From the NCBI GenBank assembly GCA_030278955.1, contig JAOANR010000006.1, forward strand, positions 55,084,915 to 55,148,914: 64,000 nucleotides of DNA, written 5' to 3'. Within the stretch, counting starts at the first letter, position 1. The number at the start of each line of letters is the position of its first letter. This document shows, one piece after another, positions 1-64,000 of this stretch. Position numbers and translations under genes: made by a program. Source of the DNA: Hygrophila difformis. Taxonomy: Eukaryota; Streptophyta; Magnoliopsida; Lamiales; Acanthaceae. Below the pieces are notes generated by a model. It made no database searches. It was not told where the DNA came from and worked only from the letters and a program-made list of their open reading frames with translations.

Positions 1-184
1 TATTTCGTTATGTACGGATGCAACTATATTATTTTTAAATTAAACCTTCTTGGGCTTGCTTTTAAATTATTTTCGAAATACCTCTAGCCTTAGCATCTCT
101 CAAGTGATCTCGAATGAGTCGTGTCTTGCTTGGGAGGTATGGCGGTGGCATCCCGGCCTGGGTTACCAAAACTGGGGTGTTACA
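1..184. mobile_element. LTR end fragment cut by window edge
   Basis: The segment ends in GGGGTGTTACA at 174-184. Read on the other strand this is TGTAACACCCC, a terminus common to long LTRs of plant Ty3/gypsy elements. Only the terminal part lies in the window, so family and orientation are undecided. No coding potential is seen. The 90 bases to its right (185-274) are AT-rich and featureless. Confidence 0.45.
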
Positions 185-274
185 TTTACATAATACACAA
201 AAAACAAAAGCAAATCCACTAGTCATTTCGTAATATAAAGTCATATTTCAAAATGACAATACTAAAGTAGACAT

Positions 275-1439
275 CTATTTTTTACTCTCATAAAAGAACT
301 TAATCCAATGAAGTCTTGCATCATCATCTGATATGCCATTAAGGATTATCTGTTTCTGTGGATCCTCTATCAAATTACATGCAAAACTAAATTCTGGGGT
401 AGCTGGCAGTAACCCATGCAACGATACTAACTTCGCTAAGGAATCAGCAAGTTTAGGGGAAGAATCGACATTTATTAACTTAAGATATTTTATATTCCTC
501 TCGGTGACCACTTGAACCATTCTATCAATTTTCTCCATCAATAGTGAAGTTCCCCAACTTTTCTGAACGCTTCATTTTTAGATCTCTTCTTATTTCCGAA
601 ACATCATCTTCTAAGTTTCTTTTATGTCCACTTCTTTCAACTCCCTGTTCATTCAATAGTGGAGAAGAAGGGATGGAATCCCTTGGGCCATCATCATTCC
701 AAACTTCTTGCCAATTCATATCACTTTGGCAAACACCATCATAACTCATCAAATCATTATAATTAACATTGTCCTTGGTATAATGAGTTGAGGAAGGGAG
801 GAAAGGAAATTAATCTGCTTCATTTTCATATGCAGCTGGAGTAAACCTATGGACCCCTTGTGCAGTTGAACTTCCAAACAATTGATCCATTTTTGTTTCC
901 AAGTCGGGTTCAATCCCCTCATTTTTAAATGATTTAAAATGAATATTTTCCTATAAAATAAAATATAATAAATTAATCTTAAAAGAATAAAGTGATAAAA
1001 GTATCTAAATCAACTTAATTGTATAATCTTAAGAATAAGCAATAATCGTAACTAAATAAACGACTAACCTTTATTTTATTTTCCCACCACTCTTCGCTAG
1101 CATTTAGAAGTATTATTCTTTTTTCATGATTCCAACCCAATCTTGCCTCCTTTCCTTTCAATACTTTTCAAATACTCCATCTACTTTTCATCCAATTCTA
1201 TTTGTTCTTGAGTTTAGTCTTATCATATGCTAAGCCGGTCATTTGGTAAACCTTTTTTTCAATGATCTTCCATCGCATTCTTTGTGATATTGTTGCACCA
1301 TGCTTTCCCTTACTTTTTTCCACATTAGTAATACATAAATCACAAAACAATGTAGGTTTTCTTTCGTCCAGATAGCCCAACTTACCTCTTTCCCTCCACC
1401 ATCACTTTCTTCATTAGGTCCTTTCTTTTTTGGTGCCAT
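275..1439 (-). pseudogene. Myb/SANT-like DNA-binding protein, frameshifted (PIF/Harbinger ORF type)
   Basis: The protein begins at 1439 with a Lys-rich MAPKKKGP start, then a Myb/SANT-like domain (WTKEN, then in another frame FCDLCITNVEKSKGK, WKIIEKKVYQMTGL and KLKNK at 1198-1380). It continues with LNASEEWWENKIK near 1080-1120. An intron-like AT-rich gap follows, then exon sequence at 525-960 (IHFKSFKNEGIEPDLETKMD, KRNLEDDVSEI). The C-terminal block at 275-541 (LVSLHGLLPATPEFSFA, LIEDPQKQIILNGISDDD) is typical of plant Myb/SANT-like proteins related to the accessory ORF of PIF/Harbinger transposons and to L10-interacting MYB proteins. Frameshifts near 1330-1380 and 530-545, plus stops after 1198, break the reading frame. 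No DDE transposase is visible beside it. It could be a decayed transposon gene or a dead host derivative; the fold call is firmer than the origin. Confidence 0.7.
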
Positions 1440-2640
1440 CTAAATATCATAGTATAAAAAAAAAATAATAATAATTATTTTGAACAAAGCTGGATAAAAA
1501 AAAAAGTTGGAATTTAATCTCATTGTCATGTATGGCAGTACCCAAACAAATGCTAGGTATAAATGTTACATGCTCTTGAATACTGTTTTCGTCTAATAAC
1601 AAAAGCCACAACAGTTGAAATTTGGACCTATCGCAGATTCATCAGCACCAGAATATTTCAACAATTTCATTTAATTAGTGTACTTAAATTGCAGTGGCAA
1701 GGGGGTTTATAATTTAACACAACTACTGAAACACATCAAACAACAAATATATAAAATTTGTAAAAATGTCGCTGTATTTTCAAAAACTCGTATCAGACCT
1801 CACACTAGCCAACAAATTGAATCATTTGAAACACATAAATCCTTGGAGAAAAATCAGCATCAGTAAAAACAAAAAGAAAATTTAGATATTAACAGCAATA
1901 GTGATGTGCTAAAACCAGAATGGTCGGAATTGGACACAAACATTAACTAAACAAAAATACAATACCAAGCATATAATTTACCCCAAGTGGAGAACCCAAA
2001 CCAATATTCCTTACTTTTGCATATAATTGTTTAACTTACCGATCAAACCACCAAGGAGAACAAAAGCATAAATAAAACAACAGAGCAAATTGGGATAAAC
2101 CAATCAAACCAATTGGCCAGGAAAATTGTCAACATAAATAAGATGGGTTCAAACCACCAATCAAAAAGCATAATCATTGCGAATGAACCAACAAAGAGAA
2201 CAAATACATGTCCTACCGAGAAAGAATTTGGAATTAAACCGAGCCGTAAACCAAAACTCTTGTACCCTAAATAAAGCAAAAAAGAATAGAGCAATTTAGG
2301 ATAAAATCACTTGTGACGATGCAGGGATGGTGATGGCAATGGCAGAGAGGGAGTGGGAACGATGATTTTTTCAACGAACTCAAAGGCGGGAATTGGAGAA
2401 GTGAGAATTTTCGTTGGGCTTAAAAATTGAAGAAAGGGAACAATGGAGTTGGAAGGGTTTATGAACATGAGGAAGAAGATAAAATTGTAATTTTCAGAAT
2501 TCTACCCATAATCTATTTCAAAATGCAAGAATTTTATTTTTTGTTTACCAAACACTCAATTTGACTTTTTAATTGGTAACCAGCTAAAACAACTCCAAAA
2601 GCCGAAAAGCTATTTCTCAAACACCTTCTTAATTAATTAC
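1440..2640 (-). other. 5' region of the Myb/SANT gene with a transposon-like end; no gene
   Basis: This stretch is AT-rich and has no supportable ORF. At 2300-2480, read on the minus strand, it has the C/T-rich composition of a plant 5' leader (CCCACTCCCTCTCTGCC near 2340-2360). At about 2555-2632 the minus strand reads GTGTTTGAGAAATAGC followed by a run alternating TTTTGG and AGCTG, which looks like the end of a class II element, next to TTAATTAATT. A matching inverted end was not found at the left, so the element is truncated or my boundary is wrong. Confidence 0.3.
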
Positions 2641-2645
2641 AATGA

Positions 2646-4193
2646 TGTAAATCTAATTACTTAACTTGAGGTATTTAATCAAGAGGTTATTGACCAAAAC
2701 CAATTACTAAGAGAATGGAGGCAGGGAAGAGGCCCAAAGCTAATTAATTTGTGGAGAAAGAGCCCTTCAACCCAAGCTCAATATTTAAGCCCAAGCCCAC
2801 CTACCCTACCCGTACCCCGACCCGACCCGCACACTCCTTAAGACATGGGTTAGGGACTTGAAGCGTTCATTTTACCCGCACCATCATCTCACTACTATCA
2901 CTCTAGGGTAGAAGAGAGGATAAATCTTGGAAGTTGCTTAAATTGGGTGGGGAAATGAAAGATATAGCACACATAAGTAATTTTCTCCCATTTATATTGT
3001 GATTGATGAGTTTAAGGATAGTTTTTTGAGGATGAACCTGAAACTTCTAACTTGTGCATGTGGGGGTTAACATCTCAAGCTATAATTCGTGTTTGGGTTA
3101 TTGAATTGTTTTGGAAATTAGAGTTAGTTGAAGAGAGGATGAAGATGAATGAGTTGTAATGAAGAATATTTGACTGATCATTGTAGATTCAATTTTTTTT
3201 TTTTTTTTGGGGGTGGGGGGACTAAATACTTGAACTTAGAGGATTAAAACATCTAAATTGAGTACTTAGATAAGATTAGTTTAATAGGGAATGATAATGG
3301 CAGCGACTTCTAGAGGCTCACATGCTCCTGACCATGGAGCGCTCGCCCAAGCACCTCTCCCTGGGCAGGGGGCGCGCCTCAAGTGCACTAGAGCCCCTTC
3401 CCGAGCAGAATTGTTTGTCATTTCCATTCTTTTCGTATTTTCCACTTCATTTCCTTTCCCTTATGCTTATATATCATTATTGAGGATATATTGGACATAT
3501 GACATATGAACTTAAACGGTTAGGATTGATCATCTTGAATTATGTGCCTTAGACCGATAGGAATGTGTGATGTGGAAGACCCGCATGTATTGTTTCGTAC
3601 ACTATCGAAATGAGACGGTGTGATGTTTAAATTATGTAATTCATTTCTGTTATAAGGTAATGTTTGTTTTATATATTTCCCTGTTTCCTCGCTACTTGTT
3701 TTCCCTACTCAGTACTTTGTACTAACTCCTTTTTATTTTCCTTTTATAGATAATCCTAATGATGGCGAGGGCATCATGAAGGGTTTGAGGGCGAGTGAAT
3801 ATGATAAATTGCATTTATGCGATCATGCTTTTGAATTGTTGAACTAACATCATATTACAATTTACTCCTATATCTTAGTTGGTGTTGCTCTGATTGTAAA
3901 CTTTGTTTAGAAGGCTAGTGATCCGTACTTGTGCTGGAACTAATAGTTATTTCCCTGTATTTTGAAATGTCATTATGAAATATATGATACTGGAATCAAG
4001 GCGAGTGGCCCGGATATGTTCTATTTTATTTTGTAAAATATCTTGGTATATTTGCTACGCCACAAGGTACTCTGTGTATTGATTGTATGTGGTTTACAAG
4101 TACCCTATTTTGTGTTATGGATTCTAAACTTAGGTGATGTAACACAACAATGACATCACGGAATTTGGTTTTAAACTTTCGGGGCGTTACACC
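2646..4193 (+). mobile_element. Solo-LTR-like repeat, TGTAAC...GTTACA class
   Basis: The right end is sharp: TTTCGGGGCGTTACA ends at 4193. It is related to the complement of the left end of the 58201-61394 repeat (TGTAACGCCCCGAAAATTTA). Both share an internal CAGTAC-N3-GTACT palindrome (3710-3724 here) followed by a T-rich tract and TTTTATAG, as at a 3' splice site. The left end (TGTAAATCTAATTAC at 2646) is degenerate and less certain. Flanks CAATG and CCATG could be a target duplication with one mismatch. A poly-T/G tract lies at 3188-3218 and a GC-rich patch at 3300-3415. No coding domains are seen. Assignment to a chromovirus (Tekay/Del-like) LTR is inference. Confidence 0.45.
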
Positions 4194-4369
4194 ATGTGTA
4201 GGACCTGTGATCAGAGATGCAAAATGTGATTTTGGGAGATGTTTGTGTTGCGTGCAATTTTTGCTGATTTGAAGGGTGAATACATGGATTTGGTGTTGAA
4301 TTAGAGAAGGATTGTGCCATATCCTTAATTATGAAAAGAAGATCTCAACTTTGAAAAATAGACAAAACT

Positions 4370-5722
4370 ACTCAATGAATGAAATTTTGGTTTGCCTTGA
4401 TATTCATCTCTGCTTTCGAGCAGCTACTTTGCAAGAAGAGGGAACTAAGCAATTTAGGAAGATCTCTTTATGAATGTCGGGAGCATTTTAATAGATTAAT
4501 TGCGAAATGTCCTCATCATCAAATTATTGAGCCTTGATTGATTCAATATTTTATAATGGTCTTACTTCCTTGGAAAGGAGAATTATAGATGTTGCAAGTG
4601 GAGGAGGCATGGTGAAAAGAACTCTAACTTAAGCATGGGAGTTAATTTAAAGCATGGCAGAAATGCCCAACAATTTGGAACTCATGAAACTATTTAAGTC
4701 AAAGATGCAAGTGAAGTAAATTGTCCTTCTGTTCAGCAATTTATGAATTAACTGCTTTTGTTCGTCAATTAGTGGTAGGAATTGGACAGGCTCAAGTGAG
4801 GGTATGTGGAATTTATTACAACGTGGGTAATCCCCTGCATGCATGCTCTACATTGCACCAGGAGGTTGATGTTCAAGAGTTGGATTTGTGTCACGAAAGG
4901 AATATGGTCCATACTAAAATACTAATAATCCGGATGGCAAAATCATTCCAACTTGCATTGTCGAAATTCAACTAATACCCAACCCCTTGCATTCCTAGAG
5001 AAAACTCGAGCATCGCCTCAATGCAATTCAGGTACTTCATTGTACGATACCTCTTATAATGTTATACAATTTCAATAGAAAACATGGACAAGTACTAAAA
5101 ATCTTGAGGATCAAATGGCCCAACTAACAAGGGAGGTGTACGAGAAAAGGAGAACATGATAAAGGAAAATTCCTTGCCAAACCTGAGATTAATCAACATA
5201 ATGTAAGTTTAATGGTGTTGTGAAACAGAAAGGACTTAGAAGACCCACTAAGTTGTGTTACCCAAGAAAAAAGACGATGAGGCCACTGAGAGGTAATGAG
5301 AAGGATGATAAAATTTCTTCTAAAAAGGGAGTTAATAAACAAAATATTTCATCATATATTCATTGCGCTCCTTTTGTTAGCAGCTCAATGGAACCTCATA
5401 AGAGTGACAAACAACAAGAGAAGATAGACATTTTTAAAAAACTTGAGTTGAACATCCTTCTCATGGATGCCATGCAGCAAGTCTCACGCTATGCTAAATT
5501 TCTTATGGAGATGTGTACAGAAGAAGAAAAATCTATGTGTCGATGATAAAATAATTTCTGAAGAGGTCGTTTCTACAGTGTTTTTCAGCGTAAGTTAGGA
5601 CCCAAGTGTGGTGACCTTGGTATGTTTTTAGTTCCTTGCAGAAATAGGAAGTTGAAGATAAAATGGCTAGGTTGGATCTTCAAGTTGCCATCAATCTTAT
5701 GCCTAAAATTATGATAAAACTT
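4370..5722 (+). pseudogene. Decayed Athila-type gag and protease
   Basis: Translation gives Athila gag hallmarks with many stops: SLYECREHFNRLIAKCPHHQ at about 4460-4520, then IQYFYNGLTSLERRIIDVAS at 4545-4600, then an in-frame linker (5220-5546) with LELNILLMDAMQQVSRYAKF that precedes protease in Athila proteins. At 5588-5712 a degenerate protease start is readable (VFQRKLGPKCGD and LDLQVAINLMP), where the usual DLG(A/S)S active-site context is damaged. The LINE at 5723 cuts it off. It is plus-oriented, unlike the large Athila element to its right, and much older. The start and left LTR are not recognisable between 4194 and 4370. Confidence 0.75.
5714..5722. repeat. Left target-site duplication of the split LINE
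   Basis: ATAAAACTT occurs here, directly before the poly-T (poly-A tail on the minus strand) of the LINE, and again at 31840-31848 beside the LINE 5' end. Nine matching bases flanking the two ends support a single LINE insertion now interrupted by a 20.5-kb element. The short length and AT-richness leave some doubt. Confidence 0.55.
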
Positions 5723-7107
5723 TTTTTTTTTAATGAATAGCCTTAGAAGGCTTGTGAAACAAAAGAAAAATAAAGAAACAAAAAAGCAATGAACAAAGTA
5801 GCTAAGCACATATAAAACTATCTACGAAAAAATAAAACTCCAGAGGCATCATTTGCGATGTTCTCAACACAGTCATCCGACGGGAACGCCCAAGTCGTAT
5901 AGAAATCCTCTTTTAGCTCCATCTTCTTGGCCAACCTATCCGCAACCAGATTCCCTTCTCTAAAAACATGTTTAAGGGACCCTCCCAATTCGTGAATCTT
6001 CTCCCGAATAGCGCAAATAATAGGCAAAAACGATGACTCTGAACCATGATGCCATTAACTAAAGGTACAGCTTCCAATGAATCCCAATAAATATGCACAC
6101 CTTCCCCGCCATGCTGCGCCGCAAATATCAACCCCTCCTTCAATGCCAATAACTCCACTTCTAACACCAATGAAACCTCCAACAGCCGTCCGAAGCATAG
6201 CTGCAAACCCCGACTTACCCTCACCCTGCATCACACACCCATCCGTGTGAAGCACCACACCTTCATCATCCTCATCTCGCCATCGGACATAGCGCACAGG
6301 CCGAAGCCGACTACTATGAGGAACCGCTCTCTCCAACGCAGCAGCAAGCCATCTCCACTCCTTGATCAATTTCTCTCATCTAGTAATCGACCCTGTAAAC
6401 ACTCTCTTATTCCTCTCACACCAAACCACCCATAATGCCACTATAAAGGCCACTCCATAACACACCGTCGCCCACTGAAGCCACCCAGAAGCCTTGCCTG
6501 AAAGGACCTCATGAACATTCAACACCCCTTGTAACCATTTTAGTCCATAAGCTCTGAGCGCAGTGACATGAAAACAATGCGTGTCTCCAATCTTCATACT
6601 CCTCCCCACAAATCAAGTAAAGTGGCGTAGTGGCCAATCCTCTCTCAAACCGCAATCTATTTACAGGCAAGGCCTCATGACATCCCATCCAAAGTAAAAT
6701 GCTAATTTTTTCCGAAATCCAAGTTTTCCAAATCTAGCGCCAATCCACCTGCTAACTGTCCAAAATTTTTAGCCAACAATAACCCAATGCCATCGTATAT
6801 CTCCCATGCACGTCTCCACGCCAATGCAAAATATCCGCCACACCCTCCACCAAAGAAGGGACCGAGGAATGCTGAATATCGTCCTTAATACTAGCAGGCA
6901 GACAAGAGTATAGCTTGTCTAGATGCCAAGAATTACCTTCCACAACGTCGCACACCCTCACTTGAATGTCTTGATAATGGACAAATGGTACTTGATGACA
7001 TAGTCGTTCCCCCTTCCACCAAGCCGAGTGCCAAAAGGAACTATTTCCGTCCCCCAACCTAACACTATACCCCTTCTCAACCATCGCACCGACCTTACCA
7101 TGAGCCT
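5723..7107 (-). pseudogene. LINE (L1-type) 3' portion: ORF2 zinc finger and RNase H
   Basis: This is the C-terminal third of a LINE ORF2 on the minus strand, the downstream half of the LINE that resumes at 27621. Frame pieces: 6752-7135 (GYSVRLGDGNSSFWHSAWW, the region after RT), 6376-6609 (zf-RVT-like region with WVVWCERNKRVF), 6055-6369 and 5913-6224 (RNase H: VVLHTDGCVMQGEGKSGFAA, then ALKEGLIFAAQHG and HIYWDSLEAV), and 5818-6027 (HVFREGNLVADRLAKK, the RNase H C-terminal His/Asp helix). The frames shift several times, so it is inactive. A 10-11 bp poly-T at 5721-5731 is the poly-A tail. The split falls exactly at the AGCCT duplication of the Athila element. Confidence 0.85.
7103..7107. repeat. 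Target-site duplication AGCCT, left
   Basis: AGCCT precedes the first LTR base (TGAAAC at 7108) and recurs at 27616-27620 right after the far LTR end (ATTATCA at 27609-27615). A 5-bp duplication is what retroviral-type integrases make. LINE coding sequence continues on both outer sides, which confirms the junction. Confidence 0.95.
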
Positions 7108-9229
7108 TGAAACTTTTGACGAGTTTGATGAACACGAGTAATTTTCTGAAATATCAGGTTTGGATTTATTAGATGAAAAGAGTTATGATGTAGGGAAGGG
7201 GTTTAAGGATATGTTATGATTCCCGCTTTTTATTACTCATGTGGGGTCTTTTAATTTCAAATGGCGTTGTGGTCCTTCCCACCCTGAAACTTTTGACAAA
7301 TATCACGGTGCAACCAGGATTGACCTTCAATCTGTCACCCTGAAAGTCCCTGGTATCTGCACCATGATGCTTCTCTTAATTTCATGTCAAGAAGATACCT
7401 GCCATGAAACTTTTGAACATCTTCCCACTGTATGAGTATTTTCCCAAAATGTTATGTTTTTACTTACTCGTGTCAAGAAACTGTGCTCCCGAAAGCGCAC
7501 GGAGTCAAAAATTGCAGTAATTTATAGTAAGTACCGGATCGTTCACTGGAGGATATGCGATGGAAGCAGGGCCCACGTCGTTTACTAAGATTTTCCACTC
7601 GGTTACTCGATTCAAGTTTTGCAAGGGTTTCTAACAACTACTTGACATAATTTAACTCCAGATCATGAAAGCAGTAAAAATTATTCTACTAAGCATGGTA
7701 ACTAATATCTAGGAAAGCAAATAAATTTATACTAAGAAAGCGGTTAAAATTACGCTACACTATCTAGAAAGCAGATTTAAATATGACAGAAGGGACAGGG
7801 ATGAAGTAATAAAGATTGGACAAGATTCAGATGGAACACAATTAGACTTCCATTTTGTTACACAAATCTTAGCTTGGGATAATCCTCCAGTTAGCTAACT
7901 CTCATGCTTTCTGCACCATGTTCCCTTTAACAGACAGGTACTTATGGTGAGAATTTACATGCTCTTAAGACAACAATATCTAAGATACCACAAACTTATA
8001 ACTCCCTTCACAGTCCTTGTGAAATTACATTATTCATCTGTGGTGGATAAGCAACACCTAACATATCATTAGTTGACATGCCAAGTACTCCTATCATTCC
8101 CCCATGTCACACCCAAAGTTTCAAATCAAGCCCCAAACCATTCCATAACTCTCAAACCTTTTAACAGATGGACAGCCCCTAATTCTTCCAAGTGACCTCT
8201 ATGAAAGCATTTAAAGGAAAGCAGTAAAGAAAGCTGTAAAGAAAGCATTTAAATCTATCACTCGGAAGCATTAAAAATGTCTCTTTCCGTTAGTATAAAA
8301 GAGCCCCTGGTCTTGGTGACCAGATGCAGATCAAGAACCCCCGAGATATCAATAAGCCACAGAGCTTACAACATCTGGGTAGTTATGAGATACAAACTAA
8401 ATGAAACAGATCCATAAATGAACCTATTCCGGATGTACTCACTCAAGACTCAATTTTAGACTTTGGCAGAAGAAGATAGTAGTCGAAGGAATACTCGACC
8501 TTACCTTAGAAATTCACCAAGGCCTATATGTTGTTCCTCTAGTATTATTTATCACATCTCATCTACACCCAAGTGGATATTGACTTAATGCGATATCTAA
8601 TATCAGATTTCCAACACACAGCAATTTTGAGAAGCAAATGAATATTTGAAAATTATTCCCTAGACAGGTACTAAACTCTCAATTAAAACACAGATCCTTT
8701 CAGTCTAGGTGAGACCTAATCGCTGACTCTGCTTCTAAGCTCTCAAAATCAACCCCCAGTGGAAGATGAATTAGTCATAACTGTTGAATTTATCCCTTAC
8801 TCAGATCCGGATTTTATAAAGGAATTTTTATTGGAAATTTATTATGCAGCATCAGATTTAAATCAAGACTTCTGTGTCCAAGGGGAAGGGTCCCCAAAAT
8901 AATGTTATGACTAGAACATCTATATAATAATATCATGCATACAAGTATATGAAAGAGAAAATAAAATACCCCAAAATATATGGTGGGGTTAGACAGAATG
9001 CGATACACAAAGGTGAATTAGCCTGAGATGAGAAGAAATTGGCTAAATAGGGTGCTAGAGATAGTTGGGGTTTTCCGGACTGCAAACACCTGCTGTCCGG
9101 TTCCCAATTATCCCAGATGACTAATTTTAGACAGAAAGAATTCCAAACGACGGTGACCGCCGTCATTTAGTTTTCTTTTGTCTGTGAGTGGAAGAAAAAA
9201 AACCCACATATTTCTTGATGTAACATTTC

Positions 9230-9257
9230 TCAAATGATGTTGGTCGACATCATTTGA
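9230..9257. repeat. Perfect inverted repeat in LTR
   Basis: Arms TCAAATGATGT (9230-9240) and ACATCATTTGA (9247-9257) flank a 6-base loop. The other LTR keeps it at about 24971-24998. It lies in the transcribed part of the LTR and could form an RNA stem-loop. Function is unknown. Confidence 0.7.
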
Positions 9258-9718
9258 TAGTATTGCAACTTGAATTCAGGTTGAGAAATTAAGATAAAGA
9301 AAATTAAAACTGTATTTGATTAGGAATTGGCTGAGTGACTAATCGAAACTCTTAGTGAAGAGAACGCTCGCCGAAGCTTCCACCAACCACTAACCAGATC
9401 ATGCAAAATAACAGATAATGATTGACACACAGAAGACGGGTTAATCGATATCCCTGTGAAGGGACCTTTCACCAACATTAATCTGTTGTGTTTCTCATTA
9501 TCCGTTCATACACACAATGAAAGAGAAAAAACATAAAGGTAAGAAAATATTTTTGGTATTGTGTGGGTGTTAAGTACACAATAAGTGGACACTAATGGTT
9601 TGAAATGTGTAATGGATAGAAATCAGATGAATTGGGCCCAGGCCCAATATATCCATGCAACTTACACAAATCATGGAAGAAAAATATTTTTGGAGTTTTC
9701 AAAATAAAAGGATAGTTC

Positions 9719-10180
9719 AATTCGAATTATTGGGGTAATTCGAAATGAGAATGCATGAAGGATGAAGTATTACTTTACCCAATTGATCATTGCCAGAATT
9801 TGGAACATCATCTAATTCGAATTATTGACCAATTCGAATTAATTCGAATTGGACAACTCGAATTGGCGAAGTCCTTTTCTTGCTCAAATTGACTAAGGCA
9901 TTTACCTCAAGAGGAAGGTGAATTCGAATTGTTCAGCAATTCGAATTAATTCGAATTGCACAATTCGAATTGGTTAGAAATGAAGGAATAAACCAAGGCA
10001 TGAATGGGTGGTATGCAATACAATTTGGTTTTTCATGCCAATTCGAATTGTGTGAACCAATTCGAATTAATTCGAATTAGAGAATTCGAATTGGTTGGAA
10101 ACCTCATGAAGAAATTTTTGGTTGTGCAATTCGAATTTCTTAGGCAATTCGAGATAATTCGAATTGCCTCAATTCGAATT
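9719..10180. repeat. R/U5 array of AATTCGAATT palindromes (3' LTR)
   Basis: At least four modules of single, double and single palindromes are spaced by 7-9 and 4-5 bases, about 850-1330 bp downstream of the TATA box on the transcribed side of the LTR. In RNA these would fold as short hairpins. Confidence 0.9.
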
Positions 10181-11048
10181 ACACATTTTCGAACAATAAC
10201 AATTTTTGTTCTCACAAGTATGGGTTAGGTGTACACTGTGCGGTTAATGATGGGTTAGATTTACCAAATCCCTCATCTCACATCAATGTCACTTCACAGC
10301 CACCCTAGTGAGGTTTTCAACAGATAAACAAACACATGTCCAGTGGGTATTGGCAAGATTTAAACCCTATTTCTACAAACAAAGGATTCAAAGGTCCAAG
10401 AACCTAAAACATCTAGTTATCTAAGAACTACATGAATAAACTAAGAACACTCAAGTTATCTAAGGCAGCATAAAATAAAATCAAGGCAGGAAAAATAAGG
10501 CATAAAGATAAATTCTAACAAACCCTAAAAACATCTAAAACCTAAGAACACTTATTTGAAGCTCTAAGGCACAAAATCAAACCAAAAACCCACCAAACAT
10601 GCATTTATTAAGTTTGAATGTCAATTAGGACATAATAAATGTAATCTAGTTGAAACAAACAAACACTCTAAGCATTTATTTCTAAAGAAAGCATTAAAGA
10701 GTGCCAAAACACATGAATAACACCATTTCTGGAAATTTTTCTTGTATTGACACTTTGAAAGCAAAATAAAGAACCCAAAACCATCATTAGCTTGAAGGTA
10801 GGGTTTATTCTAACTAGAAAGCATGTAAAAATTCTGGAAATGGCTACTCTAAGGGTTACACAAACTGCTTCTACACTAAACTAAGATCAAAGCATGTAAA
10901 AACTATACTACTTGCAAGAAAAATAAACTAAACTAAACTAAACTACCTACCTAACCCTTAAGGGGTGTGGAACCTCCTGCTGTTCTTTTTGTCCCCAGCT
11001 GCTTTTTGGTAAAATTCTTGATCTCTCTGCTCTGTTGTGGAAGGTCTG

Positions 11049-11057
11049 CTTTTATAG
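11049..11057 (-). promoter_or_regulatory. LTR TATA box (3' LTR)
   Basis: The minus strand reads CTATAAAAG, 821 bases from the LTR start and 75 bases past the palindrome array. Transcription would start near 11020. The homologous LTR at 62733 has a TATA-like CTTTAAAAGG after the same GGGCCTAGGGTTTC context. Confidence 0.65.
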
Positions 11058-11130
11058 ACAAATTTCGAAACCCTAGGCCCACCAATGTTGTGCTCATGCT
11101 CCACAGCTTTTGATGAATTTTTGAGTGAAG

Positions 11131-11544
11131 TTCGAATTATCTCATCCAATTCGAATTAATTCGAATTGTGAGATCTCTTCCTTGAGCTGGAAATGTGGCC
11201 TTCATTTGTCAATTCGAATTGTTGTGAAGAATTCGAATTGGTCTTTTCTCGAATTGGATTAGGGTTTCTTGGCTTCTTCGCATCTGTTGGCAATTCGAAT
11301 TGTTTGTGCCAATTCGAATTAATTCGAATTGGACAATTCGAATTGCACCTTCTTCTTGCCTTTGGGTTTCTTCTCTTCATTCCCTAATTCGAGTTATTCA
11401 AGCCAATTCGAATTAACTCGAATTGGCCATAGTAATTCGAATTAGCTCTTCTGCATCCCTTCCCAACACTTAACCACTTCTTGTTCTCTTCAGCAATTCG
11501 AATTGCGTGCAATTCGAATTAATTCGAATTGCACAATTCGAATT
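11131..11544. repeat. U3 array of AATTCGAATT palindromes (3' LTR)
   Basis: Modules have the pattern single site, 6-9 bases, double site AATTCGAATTAATTCGAATT, about 4 bases, single site. The array lies about 75-490 bp upstream of the LTR TATA box, where enhancers sit. Some units are mutated (AACTCGAATT, AATTCGAGTT). Confidence 0.9.
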
Positions 11545-11878
11545 GTGCTTCAACACTTGACCAAATTTCAGTTGTGGGATTTTTTATCTTTTTCCCATCT
11601 TTTTTGATTTTTTATGGGCTCTTGTATTCTTTTGCCCATTTTTCTTCCTTTTTCTTTTCTTTTTCCTTTTTTCATGTTTTTGGATTTTTCTAACACAAAT
11701 ACAATTAAAAATTGCATTTTTTTGTGTCTTTTTATTACCGGCTCAATGTTTTTACAAACTAGCATTAATCTGTCAAATTCAACTGCTTTCTTATTAAAAT
11801 AAGATGGAAACACGATCAAAATGTCCGTCTCAGACACGGAAATGGATTGGAAATAATGGACAATTTTGGTCATTATCA

Positions 11879-11892
11879 ACATCCTCACATTT
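11879..11892 (-). other. Polypurine tract of the 3' LTR
   Basis: The minus strand reads AAATGTGAGGATGT directly before the 3' LTR start TGATAATG. The same sequence precedes the LTR start at 62733 in the second Athila-like copy, which supports it as the plus-strand primer. It is purine-rich but interrupted by T residues. Confidence 0.75.
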
Positions 11893-13558
11893 AATACTGA
11901 TCGTCCCCGAGCAGTCAGAGTCAGTGCTCCTAAGAGCTTGGACTCTGCATATTCAATCCATTTGCGTGGCCTCAAAAATTTCATTCTTCTTATATTGGGA
12001 TAACGCAATCAAAATTACAAGTATTAAATTCTCTTGGTTGCAGTGTTTAATGGAATGATACTTCTCACTTGAGTGAACATACAAACCAATCATTATTGTT
12101 AATTCTTCTTGAATAAATGTTTAGAAGATTCCATCGGCTTAATCCTTGAATTCAAGCATGACATAATCATTGATTAATAGGAACAGAGCCTCATATATAG
12201 TAGAATTGGAAAGTTCACTCACTCTCAATGTTGACTTTTATCATCAACGCTCAAAATCAAATTCAATTAAATTCTCCCATAAGCTTGCAATTGGACCAAC
12301 TCGCCACCTACTCATTTCCTCAAATCGAGATCCCGAGGTCTTATTCAAGGTTATAACGGGGCATGCGGTTGTAACATTTCGTAGGAAAGGAAAATATTGG
12401 GCTAAAAAGTGACACGACACCATCCCTTCATAACTTGACATGTTGTAGAAATTATGATCATCATTATTTCTTTCTTTCTTTTGTTTTTCTTTCCTTTTCT
12501 ATTGCATGACATTAGACTTTATCTAATTTGCTTTGTCATTTGCAATTTATTCTTGTTGAATGGATCTCAACGATTTTTTTTTTTTTTTTGAATCGGTTTA
12601 TAGCATACCGATTGATATTTTTAATGATCATAAATTATAATGCCTTGATGGGATGGTTCATGCACACTTGGGTTTGATTTTCTTGGTCTTTTTGTAAGGG
12701 TAGGAATAATATAGTGGCTTCAAAGAAAAATTAGGCTTAAAGGCTCAACTTGGTTAATCCTAAAGGGAAAATATTTTTGGGTTTGGAATTCAAACGAAAG
12801 CCAAAATTTTGGTTTTTCTAAGTGCCTCGATCATTTGCTCGATTTCGGGAATATGGCATGGTCTTGAATCGGTCCCAATTGCAAGTTCTAGTGTCCTTTA
12901 ATCGAATTGATTTTCACACAACAAGGAATATAATGAGTAAAAGTGACTCATGGCTCAGATCTCACAAGGTATGGTTTGATCATGTCATACATTCATTCTC
13001 AAATTTAACCTTTGAAAAATTCTTGCAATTATTCAATCAAATTCTCAACATGAAAGTTCGTTTTTCTTTCAAGTGATCATATCATTGGATTTTTATAGCT
13101 CAAAACCTCAAGAATTCATGTCATGCATATTTTTAATTGTTTTATCTCAATGTAATAGTCTGAAAATTTCATCATCAGCCTAAATTCAACATGTGAATTT
13201 AGGTGACAGATTTATGTTTGTTTTATGCCGGTTTGTTTAATTGAAAGCGGTAAAAGGACACTGCGAACATGCAAGCATGTCACAGCTTGTTTTTGGCATG
13301 ACAGTCACTTATTCATCTTGGACTGCCACACATCTTTTTCAAATAATAGAGAACTCAAGACGAAATTCTCTTGTGGAAAGCAGTAATGTAGTTCGTTATA
13401 TAATACACGACCTTAACCGCATCCAGACATCACAGGAGATGCTGTACACTTGAATGAGTTAGCATTAAAGAACAGTCAAAAGATTACCAAAATACGGTTC
13501 CAGTCAGTCCAGTCAAAAGTGAATCTTTACAGATTCAGTCCATCAGCATCCTTCCCTT
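11893..13558 (-). other. Non-coding region between F-box exon and PPT
   Basis: No gene is seen. The part nearest the PPT (11893 to about 12450) aligns by eye with 62200-62718 of the second Athila-like copy, including GTTACAACCGCATGCCCCG and GACCTCGGGATCTCGATTT. It is therefore a conserved Athila 3' untranslated segment, not captured host DNA. A 16-base T run lies near 12574-12589. The boundary of captured DNA on this side probably lies between about 12600 and 13550. Confidence 0.55.
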
Positions 13559-14342
13559 CTACCCCTGGAAAAAGATCCTGGTCCAGTGGACAAAGTTCGT
13601 TAGGCTACAGGGTACGCAGTAGTCTCCCATGTCTTCCTCATCTTCCTCCATTACCCTTGTGTAGTAGACTCTTGGTCCTTGATTCCCAAACAGGTCAGGG
13701 GTCTCCAGGCTTTCAGCCAGCCACGCGAAGACATTGGTCCTTACATATGTCATGACGAACCTGTTTGTTATGATCCTGTTTATCATTGACACCCCCTGCT
13801 GGACCTGTTCATTATCCAGCTTGCTGAGCAGCATGTATCCCCTGACAAAGATCGATGCCTTATGGTTGTCCTCAATCCCTTCTTTTAGCAGCTCACAAGC
13901 CAGACTTTCGTTTCCTGCTCCGAATGCTTGTAGAGCTGGGATGAGTTGGAGGTTGTAGTTGCCAGCTTCTTCGCACTTGACCAGGAGTGCCTCCTTCTGC
14001 AGTTCAACCCTTTGTTCCCACATTTTGACGATGGTAGTCTCCAGTTCACATCTCTTGTAGACAATGGGAAGGTCAGCTGCATTCCTGAGTTTGGTGCACA
14101 CCTCTCTGACTCTCCACACTTTCTTAATGGAGTCCTCTCCGATGCGGGAAAGGATTTCTCCTAGGAGCTCTACTGGCAGATCCAGTAGTTGGGTCCCTTC
14201 CTCGTGATCTTCATTTTGAATTGGGGGAATGATGCCTCTGGAAAGACATGGAGAAATGATTAGGTCTGAAACCCTCAGCCTTACACCTTCAGCCACCTCA
14301 AAGTATAGTTCGCTCGTTACCACCTGCCTTACTTGAGGTACA
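13559..14342 (-). CDS. Captured F-box / Sel1-like protein, main exon
   Basis: This is an open frame of about 260 codons in the same orientation as gag-pol, between pol and the 3' LTR. An F-box lies at 14045-14185 (LLDLPVELLGEILSRIG, then VREVCTKLRNAADLP). Downstream is a helical block (ALQAFGAGNESLACELLKEG, SIFVRGYMLLSKLDNEQVQQ) like the Sel1/TPR-like tail of At1g67340/At2g35280-type plant F-box proteins. F-box proteins recruit substrates to SCF ubiquitin ligases; the substrate here is unknown. The frame has no ATG near its start: a stop lies about 15 bases before 14356. I infer a 3' splice site CCTTCATAG|T at 14343, joined in phase to the exon at 15627-15664. There are no stops or frameshifts. 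It occupies the position of the Athila env-like ORF. Confidence 0.75.
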
Positions 14343-15626
14343 CTATGAAGGTTCAAGGGGTCAGATTATCAAATCTATTCTTATTGCAGCAGAAATAAGG
14401 AAAGCAAGAGAGATATAAGGATCTTGGATACTTAAAATTTTTCTTGGACTATAAATAGTCTAAGATGTTTTTGGGTGGTCGAAGGACCAAAAAGAGAATA
14501 TTTCGTAGTTTGTTGAGCCTACGAAAGGATTTTGATTTTTATCATTTGAAAAGTGATTGAAATCATGTGAGATAGGGGAGATAAGAGATTAATGATGTAC
14601 GACAAATGCAAGAGATGAATTATGTAATCATCAGTATGCATAAATGGACCAACAAAATGAAAAATAAAAACAAACATGCATGCACAAAAGGAAATTTTTG
14701 GATTTTTATGAGAAAGTGTTGATTTGTTTATTTAGTAAAATTGGGGGTGTAAGTGGTCTCCCATTTGGGTTTTGTTTTGGAGAGTGGGTTTTTAAGGAAT
14801 CGAACAAAACATTCCTCATGAATATTCCCCACTTGTCCCAAAGTGACAAAGATCAAACACTTTAAAGCAAAGAACAACCTACTATTTGTCTTTTTATAAA
14901 TAAATGCCATCCCAAAGTGTTGGAAAAATTTTGGCATGGTTTCGTCTGTACCATGTGTCCCGGATGTGCAAACATCAACTTCTAGAGTTGAGTTTGCAAA
15001 GTGTGGGCAACTTGTGCCCGACAGAAACATTTATTACAAAAATACTCATATAATATAATACATATAACCATACAAACAAACAAACACAAATGGTCCGTAC
15101 ATACTAATGTCATGCATAAATCTTTCCAAAAATCATGCTTCAAGACATGGATTCTTAGACATCCACAACATGCATTGTCCGTCATCATCATCAAGCATAT
15201 GATGATCAAAATAACAGTGACTAAAAGAAGATGTCACAGTGTTCATCCTACTCACAGGTTACCAAAATCAATATAGACAATACAAAAATAAGCAGGGCAG
15301 TAAAACAACACTACAAAAATAACAAAAGAAACGGATTTTCGAAGGTTTTGCAACCCTCATTTTCAAAATGAGAAGCCCTCTCACCACAGAAAACTCGAAC
15401 CTACCAAAAATAGCAGTTATGACCACAAGTCCTAAAACCCTAGGTTCTGCCTACTCAGTTCTCACCCATTTCCGAACATGCCTAGCATACTCCGACCATA
15501 TTCCGACTCTTCCCAACATGAAAAACGAAACACATTCCCTCCCCAACCCCGATTTCACAAGGAATACGAAGGGACATAACTGAAAACTGTGAAAACCGAG
15601 TGCGAAAATGAAAAAGAAACACTTAC
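14343..15626 (-). other. Intron-like spacer inside the Athila 3' region
   Basis: Between the candidate first exon and the F-box exon lies T-rich (minus strand) sequence with no conserved domain and only short unsupported ORFs. It is bounded by GTAAGT at the 5' end and CATAG at the 3' end. It would be the intron of the captured gene if that gene is spliced as proposed. Confidence 0.35.
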
Positions 15627-15664
15627 CCCCTGCTCCCACTCGGATTTGATGACGAAGATGCCAT
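15627..15664 (-). CDS. Candidate first exon of the captured gene
   Basis: The ATG at 15664 opens MASSSSNPSGSR and is followed by a consensus 5' splice site, GGGG|GTAAGT (15626-15621). The preceding 130 bases are C/T-rich on the minus strand, like a plant 5' leader. The exon leaves two bases of a codon. The acceptor at 14343 supplies the third and enters the F-box frame, giving about 273 residues across a 1.28-kb intron. This is a prediction; the exon could instead belong to a former env-like ORF. Confidence 0.4.
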
Positions 15665-15823
15665 TTCCGACGAGTTTGAACGGAGGAAAGGTCGAGACGA
15701 GTGACTGGTTTCGCGAGGAAGAAGGGTTTCGTGAGAGAGAGAACGGGGGATTTTAGAAATGTGAAAAGTGAAAGTGAGGGAAATGAGAGGGAAAGAGGGT
15801 ATAAAAAGGATTCGGAAAAGAGG

Positions 15824-16232
15824 TTCGAATTATTTCATCAATTCGAATTAATTCGAATTGATAGTTTCTGTGAGAGATGCGAGTTATTCAGGCCAATTCG
15901 AATTAATTCGAATTGGCTTGAAAGACAAAGAAACAAAGCAAGTTCGAATTCTGAGATCAATTCGAATTAATTCGAATTAACTCACAATTCGAACTTGAGG
16001 TTGTGAGCAAAATCTGCACAAGGTGCCTAAGTGAGCTAATTCGAATTATTGTGGCCAATTCGAATTAATTCGAATTGCTTGAATAACTCGAATTGCTCAC
16101 TTGCTGAGGAAAATGCCTTTTGTATGCCAATTCGAATTAGTCAGGCAATTCGAATTAACTAATCTGAGAGTGAAAATTTCCGAGGCAAAATGTCTTATGT
16201 GGTTTGTTCCAAGCAATTCGAATTAATTCAAA
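15824..16232. repeat. Internal AATTCGAATT array upstream of the captured gene
   Basis: The same double palindrome is repeated about five times. Its edge closest to the captured exon, TTCGAATTATTTCATC, matches the edge of the U3 array (TTCGAATTATCTCATCC at 11131). Another block sharing GAGTTATTCA-GCCAATTCG is found in both arrays, so they are related by descent and not by chance. Confidence 0.85.
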
Positions 16233-16576
16233 TTTTTCTTGAAATGAAAAATAAACCACATTCAAGACCTAGAAAGATTTTTAGGTTTTCAAAAATTTAT
16301 GTTCATCGAGATGAACTCAAAAGCAAACATATCTACAGAGAATTAGATTCTAAAACATATTGCTTGCATAAATTAGGTTGGGTTAACAATTTTATTTTAC
16401 GAATTTATTCTGGATTTTAGATTTCTCTAAATTCCAAAATTAATTTTCATTAAATATAATATTAACCCAACCGGGAACCTGGTTTTTTTTTTTTTTGAAG
16501 CTTTATCTTTCTTTTTGTTGTTCCTCGAATTCCTGCAAAACAATTATAAGAAAGCATTAGGTTTTCTCCAAATATC

Positions 16577-16612
16577 AACATCCTCACATTTAGAGTCTTA
16601 GTACTCTAAATG
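16577..16612 (-). other. Second PPT-like site with adjacent hairpin, downstream of pol
   Basis: On the minus strand AAATGTGAGGATGT followed by TGATA repeats the exact PPT/LTR-start junction found at 11878-11892, 95-130 bases after the pol stop. It overlaps a perfect inverted repeat CATTTAGAGT / ACTCTAAATG (16587-16596 and 16603-16612, 6-base loop). It may be a central PPT or a fossil of an earlier LTR junction. Confidence 0.6.
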
Positions 16613-16705
16613 TTCAATTGATTTTTGGATACTTTGTCCCAATAAAATAAAATAAAAAATAGGTGGAGTAAGTAATAAATAAGTAAGTAAATATATGTAT
16701 AGTAT

Positions 16706-19700
16706 TTATTGAGCATAAGCCGGTTCTGTTGTCATTTGAGCTTCTTTTTCGGGGTCGAACTGCCCAAGATACTCCTTCAATCTGTGTCCATTCACTACCA
16801 GCTCTCCTTTGTCAGTTCGGATCCTGACAGCTCCATTTTCAAACACGTGCACCACTTCGTATGGCCCTTCCCATCTGGATTTTAAGCTTTCCGGGGAACA
16901 GCTTCAACCTAGAATTGAATAACAAGACATTCTGGCCAACATAGAAGTGTTTAGACTTAATACGACGATCGTGTAACTTCTGGGTCCGCTCTTTATAAAT
17001 CCTCGAGCTTTCATAAGCTTGCGCACGTATTTCCTCAATTTCATTGAGGTCCAACTTGCGCTTACTCTGAGCAACTCGTGAGTCAAAATTGAGCGTTCGT
17101 ACGGCCCAGTAAGCCTTATGCTCTAGTTCTACGGGCAAATGACAGGCCTTTCCGAAGATGAGTCTGTATGGAGACATCCCAATGGGAGTCTTGAATGCAG
17201 TGCGGTATGCCCATAAAGCATCATTGAGCTTACGTGACCAATCTTTGCGAGTTGTCCCCACAGTGGCCTCGAGTATGTGTTTGATTTCGCGGTTTGAGAT
17301 CTCGACTTGACCACTGGTTTGCGGATGGTAAGGCGTGCCGATCTTGTGGAGAATCCCATTTTTGCTCATAAGATTTGCAAATGCTTTATTAACAAAATGG
17401 GTTCCTCCATCTGATATGATCACCCTGGGTACACCAAATCTATTGAAAATGTTATTTTTCAAAAATTTGACGACCTGGTTGCCATCATTGGTTGGCAATG
17501 CAACGGCCTCAACCCATTTGGAAACGTAATCAACAGCTACCAAGATGTAATGGTTCCCATCAGATGTCGGGAATGGTCCCATGAAGTCAATACCCCATAC
17601 ATCGAAAATCTCGAGAGTGAGAATTCCTTGTTGAGGCATCTCATCCCTCTTGGAGATATTCCCTAGTCTTTGGCATCTGTCGCAGGCTTTAACAAACGCT
17701 TTGCAATTTTCGTAAATGGTAGGCCAATAAAAACCGCACTCGAGCACCTTATGGGCTGTTCGAGTGGGGCCATGGTGACCTCCATATTCCGACTCATGGC
17801 ATTTCTTAGCGATTTGATAAGCCTCGTGCTCAGTTTCACATCGTCTAATAATCGAATCTGCGCAATGCTTGAAGAGATAAGGATCTTCCCAGAAGTAGTT
17901 AACTACATCTCGGTTGAACCTTGCTTTGTGGCCCCTGCTTTGAAATGGTGGAATTATTCCGCATGCTAAAAAGTTAGCAATATCGGAAAACCACGGACAA
18001 GCTTGATCATGAAGATGCAAGGAAAACAGTTGCTCGTCCGGAAAATTCTCATTTACGGCTAGCTCATTTTTATCGTTTTCTAGTCGAGACAAATGGTCAG
18101 CAGCACCATTGTCTCTGCCTTTTCTATCTTTTATTATAATGTTGAATTCTTGCAACAAAAGTACCCACCTGATTAATCGAGGTTTGGCGTCTTGTTTGCT
18201 GAACAAGTATCTCAGTGCAGAGTGATCTGTGTACACTGTGGTTTTCGTACCAATAAGATATTGTCTGAATTTATCAAACGCAAAAACCACGGCATACATC
18301 TCCTTCTCCGTGGTGGTGTAGTTAATTTGGGCCTCATTCAGGGCATGACTTGCGTAATGAATTACACAATGCTTCCCTTCCTTATGTTGCCCAACAACTG
18401 CACCCACGGCGAGATCACTTGCATCACACATTACCTCGAAAGGCATTGACCAATCGGGTGGTTGCACTATTGGGGCAGAAATCAACATCTCTTTGAGCGT
18501 GTCAAAGGCTTGAACACACGCTTCATTTATTACGAAAGGATTTTCTTAACAAAGCAAGTTAGTGAGCGGCTTGGCAATTTTAGAAAAGTCTTTAATGAAT
18601 CTCCGGTAGAAACCGGCATGCCCTAAGAAGCTCCTAACTGCTTTTATTGAATTAGGCAATGGTAGGTTTGAGATGACTGAGACCTTAGCTCTGTCGACTT
18701 CGATACCTGCGCGCGAGATGCGGTGACCTAACACTATTCCTTCGGTGACCATGAAATGGCACTTCTCCCAGTTCAAAACTAGGTTGGTGTCCTCACATCT
18801 TTTCAAGATTTGTGCAAGATTAGTCAAACATTCATCAAAAGTATCTCCATACACAGAGAAGTCATCCATGAAAACTTCAATGCATTTTTCGATAAATTCT
18901 GAGAAAATTGACATCATGCATCTTTGAAATGTGGCATGCGCATTACAAAGTCCAAAAGGCATGCGCCTGTACGCAAAAGTTCCATATGGGCACGTGAATG
19001 TGGTCTTGTCGTGATCCTCGCTAGCTATTACAATCTGATTATAGCCAGAGTACCCATCCAAAAAGCAATAGAATTCCCTCCCAGCCAACCGCTCTAGCAT
19101 CTGATCAATGAATGGCAAGGGGAAATGGTCCTTCCTGGTAGCGATATTGAGCTTCCGGTAGTCGATGCAAACTCTCCAACCGGTCACTGGACGCGTCGCC
19201 ACTTCTTCTCCTTGCTCATTAGTCGTTACACAGATCCCCCCACGTTTCGGTACGACCTGCACTGGGCTAACCCATTTGCTATCAGAGATAGGATAGATGA
19301 TACCAGCATCTAAGAGCTTGATAACTTCTTTCCTTACCACTTCCTGCATATGGGGGTTCAGACGCCTTTGTGGTTGCCTTGAGGGCTTGTACTCCTCTTC
19401 CATTAAAATTCTGTGCATGCAAACAGAGGGACTTATTCCTTTTATATCAGAAATGGTCCATCCGATTGCATGTACATATTTCTTTAGAATGTCTACCAGA
19501 GCTTTTTCTTGTTCTTGTGTCAGCTTGGCAGACACAATTACCGGTAATCTTTTATGTTCAACGAGAAAGACGTACTTAAGATGATCCGGAAGTATTTTAA
19601 GTTCAAGTTCTGGTGGGCATTCAACGGAAGGCAGTAATTTGCGAGAAATGGATGGGAGAGAGAGATCAGATTTACCTTCAGGATCCTGTGTCAGTACAGG

Positions 19701-22700
19701 ATCCACTTCCTCCTCAGCGGTGCTTTCCTCTTCCTCCGGGATGAACTCAACCCCATCGAATTCTTCAAGGTCTCCAGAAATAGGGTCCTCGAAGTGGACA
19801 GCGTTGCAGCTCCTTGGTTGCTCCGCACCTTCAGGCTTCAGTACCTGTTTTGAAACTTTGTTTGGCTCATCAGTCGCAGAGTTTATGCTCTCATCCTCAC
19901 TCCTACTTTCTATTACATCAAATATGGAACAAAATCCCTCATTCGGAAATTTCTGCAGCTGTTCCATGTCAAAGGTGATTTCTTTGTCATCGACCCTCAA
20001 TGTGACTCTTCCAGATTTGGCATCAATCAGTGCACCGCCAGTGGCCAGAAACGGGCGTCCCAGGATAAGTGGCATTTCAGAGTCCTCTTCGATGTCGAGG
20101 ATGATGAAGTCAACCGGGAAAAGAACTTGACCGATTTTGACTACCACATCCTTGAGGATTCCTACAGGCTTTGTGATTGATCTGTCTGCAAGCTGCAGCT
20201 TCATCTTGACTGGTTCAATCTCCCCGAGCCTTAGGCGAATTGCCATGGCTAAGGGCATCACATTGATGCTGGATCCTAGATCACATAACCCCATGCTCAC
20301 TTTGGCCTTCCCAATCTGTACTGGTAGCGTGCAACATCCAGGGTCTTCTTTCTTTTCGGGCAGTTTCTTCTGAACTATGGCACTGCATGTCCTGTTGAGA
20401 ACAATCACATCCTCCTGCTCTACCTGCATTTTTCCTGAAATCAATTCTTTCAAGAACTTAGCATAGGTGGGCATTTCTGAAATCATTTCAACGAGAGGAA
20501 TGGTTATCTCTACAGACCTTAACCGTTCTAGAAATTTCTTGAATTTAAGGTCATGTTCCTTATTTTTAAGACGTGCTGGGTATGGCACCCTTGGCATGTA
20601 CTTATTATTGTTTGTTTTTGGTGGTAAAGAGAAGGAAGTTGTACCTTCAACCCTACCCTTTTCAGCTCCCTTTGCAGCTTCATCCTGCGGAATAGCTATT
20701 TCTGATTTGTCCTCGACCAGTCCAATACCGTCTCCTCCTTCAATCCTTTCATTTTCTTTTTCACCCTCCACTGGATCCTTTTCCTCCTCGGCCGTCTCTT
20801 TTCCATGTCCAACAATTCCTTTTAGAGTCTTGCCTCCCCGCAATGTGATTGCTTTACACTGCGGGTTAGCTTCAGTACTGCTTGGAAGTGTTCCTTTCCC
20901 CCTGTTCTGCAGTTCCTTGGCCAATTGGGTGACTTGCGTCTCCACATTCTTGATTGATGACTGCAGTTGTTGGTTTATATCCTTCTGGTTGGCTATAAAC
21001 TCGGTCATCAGATTCTCCAGACGAGATGGTGGCCTTTGGTTATATTGTTGATTTTGATCAGGTTGGGATTGGAAATTCTGGAAATTCTGGCCTTGGTTCT
21101 GATTAGGCCTCTGTTGGATCTGAGGTTGGACATTCTGATTCTGATTTTGAAAGTTCTGCGCTCTTTGCTGGACGAATCCTTGATTCTGAGGTCTGAAGTT
21201 TTGCTGTGGGTTTTGATTTGCGAACTGGTTGGGCTGGTTTGGCTGCAACAAATGCGCATTAAGTGCATTGTTGTTGGAATAGGAGAGATTAGGATGGCGA
21301 TTTTGGTAGTTCCCGGCATAATTACAACTTTCGGTAGCTATCTGTTGGCATGTATCAGTTGGATGAGGTCCCTGACACAGCCCACAGACAATTCCCGATT
21401 GCTGTGTTTGAGCTTGGTTTGATGAGGTTCCTGCCTGGGAAGCGTCTATTCCTTTCCCTTTATCCTGGCTCAGCTGTATCGAAGCTACCTGTTCTTGCAA
21501 TTTTTCAAAATCTGTTTTCCCTTCACTTACAGCAAAGACTTTTCTAGGGGAAGCCTCCTTCCCATCATCTGTGTTTAGGATGGATCTGTTGACAGACATT
21601 GTCTCAATCTTCTCCCAAGCTTGGTCCATAGGCAGGTGGAGTAAATGTCGTCCGCCAGCAGCGTCTAACATTGTTCTCCATGGGTGGGTGAGTCCTCCGT
21701 AGAATTTCCTCAATTGCTCCCATGGTGCGTACCCGTGTTGGGGGCATCGCCTGATGAGGCCCAAGAATCTTTCTTTCGCATCATATAATGACTCGTCTGG
21801 CTTCATTTTAAAATCTCCAATTTTAGCTCGTCCTTCCTCAATCTTTGATTCCGGAAAATACTTCAGCAAAAAGCTCCTCACCAAGTCTGCCCAAGTGCTC
21901 CTCTGATTGATAGGCAATGACTTATACCAGTCCCTGGCACCACTATATAAAGAAAATGGAAACAACATTAGCCTAATAGCATCAGGAGAGACTCCCTGAT
22001 TTTTGATCGTGTCGCAGAGCTCCAGGAAGGTCTGGAGATGATCATGAGGGTCCTCATGATTTGCACCGCAGAACTGATTGTTTTGCACCAAATTAATGAG
22101 TGCCGGTTTGAGCTCGAAATTGCGTGCAGGAAAGTGTGCTCTCCCAGGTCCATCCAGATAGGGCTCTACTATTGGTTGCATGAAGTTTGCCGCTGCTTGC
22201 TGCTGTTGTTGATTTCCTTGTTCAGCTTGGTTCTGGTACTGTTGGTGGTAGTTGGGAAATTGCTGGAAGTTATGTGGATCTTGTGGGTTGTTCCGAAACT
22301 GATCTGGATTGAAAGCTTGGTTTTGGTATTGTTGGTTTGGTATGTTTTGGTTTTGCTGAAATTGGTTTAAGGGTGGTGGTGGTTGTTGGTGGAATTGCTG
22401 GTATTGTTGCTGATTGGGATTTGGTAGATTCTCCTCTTCGTTGGCACGATTAGGATGTTCTACCATTCCTCCGTCAGCTCCATTACCAGGGTTATTTGGT
22501 GGTTGGTCTATGGGTAAGATCGGGGGAATGTTCTGGTTATCTGCCATGTCTGATAGATCGCTGCTCGATGTTTCAGGTGAAGTGCGGGTCCGACGCTCCT
22601 GCTCTTTCCGTCTTCTGGCTTCTGCCCTCAGTTGGCGAGCGGTCCTTTCTATTTCTAGATCGAACGGTAGCTCCGGCAATGTGCTCCTCCTCCGTTGCAT
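16706..22700 (-). pseudogene. Athila gag-pol polyprotein, one stop and one frameshift
   Basis: The ATG at 22700 opens 1,384 codons in one frame. Domains: gag core about residues 200-350, zinc knuckle C439-C442-H446-C451, a Q/N-rich linker 480-560, aspartic protease with DLGSS at 807-811, and reverse transcriptase about 1100-1330 with FLDGYSGYNQ and the catalytic FMDD at 1277-1280. A single in-frame TAA (18546-18548) interrupts the RT/RNase H connection. The same frame continues through RNase H ([13 protein letters not shown]), an HHCC finger and the integrase catalytic residues ([26 protein letters not shown]). Near 16878-16884 an A-run shifts the frame. Read in the next frame, the C-terminus continues to a TAA at 16706-16708. 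Otherwise the frame is nearly clean, in keeping with recent insertion. The element would depend on another copy for movement. Confidence 0.93.
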
Positions 22701-22829
22701 AAGCAGTTGGTATCAAGATTTTGACAGTACCTGTACAATCCCCAAGTTAGTGATGGTTCGATAGTATATACAAAAACTATCTATGAGTAAATCAGGAGTG
22801 TAATTCTCCTAGTAAACGGCGCTGCATTC

Positions 22830-22847
22830 TCCCCGGCAACGGCGCCA
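22830..22847 (-). other. Primer-binding site, tRNA-Asp type
   Basis: Immediately after the 5' LTR the minus strand reads TGGCGCCGTTGCCGGGGA, which matches the complement of a plant tRNA-Asp 3' end including CCA. This primer site is known from the Athila lineage. There is no spacer between the LTR end and the PBS. The leader to the gag ATG (22701-22829) is about 130 bp and contains no upstream ORF I would call. Confidence 0.9.
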
Positions 22848-25458
22848 TGAAACTTTTGACGAGTTTGATGAACACGAGTAATTTTCTGAAATATCAGGTT
22901 TGGATTTATTAGATGAAAAGAGTTATGATGTAGGGAAGGGGTTTAAGGATATGTTATGATTCCCGCTTTTTATTACTCATGTGGGGTCTTTTAATTTCAA
23001 ATGGCGCTGTGGTCCTTCCCACCCTGAAACTTTTGACAAATATCACGGTGCAACCAGGATTGACCTTCAGTCTGTCACCCTGAAAGTCCCTGGTATCTGC
23101 ACCATGATGCTTCTCTTAATTTCATGTCAAGAAGATACCTGCCATGAAACTTTTGAACATCTTCCCACTGTATGAGTATTTTCCCAAAATGTTATGTTTT
23201 TACTTACTCGTGTCAAGAAACTGTGCTCCCGAAAGCGCACGGAGTCAAAAATTGCAGTAATTTATAGTAAGTACCGGATCGTTCACTGGAGGATGTGCGA
23301 TGGAAGCAGGGCCCACGTCGTTTACTAAGATTTTCCACTCGGTTACTCGATTAAAGTTTTGCAAGGGTTTCTAACAACTACTTGACATAATTTAACTCCA
23401 GATCATGAAAGCAGTAAAAATTATTCTACTAAGCATGGTAACTAATATCTAGGAAAGCAAGTAAATTTATACTAAGAAAGCGGTTAAAATTACGCTACAC
23501 TATCTAGAAAGCAGATTTAAATATGACAGAAGGGACAGGGAGGAAGTAATAAAGATTGGACAAGATTCAGATGGAGCACAATTAGACTTCCATTTTGTTA
23601 CACAAATCTTAGCTTGGGATAATCCTCCAGTTAGCTAACTCTCATGCTTTCTGCACCATGTTCCCTTTAACAGACAGGTACTTATGGTGAGAATTTACAT
23701 GCTCTTAAGACAACAATATCTAAGATACCACAAACTTATAACTCCCTTCACAGGCCTTGTGAAATTACATTATTCATCTGTGGTGGATAAGCAACACCTA
23801 ACATATCATTAGTTGACATGCCAAGTACTCCTATCATTCCCCCATGTCACACCCAAAGTTTCAAATCAAGCCCCAAACCATTCCATAACTCTCAAACCTT
23901 TTAACAGATGGACAGCCCCTAATTCTTCCAAGTGACCTCTATGAAAGCATTTAAAGGAAAGCAGTAAAGAAAGATGTAAAGAAAGCATTTAAATCTATCA
24001 CTCGGAAGCATTAAAAACGTCTCTTTCCGTTAGTATAAAAGAGCCCCTGGTCTTGGTGACCAGATGCAGATCAAGAACCCCCGAGATATCAATAAGCCAC
24101 AGAGCTTACAACATCTGGGTAGCTATGAGATACAAACTAAATGAAACAGATCCATAAATGAACCTATTCCGGATGTACTCACTCAAGACTCAATTTTAGA
24201 CTTTGGCAGAAGAAGATAGTAGTCGAAGGAATACTCGACCTTACCTTAGAAATTCACCAAGGCCTATATGTTGTTCCCCTAGTATTATTTATCACATCTC
24301 ATCTACACCCAAGTGGATATTGACTTAATGCGATATCTAATATCAGATTTCCAACACACAGCAATTTTGAGAAGCAAATGAATATTTGAAAATCATTCCC
24401 TAGACAGGTACTAAACTCTCAATTAAAACACAGATCCTTTCAGTCTAGGTGAGACCTAATCGCTGACTCTGCTTCTAAGCTCTCAAAATCAACCCCCAGT
24501 GGAAGATGAATTAGTCATAACTATTGAATTTATCCCTTACTCAGATCCGGATTTTATAAAGGAATTTTTATTGGAAATTTATTATGCAGCATCAGATTTA
24601 AATCAAGACTTCTGTGTCCAAGGGGAAGGGTCCCCAAAATAATGTTATGACTAGAACATCAACATAATAATATCATGCATACAAGTATATGAAAGAGAAA
24701 ATAAAATACCCCAAAATATATGGTAGGGTTAGACAGAATGCGATACACAAAGGTGAATTAGCCTGAGATGAGAAGAAATTGGCTAAATAGGGTGCCAGAG
24801 ATAGTTGGGGTTTTCCGGACTGCAAACACCTGCTGTCCGGTTCCCAATTATCCCAGATGACTGATTTTAGACAGAAAGAATTCCAAAAGACGGTGACCGC
24901 CGTCATTTAGTTTTCTTTTGTCTGTGAGTGGAAGAAAAAAAAACCCACATATTTCTTGCTGTAACATTTCTCAAATGATGTTGGTCGACATCATTTGATA
25001 GTATTGCAACTTGAATTCAGGTTGAGAAATTAAGATAAAGAAAATTAAAACTGTATTTGATTAGGAATTGGCTGAGTGACTAATCGAAACTCTTAGTGAA
25101 AGAACGCTCGCCGAAGCTTCCACCAACCACTAACCAGATCATGCAAAATAACAGATAATGATTGACACACAGAAGACGGGTTAATCGATATCCCTGTGAA
25201 GGGACCTTTCACCAACATTAATCTGTTGTGTTTCTCATTATCCGTTCATACACACAATGAAAGAGAAAAAACATAAAGGTAAGAAAATATTTTTGGTATT
25301 GTGTGGGTGTTAAGCACACAATAAGTGGACACTAATGGTCTGAAATGTGTAATGGATAGAAATCAGATGAATTGGCCCCAGGCCCAATACATCCATGCAA
25401 CTTACACAAATCATGGAAGAAAAATATTTTTGGAGTTTTCAAAATAAAAGGATAGTTC

Positions 25459-25919
25459 AATTCGAATTATTGGGGTAATTCGAAATGAGAATGCATGAAG
25501 GATGAAGTATTACTTTACCTAATTGATCATTGCCAGAATTTGGAACATCATCTAATTCGAATTATTGACCAATTCGAATTAATTCGAATTGGACAACTCG
25601 AATTGGCGAAGTCCTTTTCTTGCTCAAATTGACTAAGGCATTTACCTCAAGAGGAAGGTGAATTCGAATTGTTCAGCAATTCGAATTAATTCGAATTGCA
25701 CAATTCGAATTGGTTAGAAATGAAGGAATAAACCAAGGCATGAATGGGTGGTATGCAATACAATGTGGTTTTTCATGCCAATTCGAATTGTGTGAACCAA
25801 TTCGAATTAATTCGAATTAGAGAATTCGAATTGGTTGGAAACCTCATGAAGAAATTTTGGTTGTGCAATTCGAATTTCTTAGGCAATTCGAGATAATTCG
25901 AATTGCCTCAATTCGAATT
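25459..25919. repeat. R/U5 array of AATTCGAATT palindromes (5' LTR)
   Basis: This is the copy of the 9719-10180 array in the 5' LTR; spacing and module order are unchanged. Confidence 0.9.
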
Positions 25920-26787
25920 ACACATTTTCGAACAATAACAATTTTTGTTCTCACAAGTATGGGTTAGGTGTACACTGTGCGGTTAATGATGGGTTAGATT
26001 TACCAAATCCCTCATCTCACATCAATGTCACTTCACAGCCACCCTAGTGAGGTTTTCAACAGATAAACAAACACATGTCCAGTGGGTATTGGCAAGATTT
26101 AAACCCTATTTCTACAAACAAAGGATTCAAAGGTCCAAGAACCTAAAACATCTAGTTATCTAAGAACTACATGAATAAACTAAGAACACTCAAGTTATCT
26201 AAGGCAGCATAAAATAAAATCAAGGCAGGAAAAATAAGGCATAAAGATAAACTCTAACAAACCCTAAAAACATCTAAAACCTAAGAACACTTATTTGAAG
26301 CTCTAAGGCACAAAATCAAACCAAAAACCCACCAAACATGCATTTATTAAGTTTGAATGTCAACTAGGACATAATAAATGTAACCTAGTTGAAACAAACA
26401 AGCACTCTAAGCATTTATTTCTAAAGAAAGCATTAAAGAGTGCCAAAACACATGAATAACACCATTTCTGGAAATTTTTCTTGTATTGACACTTTGAAAG
26501 CAAAATAAAGAACCCAAAACCATCATTAGCTTGAAGGTAGGGTTTATTCTAACTAGAAAGCATGTAAAAATTCTGGAAATGGCTACTCTAAGGGTTACAC
26601 AAACTGCTTCTACACTAAACTAAGATCAAAGCATGTAAAAACTACACTACTTGCAAGAAAAATAAACTAAACTAAACTAAACTACCTACCTAACCCTTAA
26701 GGGGTGTGGAACCTCCTGCTGTTCTTTTTGTCCCCAGCTGCTTTTTGGTAAAATTCTTGATCTCTCTGCTCTGTTGTGGAAGGTCTG

Positions 26788-26796
26788 CTTTTATAG
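26788..26796 (-). promoter_or_regulatory. LTR TATA box (5' LTR), gag-pol promoter
   Basis: CTATAAAAG on the minus strand in the 5' LTR, in the same context as at 11049-11057. It is the likely promoter for the full-length minus-strand RNA that starts gag at 22700. Confidence 0.65.
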
Positions 26797-26869
26797 ACAA
26801 ATTTCGAAACCCTAGGCCCACCAATGTTGTGCTCATGCTCCACAGTTTTTGATGAATTTTTGAGTGAAG

Positions 26870-27283
26870 TTCGAATTATCTCATCCAATTCGAATTAATT
26901 CAAATTGTGAGATCTCTTCCTTGAGCTGGAAATGTGGCCTTCATTTGTCAATTCGAATTGTTGTGAAGAATTCGAATTGGTCTTTTCTCGAATTGGATGA
27001 GGGTTTCTTGGCTTCTTCGCATCTGTTGGCAATTCGAATTGTTTGTGCCAATTCGAATTAATTCGAATTGGACAATTCGAATTGCATCTTCTTCTTGCCT
27101 TTGGGTTTCTTCTCTTCATTCCCTAATTCGAATTATTCAAGCCAATTCGAATTAACTCGAATTGGCCATAGTAATTCGAATTAGCTCTTCTGCATCCCTT
27201 CCGAACACTTAACCACTTCTTGTTCTCTTCAGCAATTCGAATTGCGTGCAATTCGAATTAATTCGAATTGCACAATTCGAATT
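26870..27283. repeat. U3 array of AATTCGAATT palindromes (5' LTR)
   Basis: This is the copy of the 11131-11544 array in the promoter LTR, with one unit mutated to AATTCAAATT near 26887. Confidence 0.9.
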
Positions 27284-27615
27284 GTGCTTCAACTCTTGAC
27301 CAAATTTCAGTTGTGGGATTTTTATCTTTTTCCCATCTTTTTTGATTTTTTATGGGCTCTTTTATTCTTTTGCCCATATTTCTTCCTTTTTCTTTTCTTT
27401 TTCCTTTTTTCATGTTTTTGGATTTTTCTATCACAAATACAATTAAAAATTGCATTTTTTGTGTCTTTTTATTACCGGCTCAATGTTTTTACAAACTAGC
27501 ATTAATCTGTCAAATTCAACTGCTTTCTTATTAAAATAAGATGGAAACACGATCAAAATGTCCGTCTCAGACACGGAAATGGATTGGAAATAATGGACAA
27601 TTTTTGCCATTATCA

Positions 27616-27620
27616 AGCCT
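27616..27620. repeat. Target-site duplication AGCCT, right
   Basis: This is the second copy of the 5-bp duplication at 7103-7107, between the end of the 5' LTR and the LINE reverse-transcriptase coding sequence. Confidence 0.95.
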
Positions 27621-30350
27621 TCCAAACTTTTGTCCCACAATAACCATATCCCTACCATATTTATTTCTCATCAATTGAACCCACAACTTATCCGGGGACA
27701 TAACAAAATTCCACACTTGCCTCCCTAGTAATGCAATATTCATCTCCCCTGTTTGCCTCAGTCCCAGTCCCCCATAGCGTCGCGGTTTTGCCACATTGTC
27801 CCATTTAACTAAATGTAACCCACAATCCGTAGCTCCTTTCCATATCCACTTACGCAACAACTTGTCAATGGCCGAACTCACTGCTACAAGGAGCAGGTGT
27901 AATTGCATAACATACACCGGCACTGATGCCAACACCGAGCGAGCTTTGGTAATGCGTCCAGCTTTATTAAGCAAGAATGCCGACCAGCCACTGAGCTTGG
28001 CTTCAAGCTTTCGAAGCAACTCATCAAAATGTCCCGCATGCAGCCGCCCGTGCACAATTGGGAATCCCAAGTACTTCTCAAACTCTCAGTGACATCAATG
28101 TTTAGGTGTTGCCGCAGCCATCCTTCCTCAATATTCGTCACACCAGGCGAGCAAAATGCTGCGGATTTCGCCGCATTCACATTCAAACCTGACTTCGTCC
28201 TAAATCTCTTAAGAGTGTCCGCCATACAATGGATACTAGCCTCGTCCAAGGTCGAACAAAAGATAAGATCATCCGCAAACATCATATGTGACACGCCTAC
28301 CCCTCTCGGCTTCAACAGCAGCGGCTCCCAAGAGCCTTTCGACACTTCCTCCAAAATCAACCTTGTAAATTTCTCCATAACTATAACAAACAGGTAGGCC
28401 GACAACGGATCACCTTGGCGCACACCTCTACTAGCCGTAATCCTCGGAAGAGGCGAACCATTAAACAAAATAGAGAAATTTGAACTGCGGACACAAGCCA
28501 TAATAACTTGAATAACCCTGACTGGCACATCCATCTCCCACAGTCATATCTCAATAAAATCCCATCTCACCGTATCATAGGGCTTAGCCAAATCAATCTT
28601 CACCGCCACTCCTTTAACAGACGAGCGAGCATGCTCAAGCGTAGAAATAATTTCATGTAATAGAATGCCATTATCAGCAGTACCTCGTCCTGGAAGAAAA
28701 GCCGACTGATATGGACTAATAACTCTCTGCAGAATAGGTCGCAACCTATTAACTAGCACCTTAGTAATAAACTTGAACGATATATTACATAATGTAAGAG
28801 GATGAAATTGTGTAATAGACCTCGGAATATCAACCTTCGGGAGAAGATACAAATAGGCAGCCGAAATATCACTTGGCAACACACCTGACTCCATAACCAA
28901 TCTAACCATCCGGAAGATAGCATCACCAATAAGCTCCCAATTGTCCTTATAGAAGGCCGTGGGAAACCTATCCGGCCCCGGCGCCGCATACGACCTCATC
29001 TGAGAGAAAGCCAATGCTACCTCCTGCATGGCCACCTCCTGCTCCAACGCCAACTTTTCCCCGATGAGATAGCAGGTAGTGGTGGGATCTCTTCTCCAAA
29101 AGGCTCATCATTCTAAGCTGCAAACATACTACTAAAATGCTCCATGACATGTGTATGGAGAACAGCCGACTGCTGCTCCCATGTACCATCACCTAATTCC
29201 AAACCGAATATATGATTCCTTTCCCGATGGACCTTGGTTTTGGCGTGGAAATATTTAGAATTACGGTCCCCAAGTCGGACCCATTTGTCACGGGACTTCT
29301 GAAACCACAACATCTGCTCTTGAATTAAAGTCGCCTCCAATTCATGCTTCAACTCATGTAGAAGCTGGCTCATCCAAGCCGAATATGCATTGACCATTCG
29401 CTTTTCCAGGCCCGCAATCCGTCTCCTGATCCTCCTTTTCTGATCTCTTATATTTCCAAATACAGTCGCATTAAATTCAAGAGATTTCTCCTGAACCTTG
29501 TCTAACAACCCCGGCACAGAGTCCACCCTATCTCTAACTGCCGCCTCCACCACCTGCTTGTACTCTGCATGATTTTGCCACGCTGCTTCCCACCTAAACG
29601 GCCCTTGGGGACGAACCATCTCCTGTCCACACATGATTTGAAGCGGACAATGATCCGAACCCAACCGTGGAAAATGATTCACACATCCTTCCTCAAAGAT
29701 ATTAAGCCAACCAAAATTAATAACACATCGCTCCAATCTCTTAAATATACGTCTACCCTCACCCACACTTTGTGTCCAGGTAAAAGGACTCCCAACAATC
29801 GGCGCCGTAAACACTCCACAACTATCAAGCGCCAACCTGAACTCCATAGCTCGGTCAGCCAAATACACCCACCATCCACTTCGTGCTCCGCTAGAATCTC
29901 ATTCCAGTCTCCAACAATCACCCAGGATACTTGAATGTGACTTGCCACATCACATAAATCGTCCCAATATGCTTTCCGTCGCTGATAATTAGGGTTGGCA
30001 TAAATAGTAGTCAATATCCACGAAACACTTCCGTGACGAAGCTCCAAGGAAATAATTCGATAGCACACATCCCATACACTCCACTGACATGGAATAGCAA
30101 GGGCTGTTAAGATCCACACCCTGCCTCCCAGTCCTACAGGCTCCTAAATAAAAGACTTAGCATACCCTAATCTCAGAAAGAAACTCTGAACACGATCAAA
30201 TTTGCCTTTAGATTCCATCAGACAAAGAATATCCGGCCGCTTGTCACGCACCAGTTCACTAACCCACCTTTGAGCCGTGCGACTCATGACCCCACAAATA
30301 TTCCAAGAAATATTGGAAATTTTTTTAAACATCATAAATAATGGGAGTAC
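27621..30350 (-). pseudogene. LINE ORF2, 5' portion: endonuclease and reverse transcriptase
   Basis: Starting near MMFKKISNISWNICG at about 30341, this encodes the APE-type endonuclease (SWNICG, MESKG, then VSWVIVGDWNEIL at 29900-29945 and RLGSDHCPL near 29650). The L1-type reverse transcriptase follows (SYAAPGPDRFPTAFYK, PYQSAFLPGRGTADN, RQGDPLSAYLFVIVME and the catalytic MMFADDLIF near 28270-28300). The maturation region with LLNKAGRITKARSVLASVP ends at the Athila insertion, and the remainder is at 5723-7107. Defects include a stop near 30146, a shift near 29870, stops near 28540 and a shift near 28070. It is inactive but retains long stretches. Confidence 0.9.
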
Positions 30351-30469
30351 GCTGCACGCAGCAACCGCCCTAACTAGACTAATAACTAGCATCCGCTGCA
30401 TCAACCCAACTCTCTGACTCTTTAGTCTCCTCATCTGTATCCATCTGATTATCTTCCTCATAAGCTTTA

Positions 30470-31746
30470 TCAGCAATCAATAGAAGACCCCCCGCTGTAC
30501 ATGTGGCCATGAAGGATCCTTATTGTCCGATCCACTATCGCTTGGTCCTCCAGCCGAGCCCTTTTAGCATCCATATGATTACCTTGCCTCCCATTCCGAT
30601 GACCTTCCCCAAACCGCCGCATAGCTACCGGAACCGGAACCAATGGCAACACCGATGTAACCTCCACCTCCTCAGCAAAAAAAAAATTCTCCCCCTCCAC
30701 ATCCTCAGCCACCAGGACCTTGCTCTCTCGACCGCCCTTAACGCCAGCCCCCCCTTCCGCAACATTGTCTTTATTCTCAGGGGCGTTCCCCACCCAACCC
30801 TTACGACCATTACTATTACGACGCTTGACTACTGTTGTCTAATCACCATAAACGTCATCTGTCTCTCCACGCCCACCCACCACCCTTGAGTGGCCCTCCA
30901 CCATAATCTCATCACTCCCCTGGTTACCAGATTCATCCACCACCTCCTTCCCACGACGTTGTCCTCGATCCTCCACCCCTGTCACCTTCTCTTCTGCCAC
31001 TTCCGCCTCATGACCGTCCTGCGCCACTCACTACTCTGGTTCTGTACTAACCATCACCTTGTCCGGGCATCCAATCTCCAAATGGCCATATTTTCCGCAA
31101 GTTTTACATATAAGATGCAACCCTTCGTAAGATATCGGAATCCATGAATTATTAACAAGCAACTTCCCTACTGCAGGTTTCTCTAGATCAAGCACAACAC
31201 ATACCCTTGCAAATCTCCCCTTCGATGTAGTTCGAGTACACAGGTCGAACTTAACCACATCACCAATACCCGATGCCAACGCCCACAGAATATCAGTATT
31301 ATAATGATGAAGCTTCAAACCATTCAATCTCGCCAGACCATTGTTTTATTGACCTTCGTCACAGCCGGATCAAAATCCCTCGTCCAAGGCATGATCCCCA
31401 AATAGTGATCAAATACCATCCAGGGCCCTGCGTTAACCATTTTTTGCCGATCCGCCATCGATTCAAACTGCATCGCAAAACAACCATATCTTACGTCAAT
31501 CAATTCCATAGTCCCTTTCGGCTTCCATGCACCCACCAGAAGGTCCTTAAGGGCCAAATACCCCACATACCTGCTGAGCACCTTCATTACCAATGCCGAT
31601 TCCCACGCCCTACTTGCCTCCAATTCGATACTCTCATCAATCACAAAACATGGCACCGCCAGATTACCATCAACGAACGACTTAGTGATAAGTCTTTCCG
31701 CAATGAAAAGAACCAGGGGAGGCGACGCCACCGCATTGCCTGCCAA
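30470..31746 (-). pseudogene. LINE ORF1 (DUF4283-like, zinc knuckle)
   Basis: The N-terminal half (31324-31746) has the nucleic-acid-binding DUF4283-like domain seen in plant LINE ORF1 (VMKVLSRYVGYLALKDLL, WKPKGTMELIDV, GPWMVFDHYLGI). After a frameshift at 31325 the chain continues (31031-31327) to a CCHC knuckle, CKTCGKYGHLEIGC. Two in-frame stops at 31025-31030 follow, then a charged low-complexity tail down to 30470. It lies directly upstream of the endonuclease ORF, as expected for a two-ORF L1. Confidence 0.85.
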
Positions 31747-31839
31747 GATGTCGCGAAAAGTTCGAGTCTTTGGCGTTGAAGTCTACGACCCCGGAGGGTT
31801 TCCTTCCGTGTCTCCAGAGCAAACCCTAGCCATTCATGT

Positions 31840-31848
31840 ATAAAACTT
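31840..31848. repeat. Right target-site duplication of the split LINE
   Basis: ATAAAACTT matches 5714-5722 and abuts the LINE 5' end (minus strand, GGCTAGGGTTTGC nearby). The LINE without the nested element is therefore about 5.6 kb. Confidence 0.55.
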
Positions 31849-32493
31849 TGAAAGTATGTCATTTCCAAAAACTAACAATTTTCATGAATTTAATTTATTT
31901 TGGCATCTAATTTTTCATCTATTCGTGTTTTTTTTCCCTAAACCTTTAACATTGTCATTGTCATTTTTATTTTTGTTTTTGTTTTTCAAGTGTGTTCAAT
32001 TTTTTTGGTAGGTAGAACTAGGAATGCCGCGGCTGTATAATAATCCATATTTTTGTTTTTGCACAACAATAGTCAAAGCTTTTTTCCAATTGATTGACAA
32101 GTCGGGCGCAAATCTCACATCCAATGCCTTATGAAGTTTTCCCTAGGGGAAATAACATGATCATTCGAATATTTATCTTACAATAAAATCTCAACAAAGT
32201 CATAACAATAATCATTCTAGAGGAAGTATTCTATATTGTGTCAGTCTTGAGGACTTATATATGCTATTTAATTCTTCTCCCTAACAGCTTTAGCTTTTAG
32301 GAAACTTGGTTCAGTATTTGTGTGCTTTGTTTCTCACATTGCGCGTGAGGGGGTGTGTGGAAGATTTATATATGCTATTGAATTCTCCTCCCTATACAAA
32401 TATGTAATGCATAAGATTTATTTTGTATTATACATCATATCATCACAAAAACTAAAACTAATTGTAAAAAACTAAAAATACATCATCACATTT
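31849..32493. other. Gene-free AT-rich segment with a possible copia LTR remnant
   Basis: No ORF is credible. Two related copies of a ~35-base block, GACTTATATATGCTATTTAA at about 32251 and GATTTATATATGCTATTGAA at about 32364, surround AGCTTTAGCTTTTAGG and GCGCGTGAGGGGGTG. This order resembles the LTR ends of some plant Ty1/copia elements, with the G-run acting as PPT. It is too short and diverged to be sure. Confidence 0.25.
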
Positions 32494-32502
32494 AACATAA
32501 GC

Positions 32503-33119
32503 ATTGGATGGGGGTTCGTGCTTCATGTCGATGACAGCTCTCTTGGCAATATGGTTCGATAGGATTCGGAGGTGTGCTTCGTGATGGCTCGGGTAGGTGG
32601 CTGGATAGTTTTTCTGGATATGTGGGTGTCTCCTCCATTCTTGTGGTGGAGCTATTTGGTATTCTCAAGGTCATGCAGGGACTTCTACCTTTTGGAATTT
32701 CTTATGCCTGTTGCTTTTCAGATTCTCTTGAGGCCATTAAGCTGATCATTCGTAAGGTGCCTCAGCCAGGTCATCGTCTTTATTCACTTCTCCGTCATAT
32801 TGACGATATATTGTCATCTTGACCTGGCTACCATTGGAACCACATTTTGAGGGAAGTCAATGCCGTTACGGATTCATTGGCCAAGCTTGGAGTGCGTTCG
32901 GATGAATTTTTCACTACTTGGGTTTTCCACCTGACTATAGCCGCTCCCACCTTGCGGCAGATATGATGGGAACTTGGTTCCCCGTGTCTGATCTTTATTA
33001 TTCTATTTTCTGTTTTTCCTTTCTGCTTGTTTCTCCCCCCATACCCCCCTCTTTTTGTAGATTTTTGTAGCTTTCTTCTTTGCCGATGATTTTTTCATCT
33101 CCGTTACCCCTCAAAAAAA
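32503..33119 (+). mobile_element. 5'-truncated LINE, RNase H end only
   Basis: The plus strand encodes the last part of an L1-type ORF2: VLRDGSGRWLDSFSG, SDSLEAIKLIIRKV and, after a stop, ILREVNAVTDSLAK plus FFTTWVF. It ends in a short poly-A at 33113-33120. AACATAAGC flanks it at 32494-32502 and 33120-33128 as a target duplication. It is a dead-on-arrival insertion in the opposite orientation to the two larger LINEs. Confidence 0.8.
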
Positions 33120-33233
33120 AACATAAGCTTAATATTAATTCAACACCTAAATGACCACTCAAAAAACAAACTGACATACTATTATAAGCAACAATTGAGG
33201 AAATGAATACTTCAACTCACAGTTTGTGTATGT

Positions 33234-33360
33234 CACTACGAGAATTTTTCGTTTTAGTTACAGACAATTTTTGATAAATTTTGGTCATTAAAGAGCTTAG
33301 CGACCGAAATTTTTAGTTGCCACAGTTTTAACTATAAAATTCATAATTTTACTAGTAGTG
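33234..33360. mobile_element. CACTA-type MITE, 127 bp
   Basis: It starts CACTACGAGAATTTT and ends ACTAGTAGTG, so the ends are CACTAC inverted repeats. TGT on both sides (33231-33233, 33361-33363) is the 3-bp duplication expected for CMC/EnSpm elements. There is no coding capacity. Confidence 0.75.
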
Positions 33361-33524
33361 TGTATTATTAACGACATACTTCTCCCGTATAGCAATCACC
33401 TACCTAAGCCAAAATCGTGACGTATAAACCATACATATATGGGCATGTCGGATACTGGAATTGTGGTCCTAGCTGCAACTTGCATTTATGATTTCATGAC
33501 AAAATTGAAACCTCCTAATGGCAA

Positions 33525-33539
33525 TACAGTGGCTCCAAT
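33525..33539. repeat. Target-site duplication of second LINE, left
   Basis: TACAGTGGCTCCAAT is followed by the poly-T that is the LINE poly-A tail on the minus strand. The same 15 bases lie at 38890-38904. Confidence 0.9.
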
Positions 33540-33644
33540 CTTTTTTTTTTTTTGGGTGAAGGGGATGTCCGAAGACGTCGGCTAAAGAGAAAAGAAAAAA
33601 CTACATCACGGGGACAAAGAAAGGAGGGACGGAAAAATTTAAAA

Positions 33645-36600
33645 CTAAAGCCTTGGGAACCATGTCCCAGCCATATCAGCCGCTAGGAGAGGACGAGCTG
33701 CATCGGGGGGATAAGCCCATGTGGTGAAGAACTCGAGCTCTCTAGAACCAATTTTCGCCATGTGATCAACAACAGCATTACCTTCCCTCAACATGTGGTG
33801 CCAAACATAACCCTTATGCAAGCCCAGGATCCCAACGATATTCTCAACCAAAGGATAAAGGCGATGATCAACCGAGACTTGATCGCGGATAAGATGCAGA
33901 GCCTCCAGGGAGTCCGAGTAGCAACAAGCATATTCGATACCTTGGTCATGGAGATGCTTCAGACCGTTCCAAATGCCATGAAGTTCAGCAACGAGATTGA
34001 AAGTGACACCGACATAACCCGAGAAACTTCAAGCCAACACCCATGGCTATCCCGAATAACGCCCCCAAAACAGGCTTTGCCCGGGTTTCTAAGAGCACTA
34101 CCATCAACGTGCAAGATCATCCCAGAGTGATTGTGAGCGTTCAAAGTAACGACTCGAAGATCCCTCCGGCGAGGCAGGCGGCCACATGCTCGATCAAAGG
34201 AATTGCCTAGGAAGCGAGCTTGTCGAGCCACAGTCTCAAGATCAGGAGTAATCCCACGGAAACAAAAATTATTTCTAGCCAACCAAATGCACCAAATGAC
34301 AGCCCACTGAGTACCCTTCCACAGGCGACCAAGGTGAGCAAGAAATTGTGTGCCAGAAGGAAAATTAATCAAGCTAATGGCTGAGGGGATACCTCCAAAC
34401 TTGCTCCACAGAGCCACGGTCCATGGGCAGAGAAACAGGAGATGCATGAGGGATTTATTCACATCACCACAAAGAGTACAAGTTGCTGACGCAGCAAGCC
34501 CACGAGCATGAAGAACTTCATTCGAGAGGATAGTGTTATGCGCAGCAAGCCAGCTGAAAACCCTAACTTTTTCAGGTGCACGGAGATGCCAAGCCCACGC
34601 TTTATCCCGATCAATGCATACACCCTGCTGCGATAAGGTCCGCTCATAGCCCGAGCGGACCGTATACCGTCCAGAACCGAACGCAGCCCAGCACTAGTGA
34701 TCGTCGGCATTCTCATGCAGGGAGAACGGGCCAAAGTCATGAGCTTCATCTTGGATATCAGTCGGGACTGTGGTCATAATACCAGACCACTTCCACGTGC
34801 CATCCTGAAAAATATCTCTGATGCGAAGAGCCGTGTCGGAGATATGGACATACGGAATACGCGGGGCAATCGCCCCCTTCTCAACCAGGAGCTGTACCAC
34901 AAGCTACTGTCCCCAACGCCAATACGCATCTGAAACCCAGCATCCAGGAAAGGGGAGACCTTGATTAAAGCATTGAAGGTTGATGATGATCCAGGCCTAG
35001 GGTGAAGCGCAGAGGTAGGCATGCCATACTTATAGGTGATGAGATTAACCCAAAGAGAGAACTTTGAAGTCTGTAAGCAGCGAATAACTTCCCTAAGAGT
35101 GCAATATTCATATCGCGACACTTACGCAATCCAAGGTCCCCCCATTTCCGAGGGCGAGCAACCTTATTCCAATTAACCAGTGGGATACCTCGACCGTTTA
35201 TGTCTTTCCAAATAAAGTTTCTGACACAAGGATCGATCTTGTCACACGTAGCAGACGGAAGCCAATAATTTTGGATGAAGTAAGAGGGGATAGTCGCAAG
35301 CACGACCCTTGCTAAAGTGACATGACCCGCCTTGTTTAATAACGAGCGTTTCCAATTTCCCAATTGAGCATGCATTTTCTCAATAAGAAACTCAAAATGA
35401 GAGTCACCAGTAACACCTTTGAATAAACGAAAACCCAAATAGCGACCAAGCTTTGTCAAAAAATTCACACCCAGAAGGGAAGATAACTCCATGCACAAAT
35501 TAGTGGGAACAGCCGCTGAGGCAATAGCAGTAGATTTGTTAGAGTTGATACGAAGGCCAGACAAACTCGCAAAACTTCCTAGCACCCCATCAATACATTG
35601 AGCACTCATGGGAGTGGCTTTGGAGAACAACAATAGATCGTCAGGGAACATTAAATGAGAGAGGGGGGGGGGGGAGCGTTTCGGGCTAGGTAAATAGGCT
35701 CCCAGCTGCCAGATTCAACCTTAGCAAGGATAGATTGAGACAATTTTTCCATAATGATAATGAATAAGTATGGCGAGAGGGGATCCCCTTGACGAAGACG
35801 TTTGGAAGGGGTGAAGGGAGGGAGGGCAGACCCATTCCAAAGGATGGAATACACCGGAGAGCGCACGCAAAACATAATAATTCTCACCAAGGTCTCCGGG
35901 ATGTTCATTTCACTTAGACAAGTTTCAAGGAAGTCCCATGACACGTTGTCATAAGCTTTTTCCAAATCTATCTTCAATAGGAATTCCTGAGATCGCCTTT
36001 GACGAATATGAAAAGTTGAAACAACCTGTTGAAGGAAATAGCATTTCCGGACGTCCCATGCCCTGGCAAGAAAGTTGATTGTGACGTGCCAATATAATCT
36101 TGGAGAAAAGGCCGAAGAATATTGACCAACACCTACGTGAGAATTTTATAAGATACGTTGCATAAACTGATAGTATGTTGTTGAAGGATAGAACCATCCG
36201 TCTGCCAGTTACAATAAACCTCAAGCCCCATAATCTTTGATCGTTGTCATCGCACTTTGGTTTGATTATGGAAGTAGCGAGTATTGCGATCACCAAGAGA
36301 GACCCATTTGTCTCTAGATTTTTGGAACCACAATACCTCCTCCTGTTGTAACACCAAATCAAGCTCTTTCATAAGATCTTGTTCAAGGATGCATAATTGT
36401 GCAGAGTCAATCCTCAAGAGACAGCATCTGATACCCTCAATTCTCCTCAACAATCTCTTGTTGCGCCTCGAAATGTTACCACAGTGGTAAGTATTAAAGT
36501 GGACTGAGGCGTCTCTGACTGTCTCCAGACGTCGAGAGATTGGCTCATCCTCCAAGTGCCAAGCAGCATCTACAACATAGGCATACATAGAATGGTGCGC

Positions 36601-37364
36601 CCATGCACCCTCCCAACGAAATGGTCGAATGCTAGCAGGTCGAGCAGGGGGGTAGCAACGGAGGAAAATTGCATTGTGGTCCGAAGCACGTCTAGGCTGT
36701 ACTTCAACACAGCTTTTGGGGAACCACACTATCCATTTTGGGTTAGCAACGGCACGATCCAATCTCTTTCTAGCCAGAGGTCCTCCGGACGTATTCTTTT
36801 GATAGGTGAATGGATCCCCGACAGTAGTTAAAGTCTCCAAATCACAATCAACGAGCAAGTCACGAAATTTTTGACACTGTCGAGGAAGGGGGGCATCCCC
36901 AAGGCTTTCGAGTTATATAATACCTCATTCCAGTCCCCAAGGACCATCCAGGGACCTTGGAAAGAATTGTAAACACTTATCAGGTGATTCCACTCTCGGC
37001 TGCGATCTCTCAGGCAGGGACTAGCATAGATTGAAGTAAAGAACCAGTAGGAAGAACCCCTAGAAACCTTGAAAGTTGCCATCCTGGTATGAACCGAGGT
37101 GACAGAAACATCAAAGGGAATACTAATGCGACGGAGTGTCCAAATACCACCCGCTCGTCCCGAACATTCAATGATGTTGACTGCTTCATAATCAAGGCGA
37201 TACAGAAAAGTCTTCAACCGCTCAAACAAACCTTGAGGTTCAAAAATAATCAAAATAGAAGACTTCAGATGTTTAAGAACATCCGCTATGTGGCGTTGAG
37301 TATTTCTGTGCATGGCACCACAAATATTCCATGCCAGAATTGTGAAATCCTTGAATGCAATCAT
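33645..37364 (-). pseudogene. LINE ORF2: endonuclease, reverse transcriptase, RNase H
   Basis: The ATG at 37364 starts the endonuclease (ILAWNICGAMHRNTQ, FEPQG, WMVLGDWNEVL, ASDHNAIFLRCYP at about 36660-36700). RT pieces follow: KIDLEKAYDNVSWDFLE (35925-35977), RQGDPLSPYLFIIIMEKL, and the catalytic box as MFPDDLLLF (35651), where the usual Ala of FADD is Pro. Then come the post-RT region (34965-35651), zf-RVT (34459-34749) and RNase H (MILHVDGSALRNPGKACFGG at 34070-34130, MLREGNAVVDHMAKIG near 33770-33800). Multiple frameshifts (36360, 35977, 35121, 34749, 33960) make it inactive. Confidence 0.88.
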
Positions 37365-38871
37365 TGGGAAACAACCTCAAGATGGTCAGTTTCCTCAGAT
37401 CTAGCGGATTCAAAATCCACTTCATGATCAGTGTCACACTCAGTGTCCATTTTACTCGATGGTTCATCTTCCAAGGCTGCAAAGGCATTGCTAACTGGGA
37501 TAGGATGATCCATTGATGAAGAAGTTGTCCGACGGGCCCTTTTGCTCTTCCTATTCCGATTGAAATCCTCTTGATCATCTTGTGGCTGGGATTGCAAAAA
37601 GAGGGGATTATTTTCAACACGTATAGGCACGACACCATTGCTAGTACGAGGAGATTTAGGAGTACTGTCTGTCGCCGATACTTTCATAGAAGTCTGGGAC
37701 TTTCGCGGGAATGGCTTCTCATTAGTGAGTTTGAATTCCTGGGGTTTTCCTCGTCGAGGCGGCCGGGGCGGACGCGTGACGGTGGTCCAGTCACCATGGG
37801 TAGGGACAAGCGAAATAAGGGAAGAATCTTTATTAGAGGAAGGATCCGACAATTCCTCTCCCAAGGAATTAGGCAGATTTCTTGCACTCATAGAATAGGA
37901 AACTTCCTTATTGTCTGGCAGGGGGAGATCAACATGCATATTTGGCTGAGAACTTTCCTTAAAATGTGCGTCGTTAGCCACAGCCTCCTCCGGCGATTCT
38001 TGTGACGTCGGATTTGGGACTGCCGTTGTGGAAGGATTACTACCAGGAGATGGATCCGTATCCGGCATGCCTCCAACGGGATGAATCCATTTAGCCAGTC
38101 CATGACACACTACTCCACAAGTGTTACAAATATTATGGAGTCCTTTTTATGCGACCAATTGCCAAGATTGATTGACGAAGACCTTACCAATAACCGGCCG
38201 AGAGAGATCAATTTCAACACACGCACGGGTGAACTGGCCCCTCTGCATGCCCTTTGTGTTACTATGAATCCGCAATACTCGCCCAACTAAGCCAGCAATA
38301 ATAAACATCGCTTCTTCATCATAGAACACGCTAACTAAGTTCGGGAATCTCACCCACACCGCTGTTTTAGTAATGTCACACTTGGGATCAAGAAACTCAA
38401 TTGTCCAAGGAGCCACTGCCACAAGGTGATTGAAGACCGACCACGGACCCCCATAGAGCACCTTACTAGGATCATCCTCCGTATCAAACTTTGCCAAAAA
38501 AACCCACGGTTCACATCAAGCAATTCATAATGGCCCGTAGGTTTCCAGATGCGAGTCAACTTCTCATTCAATAGGACTAAACCAATCCTTTTGCCAAGGA
38601 CCTTGATCACCAGTGCATCCTCAAATCGCTGGCATAAGCGCTTCATGGCCAAATCCGAAAAATCCACACTGGGCAGAAGAGGATTGCCATTGACAAAACC
38701 AAAGGTACTAAGATCTCTCAAAGGTCGGTCATCCTGATCTGGAACCTCTGGACGACGAAAGGTGATATCACGGAAAGAGGGTTTCACCACAGGAGGGGTT
38801 TCGTTGGAGTTAGGGGGCTCCGGCGGAGGGACCGTATTAGGGAGAAGGGGAGAGTTTTCCGAGTTGAACAT
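37361..38871 (-). pseudogene. LINE ORF1, DUF4283-like
   Basis: The ATG at 38871 begins a Pro-rich N-terminus, then the DUF4283-like domain (RFEDALVIKVLGKRIGLVLL, WKPTGHYELLDVNRGFF). A frameshift near 38490 moves to KVLYGGPWSVFNHLVAVAPW. A second shift near 38130 leads to a broken CCHC knuckle, CNTCGVVCHGLAKW, where the last Cys is Trp. A charged, Ser/Pro-rich tail ends with a TGA that overlaps the ORF2 ATG. It is an RNA-binding protein of the LINE RNP in the family; here it is defective. Confidence 0.85.
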
Positions 38872-38889
38872 ACTAGGACCGTCTAAATC

Positions 38890-38904
38890 TACAGTGGCTC
38901 CAAT
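38890..38904. repeat. Target-site duplication of second LINE, right
   Basis: TACAGTGGCTCCAAT, identical to 33525-33539, lies next to the LINE 5' end. Confidence 0.9.
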
Positions 38905-39118
38905 TTAATTGCATAATTTGTATATACAAAAAATATTAGGGAGAAAATATATAAATAACATCATAAAAATTTCCAAAAACATCATAAAAATTCTAAAATA
39001 CATACTTTACAAACATATCTCCAAACAAAAGTATACACAATTAAAAATTCTAGCTTCGGCTTCCCCCCAAAAAAAAATTAATGTTCAGCAAAAAAAAAAA
39101 TATACACAAATAAAAGTT
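38905..39118. other. AT-rich spacer, no gene
   Basis: It is an A/T-rich spacer with A-runs between the LINE and the MULE inverted repeat. Nothing coding is seen. Confidence 0.5.
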
Positions 39119-39315
39119 GGGTGTTGCTAAATATACACCCTTTTGACACCCTCTTTTAGAAGTGGTAAAAGTCAATATTGAAATAAGTGAAGTTCAGGAT
39201 TTTTTGCATAGTTAATTTAAAACATTTTCAAAAGTCATGAATATGGCATAGGGAATAGACTAGGTAGACCGTTGCAGTAAATTAAATATCACTACTACTC
39301 TACAAACTGCATCAT
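39119..39315. repeat. Left MULE terminal inverted repeat
   Basis: It pairs with 42881-43083. The matching blocks are colinear with small indels; divergence is around a fifth by eye. Confidence 0.8.
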
Positions 39316-39957
39316 GCTTTCCAATTCAATATTAGTCGTTGACCCCTTTCCAATGTTAACTTTATCAGAAAACTACAGTCAAATAGAGAATGTAAATATT
39401 ACTTAGGTTGTAATTTAAGTAACCAAATTTTTGGAAAACAAAAAATAATAATTGATGTTTAATATATGTATAGTATAAATGGTAACATGAAAGAGAACGA
39501 AACAGTGATTTTAAACAAATTTCGGATGTAAGAAACCCAAATGATGTATTAATTCTTGGGTGCACAAGGTGAGCAACTAACATATTATTTTTTTATTGTT
39601 AATTTGTTATGCAATGATAATCAAAATTTAATAGAAAATATATAATTCATTAATAATTCTCAAATTTTGACTATTTTAAGAAAGTTAAATCTTACCTTAA
39701 GAAATTTTGTTCTAAATTGATTTTCGTTTCTTTATAATTTTTTTCATTATAAACTATTCTAACTACTTTTTCTTGTCATAATTTGTAGGTGGTTCAAAAA
39801 AATGACAAATTTCTATGAAAATAACGTAAAGGAATGCATTGGACCCTCTACAACATCACGATTTTATACCAATCGGGTATAATATTTATCATGGTATTAA
39901 TATTTTTTTTTAATAATCATAACATTTAATATTTTTTAACATAATTATTAAACCTTA

Positions 39958-42651
39958 GGTCTTTAAGTCTCTTGAAGAGCTGAAAGAATGGGTACAAAGC
40001 ATAGCATTCTCGCTTGGTTATGTCGTCAAAACAAGAAGATCAAAGGATAAAAGAAAATGGCATGGTATCTTATGTCACACTTGTTTGTGATCGCGGTGGT
40101 GAATATAAAGGCAGAGAATCAAGCAAAAGAACAGGTACCAAAAAAATTAACTGTAAATTTCAGTTAATGGGTTCTTATTTGACAAGATATAACGTGTGGA
40201 TGTTGAGGGTCATTTGTGATGAGCATAACCATCCACCTGCACAACACTTGGAGGGGCATGCTTATGCAAGACGATTGAAAGAAGGCGAACAAAAGTTTCT
40301 AGTTGATTTGACAAGTAAGAATGTTACACCACGTGACATATTATCAACGATGAAGGAGCAAGACGAGAATAATGTTTCTACACTAAAAACCATATACAAT
40401 GCTCGGCAAAAGCTTCGCTTGTCCCAAAATGTTGGAAAAACTCCAGTACAGGTTCTTATGTTGCTTCTAAATGAGAAACATTTTCTTACTGAGTTTTCAG
40501 TAAATAATGTGACAGATGATTTGGAGAATATATTCTTTATTCATCTGCAATCCTTGGATATATGGCGTGCATTTCCACATGTTTTAATTGTAGATGCAAC
40601 GTACAAGACAAACAAATATGATATGCCTTTTGTTCAGATTGTTGGTGTGACTTCAACCAACAAGACATTTAGTATAGCTTTTGCCTTTGTCATTAATGAA
40701 AAGGAGGAGAACTATACTTGGGCATTAACATGTCTAAAGATGACGCTAGAGGAGTGCATGCATCCACGCGTAATTGTAACAGATAGAGAGTTGGCTCTGA
40801 TGAATGCCTGCCAACAAGTTTTTCCCAATGCCACTCGGTTGCTTTGTAGATGGCATATTACTGAAAATATTAAAAAGCACTGCAGGCAATCTATCAAATC
40901 GCAGGATGAGTGGGACTCCTTCCGTGCTATGTGGATTATACTTGTTGAATCTCTGACATTTATTTTGTACACTGAAAACTATAAAAAAAACTTCAATCAA
41001 TGCTGAATGGCTATCCAGGTACAAATCTCTTTATTATATAAATAATTGTTTATAGTTTTAGAAAATATTACATGCATAATTAAAATTTTTCTTTACAAAT
41101 CCAGGTGTTTTGAAATACCTTGACCAAGTGTGGTTGAGCAAATATAAGGAAATGTTTGTGTCAGTTTGGATTGATCGTTATCTCAACTTTGGAGAATGAA
41201 CTACCAACAGAGTTGAGAGCCAACATGCAAAGTTAAAGAAATACCTTTGTGCAAAAAATTCTTCTCTGGACAAATTTGTTGGTTGTATCGATCGAATTCT
41301 GAAGTCTCAACTTATATCGATATATGAAAGTTTTGAAAAGAGCAAAATTGTCCTTAAACACGAACACAATTTATCGTGTTTTAAAATGCTACGGGGTTTG
41401 GTTGCACTTGAAGCTTTGGATATCCTACTGGGGGAACTTCAACGATTGAGTAGACAACAATTAGACTCTTCAAACTGTGGTTGTAAAATACGCCATAGTT
41501 GTGGGTTACCATGTGCTTGCATACTATAAAGTTACTTGCATTCAGAGGGTACATTTAATTATTATTTTTTAAATTATATATATATATATGTTGAATTTTC
41601 ATAAATTAATGGTATTTCAATGTAGGTGGGTGTATTCCATTGGATGCGATAGATATCTTCTGGAGGAAGCTTGATTTATCACCATTAACTTTTGAGGAAA
41701 ATGAGGATATATATTGTGACGGAGAGTTAGAAATGTTCAAAGAAAACTTCTCTAAGCAGTCAAAAGTGGGGAAAAAAAAGTTTGCTAAGAAAGCTCAGAG
41801 ATATATTTCTGCCAACTACAACACTTATTAAAGAGCCCAAAATTCAAAAAAATACGCGTGGACGACCATCCCTGAAGAAACAACATCAGAAACATATGGA
41901 CTCTATAAGTCAAGCTCCCAGAAGACGTAGTTGTTCAGCCATGTCAAAAACTGTTGGGTTGGATGTGATGCATTTCAACAAAGATCCAGCAAGACATAGT
42001 TCATATATGACAGACTTAAACGAAGAGCCATCCGAGCAGGTTTCAGACTTCATAGACCTAAACCAGATGCATCAGTCATGTCACATTAATCCATTAATGA
42101 AAGAAATTTAAGATATATTCCACCCTTACATCACACATATTCAAGATGTTAGAGGTGATGGAAATTGCGGATTTCGAGCAATATCTGTTTGTCTTGGTTA
42201 TGGCGAAGATCAGTGGCTCTATGTTCGACATCAATTGTTAGATGAGTTATTGAGCTCGTATGATGACTATGCTAGAGTTTTCATTGATGGAATCGGTGAA
42301 TTGCACAATTCACTGTGTTTCTCACAATCACCTGCACCCGCAGAATACTGGATGGTGATGCCTACAACTGGTGTCTTGATTGCCAAAAGGTTTGGGGTGA
42401 TTCTCAATTATTTAACCACACGAGGTGAGATGACCTTCTTTCCTCTTTGGAGAGGCCCGGAACAATTTCAATATCATCAAGCTATTACGATTTCACATGT
42501 ACATGGCAATCATTACGTGACTGTACAATTAGAAGGAGAATACCCAATGCCTACAATTTCAGCTTATTGGGTCCGTCACGTCACAGAGCTACATCTGCAG
42601 CAGGATGACAAACCATGTATATCTCACGCCTGGAATTTTATAGGCAATTAA
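39958..42651 (+). pseudogene. FAR1/MULE transposase fused to OTU cysteine protease domain
   Basis: Order along the sequence: FAR1-type DNA-binding region (FKSLEELKEWVQSIAFSLGY at 39961-40020, then after a one-base shift CDRGGEYKGRESS and ICDEHNHPP). Next is the MULE DDE domain (LIVDATYKTNKYDMPFVQIV, VIVTDRELALM, RLLCRWHITENIKKH) at 40580-40890. An intron at about 41015-41104 follows, then RVESQHAKLKKYL after an in-frame TGA at 41197-41199. A SWIM-like finger CGCKIRHSCGLPCAC lies at about 41477-41522, then another intron and a basic linker (NTRGRPSLKKQ). Last is an OTU domain (VRGDGNCGFRA at 42147-42181 with the catalytic Asp/Cys, HGNHYVTVQL at 42500-42530 with the catalytic His). Stops and frameshifts (40050, 41197, 41800, 42110) make it a pseudogene, although the 178-residue OTU part is clean. 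OTU-bearing MULE transposases are known in plants; the protease's role in transposition is not. Confidence 0.88.
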
Positions 42652-42880
42652 AACCTTGTAATTTTGAAAGACCCTTTATAACTATAGAGGATTATTCTTG
42701 AATTTGGCATCCTTAGTTGTAATTGGTCAATGTATTAGTCCTTTTAATAAATTAATATTTTATTTTAATTCATATTTTAATCAATTTAAAATAAATCAAT
42801 TTCTAAACTTTTCAAATAATAGATTAATTACTACTACTATTACAATTACAGATTTATTAAAAGGACTAATACCCTCACCG

Positions 42881-43083
42881 TGATGCAGTTTGTATAGTAG
42901 TGGTATTTAATTTACTGAAAAAGTCTACCTAATCTATTCTATATGCCTATATTCCTATGACTTTTGAACAAGTTTTTAATGAAGTGTGCAAAAAATGCAA
43001 AAAATTCATAAACTTCACTTATTTCAAGATTTACTTTTGCTGAATTCTAAAAGAGTGTTAAAAAGGGTGTCTATTTAGTATAT
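42881..43083. repeat. Right MULE terminal inverted repeat
   Basis: Inverted copy of 39119-39315; similarity fades after CTAAATAGACACCC (minus strand) near 43083. Confidence 0.8.
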
Positions 43084-43273
43084 TTGTGATATTTATTTAG
43101 CCAACCACATAAAAATTTATAATCATAAGATTAAAGAAATAACCGCCCAGGGATTGACAACCACAAACAATTAATGAAAAAATTTATATCTCCAAACTGA
43201 TTTTTTCGCACAATATGATTTTTACAATTTACCTTTCCATTATAAGAACACTCAAACCTTCAACCTCAATCTG

Positions 43274-43283
43274 TATATAAATA
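43274..43283 (+). promoter_or_regulatory. TATA box of gene-like fragment
   Basis: TATATAAATA lies about 100 bases before the ATG at 43375, with an A-rich leader between, as in a normal plant promoter. It suggests that 43200-43850 is the start of a gene and not a transposon. Confidence 0.4.
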
Positions 43284-43374
43284 CTGTGAAGCATCGATCT
43301 AGTCAGATTTTCAATTATATTACTCCAGAAAAAAATCAAGAAAATCAATTCCATGGCAGATCAAATCCCCAGCC

Positions 43375-43523
43375 ATGGCAGATGAACGTCATCAATTTCA
43401 TGTTGGAAGTGGGAATTGGTGGGATTCAAATTCATCCCGAAACAGCACCGGCGAATTGGATTCCAATTTCCGATGGCCGCCGGATACTAAATCCAGGCCC
43501 ACCGAAGACTGTCCTTTTTCTAA
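43375..43523 (+). pseudogene. First-exon fragment, possibly a bHLH112/123-like N-terminus
   Basis: The ATG at 43375 opens about 50 codons (MADERHQFHVGSGNWWDSNS, later DTKSRPTED) up to a GTAAGA donor-like site at about 43523. The start, with Trp-Trp after a Gly/Ser patch, recalls the N-terminus of plant bHLH112/123-type transcription factors; this is a resemblance recalled, not searched. A preceding ATG at 43353 begins a 10-codon upstream ORF that repeats CCATGGCAGAT. Possible further exons are 43600-43652 and 43702-43845 (GGSGGGGHLSIGSQR), flanked by AG/GT sites. No bHLH domain is found downstream, so the gene is truncated or decayed. Confidence 0.35.
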
Positions 43524-43849
43524 GTAAGAATTCTGTCACAATTATTTAAGTATTGTACATTCTTTTATCTTCCTTCCACATCACCTCACTGTCAATTAGA
43601 GACGAAAAACTCTGCCGGCAGAAAAGGGGATTCTCCCTGGATCATTATCTCAGGTGAATTCCAGTGTTCTAATTTTTGCCGGCACTGGTTTCCATTTCCA
43701 GGCAGACGACTATCGCGGCGGCAGCGGCGGCGGCGGCCATTTAAGCATTGGCAGTCAACGCATAAGATTATTACTACAATCTAGTGAAATGTTGAGTAAT
43801 TTGATAAGAAGAAATACGATGTATAGATACAGTAATCCGGAGAAGTGAT

Positions 43850-44275
43850 GGTGGGATGATGTGAAATAATTATTGTTGGGAATGTTTCGGTCACTGTCAG
43901 ATTCTGACTCAAAGGTCTGCGAGTGGGGTCTCCGTCCTGCACGCGCACAAGCCGCGTGGATCCCACACGTTGACTTGTGTCCCATCTTTAAAAATAAATC
44001 AAAATCCGACGGCGACACACGGGCACAGCCTTACGGCAATGCTTCTGACTCATACCACCACCACCACTCCAATTCTTTGCTTATTTATTATATTATTTTA
44101 CTTTATTTTCTATAATACAACTATATGAATCACTCAATCGTTTATTATGTCATATTTTAACTTTTGATACTATTTATTTATTAGATTTGACCTAATGTAT
44201 CGCAATTATATGAATAAAAAATATAGGCAAGTTCGATTTTGTAGGATTCATCTAATCATATAGTTTTAAAATATA
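43850..44275. other. Gene-free spacer
   Basis: It has a mixed-composition patch at 43880-44060 (CACGCGCACAAGCCGCGTGG) and then AT-rich DNA. I see no ORF or repeat to report. Confidence 0.4.
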
Positions 44276-44526
44276 CTTTCTCTATTTTTTATTATTTGAT
44301 ACGTACCCACATTTAACGCAGTCCAATGCACATGTTAAATTATTAATAACGCAAGTTCGGTACAAGTGAAAATTCTAAAAGTTCACTACACGACGAGACG
44401 AATCTAACAAGATCGCACTTGACTATATTTTAACTTTTATAACTATGATAAAACTTTAAGTGAAAGTATCTGTGTGGAAAGTAGCAACTTATCCAATGTA
44501 TCAAAAATTCAAGAACGGAGGAAGTG
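44276..44526. mobile_element. Stowaway-type MITE 1
   Basis: It runs from CTTTCTCTATTTTTTATT after TA to ACGGAGGAAGTG before TA. It shares internal blocks (GACGAATCTAACAAGATC, GCAGTCCAATGCACAT) with the next MITE in inverted orientation. Its ends are degenerate. Confidence 0.6.
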
Positions 44527-44535
44527 TATTTTATA

Positions 44536-44786
44536 CTTCCTCCGTTTGCTTTTGTTTGCACCATTGCCAAATGTACTACTATTCATTGGACCACTTCAAC
44601 TTTAATTTTTATCATAGGAATTATATTATAGTCAAATGAGATCTTGTTAGATTCGTCTCATCTTTTATTTTTTAAATATCGAACTTTCACAATTTTTACT
44701 TGCACCGAACTTGAGTTATTAATTGTTAAAAATGTGCATTAGACTGCGCGGTAGGTGGGTCCATAGCAATAAAAAAACAGAGGAAG
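44536..44786. mobile_element. Stowaway-type MITE 2
   Basis: Ends CTTCCTCCGTTTGC and AAAACAGAGGAAG are inverted repeats flanked by TA on each side (44534-44535, 44787-44788), as for Tc1/mariner-derived Stowaway elements. It is about 250 bp with no coding capacity. Confidence 0.75.
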
Positions 44787-44874
44787 TATAACTTTACTTA
44801 TTCACATTTGAAGATATTAACTGTTAAATAAGGGCATTGGATTATGTGTCAAAAAGTTTTAAGACATAGTAAAC

Positions 44875-45122
44875 ACTCCCTCCATTTTTTTAAAGGTTAC
44901 GTTTTTGACTTTTTTTACTTTTTATTGTAGCACTTTGACTTCTATTTTTGTTATAGTTATAGAAGATAAAATATAGTCAAGTGAGATCTTGTTGGATTCG
45001 TCTCATCTTGTAGTTTTTAAATATTAAATTTCTAGAATTTTGAGTTATTAATCGTTGAAAATATGCATTTGCATACGTGCAAATGAGAAGTGTAATTTTT
45101 TTTTAAAAAAAAAGGGAGAAAG
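44875..45122. mobile_element. Stowaway-type MITE 3
   Basis: CACTCCCTCCATTTTTTT at the left and AAAAAGGGAGAAAG followed by TA at the right form inverted ends. The interior shares GTCAAGTGAGATCTTGTTGG and ATTCGTCTCATCTT with MITE 2 in the same orientation. Confidence 0.7.
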
Positions 45123-45124
45123 TA

Positions 45125-46115
45125 ATATGTAGAGGGAATATTTATTTAATAAATATCCGTGGAGATATTCTTCTTGGTGGAAGGTAAATTGACTTTTTTT
45201 ACCACTATTTTGGGTTGTCAAACCTAAATCTTAGGCCGACTTTTCTGGTCATTTCCATCACAATTTTCCAACTGCTATTTGACCGACTATATTATTTTGC
45301 TAGAGTGATTTTCATTATAGGGTAGAGATTGTGGACAAGTAGTTGCATATTAAACTATCATATAAGTGATGTGATAATTGTGTTATGTAATGTATGAAAT
45401 TGTGTGTTTTGTGTGATGGGTGATGGAATAATATGTGATGAGATATATGTTTTATCTGATGCAATCGATATATGTTTTTTGTGATGTACGTATATGTATA
45501 TTTTTAAATGGATTGTACCATAATCAGATTCTTCATTATATTCCATTGGGGAATTAGAGGTCTGGTATGAATTTCCTTCCTCTTCGTGTCCCGAAATTAT
45601 CATTGAACTGATTTATGTTGACTCAAGTGATACCATAGCTTCTAGATTCATTATATCCTTGAATCATTCTTGTTTATTATGTGAATATTCCTTAGTGGTC
45701 TCGAAATTTCTTTTAGTGATATAACGGAAAAAAGAAATAAATAAAATATTATTTTATTAAATATAATAATCGGGGATCATGATTCCATCTGGTTGTCAGT
45801 TGTTGTTATTCTCCAACAACAGCTGGCAGCTGCCTCATGCCTCCCCCGCCTCTGCTGTTGATCGCTCACTAGATACACTGCCGCCGGCTTTCGAGTGCAA
45901 ATCTATTTTAACTATGGTGTTGGTATAGATCTAGTAGTGTAGTTGGCATTTTAGATGGTTTCTATATTATGTTACGGTTTGTTGATTATCGTTTTATCTA
46001 CTGTTTGTTTTCTGCACTTTGTTGTGTGAATTAGTTGTTTGTTTATTTCATGGAGCCCTTTAGGTGATTATTTTTATGTTTATCCCACAACTTGAGCCGG
46101 CTAATTTAGATTAGT
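45125..46115. other. Gene-free AT-rich region
   Basis: It contains a GT/AT-rich low-complexity stretch (45355-45510, repeated TGTGATG and ATATATG words) and a GC-richer patch at 45790-45890. No coding sequence is supported. Confidence 0.4.
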
Positions 46116-46120
46116 ATTTG

Positions 46121-46569
46121 TGTTGGAACAAAAAATTATCATGCCCAAATAAAGTGGCCAATTTGCATGTGAGGAAGCCCGATCCAGAATTCGTAATTAT
46201 TACATTCCGGATAAGGAGGCAAGAAGACACGAATTATAAGAGGTAAGAAGACACTATTAGGGCTTGCCACCCACCTTATAAATATTAGGATTTTACAGCT
46301 TAAAAAAGACATAAAAACCCTAAGATCAAAAGCGCCGCCTTTATTTTTAGCATTTTACAGCCTTCCTTTACGCTTTCTCTTATCGCTTTCTGCAATTTCC
46401 ATTCGTTTATTGTTTTCGTTCAATTCTTGTAATCTTTCAATTCGTTTAATACAAGCATTTTATTCAAGTTCTTCGATTTCTTGTTAATTTCGCTTGCCTC
46501 CATTCAATCTCGTTTGCCTCCCTTTCATCTCGCTTGCCTCCCTTCCATATAAATTTTTCCGATACAACA
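46121..46569 (+). repeat. 5' LTR of the Tat element
   Basis: A 449-bp LTR with TATAAATATTAGG near 46281 as the probable TATA region, and tandem CTTGCCTCC-type blocks at 46492-46550. It ends GATACAACA. The primer-site region directly after reads TTGGCATGCCCAGTGGGAC; I did not assign the tRNA. Confidence 0.88.
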
Positions 46570-46624
46570 AATTGGCATGCCCAGTGGGACACGAGTGGAT
46601 ACCATATCCGCTTAGATCTAGTTT

Positions 46625-48290
46625 ATGCCACTCAGGTCGGGACGAATAGTGACTGACTTAACTAAAATATTCGAAGAAATGTCACTACAGGAGAGAGCAC
46701 CGGTTAGAAAGATATCCGACGACGCCGTTGATGCGGCAAACACCTCTCAACCACAGCAGGGGGTCATTCAATACCCTACGATTTCTGAACAAATGCTGCT
46801 ATCGATGACCGAATCGATGGCAAAATTCATGCCTCTGCTCACTAAACATCTGATGGATGTATTACGGCCCGCTATGGTCGATCAGATCGAGAAGATGTGT
46901 AGTTCCATATGTGATGGAACTATAAGTGCGCCTCCCAATATCTCATGTGCTGGGCCATCCGGTGGCACGGGTTCCTTCCAATTGTCGTACCAAACAATGC
47001 CCGCGTTCGCACCAGCGGCACCAAGTGTGTCGAGTTTACATATACGGCACCTCCAGTGCTGATCTACGCCTCACCACCTCCGAATGGTTGTTTGATGGCC
47101 TCGAGTGGGCCTAGCTCACAGCCACATCAAGCGGCACCATTTGTGCCGAACATACCTATAGCGCTGTATACGCCGGGTTTCTCAGCGTTACCGATGCCCA
47201 TGCCAAACCCTAGTTGGGTACCGCCACAAGTGATGGCCACGACACCTACTGTAACACCTGCGCCTGCCATGCCTCCGCTTCCTACGCAGGCACCGGTGGT
47301 GTCACCCGAAATGCTTGCGGACATGATGCAGCAGCACTTCGGGATCCAATTGAGGCCGATGGAGCGGCCTACTTACAGAAAGCCCTATCCCGATTGGGTA
47401 GACACGATGCAGCCCTATCCTAGAGCATTTAAGATGCCCGAGTTCACCATGTTCTCGGGAGACGACGGCAAGTCCACCGTAGAGAACGTTGGCAGATTCA
47501 CTGCACAGTGTGGTAAAATGGCGGCCAATGATTGGCTGAAACTTAGGCTATTCAATGCGTCCCTTACTGGACCAGCCTTCGCGTGGTACACGTCCTTGCG
47601 GCCTAACTCAATTCAGAATTGGGCCGATCTGGAGAGAACCTTCCACTACATATTCTACACGCCTTTAAATAGGTTAGTTTAGCAGATTTAACTAATGCTA
47701 AAAAATATTCCGATGAAGCGGCTAGTACTTTTATAAGTAGATTACAAAAGTTTAAAAGCCAATGCACAATGGCTATCCCCGACAGGGAAATAACCAATAT
47801 TGCAGTGGCTAACATGCTTCCTAAACTAAAAGAACATTTAATTGTGCAGGATTCTACTGACCTTGTCCAGCTGGCCGAGAGAGTGACCCGCTTGGAAAAG
47901 TTCATCGCGGAATAAGACGAATAGCGTCATCCTATGCGTAGAGTCCATCTCGAGGAGGTGAGACTTAGCGATGAGGAAGACGAACCTAAGGAAGTGGCTG
48001 TTGCAGAATTAGTGCAAACTGCCAAACCACATACGTGTGCAGCCCTGAGGCCACCAAAACAAAAGGAGGCTAAGTTTAGGCCTCAAGAAGACCTCTTTGA
48101 CATGAGTAGAGCAGAGCAGGTGTTCGAATCCTTACTCCAAGATGGTGTAATAAAACTGCTGTAGGGGCAGAAGTTGCCAGCGACCGAGGATTTTCGCGGC
48201 CGATCTTTCTGTAAGTGGCATAATTCATATACTCACAGCATTAGTAACTGTTGGAGTTTTAAAAATATGATTCACAATAAAATAAAAGAT
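46625..48290 (+). pseudogene. Tat gag
   Basis: The ATG at 46625 begins MPLRSGRIVTDLTK. After a shift near 47040 a Pro-rich region leads to the gag core (AFKMPEFTMFSGDDGKSTVE, LRLFNASLTGPAFAWYTSL, 47420-47640). It shifts again near 47680 into SRLQKFKSQC and LKEHLIVQDSTDLVQLAERV. A zinc-finger remnant CKWHNSYTHSISNCW lies at 48210-48255, a signature of Tat gag. Stops at 47913 and elsewhere inactivate it. Confidence 0.82.
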
Positions 48291-48310
48291 TGTCGTAGAA
48301 AATTGCAGGC

Positions 48311-49782
48311 ATGAAGTTGGACATGGATCCATTCCCTCAGCTTCCGGTCGGTGCTTCTGGATTCATTCCAAATCCAGAGGATGGCGGCTCCAGTAGCCGG
48401 ACTGATCAAGAAGGGGAACGCGTTGAAATCAACGAGCAGGATGAGGACTTGTTGTCTGAGGAGTCTGAGTCAGAAAAAGAAAAGAAGCTGTATAGAAAAC
48501 AACCTAAATTTAAAAACATGTCTAATGAGGATTTTAAGAAGGTCATCGAAGCTGGGAAAAAGAGTCCCAGAAGAAGCATAACCCTCCATTGCGGATTGAG
48601 AGCCCAAAGCCGGCCGTAGAAATCCGTGGAGATGGGAGACATCAGCCCGTCACACAGGATTACAGACACGGAGTACAGGTAGTGCCTACGCTGATGAGGC
48701 GCCCACAACATCCTGCAGAAACAAAAAGGTGGATGAGAAACTGGGCAGAAAACAGGGCTGCTCGTAAGGAGCCACCACCCATGACCAGGAGTCAATTTAG
48801 GTGAGTCAAAAGACGGTATGCCGAAGAAACGCGGCAATGGGAGGCCCAGATACATAGGTTGGAGTCATCTAGGCCTTGTAAGCCAATACAGTCAACACAT
48901 TTTGGATGGCCAGGAAGAGCTCCCGAACATCGTAGATCTGTGCATGAGAGGTAGAGCGACCCGGAACAACGGCCGGTAACTAAGAAACCTAGCCTGCCCG
49001 TGCCACCCACGTCAAATTGGAGGCCAGTTCATGAGCGACCCGAGACAAGCTGCAAAATTGATCGGGGAAGATCACGTGAGTCTTCAAGGAGGCCGCCTCA
49101 GTCGCCATCGCCAGCCAGGAGACCGGTGCAGGACAGACTACAATGGACAAAGAGTCATGATCGACAGGTTCCATCTATGACGAAGAAAATCGATCTTGCA
49201 AAGACTAACGCTCAGTCGCCATTGGCAACTAGTGACAAAGGCAAAGCGGTCGCCTCGGCCGAGCCTGGCGATAAGAAGAACTTGCTCAAATCTTGGGCAG
49301 AAAAATTCATAAAAAGATTTCATTGCATGGGTGAGCCGGGTCCATCTAATACTAGAGAGATGGCTATGATGAAGGTGCTTACCAGATTCTTTGCTTACAT
49401 AGCGGCCCACCAGGCTAGTGATTTGGGGAGTGAACCTGATAGCTATGAAGGATTTCTTGCTTACTGCAGAACTTTGGACGAATCTGAGTAGACAAAGCCG
49501 TAGCTTGAGGTCCAACCAACCAATGAGGCTGCACAAGTAAACTTTGGCATGGTTACCTCCGAAGAAGTGGAAGCCGCCATAGAGGCTAATTTAGAGGAGC
49601 CTAAGGTTGGAATTGGTGCTCTAGGTATCTTGACGGAAGATCTTGGCATGCTGGATGATATGGATCTCGACGAGGAAACTGACCTGGATGCTTTCTGGGA
49701 GGATCTAGAAAGGAGCCTTAAGGAGGCAGGTTTTAGAAATGAACAAAAAGAGGGGCCAACAGACCTTTCTGTGCCCATGTAG
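48311..49782 (+). pseudogene. Tat gag-pol linker, acidic and Arg/Pro-rich
   Basis: Open pieces at 48311-48619, 49000-49491 and 49549-49782 are charged and low complexity (DEDLLSEESESEKEKK; GILTEDLGMLDDMDLDEETD) with no catalytic domain. They lie between the gag finger and the protease and are typical of the variable linker in Tat elements. Frames change several times. Confidence 0.5.
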
Positions 49783-49988
49783 GTCATAGGATTGGCGGCA
49801 GATGAAGAAGCAAGTGATGCCGAATCTGAGATATGGGATGAAGAAAAGCCGTCTTTCGCCAGGCTCATTGAAGAAATGGATGAGATGATAGCGGAACTCT
49901 CCCATCATGCGAGAGAATTACCTCCCGCACAAGAGCTAGGCGACCAATCTGACCAAATTTAGCTCTTGCACAGTTCGCCAAACCAGAG

Positions 49989-50536
49989 GTGGCCCAAATA
50001 AGACAATTGAAACCTCTGTATGTTAGGGCTCACATTGACGGACGCCCTGTTAGCAGAGTATTTGTTGACAATGGAGCGGCAACAAACGTTATGTCGATGT
50101 CAACCTTGAAGAAGATCGGAAAGAGTGAGAAGGATCTGATCCCCACTAGGGTCATAATGTGCAGCTTCGTGGGACAGGCAACTCAACCCGTCGGATTCAT
50201 AACGGCAACGTCACTGTTGGATCTAAGACTGTCAAAGTGGCTTTCTTCGTGGTAAAGTCCAAAACGTGTTACTCCGCATTATTGGGGCGTGATTGGATCC
50301 ACGTGGCGGAATGCGTACCATCCACTCTACACCAACAGTTACTCATCTGGGATGGCGACAGGATAGAGTTAGTGGAGGCAGACCCTCAACCATTCACGGG
50401 GCAAGATAACAACGATGAGGCAGTCTTTTACGTAGAAGATATCCAGCCTGCATCGGCCCTGATTGGTGTAGATATCGATTTAGAGTCCATTGACTTTACA
50501 TCCTGTGGACAACCGAAAAAAGGTGTCGAGTTCTGA
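49989..50536 (+). pseudogene. Tat aspartic protease
   Basis: The active-site region VFVDNGAATNVM lies at about 50050-50090, where the family has D-(S/N)-G-(A/S). After a frameshift near 50160 the second half continues (VAFFVVKSKTCYSALLGRDW), giving the conserved LLGRDWIH block at 50280-50300. The flap and C-terminus are readable. It is inactive because of the shift. Confidence 0.75.
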
Positions 50537-50753
50537 ATGACGAGCACCCAAGATATCTATCAAGACTTGCTGAAGCGGCTCGCCGCCACCGAAATGATGG
50601 TGGGTGCCGAAAACAAGTATAAAAATCTCACTGACAACCGACCATCAGAGTGGCCATCTCCTGTGAAGCGGGCGTTGCCTAGTCCTGAAGCTAAAGAGCC
50701 CTTGGTGGACATCAATCTTGGTACGGACGCAGATCCTAAGATAACCAAGATAT

Positions 50754-51589
50754 GTGCATCCCTACCTGATGAAGAACGACGAACTTGTGGAGCTGATACA
50801 AAAGTACAAAGACTGTTTTGCGAGGCAGTATACTGATATGCCAGGACTCTCAAGAGAACTCATGGAGCATAAGTTGCCAATTCATCCAGGGTTTCGACCT
50901 CATAAGCAGCCGCCCAGACAGTTCGATCCAGAAACCATCCCCAAAATAAAGGCCGAGATTGAGAATCTTTTTAGAGAAGGTTACATTAGAACTTGTTGTT
51001 ATGTAGAATGGCTTGCAAATATTATACCTGTTATAAAGAAGAATGCCCAATTAAGAGTTTGTATAGATTTTAGGAACTTGAACTTGGCTACGCCCAAGGA
51101 CGAATATGTGATGCCTATGGCTGACATCTTGTTAATGCAGCAGCCAGCCACAAATTCTTATCACTAATGGATGGTTATTGTGGATACAATCAAATCTTTA
51201 TTTCTGAGAACGATGTACGCAAAACAATGCTCCGTTGCCCAGGACCAGTTGGCATCTTCGAATGTGTATTTATGGCTTTCTGTTTAATAAATGTGGGGGC
51301 AACATACCAAAGGGCCATGAACATGATTTTCTATGATCTAATTGGCCATATGCTTGAGGTTTACATTGACGATATCGTCATCAATTCATGTTCGTTCGGC
51401 CAGCACTTGGCCCATCTTGAGCAAGCCTTCATCCGAATGGAAAAGCATGGATTGAAAATCAATCCAGCCAAGTGCGCGTTCGGAGTAGCGGCCTGGAATT
51501 TCCTAGGTTTCCTGGTAAATGAGAGAGGCATCGAAGTTGACCATAACAAAGCTAAAGCTATCCTCGAGGCTCGTCCCCGTTTAACCTGA
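50754..51589 (+). pseudogene. Tat reverse transcriptase
   Basis: HKQPPRQFDPETIPKIKAEI, LRVCIDFRNLNLATPKDEY and, after a one-base shift near 51150, MDGYCGYNQIFISENDVRKT and VYIDDIVINS (catalytic IDD at about 51361-51385). A second shift near 51589 leads into the connection domain. The family motif order is complete but the frame is broken at least twice. Confidence 0.85.
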
Positions 51590-51657
51590 AGGAGCTACAA
51601 TCATTAATCGGTAAGATCAACTTCTTAAGGAGGTTTATTGCTAATGCAGCCGGAAAA

Positions 51658-52785
51658 ATGAGAGCGTTCACTACATTGCTCAAAGGCAAGAAGAACGATG
51701 TTTTCCTTTGGACATCGGAGCATCAGGCGGACTTTGAAGAAATTAAAAGACTATTAGCAAGTCCAACTGTTTTGGGGCCACCTAGGCTCGGAGCATCGTT
51801 AAAATTGTATGTGTCAGCCGCCGAAGAGTCCATTGGTTGCTTGCTTGCACAAGATGACGAAAGCGACAATGAGAGAGCCATCTACTACCTCAGCAAGACA
51901 CTGCAAGGGGCCGAAGTCAGATACACAGCGTTAGAAAAGTTGTGCTACGCATTGGTTTATTCTTGCAGCAAGTTAGAACACTACATGTTTCCAAGAACTA
52001 TCCACGTGGTAGCTCCTTTTGACCTGGTTAAGACACTTTTGCATAGGCCAGTCATGAATGGCCGCCACACTAAGTGGGCCATGAAGATTAGTCCATTCTC
52101 GCTCGTATACATCCCTCAAAAAGTAGTCAAAGGGCAAGCCTTGGCAGATTTCCTAGCTCAACACCCTTTGTTGGTAATGCCGGAGTATCCCAAAGAAGCA
52201 TCCTTCGTAGGTTTCGAACCTTGGGAATTGACCTTCCATGGATCATGTGCAAGCAGTGGCTCAGGGGCAGGTATTACCATTACTAGCCCTCACGGGGAAC
52301 ACTGGAAGCTAGCACGGGAACCGGAACTTGGTACGGCCAACAATCAAGCGGAATATAAGGCCTTAATATTTGGCCTGGAAACCACACGAACAAACGGAGC
52401 AAAATCTATTGTAGTCACAGGAGACTCCCTAGTTGTCTTGAAACAGCTGACAGGAGAATACGAATGCAAGAGTCCAAGGCTAATCCGATGTTACGAGACA
52501 GCTCTGGAACACTTGGGGAGATTTTTAGACGTCACAATCACTCATGTCCCTAGAAGCCAGAACCATGAGGCCAACGTGGTAGCCCAACTTGCTTCAGGGT
52601 GGCAAGCTGGTCGCACTAGGGGGGCATACGTTGCTGCAATCACGAATCAACCCGAGGACCAAGTCGAGGCCAAAACCCCGTCGCCGATTGGAGGACCAAA
52701 ATTACACAATACCTTGAGAACCCTTCATCCGGGAAAACAGGTCGTTGAAATTCAAAGCCTTACGGTATACTTTGGTCAATGGTGA
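51658..52785 (+). pseudogene. Tat RNase H plus archaeal-type second RNase H
   Basis: One open frame carries the gypsy RNase H (LKLYVSAAEESIGCLLAQDD, YTALEKLCYALVYSC, 51790-51990) and then a second, aRNH-type RNase H (52220-52600: GSGAGITITSPHGEHWKLA, NNQAEYKALIFGLE, VTGDSLVVLKQLTGEY, HVPRSQNHEANVVAQLAS). The first aRNH catalytic Asp appears as His in LTFHGSCASS (about 52230). Dual RNase H identifies the Tat lineage. Confidence 0.85.
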
Positions 52786-53938
52786 ACTATTCCGAAGAGC
52801 GGTAGATGTACTACTTTTAAAGTGTATAGGTCCCGAGGATGCCAAACTCATCATGGGGGAAGTCCACGAAGGAATATGTGGCTCTCATCGCGCGGGGCCT
52901 AGCATGAGATGGAGTATTCATCATCACGGCTACTTTTGGCCTACCAGTATGGAGGATTGCATTACTTATGCCCGTGGTTGCGAAGCTGGCCAAAAACATG
53001 GCCCAATCCAGAGGGTGCCAGTGGAGGAATTACACACAGTCATCAAGCCTTGGCCATTCCGTGGCTGGGGGATGGATATCAATGGTAAAATCTACCCACC
53101 TTCCTCGAAGAATCATACGTTCATACTAGTGGCCACGGACTACTTCACAAAATGGTTAGAGGCTTGGCCAACGAAGAAAATCAACCAAAACGACGTGATC
53201 AAGTTCATAAAGCTTATTCATCGATTTGGAATCCATCAAACAATCACGGCCGATCAAGGTACAGTTTTCGCGGGCGAAAAATTTCTAGCTTTTGCAAAAC
53301 AATTCGGCATTGGTGTCTATCATTCCACTCCATACTATCCCCAAGCAAACGGTCAAGCATAAGCTACTAATAAAATATTTGTAAGCATGATAAAAAAAGG
53401 CCGTCGGAGAAAAATCGAGAAAGTGGCATGAAGCCCTGTCAGAGATCCTGTGAGCTTACAGAAATTCTAAATCTACAGCCACCGGCTTCACGCCGTACTA
53501 CCTCACATATGGTCATGATGGTGTGCTGCCCCTGGAGATCACAGTCTCTTCTCTGAGAGTGGCCCAACAACATTAACTGGACTTAGTAGGTACGAAGAGG
53601 CCATGCTATAAGAATTAGAAGTTGCTGATGAGGATAGGTTCGTGGCACTGGAAAACATTCGTCATCATAAAGCTAAGGTGGCAAAACAATATGACAAGAA
53701 GGTACGATGAAAGGTCTTTAGTGAAGGAGACCTAGTATGGAAGGCCATTTTTCCGCCAGGGGTACGAGATGGTGAAACTGGAAAATGGTCCCCAAATTGG
53801 GAATGACCGTTCATCGTCACGAAAAGACTATATAATGGTGCATACAAATTGATGGATAATTATGGAGAAGAACACAAGCAGAGTATAAACGCAAGATATC
53901 TTAAAACATATTATCCATCAGTTTGGGAATCAAAGTAA
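52745..53938 (+). pseudogene. Tat integrase
   Basis: A zinc-binding region (GICGSHRAGPSMRW, YGYFWPT-like block at 52920-52950), then the catalytic core with GWGMDINGKI and ITADQGTVFAGEKF. The codon expected to be the catalytic Glu after YPQANGQA is a TAA stop at 53360-53362. The C-terminal domain continues in broken frames to 53938 (VAKQYDKKV, FSEGDLVWKAIFPPG, ARYLKTYYPSVW). The enzyme cannot be active. Confidence 0.85.
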
Positions 53939-54329
53939 AAAACAAATGCATCAAGTCAAAAGTGGCCTATCACAAAGCCAAAGGTTTGGCCAAAAAAAGC
54001 AAAAAACCAAACAAAATAAAGTTGCCCACAACAAGGCCGATGGGCTGACCCAAAAAGTGTACAGAATGAAAAGCAGTGCAACTCCGAACTACTCAGAAGG
54101 TGACAGTGTCCCATCACTCCGAACGTGGCGCTGAATGGCGGGCCACTGGTCACGTGCACGCATGAAACTATCCTTCATGCGAAGCAATGCCGTGGAAAGG
54201 CATGAGCGTGAGAAGACAACAAAGGCTGGCGAGCTCGAGCTCCCGACAACTCACCAAATATGTCGCGCTCATCTGTGACTAGGCGGCCATAATCCGTCTC
54301 TAAAGCAGAAGCCCAAGTGGATATCTCAG

Positions 54330-57328
54330 CTAATGCAGGCTCAAGCAAAGCAAGCTCATCTCTGGCTCCCTGAATGGTATGTCACCTCTCCCTGATAATG
54401 CGCTCAGCCTCCAAAATGTCACGCTCCGCCCATGATATGACACCCTCGAGATGTACTCTGCAACTCTCTTTAGTGCCCCGATCGACGGATAATTGCTCAC
54501 GCTGAGGGCGAATAACCTCCAACTGAGAACTGATCTCACGATGTCGCGTCTCCAAATCGTCGAAAGTGGCCAACTCCTGGGCAGAATGATCTGCTCTACT
54601 GCCAAACATAGGGTAGGATAGGGACAAGTCCAAGATCAGATCTGAAAATCGAAGGAGACCAGCATCCGCACTAAAGGTGGGGATCACGCTAAGATCACTT
54701 AGCAAGCGACCAAGGTCGGCAGCCACCTCGGACGAAAGTAAGTCAGACTGTGTGCCAAAGAGACGGTCAAATCCCTCACATGCTATAGTAACGACCCCAC
54801 CTTGGGGGGCTGCTGTCGTCGAATCAAGCATAGAAGAATCTACAGAACCTGAAGGGTGATTGACAGGTACCTAAAGACAAAAGACATTTCAGCATGCCTC
54901 AAAATAGCACAAAATGATAAATATGACTGAAACATACCTCGGGAGTCAATGCGTGATCAACTGAACCAACTACGGGGGCGTGATCGCTAGCTATAGAAGA
55001 AAATGACGGATCCGCGGACATCTATAACAATGGAATGTCAATACACTGCCTTTAATGATATGCTAAAGAAACAGATGTGACAAGAACGCACCTGAGAAGC
55101 TGATCCATGACCACTCGGAGTATCGGAGCTAATGGAAGAGAGGACATGGCCACTAGTTACCACGGGATCATCTACATGAGATATATGATCGTCAACCGTA
55201 ATCGTGGGATCAACAGTGGAAGAAATAGGGTCCTTAGAAGAAGATCTAAGCTCGGCCCCGACATCTGCATCATCAACCATTTCTTCATCACTGTCATCCC
55301 CGGAGTTCTCCTCGTCAACTATGTCAGCACGATCCTCCTCAGTGGGCTCATCCCCGACATCCTCATCCATAATACCCTCGTCATCATCACCCTCGCTAGG
55401 GGAACCGCGATCATCGCTAGGATCCAAACCATCATCCTCCTGCAAACAAATAGTGTCAGAGGCAGGGAAATAGTTATTAACGCGAGTATAATGGAGATTT
55501 ACCTGGCCAGTAGCTGCGGTGTTCGCTACGTTATTGCGCAATGAAGAAGATCTGGGTGCTGGGACGCCAATCACTAGAGAACGAGGAGGCAAGTCATCTA
55601 AAAGAGATGTAAATCAAAAAGTCAAGACATGCATATAAAACAAGCAAATGCCAAATTAGTGGTAAAAACATACCTCTGGGTCACTTGCGAGAAAACACGG
55701 CGAAACCAAGTGCAGACGTTCTAGCACGACTGACTGTGTCAGCTGTAGGTATGGGAACTGGCCATACAGATGCACGCGGAGGACACCTGATGATGCCGGA
55801 GCCGGAGATGGCTGAACAGGAGTAGGAGGCGGCTGAACAGGAGCTGGATGCAGCTGAATAGGCAAGGTCCGCATAACACGAACCCTAATAGCGTAACGTG
55901 TGAGCAAACTCCTGGATATATATGCGGTCCACCAAGCAGGGAAATAGTGGCCACAGATGCATACATAGAGAAAGGAAGATAACCAGACTCCAGGATGCGG
56001 GCTGAAGCAACTGATACTGCGGTCATCTGCATGGTTGATATCTTCACATTACGATTGACTACGACTGGCCACTGCACTGCACGAGGGAGACCCTGGCAAC
56101 ATCCAAACTGATGAGCCAACAAGTGGGGCCAATAGGGCTCCAGAACAATATGATTGTATCGGTCACCAACGCGAACGCCAAGAAAGAGCGAGTGGGGCAT
56201 CGAACAGACATTTCAAGTAGCCTCACCACGAGAATGGTCCGGCTGAGAAGGCGGACATGCGAGCCTGGCCCATCAATTACCCTATTTCTGGTAAACGCAC
56301 ATGTCCGAGGGCGACGGACTATAATGAAAGCACCAATCTATGATCTGCATATTGCTCCTCTTCAAAAGTCCGTGCTCATGAATCTCTGAAGACTGAGTAG
56401 CTAACCAGCTACCTATGGGTACCCCAGCAAGCAAGTCACCGAGGACAGGGCGAGGCATCCCACTGAACAACTCGTGAAAATATAGCTGAACCCACAACTG
56501 TAGAAACCAAAAGGCTCCGATAGCCTTCGTAGTAGGATCTTCACCACAGGCCAGCATAGACATGGCCTCATTAATGCCATGAAATAAATTGCCAAGGAAA
56601 TACTTGCCAATGGCGTATAGCTGACCAGTCATAATGGCACGAACAAGTGGCAAGGCTGTGCGTAAACCTATCTAGAGCTGGTGCAAATGATATAGCGGCT
56701 AACCAAAGCAATAGAAACGTGGTGTGCTCAGATCTGCCAGGGGGACCATCCTTTAAATTGTGGGAAATATAGGTTGTGTACCGCTTGGACTCCTGTGTAT
56801 TCCCGGGAAATATGGAGTCTGTGACATCTTTATCATCAGGTATAGAGGATCGAACCAGATCAGGCCCTACTATAGGAAGACCCGTAATCATCAAAACATC
56901 TAGCAGAGAAGGTCCCACAAAACCCACCGGGAGCTGGAATGCATTCACTGAAGAGTTTCAGAAGCCCAGTAAAGAATAAATTAGGTGCCTATCCAACTTA
57001 ACGGGTTGCGTGGACAACATGATCGCAGGTCCTATGCCTCATCCCTCCCGACGACTACGAAAAGACCTCAGCATCCTGCGAGCCCAATCATCATACTCCT
57101 GCATACTCGTCGGGTGAGCACGAATAAGTTTAGTCCCAACGACAAAGGACTGTGTGAAACCCTCTAGGGTAATCGGAGAAGGAGGATTTGAGGCCAATAG
57201 AATTCATCGGTGACCTCGCCGGCGTGTCCGATAGTGCGATAGAAAGGGCATAAGGTGGGCCCCAATGATTCCCCAATATCAAAGTAATAGACTTCCTCGT
57301 CAGAAGCCGGAGTATCGGGTCTCACCAT
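54330..57328 (-). pseudogene. Antisense plant-mobile-domain gene inside the Tat 3' region
   Basis: It is read against the element. The ATG at 57328 starts MVRPDTPASDEEVYYFDIGE. After frame breaks come ARRMLRSFRSRREG and VNAFQLPVGFVGPSLLDVLM (56880-56948), FLLLWLAAISFAPALDRF and TKAIGAFWFLQLWVQLYF (56480-56540): the pattern of the plant mobile domain (aminotransferase-like PMD) found in many plant transposons and a few host proteins such as MAIN/MAIL1. The rest is an acidic region (55300-55480, SEGDDDEGIMDEDVGDEP) and a coiled-coil-like C-terminus (54382-54620, LETRHREISSQLEVIRPQRE), with intron-like gaps between. Stops near 57045 and 56970 and several shifts disable it. Antisense ORFs downstream of pol are known in Tat/Ogre elements. 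Confidence 0.7.
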
Positions 57329-57429
57329 ATCCGACGTCGGAAATAAAAAGATTATAAGGATTGATGAACAACATATGATGAAATCGCAAGCTACATCAAA
57401 CAAATGCAACGCAAACCTGAGCCATGAGG

Positions 57430-58200
57430 CAAGATGACGGCAGGTGGCGACAGCAGTCGGGTTAGCGGCGGCAATTGGCAGGCGGCAAGGAGATGGTGGC
57501 GGCAACAAGACGTGGGGCGGCAGCTCCAGGGGCAATACGGATGGGCGGCCAAAAAAGTCACGGCGGCTAAAGCTCCGGGCGGCAAAGGCTTCACAAGAGA
57601 GAATGGTGACAAGCTCTGAGGCAATGTGCGGCAACGTGTGGGGTGGCAAGCAACGCGCAAGTCTTTCGTGTGGCCGGAGACCAAGAACGGCTGGCGGCAA
57701 GCAGAGACGGATTGGAAAAAAGAAAAAAAGAAAGAGTGGGCGGCAAGCCTACCAGAGACAACAGAGACGATGGCGGCAGCGAACCCGGGCAGCAAGCAAT
57801 TGGCGGCAAAAAAAGATCCGGGTGGCACAGAGAGCTCGACGGCAAGCTGAGGGCTGCGGGGCTCGACGGCAGACTAGAGGTTCGGGCGGCTGGCCGGAAG
57901 ACGGCGGCAATCGCACCCGGACGACAATGCAGAGACTCGGGCGGCAGCGAGCTCGGAGCTAGGCGGCAGGAGTCACGGCAAGTGCTCGGGCGGCAACGAG
58001 CTTCGGGCGGCAAGGCAGGTGACGGCAGCAGAGACTCGAGTGGCAGACGTGCTGCAGAAACGAGGAGCTTCGTGCGGCACGGAGGAAAGAGATCGCGTGA
58101 CGGATGGGCAAGCTTATCCGCGACGTCAAGGTTTTAGGCGACAAGAAGGATCCCGTGGAGCTCCGGGCGACAAGAGAGTGACCAGAGAGCTTGGGCGGCA
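57430..58200. repeat. GGCGGCAA-rich degenerate tandem region
   Basis: GGCGGCAA/GGGCGGCA words recur irregularly with 10-40 base spacing over about 770 bp, and 61395-61430 continues them beyond the nested LTR. The high GC of the segment leaves several frames open on both strands; none has a plausible protein. It lies upstream of the antisense gene's ATG and in the 3' untranslated region of the Tat element. Confidence 0.75.
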
Positions 58201-58715
58201 TGTAACGCCCCGAAAATTTAAAACCATTTTCGTGACGCCACCGCCGAATTAACTATTCTAAACTGTTGATCACTCAGCTTAGATAGTCAATACGAAGCGA
58301 GGTATAAATACAAACCTGTATCACAATCGAATAAATGCCAACAAAAGCAGTACATAGCCCAGGAACAGTACATGACATATCCGGGCGACAAGCCCTGAAA
58401 TAATATAATGACACGATAACACATCCAATACCATAAATAACCAATAAGTAAATCATATGTGACACACCGATCACATTTAAGGAAAAACAAATGTTCTCAT
58501 CAAAGATCAGGCAAGAGCATATAATATTTATTCTAAACAATAAATATAATAGATGCAGCCTAGCTAGTCCGCTCAACCCGAACCCCCATCATCGTGCTCT
58601 GCGCTATCCATAGGAGTATCTATAAAACAGACAACAACAAGGTGTCAGTACAACGTACTGGCAAGGAATAGATATAGCAGGGGAAACGGGGCACAATAAT
58701 GATAACACTATACTA

Positions 58716-58719
58716 TATA

Positions 58720-58763
<44 letters not shown>
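58716..58763. repeat. (AAT)n microsatellite
   Basis: About sixteen AAT/ATA units in a row, followed by shorter imperfect runs to 58795. Confidence 0.9.
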
Positions 58764-58766
<3 letters not shown>

Positions 58767-60509
58767 CATTAATAATAATAATAATTAAGGACATAAAATA
58801 AATACATAAAGTAAACATCACACCGTCCCATACCGGTGCTTCAACCACTGCAGATAAAATGAATGATGGATGATGAGATGTAATGTTATGACCTATGATG
58901 TCTATCTACCCTAAATGCAACACATAAGAATGTCTAGCGCGCATCCTAGGTACCATGGTCGGTATTCCCCCCATATAAGGGTCCACTCCCCTTAATGGTC
59001 GGAAGACATACCCACAGTGCCCCCGCCGCGGACACTAACAGCTGAGAACGTGGCTTACGGCAAGCGGGTCAGGCTAAGGGTCATGAGTCCTTTATCAGCC
59101 AAATTTTCAGACTACGGATATAAAATTCTTATCAGTCTCAATGCCCAGGATAAAATACTAACTATGCCCAATCGGATACCGACTCGTAAGCATAGGGTAT
59201 CCAATACCCTCGGAAGCATAATTTAAGTTCACAATCATATCAACACATGTTCATACGCAAATCAACGCATCATGACAAGATAAGCAACTCATCGCGAGTT
59301 AAGTATAATCAGGGGTGTGCCAAGTCCCACGTATCGGCACTCAACTCATACATCAAAATAGAAGCAGCGCAAGATTCCATCCTAAACTAAGGCATGGTAG
59401 ATCTTCTCTATTCGCAAACTAAGTTCCAGATTATGAGCATAATAATTAGTGAGATATTCGTGAACAGATCTAGCCTAATTCTAAGGCATCCTCATTATAC
59501 GCAGGGAATCCGTACACACGAGAGTTCCCAATACTAAGGCAACATAGACTATACTAGTCTATTCCTAACCCCTATCTAATTTGCTATTCTAAACCTTGCC
59601 TTTATTATGATTCTTCAAAACTTCCTTTGTATGTCTTCAACCTCCAATGGTTTCCCGGTTGTTCCCTATACAAAAATATTATTGTAAGAATTAAAATAAT
59701 TTAACACCACCAACAAATTCGTCTCTTCCGTTCTCCAACTTCAACATCCACCTCCAATCCCCTTTCTACATCGCTTCCAAGCCAACCCTCCAACAACACT
59801 TCTATGAATCCACCAACAACTCCCAATAACAAAAGGAACAAGAGTACTATCACAAATACAATTCTCAATATTCAAGGGTAATAAACTAACAAGTGTAAGA
59901 ATCACATTGATAATAATTTCACATTTTATTCCACAATTACACATCTCATATATTCCACATAACTCCATTTTGTTCAATCCAAATATACAAAGAGCCATTT
60001 AACTAAAATAAAAGTCCAACAATCCCTTTGCTCTAGACAAGGATGTCCAAACAATATCAAAATCCCACAACACATTCATAACTCAACTTACACAACATGA
60101 ATCCAACATCCCAAGATATTTATATCCAAATTCACCAAATTTCAACTTCATCTCACAATACACAACTTACTTAAAAATCATATCTTTAATATCAAATTCC
60201 CCAAAATCAACATAGTCAATTAAGTTCATTTTAATTCTTCAACTAGCACATTCCAAATATCCAATTTAGTTAAACAAACACCATACTTGAAATATTAACA
60301 CCAACAATCTTTCAAGACACCCAATTAAATCATTTCATCAATTTATCAAATTAATCACAAAATCATATAATCTACTTCCAAGCTATTATTTAAACAATAA
60401 TCGACAATTAAATGCATTCCTAACACTCAAATCTACAATTTGGGGAAAGGATTAAACAGAATACCAAGAACACCAAAATGAGAAAACACCAAAAATGGAA
60501 GAACACCTA

Positions 60510-60770
60510 AAAACCACCACCACTGCCACTGCTCACCACCACTGCTGCCAACACCACCGCGACCACAACACCATCACCACGCCGCCGGCGATACGCCGGC
60601 GGCGACCGCCAGCAGCAGCGGCGATTTCGCCGCTGCACCGCAGCAGCAGCAGCAGCGGCTGCTGCTCCTCCGACGCCGCACCACCACACTGTCAACACCG
60701 CCACACCACCGCCGTATAGCCGCCACACCACCACGCCATCGAATCGCCGGCACCACCACAGCAGCAGCGG
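60510..60770. repeat. CAC/CAG/GCC trinucleotide-rich stretch
   Basis: Interrupted CAC, CAG and CGC trinucleotides give long open frames on both strands (poly-Thr/His, Ala, Val). No domain or start context supports a gene. Confidence 0.7.
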
Positions 60771-61533
60771 CCGTCGCCGCTGCTCCCTTCCACAGCGCGC
60801 CTGTGCGCGCTGTCACCACCATCGGCTGGAGGCGGCGCCTCCAGCCCTCCGCCATGCCACAGTCGTCATCTCCTCCCCCCAACTCCGTCATCCCCTCCGT
60901 TCCTCCGGTGAGTAGCCGGGCTTCCCACAAAATAGGGAAAGCAGCCCCGACGAGAAAAGAAAAATAAACGGGAAAGAAGAGGATTCACTACCTTAATGAG
61001 AGAGCTTGAGAGAAGCTTCGATTTCCCTCACCATTGTCCAATTTGATGTCTTCTTCTTCCTCCATAGCCGAGCCCCCTTCTTCCCAAATGCCCTAGTTTT
61101 CTCTCTTTCTTTTTTGCTTGATGAAATGAATGGGAATGGGCACAAATCCTTTAACTCCCCCAATTTAAGGTCAAGGGACCTATTGGCAATTTTTCTTATT
61201 TCATTTTGGCCCCAACTCTTCTTAAATAATCTTTAACACCCCATGTTAATTCCAACTTGGTTTGGACCACCAATACTTCTACATTGGGCTTGAAATAATT
61301 ATACACTCACTTCATTTAATTATTTATGCCCATTTGACTAATTAATCATAATTAAATTAATTTAATCATGAATTAATTATTCGGGATGTTACACGGCAAG
61401 CAGCCTTGGGCGGCAAGGAAAAGAAAAGGAAATAGAGCATTTTTTGTGTCCTCTAACTAATTTATGATAACCTACACAGGCCCGACTCATTTGAAACACA
61501 CATATTTGTCTTAGGCCTATTCAGACAAATTGC

Positions 61534-61547
61534 GCGAGGGGGGCATC
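61534..61547 (+). other. Polypurine tract of the Tat element
   Basis: GCGAGGGGGGCATC lies immediately before the 3' LTR start TGTTGGA at 61548, in the expected position and orientation. Confidence 0.8.
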
Positions 61548-61986
61548 TGTTGGACCAAAAGATTATCAGGCTTTAATAAAGTGGCCCATCTGCATGTGAG
61601 GAAGTCCGATCCAAGAATCCATAATTATTACATTCCGAAGAAGGAGGCAAGAAGACACTAATTATAAGGAGGCAAGAAGACACTATTAGGGCTTGCCACC
61701 CACCTTATAAATACTAGGATTAGCGGCTTAAAAAAGACATAAAAACCTAAGCTCAAAAGCGCCGCCTTTATTTTTAGCATTTTACAGCTTTCCTTTACGC
61801 TTTCTCTTATCGCTTTCTGCAATTTATTGCTTTCGTTCAATTCTTGTAATCTTTCAATTCGTTTAATACAAGCATTTCATTCAAGTTCTTCGATTTTTTG
61901 TTAATTTCGCTTGCCTCCATTCAATCTCATTTGCCTCCCTTTCATCTCGCTTGCCTCCTTTCCATACAAATTTTTCTGATACAACA
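61548..61986 (+). repeat. 3' LTR of the Tat element
   Basis: A 439-bp LTR colinear with 46121-46569, with small deletions (for example about 10 bp near 61825) and roughly 30 substitutions. Confidence 0.88.
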
Positions 61987-62718
61987 CTTTGCAAAACCTT
62001 GTAATAATCCTTCCATCGAATGAAAAAATTAATAACTACTTTTATTTATAACATGGAAGAGTGTCTACTTTTCTGTGGCACATAGCAAAGAATCATTAAA
62101 AAAAGTTATCGGGGATAGCATGGGATACCATAAAAATTTACAGAGTTGTTATGGTGCGGATAACACAAAATCTTCACATACTAAATTTGTTGTGAGCCAT
62201 TGATGAAAGACTTAGCCCAATAAATTCCCTTCCATACCAATGTTACAACCGTATGCCCCGTTATAACCCTTAAATAAGACCTCGGGATCTCGATTTAAAG
62301 AAATGAGTCGGTGTCGATTTGGTCCAATTGCAAGCTTATTGGATAATTTAATTAAATTTAATTATGAGCGTTCACGATGAAACCCAATTTGAGAGTGAGT
62401 GAAATTTCCGCATGTACTATATGTGAGGCTCTGATTCTAATTTATGTTCATGTCATGCTTAAATTCTAGAATTAAATCAATGATTACTTCGGGACATGAT
62501 ATTCATAAATAATTAACAATAATGACTGATTTGTATGCCTGATTAAGTGAGAAGTATCATTTGATTAACACTGCAATCAAGAGAATTTAATACTTGTAGT
62601 TTTTTATTATCTTATCCCAATATAAAAAGAAAGAGAATTTTGAAGCCACGAAAATAAATTGAATATGCAACGCTATGCCATTAGGAGCACCGACTCTGAC
62701 TGCTCGGAGACGATCAGT

Positions 62719-62732
62719 ATTAAATGTGAGGA
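62719..62732 (+). other. Polypurine tract of the second Athila-like element
   Basis: AAATGTGAGGATGT is identical to the PPT at 11879-11892 (complement) and directly precedes TGATAATG. Confidence 0.8.
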
Positions 62733-63040
62733 TGTTGATAATGACCAAAATTATCAATTATTTACAATCTATTTCCGTGTTTAATATGGGCATTTGATCG
62801 CATACCGGTCTTATTTAAATAAGAAAGCAGTTGTATTTGACAGATAAGTGCATGCTTGTAAAAATAATAAGCTGGTAATGAGAAACACAAAAATATGTAA
62901 TTTTATTACATTATGTGATTAAAAAAATCCAAAAACATAAGGAAAAAAAAAAGAAAAGAAAAATGAAAGAAAAAGATGGGAAAAGAAAAGAAAAACCCAC
63001 AATAACGCATAACTTTTACATTACCCGTCGCAAGCCAAGA

Positions 63041-63220
63041 ACCACGTCTCGAAGCATAGTCTTGCAACGTGGATTTGTCTTACGATGGACATGCACTGAG
63101 GCTCACGACGTGGAAGAGAAGAAAGAAGAATTTGAGGACTGAAGACCTCATGTCACGACGTGAACCATAGTCTCACGACGTGGCCAGAGGATCACAACGA
63201 GCGTGAAGGCTTGCGACGTG
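63041..63220. repeat. CACGACGTG-type motif cluster in the second LTR U3
   Basis: Symmetrical words TCACGACGTGG, TCACGACGTGA, TCACGACGTGG and TTGCGACGTGT, plus weaker relatives (CCACGTCTC, TTGCAACGTGG, TCACAACGAGCG), lie 50-230 bases upstream of the TATA-like site. This is the position that AATTCGAATT arrays hold in the other Athila LTR. Confidence 0.7.
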
Positions 63221-63269
63221 TTGGGCTTCAAATTCAAATCTGATGGGCCTATGGGCCTAGGGTTTCACG

Positions 63270-63280
63270 CCTTTAAAAGG
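63270..63280 (+). promoter_or_regulatory. TATA-like site of the second Athila LTR
   Basis: CCTTTAAAAGG follows GGGCCTAGGGTTTC, the same upstream context that precedes CTATAAAAG in the first Athila LTR. Downstream, GGTAGACAGTTTAG matches the early leader of that LTR. Confidence 0.5.
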
Positions 63281-63920
63281 GGTGGTGATCCCAAGGTGAA
63301 AGGGGTTGACAACATAATACAGTTGAAGGCAACAAGGTGTTCTTGAGCTAGGTAGACAGTTTAGTTCTTTTTTTTGTATTATTTAATTTCTTGTCTTGTA
63401 GTTAGTGGGTAACTACTGTAGATTAGAGCTTATAGCTTACATTTAGTGTAGTTTAGTGTGGGTGGCCAATGTTTACATTCTCAGTTTTATTTTAAACACT
63501 TTTAGGGTTTGAAATACCCAATTAATGGGTATTGTCAAACCAAATTTCAATAATATGGGAAGTTAATCTTAAATGTGTCCCAAATACAGGAAATAGACAA
63601 TTATGATCCATTGATTTTAGTGCTTTATTTTTTTTTCTTTTGGCCTTTTGGCCATTGATTTTGTGGTTAGTTAGTATTTAAATGTTTTTGGATTATTATT
63701 ATGCATGATGTGTGTTTGAAAATCCTAAACTAGATTATTTGTTTTTAAATACCTTGTTATTAGTATATATTTCATTTCCATGCAATTTCTTTTGCTTAAA
63801 TTCTGTTCTGTTTACTTTTAATCAAATAGTGTAGAACATTGAATCTGAAATGGGGTTAAAATCGCATGTTTTGCATGAACTCGGTCCATAAACTGGATTA
63901 TGGATACATCACATCGCTAA

Positions 63921-63975
63921 CCGTCTCACGTCACCAAACCCAGGTTTGCGACGTGGGTGAGGTTTCACGACGTGA
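63921..63975. repeat. Second CACGACGTG-type cluster, downstream of the TATA site
   Basis: GTCTCACGTCACC, TTTGCGACGTGGG and TTTCACGACGTGAG occur within about 55 bases, near the window end, on the transcribed side of the LTR. The cluster may continue beyond the window. Confidence 0.6.
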
Positions 63976-64000
63976 GTTCCCAGAATCTTCTAAAAATTCA

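Follow-up and report, generated by a model that had tools for sequence, protein, structure and literature searches.

The window, i.e., the whole 64,000-nucleotide stretch of Hygrophila difformis DNA that was analyzed, contains a full-length LTR retrotransposon of Athila type on its minus strand. A frame for an F-box/TPR_27 protein lies in this element between pol and the 3' LTR, in the sense orientation. Proteins with an F-box commonly tag other proteins for degradation. The coordinates of all features are given in Table 1.

Table 1. Features of the retrotransposon and of its F-box gene (window coordinates)
Feature	Position	Strand	Remarks
Full-length LTR element, Athila-type	7108-27615	-	5-bp target duplication AGCCT on either side
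3' LTR	7108-11878	-	target duplication AGCCT at 7103-7107
F-box cassette (~970 bp, own acceptor)	13391-14363	-	stretch differing from sister L051
Open frame	14365-13559	-	265 codons counted from TTG at 14356
Exon 2 (predicted)	13559-14237	-	F-box, TPR_27 and stop
TPR_27 match, PF23310	13724-14023	-	31.9 bits, cut-off 27; profile 7-107 of 110
F-box match, PF00646	14054-14188	-	20.1 bits, cut-off 20.5 (0.4 bit short)
Intron (predicted)	14238-15626	-	donor GTAAGT at 15626, branch CTAAT, acceptor CCAG ending 14238
Exon 1 (predicted)	15627-15664	-	ATG start, MASSSSNPSGSR plus two bases; 38 nt, 13 codons, phase 2
Top acceptor-like site of element, TTTTGCAG	16533-16534	-	exon side starts at 16532
Internal polypurine tract and LTR start copy	16574-16588	-	motif as at 11875-11889
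RNase H and integrase frame	16839-18488	-	Pfam; integrase tail shifts frame near 16880
gag to reverse transcriptase frame	18546-22700	-	Pfam; terminated by in-frame stop
Primer binding site TGGCGCCGTTGCCGGGG	22831-22847	-	abuts 5' LTR
5' LTR	22848-27615	-	target duplication AGCCT at 27616-27620
Top donor-like site of element	24244 (5' LTR)	-	tied with its 3' LTR copy at 8504

Alignment of the two LTRs, in which one end base of the 3' LTR was omitted, revealed 44 differences and six single-base gaps (99.08% identity, K2P 0.0093), in agreement with the difference of ~0.9 % given by a first-pass annotation of this DNA. At substitution rates of 1.3e-8, 7e-9 and 2.5e-9 per site and year, the insertion is 0.36, 0.66 or 1.9 My old, respectively. 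The Pfam order gag, reverse transcriptase (RT), RNase H and integrase fits the Athila lineage, and no chromodomain was matched by Pfam in the two gag-pol frames scanned. Two further Athila features were found: a primer binding site, which we take to be of the tRNA-Asp type, and an additional Transposase_32 ORF in members of the family. The RT region was 51–79% identical to plant proteins (best 120 of 7951 matches), which carry no lineage labels. The gag-pol of the window copy is not intact: an in-frame stop interrupts it near 18546, and the frame shifts near 16880, in the integrase tail.

The open frame of 265 codons could not be explained by chance, as none of 2000 base shuffles reached this length on either strand (the longest shuffled frame had 206 codons), and the uninterrupted sense F-box frame reported by the first-pass annotation was thus confirmed. 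Of the clear F-box and Sel1-like tail that it described, the F-box match falls just under the Pfam cut-off, and the tail corresponds to the domain that Pfam names TPR_27. The TPR_27 match exceeds the curated score and lies downstream of the F-box, an arrangement presumably of the At2g35280-like type. Pfam detected no Transposase_32 in the window F-box protein, which sits in the env-like slot and belongs to another family. Single-sequence AlphaFold prediction gave no usable fold (mean pLDDT 33), and a sequence search of PDB returned one match only, with an E-value of 0.9.

The genome (915 Mb, 246 contigs) was searched for further copies, and 144 of 6067 first-look candidates were scored. All 144 matched the F-box frame with at least 89% identity; 120 were free of stops and 24 contained them. 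When three or fewer mismatches were allowed, a 34-base pattern covering the acceptor region occurred at 318 sites and the internal polypurine tract, which is far more common, at 3001; the controls (the reversed pattern for the acceptor region) gave 0 in both cases. We fetched 20 copies from the upper part of the similarity ranking (93–98% identical), which together with the window made 21 sequences. Nineteen of the 20 aligned with the window element from the end of pol through the F-box, with the alignment beginning at 16776 in L047 and breaking off ~500 nt before the LTR side in L042; the remaining copy, L036, aligned solely from 14611 onward. The internal tract was absent only from L036, and the 3' tract with the LTR start only from L042 (each present in 19/20 fetched copies). 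A one-off rearrangement, which the first-pass annotation had named as one outcome that would count against it, is not what we found: to judge from these copies, the F-box gene was present in the family before the window copy inserted. The proposal that the young window copy itself captured the gene is accordingly not supported.

No ATG precedes the F-box within the open frame. The first-pass annotation had suggested a 13-codon upstream exon with a GTAAGT donor, spliced to an acceptor at 14342 to give about 273 residues. Both the exon and its donor are real. We scored all 1266 AG and 1012 GT sites of the element with general plant donor and acceptor matrices, and the donor at 15626 ranked fourth among the GT sites. 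It is kept as GTAAGT or GTGAGT in 20/20 sequences with exon 1, and 16 of these 20 encode exactly MASSSSNPSGSR despite differing DNA. The acceptor at 14237, preceded by a CTAAT branch motif and a pyrimidine tract, ranked second among the AG sites, and its CAG is kept in 21/21 sequences. Exons 1 and 2 joined there in phase 2 would yield a product of 238 residues. In Markov-simulated upstream regions, an ATG in good context with an equally good donor in phase with 14237 arose in 2 of 1000 cases. These observations suggest that the F-box protein is probably made by splicing from the 13-codon exon 1. It counts against this that no intronless form was seen in the 21 F-box copies having exon 1 that were fetched.

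Variants among the sequences were divided into private ones (present in one copy and mostly post-insertion) and shared ones (present in at least two copies and mostly inherited via transposition). The alternative acceptor at 14342 would add 35 N-terminal residues to the protein, and the additional stretch (14341-14237) is indeed open in 19/21 sequences and little diverged. However, 14342 ranks 343rd compared with second for 14237, L035 and L047 have a common stop within the stretch, and both Pfam matches lie entirely downstream of 14237. The shared variants of the stretch (2:3, nonsynonymous to synonymous) are too few to reveal constraint, with a pN/pS of 0.24 (bootstrap 0.06–0.80). Use of 14342 is therefore unlikely in our view, and the shorter product starting from acceptor 14237 fits better, although the stretch between the two acceptors may yet be coding.

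In exon 2 of the 21 sequences, shared variants comprised 14 nonsynonymous or stop changes and 57 synonymous changes, compared with 57:47 for private variants (Fisher p 4.1e-6). In exon 1 (20 sequences), the corresponding nonsynonymous to synonymous counts were 0:13 and 4:0 (Fisher p 4.2e-4). The pN/pS was 0.10 (bootstrap 0.07–0.15) for exon 2, a value lowered by the choice of the 20 copies by protein similarity, and 0.03 for exon 1, on which this choice does not act. Exon 1 lies outside the search query, and its constraint therefore cannot be directly explained by selection of copies on F-box similarity. The observed shared ratio in exon 2 (0.25) was below the neutral N:S expectation, which was 1.4–2.6 by base composition and 0.85–1.73 by methylation context with generic neutral rates. 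Of the 71 shared variants in exon 2, 62 were transitions, to which parallel deamination may contribute. One antisense frame mirrored the exon 2 pattern (shared 16:53, private 61:43), and this was put down to coinciding codon positions. The integrase, compared in 18 of the 21 sequences, gave 3:9 for shared and 53:30 for private variants (p 0.024). Neutral dN/dS, which the first-pass annotation had named as speaking against its reading, was not observed, and the pattern suggests that selection kept the F-box gene working during the spread of the element. Synonymous divergence was higher in exon 2 than in the 3' flank (0.19 vs 0.05), a difference that we count against this reading.

It could be argued instead that a piece of a host gene was trapped once and then copied passively, being useless to the element. 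Stops in the matched frame in 24/144 scored copies and in exon 2 in 7/21 sequences, as well as the broken gag-pol of the window copy, would be in line with such a passenger. However, the inherited variants are constrained in both exons, including exon 1 outside the query; exon 2 is gap-free in 21/21 sequences, whereas gaps reach a fraction of 0.06 in the intron; and further paralogues occur in another element family, where the two examined were both constrained. We therefore consider a passenger quite unlikely. It is even harder to believe that the F-box stretch works as RNA or DNA (a small-RNA source, a decoy or a packaging spacer) and not as protein. Plant retrotransposons are rich sources of small RNAs, but among the sense frames of exon 2 a small number of amino-acid changes in shared variants was seen only for the F-box frame (62:8 and 59:10 in the shifted frames), and we regard this possibility as very improbable. 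A protein-coding gene maintained by selection remains our preferred reading.

Five exact matches to the internal tract from outside the F-box list were taken with 6 kb each (L051–L055). L053 and L054 contained F-box sequences 90% and 81% identical to that of the window. In L051, L052 and L055 we found a long sense frame with Transposase_32 (80.7, 82.5 and 84.5 bits; cut-off 45); identity with the window element ran to 14364, 14307 and 15626 (the end of exon 1), respectively, and all three rejoined the window sequence at 13390. The F-box cassette occupies the slot of the env-like exon in sister elements. Since the Transposase_32-type sisters possess exon 1 and most of the intron, these parts lie outside the capture and belong to the recipient gene, and the intron-like spacer loses the significance it had been given as a sign of DNA-level capture. 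Since Athila elements of other plants are known to carry a Transposase_32 frame (PMC11728184) and PF20167 was found in two plant proteins (P0013 and P0090) among the RT-region matches listed, the F-box terminal exon is taken here as the derived state.

The start of the Transposase_32 exon was detected at 210 sites in the genome (up to two mismatches; control, 0). Eleven of the 12 Transposase_32 loci returned had exon 1, GTAAGT, an intron of ~1.4 kb and TCTCCAG followed by GGATCAATTC (junction TCTCCAG/GGATC). In the 12th, L065, which is the same place as L055, exon 1 is fused to GGATCAATTC precisely at the GT/AG borders. This join indicates a product of a reverse-transcribed spliced message, an ancestral intronless state being less likely, and because it is exact, the donor equivalent to 15626 of the window would be used at least with the Transposase_32 exon. 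Reverse transcription of spliced RNA has been proposed as a route to env-less elements (PMC1142308). The exon 1-intron part common to 35 loci (22 of F-box type, 13 of Transposase_32 type; the region may be mosaic) was used to build a tree, which required at least eight switches of terminal-exon type, and shuffled labels gave a mean of 10.8 and a minimum of 6. In this tree, L051, which is of Transposase_32 type, grouped among the F-box copies L029, L030 and L039. The plain reading of these data is that recurrent recombination between elements swapped their terminal exons.

A genome search with TPR_27, in which 150 of 5039 candidates were scored, yielded mostly open frames of 260 residues. Nineteen of the 20 loci returned contained tandem F-box genes, designated F3 and F4, and 17 of them also the end of F2; the remaining locus, L017, resembles an ordinary host gene. 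The window protein shares 32, 33 and 36% identity with F2, F3 and F4, respectively, which places paralogues of the gene in another element family and is a further reason not to ascribe its capture to the young window copy. F4 is above both Pfam cut-offs (TPR_27, 53.1 bits; F-box, 23.8 bits), whereas F3 and F2 are below the F-box cut-off (19.5 and 16.5 bits). One locus of this second family (C11:18050000-18064900) was read through. Its primer site is of the same type, and gag and protease follow without an RT match; next come four F-box genes, one further frame and, last, a frame matching Transposase_32 at 48.8 bits. F1, the first of the four tandem genes, is broken in frame, and both pieces match F3 at 49–53%. 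F1 and F2 have mini first exons of 17 nt followed by GTAAGC. Phase 2, as in the window, is given by the top-ranked acceptor in each of F1, F3 and F4 and by the second-ranked one in F2. Across the 19 loci, the contrast between shared and private variants was significant for F3 (p 1.9e-7), F4 (1.8e-7) and the further frame (1.3e-5) and was absent from their shifted frames. The simplest reading is that the F-box genes of both families descend from a common intron-bearing ancestor that was duplicated inside elements.

A host parent, which the first-pass annotation proposed to seek by protein search, did not emerge. In two word-limited searches of 5.8 billion proteins, the F-box protein had no relative at E≤0.001 among 542 candidates, and its residues 50–265 had none at E≤10 among 188 candidates. 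The database includes plants, since the RT region gave 7951 matches, and the 120 of these that were listed carry names of plant proteins. The host-like locus L017 did not match the window protein significantly and resembled F3 weakly. Given that no protein relative was found and that L017 is unlike the window protein, the capture would be old or its parent unsampled. Insertion as a retrogene was also considered and rejected, as direct repeats of 11–14 nt (e.g., 15118 / 13129) adjoin no cassette border. Runs of A occur at 12574-12589 (16 A) and 16483-16496 (14 A).

In the open-access literature covered by our searches, no paper was found that presents an F-box gene as a standing component of LTR retrotransposons. 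Several known systems are related in part, as far as the available texts of these sources go. In Athila-type elements, the region from pol to the 3' LTR contains an extra ORF of the env-like or Transposase_32 (PF20167) kind (PMC7264820, PMC11728184). The window gene is in the same slot and on the same strand, and within this genome the two forms of the gene have exon 1, its donor, the 3' flank and most of the intron in common, but the terminal exon of the window gene codes for F-box/TPR_27 and not Transposase_32. The closest precedent in kind appears to be the m6A-demethylase (2-ODD) domain of orchid Ty3/gypsy elements (PMC9289625), a host-type domain fixed as an extra ORF in a large gypsy family. 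It is another protein, and the word F-box is absent from the main text of that paper, whose screen covered 121 genomes, 5 kb on each side of RT and domains found in at least five consensuses per species. Elements of the Retand lineage have conserved additional ORFs between pol and the 3' LTR, e.g., TRP28 (PMC11963269); their extra ORF is antisense, whereas the window F-box gene is sense and predicted to be spliced, and F-box is not mentioned in the available text of PMC11963269. In Thlaspi arvense, the F-box-family gene TaChr6G576 is a non-retrogene flanked by LTRs (PMC8764390), but that paper treats it as an annotated gene of the host, copied both in tandem and by LTR elements, rather than as a standing component of an element family. 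Ten F-box sequences were reported among sunflower repeats with no element assigned (PMC3852528). LTR retrotransposons of rice and sorghum carry captured host genes (PMC3726574, with no mention of F-box in its main text). These genes are likewise inside LTRs; the window gene differs in that no host parent was found and its inherited variants are constrained. Finally, polerovirus P0 has an F-box-like motif and binds host SKP1 (PMC3588083, PMC6593998). Both are proteins of plant parasites with an F-box or F-box-like motif, but P0 is viral, whereas the window gene is in a retrotransposon. To our knowledge, P0 has no TPR_27 domain.

We propose that the post-pol gene opens with a very short first exon (MASSSSNPSGSRG), which is followed, after a 1.4-kb intron, by a terminal exon. 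The terminal exon is Transposase_32 (env-like) in some copies; in the set that includes the window it is F-box/TPR_27 and brings an acceptor of its own in the matching phase. Unspliced RNA would be reverse transcribed with the intron retained, and spliced RNA would be translated into the F-box protein. As the first-pass annotation had suggested, an SCF-type role of this protein is a fair inference: it would probably join host SKP1 and Cullin as an SCF receptor, with the TPR_27 part picking substrates. Selection, presumably through some benefit to the element, would have maintained the gene during the spread of the element, and recombination among co-existing elements would have repeatedly exchanged terminal exons. 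Overall, we think it likely that the F-box frame is a spliced, selected and exchangeable terminal exon encoding the element's own SCF receptor.

What such a receptor might act on can be suggested only tentatively. It is possible that Athila-type elements built a set of SCF receptors, from one swap-in exon to four tandem paralogues, which remove host silencing or restriction factors and spread as exchangeable terminal exons of the env gene; they would be a plant-retrotransposon parallel to lentiviral Vif/Vpr and to the F-box proteins of viruses. Alternatively, the protein may serve the element's own cycle rather than oppose host defence, e.g., by turning over Gag/Pol or the env-like protein. 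As the F-box exon replaces the env-like exon one for one, it may have inherited a regulatory job of the slot; however, at the family-2 locus that was read through, F-box genes and a Transposase_32 frame occur together, and we regard an own-cycle role, too, as possible rather than probable. The role of extra genes in plant LTR retrotransposons is an old question, and in the present case the gene belongs to a recognizable biochemical class. Sister elements that differ in the terminal exon, together with paralogue sets of one to four, offer natural material for comparison. If silencing factors are indeed degraded by these proteins, retrotransposons would counter host defence through ubiquitin, as viruses do.

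With regard to expression of the gene, the 5' LTR has a TATA-like box at its position 821, and the top donor-like site of the element is located past this box. Upstream of exon 1, all 20 sequences that cover the region, window included, retain the top acceptor-like site, whose exon side starts at 16532. Because of this arrangement, a spliced message driven from the LTR is possible.

Divergence among the element copies was uneven along their length. In a set of 21 sequences (the window copy and 20 fetched F-box copies, chosen by similarity to the window F-box protein), between-copy divergence was about 0.10-0.25 across the 5' region and the greater part of the intron (window 15850-14500), and only 0.03-0.09 in the pol tail, F-box and 3' region. 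This pattern fits modular recombination. In L051, a Transposase_32-type sister of the window element, a third polypurine-tract-like motif, AAATGTGAGGATGTTGA, was observed at ~2400, within the intron and 5' of the Transposase_32 acceptor. It is close to the point at which the F-box and Transposase_32 types diverge, and is a possible recombination spot.

Another Transposase_32-type sister, L055 (the same locus as L065, C1:83577636), contains an env-like gene that lacks the intron and is joined exactly at the splice borders, as if reverse-transcribed spliced retrotransposon RNA had been inserted. The long frame of this copy is broken.

In a second family, one element (C11:18050000-18064900; L049, L009 and L050) combines gag and protease, four tandem F-box genes (F1-F4) and a Transposase_32 frame; no RT match was found in it. 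F3 and F4 have acceptors, and neither gene has an evident first exon to itself; both thus may be spliced from exon 1 of F2.

Other features of the window are listed below. The LINE-like frame, in which a profile search gave an RVT_1 match (40.9 bits, 28544-29053), seems to be the insertion target of the window element.

Additional features of the window and their positions
Feature	Position	Strand	Details
LINE-like reverse transcriptase frame	5900-7107 and 27621-30119	-	either side of window element
AATTCGAATTAATTCGAATT palindrome arrays	15824-16234, 9812-10217, 11110-11550 and corresponding places in other LTR	both	
Putative Tat/Ogre-type element	46121-61986	+	gag, RT, two RNase H domains
Second-element fragment	62212-63005	+	~82% identity to window element 3' end (11609-12405)

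The probable Tat/Ogre-type element is bounded by repeats (46121-46569 and 61548-61986) that are 90.7% identical, and its antisense frames matched the plant mobile domain PF10536 at 29.3 and 15.7 bits, both below the cut-off. A translated search of the whole 64-kb window detected no further F-box. The palindrome AATTCGAATTAATTCGAATT occurs in arrays within the LTR and immediately 5' of exon 1 of the window element.
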